This document shows positions 1-33,471 of a stretch of 33,471 nucleotides of DNA, in pieces. Position numbers and translations under genes: made by a program. Within the stretch, counting starts at the first letter, position 1. Each line of letters opens with the position of its first letter. The notes beneath the pieces are model-generated. The model did no database searches. It saw only the letters and a program-made list of their open reading frames with translations, and was not told the origin of the DNA. The stretch comes from Phycisphaerae bacterium. GTDB lineage: Bacteria > Planctomycetota > Phycisphaerae > Phycisphaerales > UBA1924. The stretch is taken from assembly GCA_016795005.1 (NCBI GenBank), contig JAEUIV010000057.1:1-33471 (forward strand). The letters run 5' to 3'.

Positions 1-2
1 AT

Positions 3-98
3 TCCGACCGCACCCACGAACAACTGAACACGATGCTCCCCAGGGGCGTACTCGATGTCATCACGAGGCGCGGCCTCTACCATCCGCACAACGACTGA
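3..98 (+). CDS. C-terminal fragment of an unidentified upstream gene
   Basis: An open frame enters from the left edge and ends at TGA 96-98. It gives about 31 residues (ends RRGLYHPHND). Third codon positions are almost all G or C, mostly C, like rimO just downstream, so this looks like real coding sequence rather than chance. The stop lies 10 bases before the ATG of the DUF3303-like gene, which suggests the two are co-transcribed. I do not recognise the family from this tail. The gene is cut by the window edge. Confidence 0.5.
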   Translation, partial: SDRTHEQLNTMLPRGVLDVITRRGLYHPHND

Positions 99-108
99 GA
101 CCACGCCC

Positions 109-378
109 ATGCTTTTCATGGTGATCGAGCACTTCGGCACAAACACGGAGGCCATCCGCGCTCGCTTCAAGTCCCGCGGCCGGCTCATGCCCGAGGGGGT
201 CGTCTACCACGGCAGTTGGATCGACGCCGAATCGGCCCGGTGCTTCCAGGTGATGGAGTCGGCGACGCGCGAACGGCTCGATGAATGGATCGCCGCATGG
301 TCCGATCTGGTCCGTTTCGAGGTTGTGCCGGTGCGGACCTCCGGCGAGTTCTGGGCCGAACGCGAACAATCCGCCTGA
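109..378 (+). CDS. DUF3303-like small protein
   Basis: This is an 89-residue protein starting MLFMVIEHF. An in-frame ATG 54 bases upstream exists, but it would overlap the preceding coding tail, and the MLFMVIEHF start matches how this family usually begins (established knowledge: short alpha/beta, ferredoxin-like single-domain proteins annotated DUF3303, function unknown). Visible marks are the opening beta strand, a central GVVYHGSWID segment, CFQVME, and a tryptophan-rich helix (DEWIAAWSDL) before the last strand FEVVPV. No signal peptide or membrane segment is seen. It sits between an upstream coding tail and rimO (31-base gap). The family call is by sequence feel only. Confidence 0.6.
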   Translation: MLFMVIEHFGTNTEAIRARFKSRGRLMPEGVVYHGSWIDAESARCFQVMESATRERLDEWIAAWSDLVRFEVVPVRTSGEFWAEREQSA

Positions 379-408
379 ATCGGCCCTGCTACACTTCCGC
401 TCTCCACG

Positions 409-2025
409 ATGACCAATGCCAAGAGCCAGAAAGCGCCCCGGTCCGCCGGGACGGGTGACATCCGCACCGTTTCCTTCGTCAGCCTGGGCTGTCCGAAGAA
501 TCTTGTCGATTCGGAAAAAATGCTCGGCCTCCTCGCGCAGGACGGCCTGCTTCCCGTCTCGCACGACCCCTCGTCGTCGGGTGACCCGACTGACGCCGTG
601 GTCATCAATACATGCGGCTTCCTCGAGGCCTCGAAGGACGAGTCCCTCTCCGTGATCCACGACGCCATCAGGCGGAAGGAAGCGGGGGAGGTCAAGCGAG
701 TCATCGTCGCGGGTTGCCTCGTCCAGCGTCACCGCGCCAAGATGCTCGAGTGGGCGCCGGGGATCGACGCCATGATCGGCGTCTTTGACCGCGACCACAT
801 CGTCCACGCGGTCCGAGGGGCCGCCCCCGAGCGAAACGTTCTCACGGCCGATGGTTCGCCGAAGTACTGGATCGCCGCCAATGCGCTCCAGGCCGCCAAG
901 GATCGCGGCATGAAAACCGCGGGGCTGACCGTCAACGGCAAGGACGGAAAGGGCATCGGCTACTTCGAGGATGACTCGGCCCGTCTCCGCCTCACGCCCC
1001 GACACTACGCCTACCTCCGCATCTCCGAAGGGTGCAATCAGAACTGCGCTTTCTGCACCATCCCGTCCATCCGCGGCAAGATGCGCAGCAAGCCGATCGA
1101 TCGCATCATCGCCGAGGCACGCGAACTCCTCGAGGACGGGGCCTTTGAACTCAACCTCATCGGCCAGGACACGACTTCCTATGGCGATGACATCGGCTTT
1201 TCCGGCGGTCTTCCCGCCATGCTCCGCGCCGTCAACGACGCCGTCGAACGTCTCTCACCCCAGGGCTGGGTCCGCCTCATGTACGCCTATCCCAGCACCT
1301 TCTCCGACGCGATGATCGATGCGATCGCCTCGCTCCCGCGCATCGTCAAGTACATCGATATCCCGCTCCAGCACGCCTCCAACAACATGCTCCGAGCGAT
1401 GCGCCGCCGCGTCACCGCCGAACACCAGCGCGAACTGATCCTCAAACTCCGCGAACGGATCCCGGGCATGGCGGTGCGCACAACATTCATCTCCGGCTTC
1501 CCCGGCGAATCCGAGGACGATCACGAGCAACTCATGGCCTTCGTCGATGAGATGGGGTTCGACGCCATGGGCGTCTTCGAGTATTCGCCCGAGGATCACA
1601 CTCCCGCCGGCACGATGGAAGCGGACCCCGCGCTCCGCGTCCCCGCCGAAGTGAAAACCCGCCGGCGCGCTGAACTCATGGAACTTCAGCAGGGGATCGC
1701 CTTCGAGCAGGCCGCCTTCGTCGCCTCCCACTTCGACGAGAAGCGTCCCGCGGAAACCGGGCACCGCTTCGACGTTCTCATCGACAAGCCCATGGCATCC
1801 GAGGGCCGGCCCACGGCGGGAGTCGGCGCCGGCGGCCGCCTCTACAAGGGACGAGCCTATTTCCAGGCCCCGGACATCGACAGCGTGATCTACGTCCAGT
1901 CAAGATCCCCGCTCGCGCCGGGCGAACTCGTCCGTTGCGTCATCGTCGCGGCGGACGGCTACGACCTGATCGCCACGCCCGTCGTGGACGTGGAGAAGCG
2001 CGTCACGCTGAATGTCATGCGCTGA
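409..2025 (+). CDS. rimO: Ribosomal protein S12 methylthiotransferase RimO
   Basis: RimO is a radical-SAM enzyme that adds a methylthio group to the conserved aspartate of ribosomal protein S12. The N-terminal MTTase domain carries three cluster cysteines, C28 (SLGCPKN), C69 (NTCGF) and C103 (AGCLVQ). The radical SAM motif C209-x3-C213-x2-C216 (EGCNQNCAFC) is followed by IPSIRGKMRS, typical of RimO rather than MiaB. A C-terminal TRAM domain begins around residue 440 (GRAYFQAPDIDSVIYV). The protein is 538 residues, about 90 longer than common RimO. Much of the excess is an insertion at roughly residues 141-190, between the MTTase domain and the RLTPRHYAYLRISEG segment that normally follows closely. 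The start has only a weak Shine-Dalgarno. It is convergent with dxs across a 47-base gap in which I see no terminator. Confidence 0.93.
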   Translation: MTNAKSQKAPRSAGTGDIRTVSFVSLGCPKNLVDSEKMLGLLAQDGLLPVSHDPSSSGDPTDAVVINTCGFLEASKDESLSVIHDAIRRKEAGEVKRVIVAGCLVQRHRAKMLEWAPGIDAMIGVFDRDHIVHAVRGAAPERNVLTADGSPKYWIAANALQAAKDRGMKTAGLTVNGKDGKGIGYFEDDSARLRLTPRHYAYLRISEGCNQNCAFCTIPSIRGKMRSKPIDRIIAEARELLEDGAFELNLIGQDTTSYGDDIGFSGGLPAMLRAVNDAVERLSPQGWVRLMYAYPSTFSDAMIDAIASLPRIVKYIDIPLQHASNNMLRAMRRRVTAEHQRELILKLRERIPGMAVRTTFISGFPGESEDDHEQLMAFVDEMGFDAMGVFEYSPEDHTPAGTMEADPALRVPAEVKTRRRAELMELQQGIAFEQAAFVASHFDEKRPAETGHRFDVLIDKPMASEGRPTAGVGAGGRLYKGRAYFQAPDIDSVIYVQSRSPLAPGELVRCVIVAADGYDLIATPVVDVEKRVTLNVMR

Positions 2026-2072
2026 ACTCGGAGACCGTGCATTCCGCCCGTGGCTCGCTCGTTGAAAAACAG

Positions 2073-4037
2073 TTAGGCGTGGACGCGCTTCGCCTTGACT
2101 TCAACCACGGGCGTCAACTCGCGCTCCCGGCCCGCCGCCGCGCGCCGGATCGTCGCCGCGATCGCCGCCGGATCAAGCCCGGCCTCCTTCAACTGCTCAT
2201 TCCGGCTGTTCTGATAGATCCACTCGTCCGGCAGCGACATCCGCGTCACCAGCCCCGCGTGCAGCCCCATCTCCGAAGCCGCTTCGACCACCGCCGCGCC
2301 GAAGCCGCCGTGAGGACCGTGGTCCTCGATCGTCACGATCGGAACTTCGCGTTCAAGCAGTGAACGGATCAGCGCCGCGTCCACCGGCTTCGCAAACCGT
2401 GCGTCGTACACGTTGACCCGGACCTCCGGCCCGAGCGTTTCCGCCGCCTTGAGCGCGTTCAGCACCATGGTGCCGAAACCCAGCACCGCGACATCCGGCT
2501 TCTCGCACTCGATCAGCGCCCGCGCCTTGCCCAACTCGAACGCCGGGCACGATCCGAAGGCCGCGAGCGCATCCGACACGTTGTCTCGCGGATACCGCAC
2601 CGCTGAAAGCCCCGCGTCGTAGGTCCGCATGAACTCCAGCGCCGCGACCAGCGACGGCTCGTCCGCCGCCGCCATGACCGCCGCCCGCGGCAGCACGCGC
2701 AGGATCGAGACATCACAGAACCCGTGATGCACCGCGCCGTCGCCGCCCACGAGGCCCGCCCGATCAAGGCACAGCCGCACGGCCAGACCCTGAAGCGAGA
2801 CCTCCTGGAACGCCTGGTCAAACGCCCTCTGGAGAAACGTCGAGTACACCGCGAAGAAAGGCTTCCACCCCGTCTTCGCCAGCCCGGCCATCATGTCGAG
2901 CGCGTGACTCTCGCAGATGCCGGTGTCGAACGAACGATCGGGGAACTTCGGGAGAACCTTGTCCAGCCCCGTTCCCCCGGGCATCGCGGCGGTGCATGCC
3001 ACCACCTTCGGATCGCGCGACATCATCTCGACCATCGCCTCGCCGAACGCGCTCGTGAAGGAGCGACCCTCTTTCTTGATTTCGACGCGGCACGAATCCG
3101 GGTCGTAGTTGAACGAGGCCGGCGAGTGGAACGTCGAGGCGTCGCCCTCCGTGAACCCGTACCCCTTCCCCTTCACCGTCTTGACGTGCAGCACCATCGG
3201 TCGATCAAAGTCCCGCGCCTCCGCCAGGAACTCGACCAGCGTCGGCAGGTCATGCCCGTCGATCGGGCCGATCGTCAGCAGCCCGAAATGCTCGAACCAG
3301 GCGTCTTCGCAGATCGTTGCCTTCGCCGCCTCGCCCATGCGGTGATACGCATCGCCGACCAGACCGCCTCCCGGGATGTTCTTGAGCATCCGTTTGGCCT
3401 TTTCCTTCATCCCCGAGTAGAGCGGATTGATCCGCACGCGGTCGAAGTACGCCGCCATCGCGCCCTGCGGCTTGCTGATCGACATCCCGTTGTCGTTGAG
3501 GATGACCAGGAACTGCCTCTTCAGCGTCCCCGCGTTGTTCAGCCCCTCCATCGCCACGCCGTTGACGATCGACGCATCCCCGATCAGCGTCACGACGCGA
3601 CGGCCGCTCTTGTTCGCGCCGGGATCGAACCCCTCGCCGTTCAGCGTGTCGCCGCGTGCCATCCCGACCGCGGTCGAGATCCCGGTCCCCGCGTGGCCGA
3701 CGCTGAAGAGGTCATACGCCGATTCGCGCGGCTCGGGGAACCCGGCCATCCCGCTCCGCGTTCTCAATTGACCCAGCATCCCCTGACGCCCCGTCAGCAA
3801 CTTGTGCGGGTAGCACTGGTGCCCGACATCAAAGAGCAGCCGATCGTGACCAAAGTCAAACACGTAGTGGAGCGCCACCGTCAGTTCGACGACCCCCAGA
3901 TTCGGCGCCAGGTGCCCGCCGGACTTCGAGACCTGATCGAAGATCGCGCCGCGGATCTCCTTGGAGACCTCCGCCAGTTCGTCGAGACTCAGTCGCTTCA
4001 GGTCCGCGGGGGTGTGAATCGTCGGGAGAAGAGCCAT
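2073..4037 (-). CDS. dxs: 1-deoxy-D-xylulose-5-phosphate synthase
   Basis: Dxs is the first enzyme of the MEP isoprenoid pathway. It condenses pyruvate and glyceraldehyde 3-phosphate using thiamine diphosphate. The start MALLPTIHTP is chosen over an upstream in-frame ATG because GGAG lies 6 bases before it and the family begins here; this gives 654 residues. Visible motifs are GGHLAPNLGVVELT and DVGHQCYPHKLLTGR at the N-terminus, SVGHAGTGIS, the TPP-binding GDAS...NDNGMSIS segment (GDA in place of the common GDG), a YSTFLQRAFDQ motif, and DRAGLVGGDGAVHHG in the pyrimidine domain. The next gene upstream on the same strand is the prenyl diphosphate synthase (55-base gap), so two isoprenoid steps are probably transcribed together. 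Confidence 0.95.
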   Translation of the reverse strand: MALLPTIHTPADLKRLSLDELAEVSKEIRGAIFDQVSKSGGHLAPNLGVVELTVALHYVFDFGHDRLLFDVGHQCYPHKLLTGRQGMLGQLRTRSGMAGFPEPRESAYDLFSVGHAGTGISTAVGMARGDTLNGEGFDPGANKSGRRVVTLIGDASIVNGVAMEGLNNAGTLKRQFLVILNDNGMSISKPQGAMAAYFDRVRINPLYSGMKEKAKRMLKNIPGGGLVGDAYHRMGEAAKATICEDAWFEHFGLLTIGPIDGHDLPTLVEFLAEARDFDRPMVLHVKTVKGKGYGFTEGDASTFHSPASFNYDPDSCRVEIKKEGRSFTSAFGEAMVEMMSRDPKVVACTAAMPGGTGLDKVLPKFPDRSFDTGICESHALDMMAGLAKTGWKPFFAVYSTFLQRAFDQAFQEVSLQGLAVRLCLDRAGLVGGDGAVHHGFCDVSILRVLPRAAVMAAADEPSLVAALEFMRTYDAGLSAVRYPRDNVSDALAAFGSCPAFELGKARALIECEKPDVAVLGFGTMVLNALKAAETLGPEVRVNVYDARFAKPVDAALIRSLLEREVPIVTIEDHGPHGGFGAAVVEAASEMGLHAGLVTRMSLPDEWIYQNSRNEQLKEAGLDPAAIAATIRRAAAGRERELTPVVEVKAKRVHA

Positions 4038-4092
4038 CCATTGCTCCAGGAGAGGGCGAGCCAACACTATAGAGTCAAGACGGGTATGAATC

Positions 4093-5043
4093 CTACTTTG
4101 TTCGTACGGCCAGGTAATCGCACAACTCAATCAGCCCGCCGGCCTTGTTCCCGTAGGGTTCCAGCGACTTTCGGGCCTCGGCGTGCAGACGCGAAACTTC
4201 AGCGCGTGCCGCAGCCACCCCAACCACCCCCGGATACGTCAACTTCCCCGCTTCGCTGTCTTTCCCCGTTCGTTTTCCCGCGTGCTCGGCGGTCTGCTGA
4301 ACGTCAACGAGATCGTCCACGATCTGGAACATCAGGCCGATCGCCTCACCGTAGGCCGTGATCGCCGTCATCGCCGCGGCATCCGACGATCCAACCCGCG
4401 CCAACCCGGCCAGCGCTCCCATCCGGCACGACGCGCGGATCAGCGCCCCCGTCTTGTTGAGGTGGACCCGCTCCAGCCGCGAGCGGTCCGAAAGCCCGGC
4501 CTCGAATCCGCCGAGTGTGTCCAGCACCTGCCCCGCGATCATCATGGTGGAGCCGACGGCCAACTCCCGGCACAGCCGCCCCGCGAGGGCCGGTTCCTGC
4601 CGGTCGCACAGCACCTGGAACGCCATGCTCATGAGACCGTCTCCGACCAGGATGGCCATCGCCTCGCCGTACTTCTTGTGCACCGTCGGCAGCCCGCGCC
4701 GCAGGTCGTCATTGTCGAGCGCCGGGAGATCATCGTGAACAAGGCTGAAGGCGTGGATCATCTCCACCGCCGCCGCGCTCGGCAGGGCGTCCTCCACCGA
4801 GCCGCCGACAACATCGCAGCATTGCATCGCGAGGATCGGCCTGAGGCGCTTCCCGCCGCCGAGGAGGGCGTACTCCGTCGCTTGCAACAGATTGCCCGGC
4901 AGCGACTGCCGCCGAAGCCACTCCGCCATGAACCCCTCGACGAGCGCGGCCATCGCGGTCGCCCCGCCGGGCGTCGTATCGGGACCGTTGGGTGGACTCA
5001 TGGCACCGGGCGTATCCAGGAGTGAATGACTCGATGGGGGCAA
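4093..5043 (-). CDS. ispA: Polyprenyl (farnesyl/geranylgeranyl) diphosphate synthase
   Basis: This is a trans-prenyl transferase that extends allylic diphosphates with isopentenyl diphosphate, using the C5 units made by the MEP pathway. The first aspartate-rich motif is HDDLPALDNDDLRRG, with the bacterial two-residue insertion, and the second is FQIVDDLVD. GGGKRLRP upstream binds the IPP diphosphate, and MIHAFSLVHDD is standard. The chosen start is a TTG at 5041-5043, because a strong GAGGAGAG lies 5 bases upstream; an ATG at 4999-5001 is the alternative and has no well-spaced ribosome site. Length is 316 residues. The product chain length (C15 or C20) cannot be decided from sequence alone. 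It lies directly upstream of dxs. Confidence 0.88.
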   Translation of the reverse strand: MPPSSHSLLDTPGAMSPPNGPDTTPGGATAMAALVEGFMAEWLRRQSLPGNLLQATEYALLGGGKRLRPILAMQCCDVVGGSVEDALPSAAAVEMIHAFSLVHDDLPALDNDDLRRGLPTVHKKYGEAMAILVGDGLMSMAFQVLCDRQEPALAGRLCRELAVGSTMMIAGQVLDTLGGFEAGLSDRSRLERVHLNKTGALIRASCRMGALAGLARVGSSDAAAMTAITAYGEAIGLMFQIVDDLVDVQQTAEHAGKRTGKDSEAGKLTYPGVVGVAAARAEVSRLHAEARKSLEPYGNKAGGLIELCDYLAVRTK

Positions 5044-5166
5044 ATCTCTCTCCTCGTCAGGTTCGGGACACTATACCTTCTGATGCCGGAATCACCGGAA
5101 AATCTCGGTACGCCGCTTCGAAGGCGCAGCGCCGACCACGCCCCGCGCGTCGCCGAGTCCAGCCGG

Positions 5167-7311
5167 TCACTTCGCCCCGGCATAAAAGCGCCTTGCATAG
5201 TCCGCCACCATGCGGTGCGAACTGAACTCGGCGCACACGCTCCGCATGCTCTCGGCCATCATCCGGCACCAGGCGCCCGGCACCCCGCGACGGTCGCGGC
5301 GATAGAAAAGCGGAATCACCTGGTCTTCCAGAGTGGCGTAGAGCGCGTCCGCGTCGTACCGATCCTGCCTCTTCCTGTCGGCGAACTGCTTCCCGCCGAT
5401 CACCCAGCCGTTCTTTCGGTTGAACGCTTCGGGCCACCAGCCGTCCAGGATCGAGCAGTTGATCCCGAGATTCAGGGGCGACTTCATCCCGCTCGTCCCG
5501 CTTGCTTCCATCGGCCTCACCGGGTTGTTCAGCCATACGTCGCATCCCGAGGTCAGCATCCGGCCCACGTGCATGTCATAGTTCTGGATCAGCAGCACGC
5601 GCCCGCGAAACTCCGGCGTGAGCGAGAACTCATGCAGCGTCCGCACAAACTCCTGCCCGCCACGATCCTGCGGGTGCGCCTTCCCCGCGAACACGAACTG
5701 CACCGGTCGGTCCGTGTTGCGCACCAGCCGCGCCAGCCGCTTGGGATCGGTGAAGATCAGTGGGGCGCGCTTGTAGGTAGCGAACCGGCGCGCAAACCCG
5801 ATCGTCAGCGCGTTCTCGTCCAAGGTGGCGCAGACTTCCGCAAGCAGCCGCGCCGCGTACTTCTCTTCAAAGTTGAACGCTGTCGCTTCGTCCGCCGAAC
5901 GCTGCCGGAGCCACGAGATCATCCGCTTTCTCAGTGTCTGTCGAAGCGTCCAGAGTTCCTCCTTCGGCACGCGCCCGACCCCTTTCCACCAGTCGTCTTC
6001 CGGGTCGGCGCCGTTCCATCGGGGCTTGAAATAGAGGTCGTAGAAGGGCCTCGCTTCGTCCGCGATCCATGATTCCGGGTGGACTCCGTTCGTCACCGAG
6101 CCGATCGGCACCTCTTCCGCTCGGGCGGCGGCGAAGACGCGCTTCCACATCCGCCGCGAGGTCTCGGCGTGCAGCCGCGACACGCCGTTGCTCCGCGCGC
6201 TCAGCCTCAGCGCCAGCACGGTCATGCAGAACGATTCCTTCTGATCCGTCTGGTCTTCGCGGCCGAAGGCGAGGAACTCCGACGCGTTCAGGCGCATCTG
6301 ATTCGGCATGCGACCGAGATACTTCATCACCAGCGCCGGATCAAAGCGGTCGTTGCCCTCCGGCACGGGCGTGTGTGTCGTGAACACCGACCGCCGACGG
6401 ACTTCATTGAGTGCGTGCCCGAAGCGCTTTCCGCCCGCGACGAGTCGGCGAAGCCGTTCGAGCGGCGCGAACGCGGCGTGACCTTCGTTCAGGTGGTACA
6501 CCGTCGGCGAAAGCCCGAGGGCGTCCAGCGCGTGCATGCCGCCGATGCCGAGCAGGATTTCCTGACGAATCCGGTAATCCGGGTCGCCGCCTCGATAGAG
6601 ATGATGGGTCAGGGCGCGAGCGGTCGGCGAGTTCGTCGGCAAGTCGGAATCAAGCAGAAACACCGGCACGCGCCCGACGGTCAGGCGCCAGATGCGGCAG
6701 CGGACCGTCTGCCGGCCGACGGGAAGGGAGATGAACTTTCCGGTGGATTCGATCGGAAGTTGCGAAAAATCCGGTGCCGGATAGACGACGCGCGTTTCGC
6801 CGAGTTTCGTGAGTTCCTGGCGGTAATAGCCGAACTTCCAGAGAATTCCGACGCCGACGAGCGGAACGCCGAGGTCGCTGGCGGACTTGATGTGGTCGCC
6901 GGCGAGGATTCCGAGTCCCCCGGCGTAGAGGGGGAGGGACTCGTGGATGCCGAACTCCATGCAGAAATAGGCGGTGAGTTGGCGTTTGCGGCTTGAAAAC
7001 CAGGTTTTTGAGGCGAGGTAGGCTTCGAGGGCGTGCTCGGCGGCGGCGAGCGCGGACAGGAAATCCGGGTCGGAGGACAGCGTTTGTGCGCGAGAACTCG
7101 ACAGATTGTTGAGGGTTGCGATGGGGTTGTGCGAGTTCGCGCGCCAGAGGGTCGGGTCCATCGATTCGAAGAGCCTGCGCGCGGCGGGGTTCCACGACCA
7201 CCAGAGGTTGTGCGCCAATGTGCGGATGCGTTCGCGCGTGACGGGCCACGGGGCGCCGTTTGCGCGCGCGGAGCCGGGTGGTCGGGCGGTCGGGTTGCGT
7301 GCGCGGGGCAT
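5167..7311 (-). CDS. glgP: Alpha-glucan (glycogen) phosphorylase, GT35
   Basis: The enzyme releases glucose 1-phosphate from glycogen-type alpha-1,4-glucans with a pyridoxal phosphate cofactor. The N-terminus carries the DUF3417-type segment (LAHNLWWSWNPAARRLFE), as in the short, thermophile-like branch of the family. The hallmark YFCMEFGIHESLPLYAGGLG and LAGDHIKSASDLGVPLVGVG follow. The cofactor lysine is K610 in EASGTSGMKSPLN. Length is 714 residues, shorter than the roughly 800-850 usual in this branch but with both ends and the catalytic core present. The ribosome site is weak. It faces resB divergently across 110 bases. The third-position base preference switches inside this gene, because the regional GC skew changes sign here. 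Confidence 0.92.
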   Translation of the reverse strand: MPRARNPTARPPGSARANGAPWPVTRERIRTLAHNLWWSWNPAARRLFESMDPTLWRANSHNPIATLNNLSSSRAQTLSSDPDFLSALAAAEHALEAYLASKTWFSSRKRQLTAYFCMEFGIHESLPLYAGGLGILAGDHIKSASDLGVPLVGVGILWKFGYYRQELTKLGETRVVYPAPDFSQLPIESTGKFISLPVGRQTVRCRIWRLTVGRVPVFLLDSDLPTNSPTARALTHHLYRGGDPDYRIRQEILLGIGGMHALDALGLSPTVYHLNEGHAAFAPLERLRRLVAGGKRFGHALNEVRRRSVFTTHTPVPEGNDRFDPALVMKYLGRMPNQMRLNASEFLAFGREDQTDQKESFCMTVLALRLSARSNGVSRLHAETSRRMWKRVFAAARAEEVPIGSVTNGVHPESWIADEARPFYDLYFKPRWNGADPEDDWWKGVGRVPKEELWTLRQTLRKRMISWLRQRSADEATAFNFEEKYAARLLAEVCATLDENALTIGFARRFATYKRAPLIFTDPKRLARLVRNTDRPVQFVFAGKAHPQDRGGQEFVRTLHEFSLTPEFRGRVLLIQNYDMHVGRMLTSGCDVWLNNPVRPMEASGTSGMKSPLNLGINCSILDGWWPEAFNRKNGWVIGGKQFADRKRQDRYDADALYATLEDQVIPLFYRRDRRGVPGAWCRMMAESMRSVCAEFSSHRMVADYARRFYAGAK
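6300..6650. other. GC-skew sign change, origin-like polarity
   Basis: Left of this point the plus strand carries more C than G, and right of it more G than C, regardless of gene strand. Hand counts on 60-base lines: 1381-1440 G15 C24, 5341-5400 G16 C24, 6181-6240 G15 C24, then 6601-6660 G24 C12, 6721-6780 G23 C10, 6961-7020 G23 C8, 22321-22380 G25 C15. The plus-strand rimO and minus-strand dxs are both C-rich on plus; the plus-strand resB and minus-strand amidohydrolase are both G-rich. A negative-to-positive switch is the sign expected at a replication origin. I find no DnaA-box cluster here and the point lies inside glgP, so the function is open. Confidence 0.45.
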
Positions 7312-7421
7312 CTCGGTTTCCGGTGTCGATTCGGCCGATTGTCGAACGATGTTCGAGTATATCGGCGTGGGTTCGCGGTTCCGCCTAAACTGCGGCGGTC
7401 CCCCTTCACCTTGGATTCTCG

Positions 7422-9956
7422 ATGCCGAAACCGTCGCCGACTCGAACTTCCGATCTTTCTGATTCGCTCTTCGGGCGTGGGCCTCGGCGCGGGCCGATCA
7501 CGCTGGTGCTGGATTGGCTGAGCAGCGTTCGTTTCGGGATTGTGCAGATGGTGGTTCTGTTCGTGTACTGCACGATCGGCTCGGCGGGGCTGATCTATCC
7601 CGAGTTGGGTCCGGGGCGATGGAATCCGTTGAACCCCGACGTGTGGCGTCACGACATGATCCGTCAGTGGCGTGTGTTCGAGTTGACGGAGTTCGAGTGG
7701 TTTCACACGCCGTTTTTCAACGCGATGATCGGTCTGCTGTGCGTTTCGCTGATCGTGACGACGTTCCGGCGGATCCGGTTCAACGCGCTGACGGCCGGGG
7801 TGTGGATGATCCACCTGGGGATCGTGCTGCTGTGCCTGGGTTCGTACGTGTACTTCGGGACGAAGTTCGAGGGGGATGCGCCGGTCATGCGGCGCGAGGT
7901 TCGCATCGAGGTTCCCGGCGCGCCGGCGTCGACGCTTCCGGTGATGCCCGGGAACGGCACGAGCGTGCGGACGGAGGCGGGCGAGTTCCGGTTCTCGATC
8001 GCGAGCATCGATCCGGCGTGGGAGTTGCGGAGCGAGGGGGATCTCGGAAAGACGGCGTACGCGGTGACGGTGGATATCCAGACGCCGAGCAGTCGCTTCA
8101 TGCGGCAGTTGCTGGCGGGGTATCCGCAGTACACGGAGGACGTGATCCCTGGGAAGGGGAGGGTGAAGAAGCTCCCCGAGTTCAACGGCGGGGCGCTGGT
8201 TGACTCGACGGTTCACCTCTCGCTGGAGGCGGCGGAGCAGAAGGATTTCTGGGTGAAGGACAGCGCCGCGATCGTGGCTCGTCGCGCGGGAGAGTCGGGG
8301 TGGTCGCAGCGGGTGATCCGCGGTCTGCCCCGGTACAACGATTACGTATCGGAGTTGAGCGATGTCTGGCCGAGCGCGGCGGGGGAGGACGATCGGCCGC
8401 TGACGCGGCATGTGCTGGACCTGGAGGTGCGTCCGGGTGAGGCGGGGGGGGGCGACCCGCTGGCGGGTCTGGACGTCCGCGTGACGGGATTCCTGCGGTA
8501 CGCGGTGATGAAGCGTGACTTTGCTCCGGGCGGCCCGGTGCTGAATCCGGTGGCGGAGATCACGATGACGACTCCCGACGGACGGCCGTTCCGCGAGACT
8601 CTGGTGGCGTTTGATGAGACTCGGCGGTCCGCGTATGACGGGCGATTGTCGTTCGAGTGGGTGGATCGTGCGGAGGAGTTGCCTCGATTCCTGGACGTGG
8701 GGGTCCGTGAGTTGGTGCTGCGTGTTCCCGCCGCGGGGATTGATGAGACGGTTCGTTTCCAGTTGGCGGACCTGGCGGCTGCGGATCGGCCGATGGTTCC
8801 TCTGGGTGAATCGGGGTGGCAGTATCGGATTCGTGAGGCGAAGGACCGTCTCCCGTTGTCGAGCGGGCGCTCCGTGACGCTGCTGCTGGTCGACCTGGTG
8901 AATCCCGAGGGGAAGCGATTGACGAGGTGGGTGTTCGAGGATCCTTCGCGGAACCGAGACAATCCCGAGACGGCGGCGGAGGAGCCGCATACGCCGCAGG
9001 TTCCCGATGTGCGTCTGGAGACGGTGTACCGTCCCGGTCGGCCGCTGAGCACGATCTCGATTGTTTCGGGTCCGGGTGGGGTGGGCCTGCATGTATTCCA
9101 CGATGACGGGGCGGGGGGGCGTGTGCAGCGCACGTTCGCGCCCGGCGAGCCGGTCGAGATTCTTTATGGGATCCGGTTGGTGGTGAACCGCGTGATGCCG
9201 GACGCGGTCGAGGCGGAGAAGCCCGTGATCATTCCGAGGCGTCAGCGTGACAAGGACTCCGATTCCGTGCAGGCTTTTGCGTTGGTGCGTGTGGAGTTGT
9301 CACGGGACGGATGGCGTGATTCGCGCTGGATTCCGTTCCACCGTTACACGTTCGATGAACCCTTCGAGCCGATCGGCGTGCTGTCGAGGTACGAGCCGGC
9401 GCTGGTGTCGCTGCCGGACGGGAGTGAGATTGAGTTGGCGGTGGGTCGTGAACGGCGGGCGTTGCCCTATCCGGTGCGTCTGGAGGACTTTGTCCTGACG
9501 TCCAATGTCGGCGGATTCACGGGCCGGACGTCGAGCGTGCGCGACTGGACGAGCATTGTTCGATTCCGTGACGGGGACGTGCTGAGCGAAGCGATCTCGA
9601 TCAGCACGAACAACCCGGGGACGTTCCGCGGGATGTGGTTTTTCCAGTCGTACTGGGACCCGCCGCGGGCGGCGCGTTTTGCCGGGGATGTTCCGTCGCA
9701 GGGTTTGAACTTCACGGGTCTCGGTGTGGGCAACCGTCACGGGGTGTACACGCAGCTGGCGGGCTGCTGCGTGTCGATCGCGGGGATGATCTATGCGTTT
9801 TATGTGAAGCCTATTGTTCGCCGACGTCGTCGTCGTCACGTGATGGCGGAGATGGAGGCCGGTCGATTGCCGCGTCGGTCGGCGGTTCCCGGTCTGGATG
9901 AGACGCCGATCCGCGATGGTTCGCTGTCGTCGGCGCGCGGTCGGGAGGAGCCCTGA
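7422..9956 (+). CDS. ResB-like cytochrome c biogenesis protein
   Basis: The ResB/Ccs1 family works with CcsA in system II to deliver and attach heme to c-type cytochromes outside the cytoplasmic membrane. The N-terminus has about three membrane segments (DWLSSVRFGIVQMVVLFVY near residues 30-55, FNAMIGLLCVSLIV near 102-117, WMIHLGIVLLCLGSYVYF near 127-144). A large extracytoplasmic domain of some 620 residues follows, then a last membrane segment (GCCVSIAGMIYAFYV) and a basic tail. Histidines WFHTPFF and WMIHLG lie at membrane edges and could be heme ligands (inference). At 844 residues it is well above the common 450-600. The stop codon overlaps the ccsA start by one base (TGATG), so the pair is translationally coupled. 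Confidence 0.8.
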   Translation: MPKPSPTRTSDLSDSLFGRGPRRGPITLVLDWLSSVRFGIVQMVVLFVYCTIGSAGLIYPELGPGRWNPLNPDVWRHDMIRQWRVFELTEFEWFHTPFFNAMIGLLCVSLIVTTFRRIRFNALTAGVWMIHLGIVLLCLGSYVYFGTKFEGDAPVMRREVRIEVPGAPASTLPVMPGNGTSVRTEAGEFRFSIASIDPAWELRSEGDLGKTAYAVTVDIQTPSSRFMRQLLAGYPQYTEDVIPGKGRVKKLPEFNGGALVDSTVHLSLEAAEQKDFWVKDSAAIVARRAGESGWSQRVIRGLPRYNDYVSELSDVWPSAAGEDDRPLTRHVLDLEVRPGEAGGGDPLAGLDVRVTGFLRYAVMKRDFAPGGPVLNPVAEITMTTPDGRPFRETLVAFDETRRSAYDGRLSFEWVDRAEELPRFLDVGVRELVLRVPAAGIDETVRFQLADLAAADRPMVPLGESGWQYRIREAKDRLPLSSGRSVTLLLVDLVNPEGKRLTRWVFEDPSRNRDNPETAAEEPHTPQVPDVRLETVYRPGRPLSTISIVSGPGGVGLHVFHDDGAGGRVQRTFAPGEPVEILYGIRLVVNRVMPDAVEAEKPVIIPRRQRDKDSDSVQAFALVRVELSRDGWRDSRWIPFHRYTFDEPFEPIGVLSRYEPALVSLPDGSEIELAVGRERRALPYPVRLEDFVLTSNVGGFTGRTSSVRDWTSIVRFRDGDVLSEAISISTNNPGTFRGMWFFQSYWDPPRAARFAGDVPSQGLNFTGLGVGNRHGVYTQLAGCCVSIAGMIYAFYVKPIVRRRRRRHVMAEMEAGRLPRRSAVPGLDETPIRDGSLSSARGREEP

Positions 9957-11689
9957 TGTTCTGGCGACGCTGGACTTGGTTTGTGATCGGCGTGTTGTCC
10001 GCCTCGGTGCTCGCGGGGGCGGTGGCGGCGATGGTGCTGCGTTCGGGCGGCGCGGCGCCGGGCGAGAGGGCGGAGGGTTCCTTTGTCCGCGCGGTGGATC
10101 TTTCTCCCCTGGACCGTTCGGCGGTGTGGAACGAGGGGCGGCTGAAGTCATTTGACGCATTTGCAACGGAGATGTTGTCGTACATCAGCGGCCGGTCGCG
10201 GGTGTTCGGGCAGCCGACGGACTTCACGTACCTTGACATGGTGTTCCGGGGCGAGCGCTACGCGGCGGCGCCGGTCATCTACATCAAGAACAAGGAGATG
10301 AGGGGGCAACTGGCGGCGGCGCTCGAGTCCGCCTCGGCGATGACGCGCGAGGAGGGGGAGGCGTTCTTCAAAAGCGGGATGATCTCGGAGCGGCAGCTGT
10401 CGCACCCGGAGAGCGAGGGGCTGATCCGTCGGTGGTCGATGGACATGGTGCGGACGGCGAAGCACGCGGACGCGATCATGAGCGCCCGTGGGCTGAGGAG
10501 GCCGGAGGTTCTGCTGGATCAGTTGCAGATGATTCCGCCGCCTTCGGGGCGTTCGGATCATCCGTGGCTGAGCCTGGGTGAGATGTGGCAACCGGGCGGG
10601 ATGATGCGGCCGGCGGACGCGGAGATACCCGGCCTGGACGCTGGTCTGCGGGCGGAGTTGCGGGGGTCGATGGAGTCGTTGTCGCGTTCGTGGCGTGCGC
10701 TGGACGCGGCGGGTGTGAACTCGGCGGTGGAGCGGCTGGCGTCCGTTCTTTCGAGCGTGGCTCCCTCGGTGTACCCGGAGCCTGCGCGGATGGCGCTGCA
10801 GTCGTACTACTTCCGGGCGCAGAACATGACGTGGGTGTGGCTTGTTTACTTCGTGAGCCTGATTTTCCTGGTGATGTCGGTGGCGTACCGCTGGGAGGCG
10901 GCGCGGGGGCTGGGGATGGGGTTCTTCGCGGTGGCGTTCGTGCTGCACACGGTGGCGCTGGGCTGGCGGTGGTACGTGGCGGGGCGGTGGCCCAACTCGA
11001 ACATGTTCGAGGCGGTGACGACGAGCGTGTGGCTGGGGACGATCGCGGTGCTGGTGCTGGAGTACGCGGCGCGTCGGACGCCGATGCGGAACCTCTTTGC
11101 GCTGGGCGGGGCGGCGGCGTCGATGTGCGCGCTGATGGCGGCGCACTATGTTCCGCAGTTGAACGCGAGCATCAACAACATGATGCCGGTGCTGCACGAC
11201 CTGTGGCTGTACATCCACACGAACGTGATCATCGCGTCGTATGCGCTGATCGCGATGGCGTCCGTGACGGCGGTTCTCTACCTGGTCCACCGGATGCTGG
11301 GGGGGACGGCGTCGTACGCGCGCGTGGGGGGCGCGGCATCGCTGATCGAGAGCGCGACGCCGGGGTTATCGCGGCGGGTGGGGCTGTCCGAGGTGTTTGA
11401 CGGCGCGACGATGGTGCTGATGGAGTTGTCGTTCGTGCTCTTGTGGGCGGGGATCGTGATGGGCGCGATCTGGGCCGATCACTCGTGGGGGAGGCCCTGG
11501 GGTTGGGACCCGAAGGAGGTGTTCGCGTTGAACACGTTCCTGGTGTTCCTGGTGCTGGTCCACGTGAGGCTGAAAGTGCGCGACAAGGGTCTGTGGACGG
11601 CGTTGCTGGCGATCGCGGGGTGCGGGGTGATGCTGTTCAACTGGATCGTGATCAACTTTGTCATCAGCGGGCTGCACTCGTACGCGTGA
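9956..11689 (+). CDS. ccsA: Cytochrome c biogenesis protein CcsA
   Basis: CcsA is a heme-handling membrane protein of system II cytochrome c maturation. The signature tryptophan-rich motif is clear (SWGRPWGWDPKEVFAL near residues 508-524), along with the surrounding conserved histidines: VLHTVALGWRWYVAGRWPNSN, LHDLWLYIHTNVIIASYA and VHVRL. One membrane segment (residues 5-26) is followed by a roughly 250-residue extracytoplasmic region and then about eight membrane segments from residue 285 to the end. Ordinary CcsA proteins are 300-400 residues and lack so long an N-terminal part; here the protein has 577. The start overlaps the ResB-like stop (TGATG). The N-terminal part between residues 30 and 280 has no motif that I recognise. 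Confidence 0.88.
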   Translation: MFWRRWTWFVIGVLSASVLAGAVAAMVLRSGGAAPGERAEGSFVRAVDLSPLDRSAVWNEGRLKSFDAFATEMLSYISGRSRVFGQPTDFTYLDMVFRGERYAAAPVIYIKNKEMRGQLAAALESASAMTREEGEAFFKSGMISERQLSHPESEGLIRRWSMDMVRTAKHADAIMSARGLRRPEVLLDQLQMIPPPSGRSDHPWLSLGEMWQPGGMMRPADAEIPGLDAGLRAELRGSMESLSRSWRALDAAGVNSAVERLASVLSSVAPSVYPEPARMALQSYYFRAQNMTWVWLVYFVSLIFLVMSVAYRWEAARGLGMGFFAVAFVLHTVALGWRWYVAGRWPNSNMFEAVTTSVWLGTIAVLVLEYAARRTPMRNLFALGGAAASMCALMAAHYVPQLNASINNMMPVLHDLWLYIHTNVIIASYALIAMASVTAVLYLVHRMLGGTASYARVGGAASLIESATPGLSRRVGLSEVFDGATMVLMELSFVLLWAGIVMGAIWADHSWGRPWGWDPKEVFALNTFLVFLVLVHVRLKVRDKGLWTALLAIAGCGVMLFNWIVINFVISGLHSYA

Positions 11690-11729
11690 GCGCGATCGGG
11701 ACGATCGGGCGGGCGAGGGGGCGGGGGGT

Positions 11730-12374
11730 TCAGCGCTTGCGCCGGAGCGCGATCGGGAGGAGCGGTGTGAGGAGAGCGAGGGTGCCGGCGCCGGGGATGA
11801 TGGCGATGTTGTCGGCTTCGACCCTGATGCTCGTTCCCGTGCCCGCGAGTGCGTCGGGGACGTTGTAGAGGAGTTGGACGCTGCCGATGTTTGAGAAGAT
11901 GGTGTTGAAGTCGGAGCCTTCGAACGAGACCCAGCCGGGGTAGGCGGAGCTGATCGGGATGGTGACGGTCGTCCATTGGCCTGGAGAGACTGGGGCGAAG
12001 TCGAGTCCGATGGCGCCGGGGAAGTTGAATGGCGTGACGAGCCTTGCGCCGAAGTTCATCGGGATCGGGGCGGAGTGCCTGACGGAGAAGGTGAGCGCCG
12101 TGACGCCCTCCGTGATCCAGTTTCCGATGAAGGCTCCGTTGCTGGCGTTGTTTGCGGCCTGGCCTCGGAGGGCGATGACGACGCCAAAGGAAGCGGCGTT
12201 GACGTTTGTTTCGGCGGCGATGTTTCCGGCGGGGTCGTAGGTCGCAGGTCCGGCGGGGCCGGTCCAGTTGGCGGCGTTGGTGTCGAACGTCTCGGTGAAG
12301 GGGATGATGGCGGCGTGTGCGGACGAGGCGATTCCGGCGGCGACGGCCGCGATGACGGTGGTACGGATCAACAT
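11730..12374 (-). CDS. Secreted protein with PEP-CTERM-like tail
   Basis: The 214-residue exported protein starts MLIRTTVIAAVAAGIASSAHA, a good signal peptide with an AHA cleavage site. AGGGAG lies 11 bases upstream of this ATG, so I reject the longer in-frame start. The mature part opens IPFTETFDTNAANWTG, a beta-rich pattern seen at the start of many secreted carbohydrate-binding-like proteins (inference). The C-terminus is IIPGAGTLALLTPLLPIALRRKR: a proline motif, a hydrophobic stretch and a basic end, the layout of PEP-CTERM sorting tails. No enzyme motif is seen. It is convergent with ccsA (40-base gap). Confidence 0.75.
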   Translation of the reverse strand: MLIRTTVIAAVAAGIASSAHAAIIPFTETFDTNAANWTGPAGPATYDPAGNIAAETNVNAASFGVVIALRGQAANNASNGAFIGNWITEGVTALTFSVRHSAPIPMNFGARLVTPFNFPGAIGLDFAPVSPGQWTTVTIPISSAYPGWVSFEGSDFNTIFSNIGSVQLLYNVPDALAGTGTSIRVEADNIAIIPGAGTLALLTPLLPIALRRKR

Positions 12375-12477
12375 GATTTCTGATCTCCCTGTGCGTCCGA
12401 AGTCCTGAACGGATTTTTCCACGACGCCCGGTCTTCGGTGTGGGCGTCGCGGGTTTAAGTGTATGCGTTGGAGGTTG

Positions 12478-13350
12478 TCAGGGGGCGGGGAGCGTCCAAT
12501 CCTGTGTCGGGGCCTTCGGCGTCCAGCGGCGCATGTCGTCCGCGTCGGTGAACGTGAGCGTCTGGGCGTTGCCGTCCATCATCGTGAAGACGGCGCGGCG
12601 TGCGAACATGAATGCGACGTTTCCGGTGTCGGCGCCCGTGAAGGCGGGATCGGGCTGGCGTGCCCAGGTTCGCTGGATGAGCGATGGTGGCTTGATGGAG
12701 AAGTAGCCGTCCTCGGAGTTCGAGACGGCGACGGTGTTGCGCGAGGACGCGAAGGTGATGAGTTTGGCGGGCTGCCGGGCGTCGGTGTCCCGCTGGACGT
12801 ACCAGCGTGGTCCCCACCTGGTCTGGGTGCGTTGCTGGATGACGGGGCTGGGGGAGAAGGCGTAGAAGTCGGAGCTGCCGCCGACGAAGGTCTGGTTGAG
12901 GCCGAATCTCGGCAGGAGTGAGACGGCGTAGTCGGCGCGTTCATCGCCCCAGATGGAGCGCATGGCTTCGCGCTGGGTTTCGGAACGGAAGACGATGTCG
13001 ACGGCGTTTTCCATGTAAGGCATGAGGCGCCACGGGTAGCGGCGCGCGATCTCTCCGGCGAGTCGTTTGCCGGTGGAGTTTCGGGCGACGATCTGCCCGG
13101 TGCGGACCATTTCATCGCTCGGGAACCCCACGAGGACGAGGCCGCGGTTGTCGTTCATGTACATCTGATGCGCGAGTGAGAACTGCCTGGCGGCGGAGAG
13201 TTCTCCCGTGACGAGGGCGCACTGCCTCGCCTTGGCGAGGGCGGGGAGGAGGATGGCGATGAGGACCGCGATGATCGCCACGGAGACGAGGAGTTCGATG
13301 AGCGTGAAGGCGCGCGAGTCTGGGCGGTTCTGAGCGTGGGAGCGGTTCAT
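12478..13350 (-). CDS. Type II secretion-type pseudopilin, prepilin-cleavage protein
   Basis: The N-terminus has a prepilin peptidase site, SRAFTLIELLVSVAIIAVL, with alanine instead of the usual glycine before the methylated phenylalanine. The hydrophobic helix and LLPALAKARQ follow, as in the large family of planctomycete pseudopilin-like secreted proteins. The start MNRSHAQ places the site about 16 residues in; a longer in-frame start is possible but unneeded. The body (290 residues) has the SLAHQMYMNDNRG segment typical of this group. No H-x9-DG motif is seen at the C-terminus, though MMDGNAQTLTFTDAD resembles the region that normally carries it. Role unknown: surface or fibre component, not necessarily type II secretion itself. 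Confidence 0.8.
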   Translation of the reverse strand: MNRSHAQNRPDSRAFTLIELLVSVAIIAVLIAILLPALAKARQCALVTGELSAARQFSLAHQMYMNDNRGLVLVGFPSDEMVRTGQIVARNSTGKRLAGEIARRYPWRLMPYMENAVDIVFRSETQREAMRSIWGDERADYAVSLLPRFGLNQTFVGGSSDFYAFSPSPVIQQRTQTRWGPRWYVQRDTDARQPAKLITFASSRNTVAVSNSEDGYFSIKPPSLIQRTWARQPDPAFTGADTGNVAFMFARRAVFTMMDGNAQTLTFTDADDMRRWTPKAPTQDWTLPAP

Positions 13351-13501
13351 ATTCTCTGCTCGGTGCTTGACCCCGGAGTGGTTGCGGTCAACTATAGGAA
13401 TCCGACCCGCCCGGTGCAATCGGTTTCACGGTTCTGGAGCGATGAAAACGCTGTTTTCGGGCGGATCGGCGGTGCGGCCCGGCGAAAAAAGGGAGTAGAG
13501 G

Positions 13502-14572
13502 ATGAAGTTATCCACAATATCCGGTCTGTGTTCGGTGGCGGCGGTATCGGCGGCTTCGGGGCAGGTGGTCAGCCTGTCGTTCGATGCGCCAACGATCGAC
13601 CGCTGGGTGTACCCGTTCGCGAGCAGCGCGGGGTACGAGTTCGAGGCGAAGACGTTCAGTTCGCTCGGCCAGGAGACGGCGTTTTTTCCGATCACGTTCG
13701 ATCAGCGTGACGGCCAGATCATGGTCGGGTTTGATTTCCCCGCGAATCTTCCGCCGGGTCGCGGAGCGTGCGGATATCGCGTGATCTCGGCGGTGCTGAC
13801 GCTGAAGGTGAGCAATCACAACGTTTACAAGTATGACCCGACGTACGACGGCTGGCAGACTTACCTGAATGGGGCCGGGGATGCCGACGGTCGGCCGATC
13901 GAGTTGTATGGCGCCGCGTTTCGCAACGGGTGGATGGCTTGCCGGATTGATCCTTCGATGCCCGCGTTGAACCAGTTTCCGTGCTATTGGGAGGGTTCGC
14001 CGGAGCGCGCGGCCCCGCCGTTCGGTCCCGGCTCGTTCCCGACGCGCGACACTCGGTACGCCTATGCGACGGATTACGCCGGTCGCGTGGAGCGCGATGT
14101 CTCGAACAATGTGCGCGACCAGTTTGACTCGAAGCCGTTCGCGGTGGGGCAGATCGGGGGCCTTGCGCCGGGCGCGCTGGTGCCGGTGGACCGTGACACG
14201 GTGTTTACGCTGAACGTGAATGACGCGGATGTGCAGGCGTACCTTCGTCGCGCGTGCGACGCGGGGCTTGTGCGGCTGCTGGTGACGTCGCTCCAGCAGG
14301 CGTCGGCGGGGGGGCCCGGTCCTGGGGGCGGTTCTTTTGCGAGTTTCTATACGAAAGAGATCGGGATCGACGGCTTCGGGCCGAGGTTCTCGATTTCGGT
14401 CCGTCTGACATCGGCGGGTGACGCGGACGGAAGCGGGGGGGTTGATTTCGCGGACATCACGTCGGTGCTGACGAACTGGGGTCTGGTCGGCCCGGATGGC
14501 GATGCGAACTGCGACGGGGTGGTGAACTTTTCCGACATCACCGAGGTGCTCACGAACTGGGGGTCGTTGTGA
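13502..14572 (+). CDS. Secreted protein with C-terminal dockerin-like repeats
   Basis: The 356-residue exported protein has a signal peptide (MKLSTISGLCSVAAVSAASGQ) and a GGGAG/AGAGG ribosome site just before the ATG. The middle is not a family I can name; it includes a FPITFDQRDGQIMVGFDFP segment and aromatic-rich beta-type sequence. The last 50 residues are two dockerin-type calcium-binding repeats, GDADGSGGVDFADITSVL and GDANCDGVVNFSDITEVL, each ending TNWG. This repeat pair closes many secreted proteins of Phycisphaerae, where the partner is not known to be a cellulosome cohesin (established pattern, function uncertain). It is divergent from the pseudopilin gene (151 bases between). Confidence 0.8.
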   Translation: MKLSTISGLCSVAAVSAASGQVVSLSFDAPTIDRWVYPFASSAGYEFEAKTFSSLGQETAFFPITFDQRDGQIMVGFDFPANLPPGRGACGYRVISAVLTLKVSNHNVYKYDPTYDGWQTYLNGAGDADGRPIELYGAAFRNGWMACRIDPSMPALNQFPCYWEGSPERAAPPFGPGSFPTRDTRYAYATDYAGRVERDVSNNVRDQFDSKPFAVGQIGGLAPGALVPVDRDTVFTLNVNDADVQAYLRRACDAGLVRLLVTSLQQASAGGPGPGGGSFASFYTKEIGIDGFGPRFSISVRLTSAGDADGSGGVDFADITSVLTNWGLVGPDGDANCDGVVNFSDITEVLTNWGSL

Positions 14573-14596
14573 GGCTCGGGAGATGGAGGTGGATGT

Positions 14597-15286
14597 TCAG
14601 CGGATCATGAGGAGGCGGAAGTTTCCGTTCTCGATGGCGACGTCGAGGGTGTGCAGTTTGAGTTCCTGGGTCATGGCGACGGGGGCGGTGAGTCGGAACT
14701 GGTTTCGGCCGATGGTCTTGAGATTGACTCCGGGGGTCTGGTCGCCCATCGGGAACGTCGCGAAGAGCGCGGCGATGTCGGCGCGTCGCTGGACGAGGAA
14801 GTTGATGGCTTCGCGCGGGTCGCGGCCTTGCCTGCGGTATTCGGCCTTGGTTTCTTCGGCGATGACCTGATCGAGGAGGAGGTCGTACTCCTTCTTGTCG
14901 AGTGTGGTCATGACGTGGTACATGACATCGGCGGGTGAACGTGCGAAGAGGGTGAAGGTGCCGTCGGGGTTTTTTCGTCGGAGGCCGAGCGCTTCGCCGG
15001 GCGTGAGCGGTTCGCGGGCGGGGTTGTTCCGCGCGTCGGGATCGGGCGGCGGCTCGTAGCCCGGGAATGACCGCAGGACGTTGTCCCACGGTCCCGCGGC
15101 GTTCCGAGCGGCGGTCTGCTTCGCGGGATCGGATCGCGTCTCGTCGATGACGGGCGACTGTGCTCCGGGGAGGTCAAAGAGCCCGCCGCGCGCGGAGACG
15201 ACGCGCTCCTCGGATGCGCAGGCGGTGATGACGAGGATGAGCGCGGCGGTCGCGGAGGCGATGGGGTGCTTGTGCGGCGCGGTCAT
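14597..15286 (-). CDS. Predicted lipoprotein, translationally coupled to nadB
   Basis: The start MTAPHKHPIA gives 229 residues with a lipoprotein signal: hydrophobic ATAALILVI then the lipobox I-T-A-C, cysteine at residue 23. The ATG overlaps the nadB stop codon (ATGA), so translation is coupled. The mature part begins with a low-complexity linker (proline and aspartate rich), then a helical region (SPADVMYHVMTTLDKKEYDLLLDQVI) and a beta-rich end (LKLHTLDVAIENGNFRLLMIR). I do not recognise a family. Convergent with the dockerin protein, 24 bases apart. Confidence 0.72.
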   Translation of the reverse strand: MTAPHKHPIASATAALILVITACASEERVVSARGGLFDLPGAQSPVIDETRSDPAKQTAARNAAGPWDNVLRSFPGYEPPPDPDARNNPAREPLTPGEALGLRRKNPDGTFTLFARSPADVMYHVMTTLDKKEYDLLLDQVIAEETKAEYRRQGRDPREAINFLVQRRADIAALFATFPMGDQTPGVNLKTIGRNQFRLTAPVAMTQELKLHTLDVAIENGNFRLLMIR

Positions 15287-16983
15287 GGGTTGAGGACGGC
15301 GGTGGAGAGTGAGGCGACGGTGGTTGGGGCCGCGGCGCCCTTGCGCCAGCAATCATGGACGGCGAACTCGGGTCGTGGCGCGTCGAACTCTTCGCGCCAG
15401 TGGCATCCCCTCGATTCATCTCTCCATCGCGCGCTCCGGGTGACGAGCGCTCCGGCGAGCAGCATGTTCTGAGTTTCCCATCCGGCGGGGTCGTCGAAGA
15501 CCTTGTCGAGCGTGTATCGGGCCCAGAAGTCGAACATTTCCGCGACGTCTTCGAGCTTGGCTCCCGAGCGTTCGATTCCGACGTTGCGCCACATGGCGGA
15601 GCGGAGCGAGGAGCGGACATCGGTGAGGTCGAGTTCACCCTTTTCGGAGGGTGGGATGTTCGAGATGATCTGAACGGGTCCGCCGCGGGAGGCTTCTCCC
15701 CAGCCGTTGGCGGATCGGCTTTCCGCGAGTCCCGGGTTCATCTCGTGTGCGGCTCGGCCGGCGCGTTCGCCGAAGACGAGGGCTTCGAGGAGCGAGTTGC
15801 TTGCGAGGCGGTTGGCGCCGTGGAGTCCGGTGCAGGCGGCTTCACCGACGGCGTAGAGTCCCGGCACGGTTGTGCGTCCGGCGAGGTCCGTGCGCACGCC
15901 TCCGACCATGTAATGAGCGGCCGGGTTGACCGGGATCAGGTCTTTCGTGGGATCGAGTTCGAACTGCCGGAGGGTCGCGTCGATTCCGGGGAAGCGCTCC
16001 GCGAAGCGGTCGATGTGCGTCGCGTCGAGCCAGACGTGCGGCGCGGCCTGGCGCGCAAGTGTTCGGTGGATGGCTCGGCTGACGATGTCGCGCGGGGCGA
16101 GTTCCGCGAGTTCGTGTTCGGACTCCATGAACCGGCGACCGGAGTCGTCGAGGAGCCTGGCGCCTTCGCCTCGCACGGCTTCGCTGATGAGGAGGCGCGA
16201 CGCTCCGGCGACGTAGAGGGTCGTGGGGTGGAACTGCATGAAAGCCAGGTCGGCGACGGCGGCGCCGGCGCGGTAGGCCATGGCGATTCCGTCGGCGGTG
16301 GCGACGGTCGGGTTTGAGGTTTCGCGCCAGAGCATTCCGCAGCCTCCGGCGGCGAGGATGGTGGCCTTGGCCCAGATGATCTGGAGGCCGTGCTTCGGAT
16401 GGTGAGTGATCGCGCCGAGGCATGGCGATCGTTCGGCGTTGGTGGGAGTGAGGAGGTCGAGGGCGAAGCAGTTGTCGAAGAGTCGGATGTTTGATCTTGT
16501 ACGCGTGAGTTCGAGGAGGCAGCGTGCGAGTTCAGCGCCGGTTGCGTCCCCCTGCGCGTGGATGATGCGGCTGGCGTGGTGTCCGCCTTCGCGGCCGAGG
16601 CTGAGGTCGCCCGAGGGGCGGCGGTCGGCGCGGAAGCCGGCGTTCAGCAATCGGTTGAGGATGCCCGGTCCTTCGGTGACGACCTGCCGGCAGACACTTT
16701 CGTCGCACAGTCCGGCGCCGGCCTCCAGGGTGTCCGAGAGGTGACTCTCGATCGAGTCCGAGGGGGCGAGGACCGCGGCGATGCCGCCCTGTGCCCATGA
16801 GGTGTTGGAGACGTTGAACTTTGACTTTCCGAGGGTGATGACATCGCCGTGTTCCGAGGCGGCGAGGGCGGCGGAGAGTCCGGCGGCGCCGCCTCCGATG
16901 ACGAGCGTGTCCGTGAAGATCTGGGGCAGCAGGATGGATCGGAAGGGGATGAGGTATCGGCGTTCGTCGAAGAGCGTGACCAT
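15283..16983 (-). CDS. nadB: L-aspartate oxidase
   Basis: NadB oxidises L-aspartate to iminoaspartate, which NadA turns into quinolinate for NAD synthesis. The FAD-binding glycine motif is VIGGGAAGLSAALAA near the N-terminus, with NVSNTSWAQGGIAAV following. Catalytic-core motifs GREGGHHASRIIHAQGDATG, MQFHPTTLY, RGEGARLLDDSGRRFM, and YAVGEAACTGLHGANRLASNSLLE are all intact. Length 566 residues is slightly above the usual 510-540, the excess being mostly C-terminal. Succinate dehydrogenase flavoprotein is the main alternative; the SNTSWAQGG and ANRLASNSLLE forms favour NadB. No nadA or nadC is in the window. The downstream lipoprotein start overlaps its stop. Confidence 0.93.
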   Translation of the reverse strand: MVTLFDERRYLIPFRSILLPQIFTDTLVIGGGAAGLSAALAASEHGDVITLGKSKFNVSNTSWAQGGIAAVLAPSDSIESHLSDTLEAGAGLCDESVCRQVVTEGPGILNRLLNAGFRADRRPSGDLSLGREGGHHASRIIHAQGDATGAELARCLLELTRTRSNIRLFDNCFALDLLTPTNAERSPCLGAITHHPKHGLQIIWAKATILAAGGCGMLWRETSNPTVATADGIAMAYRAGAAVADLAFMQFHPTTLYVAGASRLLISEAVRGEGARLLDDSGRRFMESEHELAELAPRDIVSRAIHRTLARQAAPHVWLDATHIDRFAERFPGIDATLRQFELDPTKDLIPVNPAAHYMVGGVRTDLAGRTTVPGLYAVGEAACTGLHGANRLASNSLLEALVFGERAGRAAHEMNPGLAESRSANGWGEASRGGPVQIISNIPPSEKGELDLTDVRSSLRSAMWRNVGIERSGAKLEDVAEMFDFWARYTLDKVFDDPAGWETQNMLLAGALVTRSARWRDESRGCHWREEFDAPRPEFAVHDCWRKGAAAPTTVASLSTAVLNP

Positions 16984-17095
16984 TCGCGGTCAAGTGTAGG
17001 TGAGCGGCCGATTCGTCCGTTCGTGGCGGTCGCGGTCGAGATCCGGGTCGGCGAGGCTCGTTGCCCCTTGTGAATGGTGGCTGCGGATTCGATGG

Positions 17096-17986
17096 TCAGC
17101 GTCGGCGGCGGACGAGGACAAGCCCGATCGCCAGGAATGGGGCGGAGGCGGGTGATGGGATCGTCCAGTTGATGATTGACTCGGCCTGTCCCCGGCCGAG
17201 GTCGGCGAAGAGCGGGGAAGGGTCTTCGAGGAGTTGCTGGGTCCGGGCGAGCGCATCGGCGACGTCCTGCGGGCTGCCCTGGAAGCCGAACTCGTCGGGA
17301 GTGAACGCGAGGAAATCGGCGAACATGAGCGAAACCGATTGTCCCGGCTCGAGCGTGAGCCGGAAGGTGCGGAGGACATCGTCCGCGAAGAAGTTGCCGT
17401 CTCCGCGCTGGAATCCGAAGCGTTCGAGGAAGACGTGGCCGACGGTCCACTGGTTGTTGCCGTGCATCATGGCGACGACGGGGTCGGTGGGAGTTTCACC
17501 GTCGTCGGGATCGTTTTCAAAGGAGACGAATCGGAAGGGGTCTTGGAGAGCGACGACGTCGCCGCCGTCGGATCCCAGGTTTGTCCAGAAGTACGCGGTG
17601 AAGGTGGTCGCCTCCTCGGTGATGTTGGTGTAGGTATCGATCCAGCGATAGACGTTGAGCGATTGGAGGGCGTCGGCGCGGCGGCTGACGATGATGGGTG
17701 AGGTCGGGTTGCCGCGCGTGGTGGTGGGTGTGGACATGAGGATGACGCCGGCACCGTCATACGCGTCGTAGTCGCCTTCGCTTGCGGCGCCGCGGTAGTC
17801 GGCGGTGCCGTATGGGTCAACATAGGCGCCGGGGATGATGGGGCCGACGTAGGAAGGACCGACATCGAATCCCTGCTGGTCCTGGTAGATGTCGGGCGGG
17901 ATGACGTACTGTGCGTTGGCGGCGGCGGCGATGGCGAGGGACGCGGCGATGGCGCAGCCTGAGCATTGACGGGACGCGGTGATCAT
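17096..17986 (-). CDS. Secreted protein with PEP-CTERM-like tail
   Basis: The start MITASRQ has AGGAGAG 7 bases upstream and gives 296 residues; the longer in-frame start is rejected. The signal peptide core is AIAASLAIAAAANAQ. The mature protein is beta-rich and acidic (many D, Y and G), with FRLTLEPGQSVSLMFADFLAF near the C-terminal third. The tail is IPSPASAPFLAIGLVLVRRRR: a short proline motif, hydrophobic helix and four arginines, matching PEP-CTERM-like sorting tails. No catalytic motif seen. It lies 112 bases upstream of nadB on the same strand. Confidence 0.75.
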   Translation of the reverse strand: MITASRQCSGCAIAASLAIAAAANAQYVIPPDIYQDQQGFDVGPSYVGPIIPGAYVDPYGTADYRGAASEGDYDAYDGAGVILMSTPTTTRGNPTSPIIVSRRADALQSLNVYRWIDTYTNITEEATTFTAYFWTNLGSDGGDVVALQDPFRFVSFENDPDDGETPTDPVVAMMHGNNQWTVGHVFLERFGFQRGDGNFFADDVLRTFRLTLEPGQSVSLMFADFLAFTPDEFGFQGSPQDVADALARTQQLLEDPSPLFADLGRGQAESIINWTIPSPASAPFLAIGLVLVRRRR

Positions 17987-18017
17987 GGCCTGACTCTCCT
18001 CACGAATCCTTGTGCGG

Positions 18018-18038
18018 CGCAGGCCCCTGTAGCCTGCG
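18018..18038. repeat. Inverted repeat, 7-bp stem
   Basis: CGCAGGC and GCCTGCG are separated by a 7-base loop, in the 105-base gap between the methyltransferase-like gene and the next minus-strand gene. It starts 53 bases after the upstream stop and 31 bases before the downstream ATG. No T-run follows in either direction, so it is a weak candidate for a terminator, leader hairpin or operator. Confidence 0.35.
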
Positions 18039-18091
18039 AGAACAGCGTACCCCTCGGTGGGCCGTCCCGCAAGGTATTTGGACAAGGGGGG

Positions 18092-19159
18092 CTATTGGGG
18101 TGGACGACGGCAGACGGTGAAGAGGGCGAAGAGGTCCTTTTCGCCGTTGGAATCGGTGATGGGATAGCCGAGGGTGGTGAAGATGGATTCGGCCTTCTGG
18201 TCGTCCACTTCGTCGAAGGCGAGGACTTCAAATCCGGCCCGGGTGAGCATTTCTTTTGAGAAGGGGGATCGGCCGTCGGCCCAGGGTTTGTAGGGTTCGG
18301 TGCCGCGGCTTGGCCTGGGCGAGATGTTGTAGATGACGAGGAGTCCGCCGGGCCTGAGGGCATCGAAGAGGGCGTTGACGAAGGCGTTGTCGCTGACGCC
18401 GAGTTTGACGAGTTTCCTGTCGTCAACGGGTTGAGTCGGGTGGAGGTAGCCGTTTTTGAGCGTGTTCTTTGAGGTGATGAGGTCGAAGCCCTGTGGACGG
18501 ATTTTCCTTACCTGGTCGGCGATTTCCGGTTGCGCCGGCCATTGCCCGTTGATGAGATTGACGGCGACGGAGTTTCTTGCATCGAGGCACTTGATCCGAC
18601 CCGCGGCGCGTTCCGGGGCGTAGATTTTTTCGAGGAAGTGATCGACGTCGATTCCCGTGGGTTCGATCCCCATAGCTCCCATGATGAGGAGGTGTCCGAT
18701 GGTGCCGTAGCCGAAGTCCATGACGGCGGTGGGCGTGTCGGAGGGTGGTTGCGGGTCGAAGCCGTGGGCTTGTGCGACCTCGATGACGCGGGCGTAGACG
18801 AGCGGTGAGCCGTACTTTGTCTCGTAGTACTGGGTCTCGTCGCAGGGTGTTTCGTTCCAGTTTGTCTTCTCGACGACGGGCAGGCGGTTGGCTTCTTCGA
18901 GCGTGAGCCACTGGCGAGTTTCTTTTTTGTAGGCGAGGACTCGTGGGCCGACGGTCGGGACGGCTTCTGGCGTTGTTGCGGCGGTGATGAACCTCCTGGC
19001 GGGACCGTCCGGGAAGAGCGGGGCGAGGGCCTCCGCGTCCGCGCGGACCTTTGCGGCGCCCTTGAGCGCGGGCTTGGCGGGTGCCGGCGCGGATTGCGCG
19101 AGGGCCGGGGAGGCGAGGATGGCGGCGAGGAGGGTGACGGCGGCGAGAGGGTGGATCAT
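18092..19159 (-). CDS. Exported SAM-dependent methyltransferase-like protein
   Basis: The start MIHPLAAVTLLAAILASPALAQ is a clear signal peptide (ALA-Q cleavage), 355 residues in all. An in-frame ATG 24 bases upstream is less likely, having no ribosome site. The mature region contains a Rossmann methyltransferase layout: motif I VMDFGYGTIGHL (D148, G150, G152), acidic end of the second strand GIDVD (D171/D173), FDLITSKNTLKNGY, and LRPGGLLVIYNISP. An N-terminal segment (KKETRQWLTLEEANRLP...YYETKYG) precedes this. The substrate is unknown. A methyltransferase fold behind a cleavable signal peptide is odd because SAM is cytoplasmic. It could be a non-catalytic exported fold or the signal may be a misread. 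Confidence 0.72.
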   Translation of the reverse strand: MIHPLAAVTLLAAILASPALAQSAPAPAKPALKGAAKVRADAEALAPLFPDGPARRFITAATTPEAVPTVGPRVLAYKKETRQWLTLEEANRLPVVEKTNWNETPCDETQYYETKYGSPLVYARVIEVAQAHGFDPQPPSDTPTAVMDFGYGTIGHLLIMGAMGIEPTGIDVDHFLEKIYAPERAAGRIKCLDARNSVAVNLINGQWPAQPEIADQVRKIRPQGFDLITSKNTLKNGYLHPTQPVDDRKLVKLGVSDNAFVNALFDALRPGGLLVIYNISPRPSRGTEPYKPWADGRSPFSKEMLTRAGFEVLAFDEVDDQKAESIFTTLGYPITDSNGEKDLFALFTVCRRPPQ

Positions 19160-19325
19160 TTTCTGGCTCGCGGGTGTGTGCATGCGTTCGCGGGTTGCTT
19201 GCGCTTGCCGATGGTAACGGCGGGAGGTTCTACCGATGGCGTCCGTTTCGGCGGCGGCGGTGGGAGCGGCTATCTTGTGCGGCGCGCGGGTCGTGGTGTC
19301 GGCCTCGGCGTGAAAGGGAGTGCGT

Positions 19326-20192
19326 ATGTTCGAAGTGAAGACGATCGCGGTGCTCGGGGCGGGGCAGATGGGGGGCGGGATCGCGCAGGTGGCGGCGGTC
19401 GCGGGGCTGGATGTGCTGGTGTACGACTCGTTCCCCGGGGCGGCGGAGAAGTGCCAATCGACGCACCGGAAGTCGCTCGGGAAGTTTGTGGAGAAGGGGA
19501 AACTTTCGCAGGCCGAGATGGACGCGGCGCTGGGACGGGTTCGGCACGTGACTTCACTCGATGCGCTCGCGGGGGCCGACTGGGTGGTCGAGGCGGTGGT
19601 CGAGGACGCGAGGGTGAAGAAGGAGTTGTTCTCGAAGCTTTCGTCGATGCTGAAGCGTGAGGACATCGCGCTGGCGACGAACACGAGCAGCATCAGCATC
19701 ACGGAGATCGCGGCGTCGGCGGGCGCCTCCGCTGGGCGGGTGGTGGGGATGCACTTTTTCAATCCCGTGCCATTGATGGCGCTGGTCGAGGTGATCCCGG
19801 CGATGCAGACGAGCAAGGAGATTGTCGAGCGGACGGTGGCGCTGGCGACTCGGCTGGGCAAGACGCCGTTGAAAGCGAACGATCGGGCGGGGTTCGTGTC
19901 CAATCGTGTCCTGATGCCGATGATCAACGAGGCGTTTTATGCGTTGATGGAGGGTGTCGCGGAGGCGGAGGCGATTGACGGGATCATGAAGCTCGGCTGC
20001 AACTTTCCGATGGGGCCTTTGCGGCTGGCGGACTTCATCGGGCTGGATACGTGCGTCCACATCATGAATGTCCTGGCGGATGGCTTGAACAACGATCGGT
20101 ACCGCGCGTGCCCCCTGTTGAAACAGTTGGTGACGGCGGGGCGACTGGGAGACAAGTCCGGGCGCGGGGTGTACGAGTACCCCGGCAAGTAG
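19326..20192 (+). CDS. 3-hydroxyacyl-CoA (3-hydroxybutyryl-CoA) dehydrogenase
   Basis: The enzyme oxidises 3-hydroxyacyl-CoA to 3-ketoacyl-CoA with NAD (or the reverse). The start ATG 19326 has AAGGGAG 5 bases upstream; a GTG six bases earlier is the alternative. Length is 288 residues, standard for the single-function short form. NAD-binding GAGQMGGG is at residues 11-18; ATNTSSISITEIA, the catalytic histidine in MHFFNPVPLM, the glutamate in LVEVIP and the asparagine in GFVSNRVLMP are present. The C-terminal dimerisation domain ends KSGRGVYEYPG. No thiolase or crotonase lies nearby, so its pathway (fatty acid degradation or PHB/butyrate type) is open. Confidence 0.92.
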   Translation: MFEVKTIAVLGAGQMGGGIAQVAAVAGLDVLVYDSFPGAAEKCQSTHRKSLGKFVEKGKLSQAEMDAALGRVRHVTSLDALAGADWVVEAVVEDARVKKELFSKLSSMLKREDIALATNTSSISITEIAASAGASAGRVVGMHFFNPVPLMALVEVIPAMQTSKEIVERTVALATRLGKTPLKANDRAGFVSNRVLMPMINEAFYALMEGVAEAEAIDGIMKLGCNFPMGPLRLADFIGLDTCVHIMNVLADGLNNDRYRACPLLKQLVTAGRLGDKSGRGVYEYPGK

Positions 20193-20228
20193 CCGAACAG
20201 GGGCCGAAACCACGGGTGGATCTCGCTG

Positions 20229-20240
20229 AAACCGCGGTTT
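20229..20240. repeat. Perfect 12-bp DNA palindrome
   Basis: AAACCGCGGTTT lies 36 bases after the dehydrogenase stop and 152 bases before the next ATG. As RNA it makes only a very short stem, so an operator or restriction-type site is as likely as a terminator. The rest of this 200-base gap holds no gene I can see; it includes the imperfect inverted repeat CTCAAGCGTTTGAG near 20308. Confidence 0.25.
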
Positions 20241-20392
20241 TATCCTCTTGATTTCTTGCCTCCGGGGCGGTCGAAGCCCATATTTCCCTTGCGACCCGTT
20301 CGGAGTCTCAAGCGTTTGAGGAGTCGGGTCCGAATGCACAGCCGTCGCGCGCTCCATCGTTTGAGCGGCGGCCGGAAAGGGAGACAGAAGAG

Positions 20393-20983
20393 ATGAGCAC
20401 CATGCGTTTCGTGAAGGGTGTCGCTGCCTGCGCGGTTCTTGCGTCGGCGGCGGGGGCTGATGCGGCGATGATCACGTTCGTCCATGAAGGGATGGGCGGC
20501 GGGGTGGTGGGGAACACCGTGTTTGGCGCCACGGCGCCCGTGCCGTTCGTCATCACGGCGGTGGGCGACACCGACAACCTGGACACTTCGCTCGGCTTCG
20601 CGCGGTTCATCAACCACGACTCGGCGGTGATCGACATCTTCGGCGTGGGGACGTTCACGTTTACCTCGCCGACGCGCACGTTCGTGAACGTGAACGGGAT
20701 CGTCGGTTTCTCGCGGGCCGGGGCGAGTGGGCTTGACTTGTTCAACGGCCCCCAGACGGCTGAGCTTGGGGCGTGGGACATGCTGTCTTCCATTGGTCCC
20801 GTGTCGGGCGACGGCGCACTTTCTCAATGGGGCGCCTTGCCGATCATCGAGACGGACGCGGGGGTGATCGAGTTCTTCGGCGCGTCGTCGCCCGCGACGT
20901 TTACGGCGTTCGTGGTGCCCACGCCCGCGGGGCTGGCGCTCTGCGGCATCGGGGCGCTGGTGGCGGCTCGCCGTCGGCGGTAA
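20393..20983 (+). CDS. Secreted protein with PEP-CTERM-like tail
   Basis: The 196-residue protein has AGGGAG 9 bases before the ATG and a signal peptide (VKGVAACAVLASAAGADA, cleavage before AMITF). The mature region is beta-rich with FVHEGMGGGVVGNTVFG and a TRTFVNVNGIVGFSRAGAS segment; I do not know its function. The C-terminus is VVPTPAGLALCGIGALVAARRRR, the clearest PEP-CTERM-like tail of the three in this window: V-P-x-P-A, hydrophobic helix, arginine cluster. A rho-independent terminator follows 27 bases after the stop, so it is a single-gene transcript end. Confidence 0.8.
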   Translation: MSTMRFVKGVAACAVLASAAGADAAMITFVHEGMGGGVVGNTVFGATAPVPFVITAVGDTDNLDTSLGFARFINHDSAVIDIFGVGTFTFTSPTRTFVNVNGIVGFSRAGASGLDLFNGPQTAELGAWDMLSSIGPVSGDGALSQWGALPIIETDAGVIEFFGASSPATFTAFVVPTPAGLALCGIGALVAARRRR

Positions 20984-21010
20984 TGCTCAGGGGCAGTGTC
21001 ATACGACGAG

Positions 21011-21042
21011 GAGGTCGGACCCGGTCCGGCCTCTTTTTCTTT
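21011..21042 (+). terminator. Rho-independent terminator
   Basis: A near-perfect hairpin of ten pairs (GAGGTCGGAC with GTCCGGCCTC, one G-T pair, tiny loop) is followed directly by TTTTTCTTT. It is 27 bases after the stop of the PEP-CTERM-like gene on the plus strand. The remaining 200 bases up to the next gene hold no clear gene; a TTGTGA / TATGCT pair near 21160-21186 is a weak promoter candidate. Confidence 0.85.
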
Positions 21043-21241
21043 CCGCCTGGCGGTTCGCCGGCGCGTTCGGATCACGCCGTCTCGAAAGGGGTGGCGGATA
21101 ACTTTCCGGGGCTGAAGGCCCGGTGTTCGGTCGCGCCGCAACCGAGGGTTCGGGCATCGGTTGTGAATGTCGGGGGCGGCTTATGCTTACCCTGTCTGCG
21201 TCCGATAGTAGTGTCACGATCAACCCGTGAGTGCGTACCCG

Positions 21242-22261
21242 ATGAAGATTGCAACATTTGCTTTCGTGGCGTTTTCCGCGGTTTCGGTGTCGCTGGGTCA
21301 GCCCGCGGTTCCCCCCGGTGAGGTGGTGCCGATGCCCTCGCAGGTGCATCAACCTGACCTTTCAAATCCGAGGAAGCCGTTTGTCCTGATGGTGGGTGAT
21401 CCGGCCCCGCCTTTGACGATCAATAACTGGATCCTGGGCGATCCGATCGGCGGGGTGGAACGGGACAAGGTGTACCTGATCTACCTGTGGTCGGTGCTGA
21501 CGGACCCCGCGATCGCGATGCTTCCGCGTCTGACCGAACTCCAGAACCTGTACGCGGACAAGGGGCTGGTGGTGATCGGCGCGTCAAGCCCCGGGCAGAC
21601 GAATACCCGTGAGGCGGTTGAGCGGGTGGTTTTCGGCGGGAGCGTCCCGGTCGGCTTTCATATCGCGTGGGACACGTCGCGCGTGCTGATGGACACGTGG
21701 CTCTTCCCGAGCGGTCGCGGCGGGGTGCCGTGCGTGTTCATTGTCGACCAGGAGGGCCGGGTGGCGTACATCGGAAGCCCGGCCGAGTTTGAGACGACGC
21801 TGAAGGAAGTGATGGAGCAGACGTTCGACATCGAGATGGCGCGTCGCCAGTATTCCGAGTGCATCTCCGCGACGTGGGCGTTCACGCACTACGAGCAGAA
21901 GGTCCAGGGGAAGGAGTGGCCGGCGGCGACGGCGCTGGGGCGCGAGATTGTGAACGGGAAGGGGTACAACTGTTTCGCGGTGCTGAGCAACATCGCGTGG
22001 ATGAACGTTGATCCGAACCGTCCGCTGGAGTACGCGGACCTGGAGCTGGCGCTGATGGCGGCGCGGCGTGCGGACGAGTTGACCAACGGGAAGGACGCGG
22101 ACACGATCGACACGCTGGCGCGCGTGTACTTTCTGAAGGGCGATTTCGAGAAGGCCGTCGAAATCCAGGAGCGAGCGGTGGCGATGGCGGGCTACCCCGG
22201 CGTGCGGGAGGCGCTGTCGCGGACCTTGATCGAATACCGATCGAAGCTTTCCGGCCGATGA
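21242..22261 (+). CDS. Exported thioredoxin-fold (TlpA/redoxin-like) protein lacking the CxxC
   Basis: The start MKIATFAFVAFSAVSVSLGQ is a signal peptide; a GTG 15 bases upstream is the alternative start. Length 339 residues. The N-terminal half has a redoxin/TlpA layout: VGDPAPPLTINNW, a strand LIYLWS, helix, GLVVIGASSP, and the cis-proline loop GVPCVFIVDQEGRVAYIG. In place of the usual W-x-x-W-C-x-P-C the sequence reads W83-S-V-L-T-D-P-A90, so both redox cysteines are missing while the proline is kept. The C-terminal half (from about residue 205) is helical with a tetratricopeptide-like repeat (DTIDTLARVYFLKGDFEKAVEIQERAV). It probably binds rather than reduces partners (inference). Confidence 0.78.
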   Translation: MKIATFAFVAFSAVSVSLGQPAVPPGEVVPMPSQVHQPDLSNPRKPFVLMVGDPAPPLTINNWILGDPIGGVERDKVYLIYLWSVLTDPAIAMLPRLTELQNLYADKGLVVIGASSPGQTNTREAVERVVFGGSVPVGFHIAWDTSRVLMDTWLFPSGRGGVPCVFIVDQEGRVAYIGSPAEFETTLKEVMEQTFDIEMARRQYSECISATWAFTHYEQKVQGKEWPAATALGREIVNGKGYNCFAVLSNIAWMNVDPNRPLEYADLELALMAARRADELTNGKDADTIDTLARVYFLKGDFEKAVEIQERAVAMAGYPGVREALSRTLIEYRSKLSGR

Positions 22262-22271
22262 ACGTCGGTGT

Positions 22272-23621
22272 TCAGCGTCGGGCGTCCTTGGCGATTTCGC
22301 CGCTCTTTATCACGACGTCGATGTTCTTCAGGACGGCGATGTCCCGGAGCGGGTCTCCGGTGACGGCGATGAGGTCGGCGTACTTGCCCGGTTCGATGGA
22401 GCCGACATCGTTCGACCAGTCGAGGAGGTCGGCGGCGTTGACGGTGGCGGACTTGATGATCTCGTCCGGCTTCATTCCGGCGTCGGCCATGTAGAGGAGT
22501 TCGCGCCAGTTGTCGCCGTGGGGGAAGACTCCGGCGTCCGTTCCGAATGCGATCTTGACTCCCGCTTTGTAGGCGCGTGCGAAGGCCTCCTGGATGAGCG
22601 GGCCGACGGTCTGTGCTTTTTTCATGACCTGCGGGATGTAGTAACCCGGGGTCCTGGCGTACTCCTCGACGCTCTTTCCCGCGGTGATGGTGGGGACGTA
22701 GTAGGCTCCCTTTTCCTTAAAGAGGCGGATGGACTCGTCATCGAGGTAGGTGCCGTGCTCGATGGAATCGACTCCCGCGCGGAGGGCGGCGTTGATTCCG
22801 TTCACGCCGTGGGCGTGGGCGGCGACTTTCTTCTTGAGGAGGTGGCCGGTGTCGATGATTGCGGCGAGTTCGTCGTCGAAGAACTGCTGCTCGAGTCCGG
22901 CGCCGATGTTCGAGAGGACGCCGCCGGTGGCGGTGAGCTTGATGCAGTCGGCGCCGCGTTTGACCTGATTGCGTACGGCCTGTCGGCATGCGTCCGGTCC
23001 GTCCGCGATTCCCTGGATCGGGCCTGGGAGATCGAAGACGTCGGGCCGGAAGGAGTTGGTCTTGTCGCCGTGGCCCCCGGTGGGGGAGATGGCCTTCCCC
23101 GCGGCGCAGATGCGCGGGCCTGGGATTCGCCCGTCGTTGATGGCGTCGCGTACGGCGAAGATGGTGTCGCCGGAGGCGCCGAGGTCGCGGACGGAGGTGA
23201 AGCCGGCGTCGAGCGTTTTTCGTGAGTAGACGACGGCGTTGAGTGCGGCGTCGGCGTCGGACATGGTGACGGTCTGGAGCCTTGCATCCGGCGAGGTCTG
23301 GTGGGTGAGGTGGACGTGGCAGTCGATGAGGCCGGGGAGGACGAACCGGTTTTTCAGGTCGATGACGTTGACGGTTGCGCCCGGCGGAGCGGGCGACTGG
23401 TCGGGGTTGACGAATCCTTCGCGGACGGCGTTGATGCGCTGATCCTTGACGATGACGGAGGCGTTGGCGAGGGGTGGGCGTCCGGGTATGGCGAGGAGCG
23501 ATCCGCAATGGATGATGGTCCATTGTTCGGGGGGCGTGGTCGGGGCGGCCGGGGACTGAGCGGAAGCGGCGGCGGAGACGAGAAGGCCGGCGGCGAGCGC
23601 GATGGATCGGAGGTTGGGCAC
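22272..23621 (-). CDS. Exported amidohydrolase-family protein
   Basis: This is a metal-dependent hydrolase of the imidazolonepropionase / Xaa-Pro dipeptidase-like amidohydrolase group. The start is GTG, with AAAGGAG 6 bases upstream, giving 449 residues and a signal peptide (ALAAGLLVSAAASAQ). Metal ligands are visible: H102 and H104 in DCHVHL, the likely carboxylated lysine K228 in DCIKLTATGG, H269/H271 in AHAHG, H289 in IEHGTY and D362 in FGTDAG. The binuclear active site therefore looks complete. The substrate (a peptide or cyclic amide) is not clear. It is convergent with the thioredoxin-fold gene across 10 bases and divergent from the small membrane protein (90 bases). Confidence 0.88.
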   Translation of the reverse strand: MPNLRSIALAAGLLVSAAASAQSPAAPTTPPEQWTIIHCGSLLAIPGRPPLANASVIVKDQRINAVREGFVNPDQSPAPPGATVNVIDLKNRFVLPGLIDCHVHLTHQTSPDARLQTVTMSDADAALNAVVYSRKTLDAGFTSVRDLGASGDTIFAVRDAINDGRIPGPRICAAGKAISPTGGHGDKTNSFRPDVFDLPGPIQGIADGPDACRQAVRNQVKRGADCIKLTATGGVLSNIGAGLEQQFFDDELAAIIDTGHLLKKKVAAHAHGVNGINAALRAGVDSIEHGTYLDDESIRLFKEKGAYYVPTITAGKSVEEYARTPGYYIPQVMKKAQTVGPLIQEAFARAYKAGVKIAFGTDAGVFPHGDNWRELLYMADAGMKPDEIIKSATVNAADLLDWSNDVGSIEPGKYADLIAVTGDPLRDIAVLKNIDVVIKSGEIAKDARR

Positions 23622-23711
23622 GCGGTGCTCCTTTCGTTGCCTGTCACTGTAACGGGGGGACGGCGGCGTGGTGTGAGCGCGGGTTGGTGATAGAATCGCC
23701 CGCTCATCGTC

Positions 23712-23927
23712 ATGCCCAGTACACGCGCGCTCATTCTTGCCACGATCGCCTTCGTCATTGTCGGGGCGGTTTCGGTGTACGTTTCATATCGGCTGGCGGG
23801 CGGGGTCGGGGCGGGGTTCATGGCGTTCGGGGTGGTGGTGGCAAGTCTTCTGAGCGTCATGGGTGTCGGGTTCAACATGTATTACTCGAAGAAGCACTCC
23901 CGGCCGCCGTCGGTGTCGCGGAAGTGA
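23712..23927 (+). CDS. Small two-helix membrane protein
   Basis: The 71-residue protein has two membrane segments, ALILATIAFVIVGAVSVYV (about residues 6-24) and FMAFGVVVASLLSVMGVGFNM (about 36-56), a glycine-rich link, and a basic tail (KKHSRPPSVSRK). The reading is supported by high G/C third positions and by its place 37 bases before another small membrane gene. I see no family hallmark. A weak TAGAAT lies about 20 bases upstream. Confidence 0.6.
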   Translation: MPSTRALILATIAFVIVGAVSVYVSYRLAGGVGAGFMAFGVVVASLLSVMGVGFNMYYSKKHSRPPSVSRK

Positions 23928-23964
23928 GGCGAATGGGCGCTGGCGAAGGCGCGAAGCGGGGCCG

Positions 23965-24237
23965 ATGGTTCAGACGCTTGTGATCGTGTACTACGCGGTG
24001 CTCTCGCTGGTGACGCTGGCGGCGTTCGGGCGCGACAAGTTCGCATCGTCGCGCGGCTGGTGGCGGACGCGGGAGAGCACGTTGCTCTGGATGTCGGCGG
24101 CGGGCGGGTTCATCGGCGCGATCGTGGGGATGGCGGCGTTCCGGCACAAGACCCGTCGGCTCCCGTTCCGGGTGATCCCGTGGGTTTCGGCGGTGGTCCA
24201 TGTTTCGGCGTGGGTGCTCGTGAAGCGTGGCTGGTGA
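23965..24237 (+). CDS. DUF1294 membrane protein
   Basis: This 90-residue protein starts MVQTLVIVYY, and a longer in-frame start would overlap the gene before. The family pattern is present: an N-terminal membrane helix, then AAFGRDKFASSRGWWRTRESTLLWMSAAGGFIGAIVGM, then FRHKTRRLPFRVIPWV and a last helix. The D-K, R-x-x-E and FRHKT motifs mark DUF1294 (established family, function unknown; often fused to cold-shock domains elsewhere, not here). It lies 41 bases before the zinc-ribbon membrane gene. Confidence 0.8.
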   Translation: MVQTLVIVYYAVLSLVTLAAFGRDKFASSRGWWRTRESTLLWMSAAGGFIGAIVGMAAFRHKTRRLPFRVIPWVSAVVHVSAWVLVKRGW

Positions 24238-24278
24238 TCGTGGTGAAATGAACGGGGTGTTCTCTGGAAGAAAGCCGC

Positions 24279-25043
24279 ATGGAGGCTGGTTCAAACAGGC
24301 CCGGTTCGGCTGCGTCGGAGGCGGTGGTCGGTCGGATCGAGACCGATCGGTTCTGCGACGAGTGCGGGTTTAACATGCGGACGGCGCCAGTGCATCGGGA
24401 CGATCGGACGCGGCTGCTGCTGGCGCGCTGCACGGAGTGCGGGCGGATTCACCATGCCGGGGAGGCGACGACGGCGGGTCGTGTGTGGCTGAACCGGCTG
24501 GGGGTATTCGCGGTGTTCTGGTGGATGCTGGCGGTCCTGATCGTGACGTTCCTGCTGCTGTTGCTCGAGACGGGGATGCAGATGTCGACGCTCGACGCGC
24601 TGACGGACGGGGGCGGGCGTTCGGGGCGTTCGGTGCGTGATGACGTGGAACACCTGCCGGAGTTCATGGCGCTTGTGCTGGGGGTTTCCGCGGCGGCGGG
24701 GTTCGTGATGGTGTGCCTGTACGCCTGCGCGGCGCATCACTGGAAGAGGATTTTTCACGTGATGCTTGCGGCGGTCCTTCCGCTGGCGCCGATGGCGGTG
24801 GCGTGGCGGGCGTGGGTGTACGAAGCGCCGAATCTTGAGCGGTGGGGGTGGCAGTTCCTGCTGCTGCACGCCTCGGTGCAGGTGGCCGGCGGGCTTGTGG
24901 CGGCGCTGTACGGGCGGGCGGTTGTGCGCGTGATGGCGACGGTGCTGCTGCCGCCTCGGACGCGGGCCTTGCTCGGATTCCTCTGGATTGCGGACGGGAA
25001 GCCGCCGCCGGGGACGGTGGGGGGGTCAGCGAAGCATGGATGA
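24279..25043 (+). CDS. Zinc-ribbon membrane protein of unknown function
   Basis: 254 residues. GGAAG lies 8 bases before the ATG. The N-terminal 60 residues carry two CxxC knuckles (FCDECGFNM and CTECGRIHH), a treble-clef or zinc-ribbon arrangement also seen in other planctomycete membrane proteins. Four membrane segments follow: FAVFWWMLAVLIVTFLLLLL, FMALVLGVSAAAGFVMVCLY, VMLAAVLPLAPMAVAWRAWV and QFLLLHASVQVAGGLVAALY. No catalytic motif. Its last 18 bases overlap the 3' end of ybaB on the other strand. Confidence 0.65.
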   Translation: MEAGSNRPGSAASEAVVGRIETDRFCDECGFNMRTAPVHRDDRTRLLLARCTECGRIHHAGEATTAGRVWLNRLGVFAVFWWMLAVLIVTFLLLLLETGMQMSTLDALTDGGGRSGRSVRDDVEHLPEFMALVLGVSAAAGFVMVCLYACAAHHWKRIFHVMLAAVLPLAPMAVAWRAWVYEAPNLERWGWQFLLLHASVQVAGGLVAALYGRAVVRVMATVLLPPRTRALLGFLWIADGKPPPGTVGGSAKHG

Positions 25044-25403
25044 AATGGAATCCATTCCCGGGAGTGCCGGCAGGCCGAGCTCGCGTGCCTGTCTTTCGGC
25101 TTCCTGATGGACGAGCGCCTGGGCGCGTGCGAGCGCGTCGTTGGTTGCGTCGCGGATGAGCGTCTGGGCCATGGCGCGTCCGCCTTCGCCGGTCTGGAGT
25201 CCGGCGATGAGTGCGGGGTCGAGCGTGATGTCGGTGACCCTGAGTTTTCCGGTGATGGTGACGCGGACGGCTCCGCCGCCGGATTCACCGGTGACGGCGA
25301 TGCGTTCGAGTTTCTGTCGGAAGTCTTCGGCGGCGGCGCGGAGCTTGTCCTTGTTCTGCATGAGGCCGGCGAGGGCGCCGAGTGATTTGAGTTGATCAAA
25401 CAT
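25026..25403 (-). CDS. ybaB: YbaB/EbfC nucleoid-associated protein
   Basis: A small dimeric DNA-binding protein of the YbaB/EbfC family that coats and bends DNA. Length 125 residues. Family marks are MFDQLKSLGALAGLMQNKDKL, the helix LRAAAEDFRQKLERIAVTGESGGG, the strands VRVTITGKLRVTDITLDP, and the closing helix LIRDATNDALARAQALVHQEA. It lies 12 bases after the tau tail of dnaX and completes the SRP RNA - dnaX - ybaB order. recR, which usually follows, is absent here: the next gene is convergent and overlaps by 18 bases. Confidence 0.9.
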   Translation of the reverse strand: MFDQLKSLGALAGLMQNKDKLRAAAEDFRQKLERIAVTGESGGGAVRVTITGKLRVTDITLDPALIAGLQTGEGGRAMAQTLIRDATNDALARAQALVHQEAERQARELGLPALPGMDSISSMLR

Positions 25404-25415
25404 GGGTGCGGTTTC

Positions 25416-25898
25416 TCAGGTGTCGTCCTGGACGTCCACGACTCGGGCGTCGAAGAGTTCGACGGCTCGTCGGACGAGGGGGTTGCTCATGGCCTGGGCG
25501 CGTGCGGCGGTATCGACGACGGCTTCGGGGGCGCGCGGATCCCCGGCGGGGGTCTCGGCGGCCTTGAGTTCGAGTCGCATGTTGCGGGCGAGGGCCTTGG
25601 AGAGTCCGTCCTCGATGGCTCCGCGGCGTGTGCGGGCGGCGCCGAGGGCGCCCGCGGTGGGCGCGCAGACGACGGCGACGTTTCCTTCGATCTTTTCAAG
25701 GGTGAGGAGTTCGATGACCGGGGCGACGCTGGGATTGGCGGCGAGGAGTGCGCGGACGCGCTCCCAGACATCGGCCGGGCGGTTCGAGGTCGGGGGGTCG
25801 GCGGGGGTGGCGGGCCTGGTGTGGACCTCGGCTTGGGCTGGGTGCGGCGGTGGCTGAGTGTTCGCGGCGGTGCGCGACTCGGTCGGCCCCGCCGTCAT
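25416..25898 (-). CDS. dnaX: Tau C-terminal domain of DnaX, in the -1 frame
   Basis: A 160-residue open frame begins at an ATG overlapping the dnaX stop (ATGA). A proline-rich linker (TAANTQPPPHPAQAEV) leads to a domain that resembles the DnaX C-terminus: DVWERVRALLAANPSVAPVIELL, a beta strand VAVVCAPTAG, helix RGAIEDGLSKAL, and the closing pattern NPLVRRAVELFDARVVDVQD, matching the family's usual ending (ELFGG-R-VVEV). It should be reached by -1 frameshifting from dnaX, joining as ...PPPPKK-S-MTAG and giving a 540-residue tau. Separate translation from the coupled ATG is the alternative; so is an assembly miscount of the A run. Confidence 0.8.
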   Translation of the reverse strand: MTAGPTESRTAANTQPPPHPAQAEVHTRPATPADPPTSNRPADVWERVRALLAANPSVAPVIELLTLEKIEGNVAVVCAPTAGALGAARTRRGAIEDGLSKALARNMRLELKAAETPAGDPRAPEAVVDTAARAQAMSNPLVRRAVELFDARVVDVQDDT

Positions 25899-25923
25899 GC
25901 TTTTTTTGGTGGCGGTGGTCCTT
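25865..25923 (-). promoter_or_regulatory. Programmed -1 ribosomal frameshift signal in dnaX
   Basis: Reading along the minus strand: a Shine-Dalgarno-like AAGGA (25923-25919), 11 bases, then seven A (25907-25901) in the phase CCA AAA AAA GCA TGA, i.e. the slippery heptamer A AAA AAA, then six bases (GCATGA, holding the zero-frame stop), then a hairpin. Its outer stem is CGGCGG (25894-25889) with CCGCCG (25870-25865), and its inner stem CGAC with GTCG around a CGA loop. Spacing and parts match the E. coli dnaX signal (upstream SD, A AAA AAG, downstream hairpin). The A run could also act by transcriptional slippage. Confidence 0.72.
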
Positions 25924-27037
25924 GTGTGGCGGCCGGGGCGGCGGTGATGAGGGCGGTGAGGTCCGCGATTTTCTCGGTCATCGCGAGCCGGACGATGAGC
26001 GCATCCATGATGGCGCGGGGGGCCATGGACGACCGGGCGTTGCGTTGCAGGTGCTCGCAGAGCGCGATCATGTGGACGAGTCCTGCGGCGTCGAAGTTCT
26101 TCGCCTGCTGGACGAGTTCGCGGCGCGTTTCCGGGGTGGTCTGGACGAGGGCGGTCTCCGGGCCGCAGACGCTGATGAGCATGAGGTCGTGGAAGCGTTC
26201 GATGAGTGAATCGAGGAGTTGATCGAGGGCGGCGCCCTGCGAGGAGAGGGCATCCGCGGCGGCGAGGGCGGCGGCGGGGTCGCCGGCGGCGAGCGCTCCG
26301 ACGAGATCGTTGACGAGTTGTCGCTTGGGGAGTCCGAGGAGTTGTTCGAGGAGCGCGAGGGTGAGCCGCTGGCCCTTTGGGGATGCGGCGATGACGCGGT
26401 CAAGGAGGGAGAGGGCGTCGCGCATCGAGCCGTTGGCGAGTCGTGCGACGGCGTGGAGGAGGTCGGGATCGGCGGGGTAGTTTTCCCTTGCGCAGACGGA
26501 GTTGAGGTGCTCGGTGATCTCCGCGACGGAGATGTTGCGGAACTCGAACTGCTGGCATCGCGAGACGATGGTGGCGGGGAGCTTGTGCGCCTCGGTGGTG
26601 CAGAGGATGAACTTGACGTAGTCGGGCGGCTCTTCGAGGGTCTTGAGGAGTGCGTTGAACGCGGAGGGCGAGAGCATGTGGACCTCGTCGATGATGTAGA
26701 CCTTGTATTTGCCGCGCATGGGGCGGTAGATGGAGTTGGCGATGAGGTCGCGTGCGTTCTCGACGCTGTTGTTCGAGGCGGCGTCGATCTCGATGACGTC
26801 GGTGTCGCGTCCGGCCATGATGGCGTTGTCGGCGTCGGGTGTTCCGCCGGCGAGGGCCTTGGCGAAGATGCGCGCCATGGAGGTCTTGCCGACGCCTCTT
26901 GTGCCGATGAAGAGATAGGCGTGGGCGACGCGGTTCTGCTCGATGGAGTTCTTGAGCGTCTGTGCGACGGCTTGCTGGCCCACGACATCGTCGAAGGTCT
27001 GGGAGCGGTACCGGCGAGCGAGGACGGTGTAGGACAT
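25895..27037 (-). CDS. dnaX: DNA polymerase III gamma (short form) / N-terminal part of tau
   Basis: DnaX is the AAA+ clamp-loader motor of the replicative polymerase. The start MSYTVLARRYRSQTFDDVVGQ is the family's standard one and gives 380 residues for the zero-frame product. Walker A is GTRGVGKT (45-52), Walker B VYIIDEVHML (D117, E118), sensor 1 is in FILCTTEAHKLP, and the SRC motif is VSRCQQFEFR. The usual zinc-binding cysteine loop between Walker A and DVIEIDAASNN is shortened and has no cysteine (AKALAGGTPDADNAIMAGR). The frame ends PPPPKKA* straight after an A7 run. The C-terminal tau part continues in the -1 frame. Confidence 0.92.
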   Translation of the reverse strand: MSYTVLARRYRSQTFDDVVGQQAVAQTLKNSIEQNRVAHAYLFIGTRGVGKTSMARIFAKALAGGTPDADNAIMAGRDTDVIEIDAASNNSVENARDLIANSIYRPMRGKYKVYIIDEVHMLSPSAFNALLKTLEEPPDYVKFILCTTEAHKLPATIVSRCQQFEFRNISVAEITEHLNSVCARENYPADPDLLHAVARLANGSMRDALSLLDRVIAASPKGQRLTLALLEQLLGLPKRQLVNDLVGALAAGDPAAALAAADALSSQGAALDQLLDSLIERFHDLMLISVCGPETALVQTTPETRRELVQQAKNFDAAGLVHMIALCEHLQRNARSSMAPRAIMDALIVRLAMTEKIADLTALITAAPAATQGPPPPKKA

Positions 27038-27190
27038 GGGTGCAGTGTACGAGGTGGTTTGCGGCGTCATTCGGCGTTGGGGCCGCAGTCGTCCGGGAGG
27101 GCGCGTGGGACCGAGTTGGTTGCGTGGGCGCACTCGGTCATCGTGGAGGCCGATTGGTCTTGCGTTGAAGGCTTGGTATCGGACGGTGAA

Positions 27191-27219
27191 GTCCGGGCGC
27201 CGGGGCACGTCGCCCGGAC
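27191..27219 (-). terminator. Hairpin after the SRP RNA, possible terminator
   Basis: Nine-base perfect inverted repeat (GTCCGGGCG / CGCCCGGAC) with an 11-base loop, 18 bases past the 3' end of the SRP RNA on the minus strand. Only a short TTC follows, so it is not a classic terminator but fits an end or processing signal for the RNA. The remaining 150 bases up to dnaX hold no gene I can see. Confidence 0.4.
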
Positions 27220-27237
27220 GGCGTGTTCCATCGTGAT

Positions 27238-27347
27238 GGTCGGCGACCAGGACACCGGCGGCACCGGATATCGGCCGCTTATGGCTGCTGCCGTCAGGCC
27301 CTGACCAGGTTCACGCGACACCCGTGCACCGGGCCCGGTCGCCGACC
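27238..27347 (-). ncRNA. ffs: Signal recognition particle RNA (bacterial small, 4.5S)
   Basis: The conserved core of the apical SRP hairpin is present on the minus strand: CCTGGTCAGG at its 5' side, then GGCC-TGAC-GGCAGCAGCC and ATAAG. The ends pair perfectly over 11 bases (GGTCGGCGACC with GGTCGCCGACC), and CCGGTG-type blocks pair in between. Length is about 110 nt without the Alu domain. The apical tetraloop is UGAC where GGAA is usual. The gene sits upstream of dnaX in the same orientation, a long-conserved neighbour pair. It binds Ffh to target membrane proteins. Confidence 0.9.
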
Positions 27348-27364
27348 AACGCGACGGAGGATGG

Positions 27365-27393
27365 AGTGTAGCAAGGCTCCGGGTCGGCGCGAA
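27365..27393 (-). promoter_or_regulatory. Candidate promoter of the SRP RNA gene
   Basis: On the minus strand TGCTACACT (extended -10, hexamer TACACT at 27370-27365) lies 17 bases after a poor -35 (TTCGCG at 27393-27388). Transcription would begin near 27358, about ten bases before the first paired base of the SRP RNA. Confidence 0.4.
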
Positions 27394-27408
27394 CGCTAGG
27401 ATTGTTGC

Positions 27409-28641
27409 GTGACTCCGATCGAGCGACGCATTCCCCCGAGCGATGAATCGGCGTCCGAGCGTGCGGCGATGCTGAAGGTGCTGCGCGCGATTTTTCTGAT
27501 CCTGCTGGCGGTGTTCACGGCGTTGCTGATCGTGACGGATTCGACGCTGGCGGAGGGCGGGATCCGCCTGGAGCGCTGGTGGCCGCTGGCGGTGGGGGTG
27601 GTGCTGGCGTACTTCGTGGCGGTGATCGGGCTTGACCTGCTGACGACGCGGCGGAAACTGTCGACGATCTCGGCGATCTTCTTCGGGCTGATCGTGGGGG
27701 TGATCGTGACGGCGATCATCGGGATCGTGATCGACCTGTTCGCGGATATCTACGGTTTCAGCGGCTTGAAACTGCTGGAACCGGCGAAGATCCTGCTCGG
27801 GCTGGGGATCTGCTACCTGACGATCAGCACGGTGCTCCAGACGCAGGGGGATTTCCGGCTGGTGATCCCGTACATCGAGTTTTCGAAGAAGATCCGCGGC
27901 GCGAGGCCGATGGTTCTGGATACGTCGGCGCTGATTGATGCGCGGGTGGTGGGTCTCGGGGAGTCCGGCTTGTTCCAGGCGCCGCTGGTGGTGCCGCGTT
28001 TCGTGGTCAACGAGTTGCAGCGGTTGTCGGATTCGGCGGACCGGATGAAGCGCGCCAAGGGTCGGCGCGGGCTGGAGACGGTGGCGAAGTTGCAGCAGTG
28101 CCCGCTGGTGGAGGTGACGGTGGACGAATCCACTCCGCCGGGGACGGGGGTGGACCAGATGCTGGTTGAGCTGGCGCGGACGCTTCCGGGGACGCTGGTG
28201 ACGACGGATATCGGCCTGAGGCAGGTAGCGGGGATCCAAGGGGTTCCGGTGATTAATCTGAATGACATTGCGCTGGCGCTGAAGCCGACGGCGATCGCGG
28301 GGGAGGCGCTCTCGCTGACGATCGTGCGGCGGGGTGAGCAGCCCGGTCAGGGTGTCGGGTATCTCGAAGACGGGACGATGGTGGTGGTGGAGGACGGCGA
28401 AGGGGCGATCGGCACCGAGGCGACGGTGTACGTGACGAGTTCGATGCAGACGAGCGCCGGGCGGCTGATCTTCGGGCGGATCGGGGCCGGTGAACCTAGC
28501 CAGACTGAGCGGGGGACCGCGTCTTCGTCGGCGGATGCGGGCGAGGGGCTGCCGGTTCGTGGCTCGCCGGGGACGGGGCCGGTCGGTCCGGCCCGCGCGG
28601 ACCTCCCGGCGCGGAGCATGAGAAATCCGAGGCGAGGATGA
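27409..28641 (+). CDS. Membrane-anchored PIN-TRAM protein (YacL-like)
   Basis: The family joins a membrane anchor to a PIN nuclease domain and a TRAM RNA-binding domain. The start is GTG with AGGA 7 bases upstream; 410 residues. Four membrane helices lie at roughly 24-43, 57-79, 86-108 and 128-146. The PIN domain follows with acidic residues D171 (VLDTSALID), E202 (VVNELQRLS), D249 and D267 (VTTDIGLRQVA). The TRAM region is about 302-365 (GEQPGQGVGYLEDGTMVVVE). A low-complexity S/G/P-rich tail of some 40 residues ends the protein. The stop overlaps the next start (ATGA), so the pair is coupled. Confidence 0.9.
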   Translation: MTPIERRIPPSDESASERAAMLKVLRAIFLILLAVFTALLIVTDSTLAEGGIRLERWWPLAVGVVLAYFVAVIGLDLLTTRRKLSTISAIFFGLIVGVIVTAIIGIVIDLFADIYGFSGLKLLEPAKILLGLGICYLTISTVLQTQGDFRLVIPYIEFSKKIRGARPMVLDTSALIDARVVGLGESGLFQAPLVVPRFVVNELQRLSDSADRMKRAKGRRGLETVAKLQQCPLVEVTVDESTPPGTGVDQMLVELARTLPGTLVTTDIGLRQVAGIQGVPVINLNDIALALKPTAIAGEALSLTIVRRGEQPGQGVGYLEDGTMVVVEDGEGAIGTEATVYVTSSMQTSAGRLIFGRIGAGEPSQTERGTASSSADAGEGLPVRGSPGTGPVGPARADLPARSMRNPRRG

Positions 28642-29495
28642 GGTCGATCGAGGGCGTGGAATCTGGGGTGGAGGCGCGGAGAGATGCACCGCGGCGTGCG
28701 ATCGGCGGCGTCAAGTTGGAAGCGCTGATTGTTTCGGCACCGTTCGGGAACTATGTGCAGCCCGAAGGGGCGACGGCGACGCTTGGGACATTCACGGCGG
28801 AGCGGCGGCCGGGACGATTCTGGCAGGTGCTCCGCACGGTGCGCTACTACCCGAGGATCGGGGCGTGGGTGAACAAGATCGGGCTGCGGAACCCCGGGAT
28901 CGAGTGGTTCGTTCGCGAGGCGCGTGCGGGGCGGATCGATGCCTCGGACAAGATCGTGTCGATCCACGGGTTTTCGGATGACGAGTGGTGGACGCTGCTG
29001 TCGCGTGTTTCGGAGGTTCGTCCCCTGGCGGTCGAGTTGAACATGAGTTGTCCGAACGTGGGGCATGTGAACTGGCCCGTCGGACTGTTCGATCGTGCGC
29101 TGGGGACGGGGCTGATGGTGATCGTGAAGTTGCCGCCGGTGAACTTTCGCGGGATGGCGGAGCAGGCGCTCGCGGCGGGGGTTCGAGTGTTCCACTGTTG
29201 CAACACGCTGCCCGTGCCGAGCGGCGGGCTAAGCGGGAAGCCGCTGAAGCCTGTTTCGATCCAGTGCATCGGGGCGCTGCGCGAGTTGGCTCGGACAGTT
29301 GGAGCGGAGTCGGGGTTGCGGATCATCGGCGGCGGGGGGATCACCGTGGTTGAGGATATTGACGAGTACGCGCGCGCGGGCGTGCATCACGTGGCGATCG
29401 GGACGAAGGCGATGAATCCGGTGCTGCTCTGGAGCGATCGGCCCTTGCGCGGGCTGGTGGAGCGTGCGCGGACGCTGCTCGACGGGACGGATTGA
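28638..29495 (+). CDS. Dihydroorotate dehydrogenase-like flavoprotein
   Basis: This TIM-barrel FMN protein resembles PyrD. 285 residues, shorter than the usual 310-340. Family motifs are NKIGLRNPGIEW, the ELNMSCPNVGH loop, the FMN/substrate lysine in VIVKLPPVNF, GGLSGKPLKPVSIQ, and IIGGGGITVVEDIDEYARAGVHHVAIGT. The segment normally following the N-terminal beta hairpin is compressed, and I could not place the catalytic base (Cys in class 1, Ser in class 2) with certainty; CCNTLPVPSG differs from the standard NSI/NT region. It may be a true PyrD or a paralogue. The start overlaps the PIN-TRAM stop (ATGA). Confidence 0.78.
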   Translation: MRSIEGVESGVEARRDAPRRAIGGVKLEALIVSAPFGNYVQPEGATATLGTFTAERRPGRFWQVLRTVRYYPRIGAWVNKIGLRNPGIEWFVREARAGRIDASDKIVSIHGFSDDEWWTLLSRVSEVRPLAVELNMSCPNVGHVNWPVGLFDRALGTGLMVIVKLPPVNFRGMAEQALAAGVRVFHCCNTLPVPSGGLSGKPLKPVSIQCIGALRELARTVGAESGLRIIGGGGITVVEDIDEYARAGVHHVAIGTKAMNPVLLWSDRPLRGLVERARTLLDGTD

Positions 29496-29504
29496 AGTCT
29501 TGAT

Positions 29505-30791
29505 TCAGGGCTGGATAAAGATGCCGGCGATTGTTCCGGTCATCCAGCAGGCGAGCGCGCCGGCGGTCATGGCGCGGAGGCCGAGGCTGGCGAAGTCCGC
29601 GCGGCGCTCGGGCGCGAGTGCGGAGAGTCCTCCGATCTGGATGGCGATGGAGGGGAGGTTGGCGAATCCGCAGAGGGAATAGGTGGCGATCTGGGCGGCA
29701 CGCGAGGAGATGGTCCCGGCGCTGATGTGATCGGAGAGAGAGAGATAGGCGACGAACTCGGTGGCGATGACCTGCTTTCCGAGGAGCGCGCCCACGGCGG
29801 CGCAGTCCGCGGCCGGGACACCCTGGCACCAGGTGATGGGCATGAAGATGTAGCCGAGGATTGATTCGAAGGAGAGGACGGGGATGCCGTGGGCTTCGCG
29901 CCAGCGCGCGATCGGTTCGAGCATGCTGAGGGCCTGGAGGGGCCAGTTGAGCATGGCGAGGAGGGCGACGAAGGCGACGAGCATCGCGGCGACGTTGAGG
30001 GCGAGTTTGAGGCCGTCGGTTGCTCCGGCGGCGGCGGCGTCGAGGACGTTTCGCGTGGTGCGTTCGTCCTTCATGAGCGAGGTGAGTGTCTCGGGCCTTG
30101 GCTGCTCGATTTCCGGGACCATGATCTTGGCCATGACGAAGGCAGCGGGGGCGGACATGACGCTGGCGGTCATGAGGTGCTTGGCGAAGAGGATCCGGCC
30201 GGCTTCGCTGTCTCCTCCGAGCTTGGTGATGTAGGCGGCCATGACGGAGCCGGCGATGGTGGCGAAGCCTCCGGTCATGATGGCCATGATCTGCGAGCGG
30301 GTCATGGCGTTGATGTAGGGGCGGATGCAGAGCGGGGCCTCGGTCTGCCCGACGAAGATGTTCGCGGAGGCGGACAGTGCCTCGGCTCCGGTGACGCCGA
30401 GGGTTCGGCGGAGCACCCATGCGACGGCGGCGACGACGCGCTGCATGATTCCCAGGTGGTAGAGGACGGCCATGAAGGCGGCGAAGAAGATGATGATCGG
30501 GAGGACCTTGACGGCGAAGATGAACCCCCAGGGGCCGGAGGCGTCGGAGACATTGCCGAAGAGGAATCGTGTGCCGTCGTCTGCGAACGAGATGATGCGC
30601 GTGACGACGGTGGCGAACCAGCCGAAGACCGCGACGGCGGGTGGGAAGGAGAGGAAGAGCCACGCGAGGAAGACCTGGAGGAGGATGCCGGCGATGACAA
30701 TCCTGGGATTGATCCGAGAGCGGTTGGAGGAAAGTGCGAAGGCGATCCCGGTGAGGAGCAGGATTCCGGTGAGTCCCTGTAATCTTTCCAT
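29505..30791 (-). CDS. Concentrative nucleoside transporter (CNT/NupC family)
   Basis: Ion-driven importer of nucleosides in the inner membrane. The start MERLQGLTG has AAGGAGAG 5 bases upstream and gives 428 residues. The sequence is rich in membrane helices, beginning LTGILLLTGIAFALS and VFLAWLFLSFP. The substrate-site motif ANIFVGQTEAPLCIRPYI followed by MTRSQIMAIMTGGFATIAGS is very close to the animal CNT-type version (GQTEAPL), which suggests the sodium-coupled branch, though the ion is not proved. It is divergent from the uridine-kinase-like gene (70 bases between), fitting a salvage pair. Confidence 0.92.
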   Translation of the reverse strand: MERLQGLTGILLLTGIAFALSSNRSRINPRIVIAGILLQVFLAWLFLSFPPAVAVFGWFATVVTRIISFADDGTRFLFGNVSDASGPWGFIFAVKVLPIIIFFAAFMAVLYHLGIMQRVVAAVAWVLRRTLGVTGAEALSASANIFVGQTEAPLCIRPYINAMTRSQIMAIMTGGFATIAGSVMAAYITKLGGDSEAGRILFAKHLMTASVMSAPAAFVMAKIMVPEIEQPRPETLTSLMKDERTTRNVLDAAAAGATDGLKLALNVAAMLVAFVALLAMLNWPLQALSMLEPIARWREAHGIPVLSFESILGYIFMPITWCQGVPAADCAAVGALLGKQVIATEFVAYLSLSDHISAGTISSRAAQIATYSLCGFANLPSIAIQIGGLSALAPERRADFASLGLRAMTAGALACWMTGTIAGIFIQP

Positions 30792-30861
30792 TGCGGCTCT
30801 CCTTGCGGGCCTTGCCTGATCGGCGTCGCGCCCCTGAATACGGGATAGGCTATTGAGTTCC

Positions 30862-31530
30862 ATGACACAGCCCACGCCGGAACCCTTGAGGCCCACTGGA
30901 TCATCGGCCGTTCACGTTGATTGGCACGAAGCGCCGGCGTTGATCCGTTCGCTGGTTGATCGTGTGGGGCGGGCGGCGGGACGGCCCGTGCTCGTGGGGG
31001 TGAGCGGCCCGGTGGCGTCCGGGAAATCGACTCTGGCGCGTCTGATCTCGCCCTGCATCGTGGCGACGGACGACTATCTGCCGGATTACGACGTGACGGC
31101 GAACCATGAGCGTGATGAGCCTCGCAACGCGGACTTTCCGAGGTTGGCGCGTGACCTTGAGTCGCTGAGGAGCGGTCGGAAGACGCTGGTGCCGGTGTGG
31201 TCGTTTCACAGTCACCGTCGCGAGGGGGAGCGTGAAGTGACGCCGGGCGAGGTGGTGATCTGCGAGGGGATCCACGCGCTGTACGAGACGGTTTCGGGGC
31301 TGTACGACCTGGCGGTGTTCGTGGAGTCGCCCAGGCATGTCCGGCTGAGCCGGATGGAGGAGCGGGAGCGATCGGGGGCGCGCGGGTGGGGTGTCGAGGT
31401 GGCGCGGTCCTTCTTTCACGAGGTGGCGGAGCCGACGTTTCAGCGGTTCGCCGAGGTGTATCGGTCGCGTGCGGACGTGGTGGTGCGGAATGATGCCGCG
31501 GCGCCGGGGCCGGGTGATTCTCGGGCGTGA
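30862..31530 (+). CDS. Uridine kinase-like P-loop kinase
   Basis: The family phosphorylates uridine/cytidine, or related small substrates such as ribulose phosphate and pantothenate. The start ATG 30862 gives 222 residues; a TTG nine bases upstream is the alternative. Walker A is GVSGPVASGKST. DDYLPDYDVTANHERDEPRNADFP carries the substrate-site aspartates, and PVWSFHSHRREGEREV, VICEGIHALYE and RLSRMEERERSGARG complete a uridine kinase pattern. The C-terminus is short. It lies divergent from the nucleoside transporter, supporting a role in nucleoside salvage. The substrate is inferred, not shown. Confidence 0.8.
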   Translation: MTQPTPEPLRPTGSSAVHVDWHEAPALIRSLVDRVGRAAGRPVLVGVSGPVASGKSTLARLISPCIVATDDYLPDYDVTANHERDEPRNADFPRLARDLESLRSGRKTLVPVWSFHSHRREGEREVTPGEVVICEGIHALYETVSGLYDLAVFVESPRHVRLSRMEERERSGARGWGVEVARSFFHEVAEPTFQRFAEVYRSRADVVVRNDAAAPGPGDSRA

Positions 31531-31709
31531 GCGTGCGGTTGGTCCGGGCGGTTCATCGGCCCAAATCGCCGGGTTGCAGGGGGGGGTGCTGAGCCACGGA
31601 TCGTCCATGCCGATGAAAGCGTCGGCGATGTTGCCGCGCCGGGCGCGCCCGCGGTTATTCGGTCCTCGAGTGAGGGTGCGGTGCGGTTGTCGGCAGGAGT
31701 TGGGGCTCG

Positions 31710-33395
31710 ATGAAGATCAGTCGGACATGTGCGGTGCTGGTCTGCCCGGGAGTGGCGGCTATCGGCGCGCTGTTGTGGCTGTCATTTCAGCGCGACGCCG
31801 CGACGGGGATCGGGAGCGCGGCGTATCGTGAGATCGCGCAGGGTCATGAACTGGGGGACGGCCTTGCGCAGCTCTCGGCATGCGTGACCGATTCGTACCT
31901 GGCGACCCTTGAGATGAAGAGCGAGCGCGACGAGGCGGCGCTCGATGCGTTGACGAAGAAGGTCGAGCAAGGGCGGAAGGGGTTTGAGGCTCGGGTCGAG
32001 TCCTTGAGCGCGGTCCTTGCGGACGGAACGATGAAGTCCGGTCTGATTCAATCGGTCGCGGGGGCGGGACGCGAGATGTATCGGGTGACGCAGGAGGAGT
32101 TCATCCCGCGCCTTCGGGCGGGCAAGCCCGAAGACGAGTTTTCGGCGGCTGAAGCGGCCATCCGGCGGGCGGTTGTTGAGCATCGGGAGGGGGTCGCGGC
32201 GTTCGCTGGGGAAGCGGGAGGTCTGGTGGCTGTGCACGAGGCGCGCGCCGAGGCGGCGCGGTCCTCCTGGAATCGGGTCCAGTTCCTGGCGGCCGGGGTG
32301 TTCGTGGCGGTGCTCGGGGGTCTGGCCTGGCTGATGGGAAGCATGCACTCGCGTTCGATCCGGCGCGTCATCGACGCGATCCGCGGCGCCGCGATCGGCG
32401 AGGGCGACCTGACGAAGCGGCTGGCGATGCCCGCGACGGACGAGGTGGGCGAGTTGGCGTGCTGGTTTGACCAGTTGGTCGAGCGGATGCACGGCACGCT
32501 CGCCAAGGTCGCGCAATCGAGCGGCGCCGTGTGCGAGTCGGCTCAACACCTGGTGGCGTCGAGCGAGGAGGCGGCGTCCAAGACCCGGTCGTACATCGGT
32601 CAGGTGGAACGGATGGTCGGCTCGCTCGAGGAGTTCGCGGGTGTGACGGGGGGGATTGCCAGGTCGAGCGGCGAAGCGGCGAATATTGCTTCGCGCGCAA
32701 CGGCGCGAGCGAGGGAAGGAGACGAGTCGATCCGCGAGATGCTCGCCGGGATTCGTTCGATCTCCGGGATGGCCCGGGCGTCGTCCGGGCTGATCGGCCG
32801 GTTCAGGGGCCGGAGCCGGGAGATCGAGCGGATCACGGCCGTAGTCCAGGACATCGCGGATCAGATGAATCTTCTGGCGTTGAACGCGGCGATTGAGGCG
32901 GCGCGGTCCGGCGAGCAAGGCCGCGGATTTGCGGTGGTGGCGGGTGAGATGAGAAACCTCGCGGATCGCTCGGCCCGTGCGGCGTCCGAAGTTGCCGGTG
33001 CGATCACGTCGATTCAAGAGGCGGCGTCGAAGGCGGCCGATCGGCTGTCCAGCGCTTCGGCACGGGTGGATGAGACGGCTCGCGTGGCGGAGGAGAGTGG
33101 TGCGGCGCTTTCGAGCCTCGGCGCCGAGACGAAGGCGGTGGCGTCGATGATCGAGTCGATCTCAGCGTCGGCGGAAGCGCATGGGTCTTCGATCGGCTCC
33201 GCGCGGCGCAGCGCTCTTCAGATCGCGGCGTTGTCGAGCGAGTCCGCGTCGGGCATGGATGAATCAGCCGAGGCCGCAAGGGTGCTGTACGAACGATGCC
33301 GGATGCTCACGACGCTGACCGGCGGGTATGTGCTGGAAGTTCCGCAGGTTGACCGGGGGACGACGCTCGCGGCGCTTGGGCTGCGTGAGCGCTGA
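31710..33395 (+). CDS. Methyl-accepting chemotaxis protein
   Basis: This is a transmembrane receptor for the CheA-CheW pathway. AGGAG lies 10 bases before the ATG; 561 residues. Membrane segments are at about 6-26 and 190-211, with a helical periplasmic sensor of roughly 160 residues between. A HAMP domain follows ([27 protein letters not shown]), then the signalling coiled coil. The tip is well kept: [18 protein letters not shown] and [21 protein letters not shown]. The end ([13 protein letters not shown]) lacks a recognisable CheR/CheB docking pentapeptide. The ligand cannot be told from sequence. The 179-base gap before it holds no convincing gene, and 33396-33471 holds nothing I can call. 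Confidence 0.92.
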
Positions 33396-33471
33396 GGTTC
33401 GATGCGCGGTTGAGGCGGGGCCGCCTCGATCCGGGGGGCTGAGAGTCCTGCGCGTCATGTCCGAGAAGCGC

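What the first reader, a model, noticed from the sequence alone, without database searches (positions are those of the whole stretch)
6300..6650. Origin-like GC-skew inversion inside an intact glgP gene
The plus strand is C-rich from 1 to about 6.3 kb and G-rich from about 6.6 kb to the end, whichever strand the genes use. The negative-to-positive direction is the one at a replication origin; the opposite would mark the terminus. Because it lies inside one uninterrupted gene, a recent inversion breakpoint is hard to defend. Yet there is no dnaA, dnaN or gyrB and no DnaA-box cluster near by. It may be an unusual origin location, or the true origin is close by and the edge is blurred.
Basis: partly seen in the sequence, partly recalled or inferred. 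Interest (0 to 1): 0.5.

Follow-up and report, generated by a model that had tools for sequence, protein, structure and literature searches.

The report
Many origin-like switches per bacterial chromosome
The base-composition switch inside this gene looks like one of dozens of similar switches along the chromosomes of a little-known bacterial family, which hints that these bacteria may start copying their DNA at many places, as archaea and eukaryotes do, instead of at one.

Summary
G versus C on the plus strand flips inside the intact glgP gene (all bases: 6595; fourfold-degenerate sites: 6666-6714, skew -0.34 to +0.59), whichever strand genes use. It is not the chromosome's single origin: dnaA and dnaN lie on other contigs, and another own contig, C187, has an equally sharp upward flip. 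A same-family genome held as one 3.61-Mb contig (G036), read without gaps over 1-920 kb, shows a sawtooth: 20 upward jumps of at least 0.2 against 4 downward, with near-linear decline between jumps. Simulated inversions did not give this asymmetry (0 of 400 runs), simulated multi-origin chromosomes did, and controls outside the family lack it. The shape is that of human skew N-domains, whose upward jumps mark origins. Best reading: chromosomes of this Phycisphaerae-like family are replicated from roughly 25-35 sites per round, and the glgP flip is one such site. Replication itself was not measured. No general motif was found; DnaA boxes sit at a few jumps only. The window's right arm does not decline over 27 kb, and same-genus G001 lacks the jump.

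The parts
6345..6715 (.). upward GC-skew jump (C-rich to G-rich plus strand), inside glgP
   Evidence: changepoint 6595 (6345-6610) with all bases; 6675 (6666-6714) at fourfold sites
1..6344 (.). C-rich left arm, mean skew about -0.12
6716..33471 (.). G-rich right arm, mean skew about +0.2, no decline within the contig
5167..7311 (-). glgP (glycogen/starch phosphorylase with DUF3417), intact, holds the jump
   Evidence: ORF, PF00343 and PF11897, relatives
2073..5043 (-). dxs and polyprenyl synthase genes, left of glgP; dxs has the same orientation relative to glgP in G002
7422..11689 (+). resB- and ccsA-like genes, conserved next to glgP in G001, G002, G011 and G026
13508..13516 (+). the only perfect DnaA box in the window, 6.9 kb from the jump, no skew step at it

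Best explanation
The flip inside glgP is a place where the usual direction of replication forks reverses, that is, an initiation site, and it is one of many on this chromosome. In this family each round of replication would start at some 25-35 places. Forks leaving a site expose the lagging-strand template, C is lost to T there, and the plus strand becomes G- and T-rich to the right and C-rich to the left. Forks from neighbouring sites meet at variable places in between, which gives the slow decline. Shown: the flip, its independence of gene strand, further upward jumps in the own genome, and the sawtooth with sharp upward jumps and slow declines in a same-family genome. Inferred: that skew reports fork direction here, that the jumps are initiation sites, and that the glgP jump is of the same kind. 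Not known: the initiator. DnaA boxes sit at a few jumps, so my guess is a mixture of DnaA-box sites and sites set by transcription, R-loops or recombination.
For: Sharp upward jumps against few downward ones in G036: 20 to 4 at 0.2, 12 to 1 at 0.3. 17 of 18 inter-jump stretches over 15 kb decline, 8 of them with r of -0.9 or beyond. Mean profile of 12 strong jumps is a symmetric N that decays to zero in 24-28 kb. Same plus-strand fourfold skew in neighbouring genes of opposite strands: r = 0.70 (n = 296) in G036, 0.81 (n = 99) in the own sample. Own genome: 3 upward, 0 downward jumps in 348 kb, or 2 to 0 without the window. Jump sum of 6.94 in a quarter of G036 against a maximum of 0.77 per chromosome for one origin. 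Simulations: 0 of 400 single-origin-plus-inversion runs match, 80-origin runs do. Skew left of dnaA in C163 is positive for 26 kb, against a single origin at dnaA. In G024 the step near dnaA fades to zero in about 30 kb. Genes point away from jumps slightly more often, 283 of 492.
Against: No replication data. No shared motif, GC dip or gene type at jumps. The window's right arm stays near +0.24 for 27 kb without decline. G001 (same genus) and G002 have no jump at glgP; mraZ is not at a jump in G036. Asymmetry intervals for G015 and G024 include zero. Only one genome was read at length. Single-changepoint fits at fourfold sites also give downward shifts in the own contigs, up to -0.55 in C144. 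Simulated multi-origin skewness (1.96) is above that of G036 (1.31). Natural multi-origin bacterial chromosomes are not established.
Confidence: 0.64

Rival explanations
1. Single-origin chromosome with inversions: a segment of a replichore was turned round and one breakpoint lies at or in glgP, for example by recombination between phosphorylase paralogues.
For: Gene order left of glgP differs from G001, G002 and G011. A second phosphorylase is on C180. The left arm has weaker skew than the right, as if still relaxing.
Against: Inversions make as many sharp downward as upward jumps: G036 has 20 to 4, own contigs 3 to 0, and 0 of 400 simulations match. dxs and glgP have the same relative orientation in G002. 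The flip is about 1.4 kb inside glgP, not at the order change. glgP aligns evenly with its relatives, and the C180 paralogue is only about 41-45% identical.
Confidence: 0.15
2. The sawtooth comes from a strand-asymmetric process other than replication initiation (directional repair or recombination around fixed breaks, transcription, or selected oriented motifs).
For: No origin-like sequence at most jumps. Jumps often lie inside genes, 15 or 16 of 20 by my ORF calls (one search lists 16 as inside an ORF, one of which, 7635, is at an overlap of two called ORFs in a low-GC gap).
Against: Neighbouring plus- and minus-strand genes have the same plus-strand skew at fourfold sites, so gene direction is not the cause. 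The fourfold-site skew is too large for a selected motif (inference). Resection at breaks would expose the other strand and give the opposite sign (inference); break-induced replication would give the observed sign but is itself replication from that place.
Confidence: 0.13
3. Assembly artefact: contig C51 joins two unrelated pieces, and G036 is a concatenated draft.
For: Both are assemblies of unknown provenance; reads were not available. G000 is fragmented, 225 contigs.
Against: The join would have to fall inside an intact gene. dxs on the left is 90% identical to G001 and resB on the right 73%, so both sides belong to the lineage. Random joins would give equal numbers of ups and downs. Two further own contigs show jumps.
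Confidence: 0.08

Closest known systems
Skew N-domains of the human genome (PMC3320577; passages read)
   Same: Abrupt upward jumps border segments whose skew declines linearly; jumps read as initiation zones, the slope as a gradient of fork polarity.
   Different: Human domains are megabase-sized and eukaryotic; here jumps are about 46 kb apart on average in a bacterial chromosome. Here there are no timing data.
Multi-origin archaeal chromosomes such as Sulfolobus and Haloferax (PMC3269012 passages)
   Same: Several skew polarity changes on one prokaryotic chromosome.
   Different: Archaea have about two to four origins, often next to orc1/cdc6 genes (recalled); here there would be dozens, without an initiator gene beside them.
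Bacteria proposed to have more than one origin from skew or DnaA boxes (Xia 2012, PMC3269012, passages; Gao 2015, PMC4403523, whole text)
   Same: Several local skew minima on one bacterial chromosome.
   Different: Those are one or two extra candidates or irregular plots in AT-rich genomes, open to rearrangement as an explanation; here there is a regular one-sided sawtooth in a GC-rich genome.
Constitutive stable DNA replication from oriK sites in E. coli rnhA or recG mutants (recalled, no call)
   Same: Dispersed initiation without DnaA-box clusters.
   Different: RNase HI is found in 10 of 10 genomes searched and a long recG match in 8 of 8, 4 of them over the curated cut-off, so loss of these is not the cause.

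Membership tests
Classical bacterial oriC (DnaA type) | negative-to-positive GC-skew switch | tested here: met
Classical bacterial oriC (DnaA type) | cluster of DnaA boxes at the switch | tested here: not met
   nearest single-mismatch box at 7801, perfect box at 13508
Classical bacterial oriC (DnaA type) | dnaA, dnaN or gyrB near by | tested here: not met
   dnaA domains on C163 and C129, dnaN on C61; none in the window's Pfam-scanned ORFs
Classical bacterial oriC (DnaA type) | only one such switch on the chromosome | tested here: not met
   C187 and C23 in the own genome; 20 jumps in 920 kb of G036
Skew N-domain border (multi-origin chromosome) | sharp upward jumps without matching sharp downward jumps | tested here: met
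   G036 20 to 4 and 12 to 1; own sample 3 to 0
Skew N-domain border (multi-origin chromosome) | linear decline between jumps | tested here: inconclusive
   met in G036 (17 of 18 stretches), not seen in the window's right arm over 27 kb; C106 declines from +0.16 to about -0.1 over 29 kb
Skew N-domain border (multi-origin chromosome) | forks diverge at the jumps (timing, fork direction or read depth) | not testable with these tools
   no reads or experiments at hand
Inversion breakpoint in a single-origin chromosome | upward and downward sharp jumps in equal number | tested here: not met
Inversion breakpoint in a single-origin chromosome | orientation of flanking genes changed at the flip relative to relatives | tested here: not met
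   dxs and glgP in the same relative orientation in G002; only one informative relative

The most novel reading that the evidence does not exclude
A lineage of Planctomycetota (Phycisphaerae-like) replicates a single bacterial chromosome from dozens of initiation sites in every round, in the manner of eukaryotes. Site positions differ between genera, the sites often lie inside genes and are mostly free of DnaA-box clusters, and the dnaA-linked origin is only one among many.
Probability: 0.5. Interest if true: 0.95.

Novelty: new variant of a known kind. Interest (0 to 1): 0.85.

Why it matters
One origin per chromosome is among the firmest rules of bacterial biology. A natural bacterial lineage with many origins would show that the rule is not forced by bacterial replication or segregation, and would give a case in which to study how DnaA-type initiation is coordinated or bypassed. 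It would also upset methods that use GC skew or origin-to-terminus read depth to find origins and to estimate growth rates in metagenomes. The claim can be tested at once with existing metagenome reads.

Tried and rejected
Shared sequence at jumps: all-against-all blastn of 20 jump flanks, exact k-mer enrichment, and 10- and 12-mers with mismatches gave nothing clearly better than a random control set. GTACCAA (4 of 15 copies within 170 bp of a jump) and CCGGAAAC looked enriched, but I picked them out of thousands of k-mers. GTACCAA is absent from the stretch with the independent 1.80-Mb jump, from the window and from C187, and CCGGAAAC is not at any of those three jumps.

GC dip at jumps: clear only at 7635 and 454420 in G036, no dip in the mean profile. 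tRNA near jumps: none of 10 within 3 kb. Rfam: SRP RNA, a TPP riboswitch and a tRNA in 6 sources, none at a jump. Gene boundaries: median distance 202 against 278 bp for random positions, p = 0.19.

DnaA boxes: of 8 perfect boxes in sequence that I held, 2 meet a local upward-step rule within 250 bp (C187; G036 587732), and a third (C163, beside dnaA) just misses it with a step of 0.13; 7 of 300 random G036 positions meet it. A lead, not a proof; the rule was set after I had seen the boxes.

Loss of RNase HI or RecG as a cause: rejected. RNase HII matches are weak throughout, outside the family too. Conserved position: mraZ, the gene at the C187 jump, is at 800 kb in G036, away from the listed jumps. 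Slopes in fixed 8-kb blocks were not significant in any set (best p = 0.06, in 920 kb of G036, in 40 kb of G002 and, with the opposite sign, in G056). A single origin that wanders in evolution: rejected because the jump sum is too large.

Full report
WHAT THE WINDOW IS. The window is the whole of contig C51 (33,471 bases) of a fragmented genome, G000, of 3.12 Mb in 225 contigs, 87% complete. The closest titled glgP relatives are planctomycetes, 4 of the best 6 named Phycisphaerae, Phycisphaerales or Phycisphaeraceae, so I call the family Phycisphaerae-like; its name is not known to me. The genes are ordinary: miaB-like, dxs, a polyprenyl synthase, glgP, resB, ccsA, later ybaB, dnaX and SRP RNA (short gene names are mine, from the Pfam matches).

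The plus strand is C-rich to about 6.3 kb and G-rich from about 6.7 kb. At fourfold-degenerate sites one changepoint falls at 6675 (support 6666-6714), -0.34 on the left and +0.59 on the right, with a log-likelihood gain of 414. With all bases it falls at 6595 (6345-6610). All 4 genes left of glgP have negative and all 20 right of it positive plus-strand fourfold skew, on either strand; AT skew at these sites is negative in all 20 right-hand genes, as loss of C to T on an exposed plus strand would give. The gene is open and aligns evenly with relatives.

IT IS NOT THE ONLY ORIGIN-LIKE PLACE. The two DnaA-domain genes are on C163 and C129 and dnaN on C61. Another own contig, C187, first looked at because it held a DnaA box, has a jump of +1.01 at fourfold sites, in or just upstream of mraZ. 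A smaller one (+0.42) is in C23, taken by regular sampling. In 26 own contigs or parts, 348 kb of 3.12 Mb, the 3-kb/0.25 rule finds 3 upward and 0 downward jumps. The window was handed to me for its jump, so the unbiased count is 2 to 0. Single-changepoint fits at fourfold sites also give downward shifts, up to -0.55 in C144, mostly with wide support as in a gradual decline. Left of dnaA in C163 the skew is positive or near zero for 26 kb, which a single origin beside dnaA does not allow.

THE SAWTOOTH IN A RELATIVE. G036, same family, is held as one contig of 3.61 Mb. I sampled 20 stretches and then read 1-920 kb without gaps. There are 20 upward jumps of at least 0.2 and 4 downward, or 12 and 1 at 0.3. 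Of 18 stretches longer than 15 kb between jumps, 17 decline and 8 do so with r of -0.9 or beyond; the stretches were cut at selected jumps, which favours a decline. The mean profile over the 12 strongest goes from -0.11 to +0.18 between adjacent 200-bp bins and decays to zero about 24-28 kb away on both sides. Fourfold skew of minus-strand genes tracks that of neighbouring plus-strand genes (r = 0.70, n = 296; own sample r = 0.81, n = 99), so gene direction is not the cause. Genes point away from jumps a little more often, 283 of 492.

CONTROLS. The skewness of 3-kb skew differences, with bootstrap intervals, is 1.31 [0.82, 1.67] in G036, 1.10 [0.28, 1.55] in own contigs (0.86 [0.04, 1.27] without the window), 0.88 and 0.65 in 100-kb blocks of same-family G015 and G024 with intervals that include zero, 0.01 [-0.44, 0.32] in 200 kb of G056 (another family of the order) and 0.13 [-0.29, 0.44] in those of the 80 glgP loci that are at least 10 kb long, 1305 kb in all. 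Two 50-kb stretches of E. coli K-12 gave -0.61 and -0.67, with no 3-kb difference beyond 0.2. In 400 simulated single-origin chromosomes with inversions and relaxation none had 12 ups with at most one down, and none reached skewness 1.31. In 100 simulated 80-origin chromosomes the means were 9.0 ups and 0.02 downs, with skewness 1.96 [1.46, 2.45], somewhat above G036. The parameters of both models were my choice.

HOW MANY INITIATIONS. If skew is proportional to fork polarity (argued for human DNA in PMC3320577, passages), a jump equals twice the maximal skew times the firing frequency. The 20 jumps sum to 6.94 and the maximal 4-kb skew is 0.385, which gives 9.0 initiations per 920 kb per round, or 6.5 from jumps of 0.3 or more; extrapolated to 3.61 Mb, about 35 or 25. 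A single origin, even one that wanders in evolution, gives a sum of at most 0.77 for the whole chromosome. So fork direction would have to flip many times in one round, unless skew means something else here.

WHAT MARKS THE SITES. No shared motif, GC dip, tRNA or gene type was found. Genes at 10 jumps that I scanned include recA, cinA, a laccase-like gene, a GH127 enzyme, ppx-like and ctaA-like genes. Of 8 perfect DnaA boxes in held sequence, 2 sit within 250 bp of an upward step by a fixed rule and a third, beside dnaA in C163, just misses it; 7 of 300 random positions qualify. In G024 a step from -0.07 to +0.12 lies about 2.7 kb downstream of the dnaA domain with a one-mismatch box at it, and the skew returns to zero within about 30 kb. 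So the dnaA-linked origin seems to be one of many. The glgP jump has no box near it.

INVERSION AND CHIMERA. In G002, dxs and glgP lie on one contig in the same orientation (21.4 and 60.7 kb of C142), as in the window, so the junction looks like loss or movement of intervening DNA and not like an inversion. dxs is 90% identical to G001 and resB 73%: both sides are from this lineage. G001 and G002 have no jump at glgP, so the site is young or has moved.

LITERATURE. In eight searches, of which I read the listings, I saw no paper on a sawtooth or N-shaped skew in a bacterium nor on many origins in Planctomycetota; the library lacks most subscription papers and preprints. Gao 2015 (PMC4403523, whole text) states that one origin is the bacterial norm and lists putative double origins. 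Xia 2012 (PMC3269012, passages) argued for several origins in some bacteria and warned of other causes of polarity changes. Human N-domains (PMC3320577, passages) are the closest pattern.

VERDICT. The flip is real and origin-like, but it is one of many. Multi-origin replication is the best reading of the family's sawtooth, with the glgP flip as one site (0.64). The weak points: only one genome was read at length, the window's own right arm does not decline, no initiator sequence was found, and replication was not measured.

Noticed in passing
L012 10535-11053 (G000:C187): Second sharp upward skew flip of the own genome, at the mraZ promoter and gene, with a perfect DnaA box at 10567.
   Followed up: partly
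G000 C163 and C129; G036, G015, G024, G051, G056: All six genomes searched carry two genes with a Bac_DnaA domain, one strong (216 to 233 bits) and one weaker (142 to 170 bits).
   Followed up: no
L216 7732-9105 (G036 587.7-589.1 kb): A perfect DnaA box 195 bp from an upward skew jump that lies near the start of recA.
   Followed up: partly
C163 27.5-28.4 kb (L008 7540-8395): Small upward step (+0.06 to +0.20) next to dnaA with a perfect DnaA box at 27919 and a one-mismatch box at 27591; may be the classical oriC.
   Followed up: partly
ten genomes: RNase HII matches are weak and partial in all of these planctomycete genomes (9 of 10 matched, 3 over the cut-off), while RNase HI is clear in 9 of 10 and weak in one.
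   Followed up: no
window 25026-27340: ybaB, dnaX and the small SRP RNA lie together on the minus strand.
   Followed up: no
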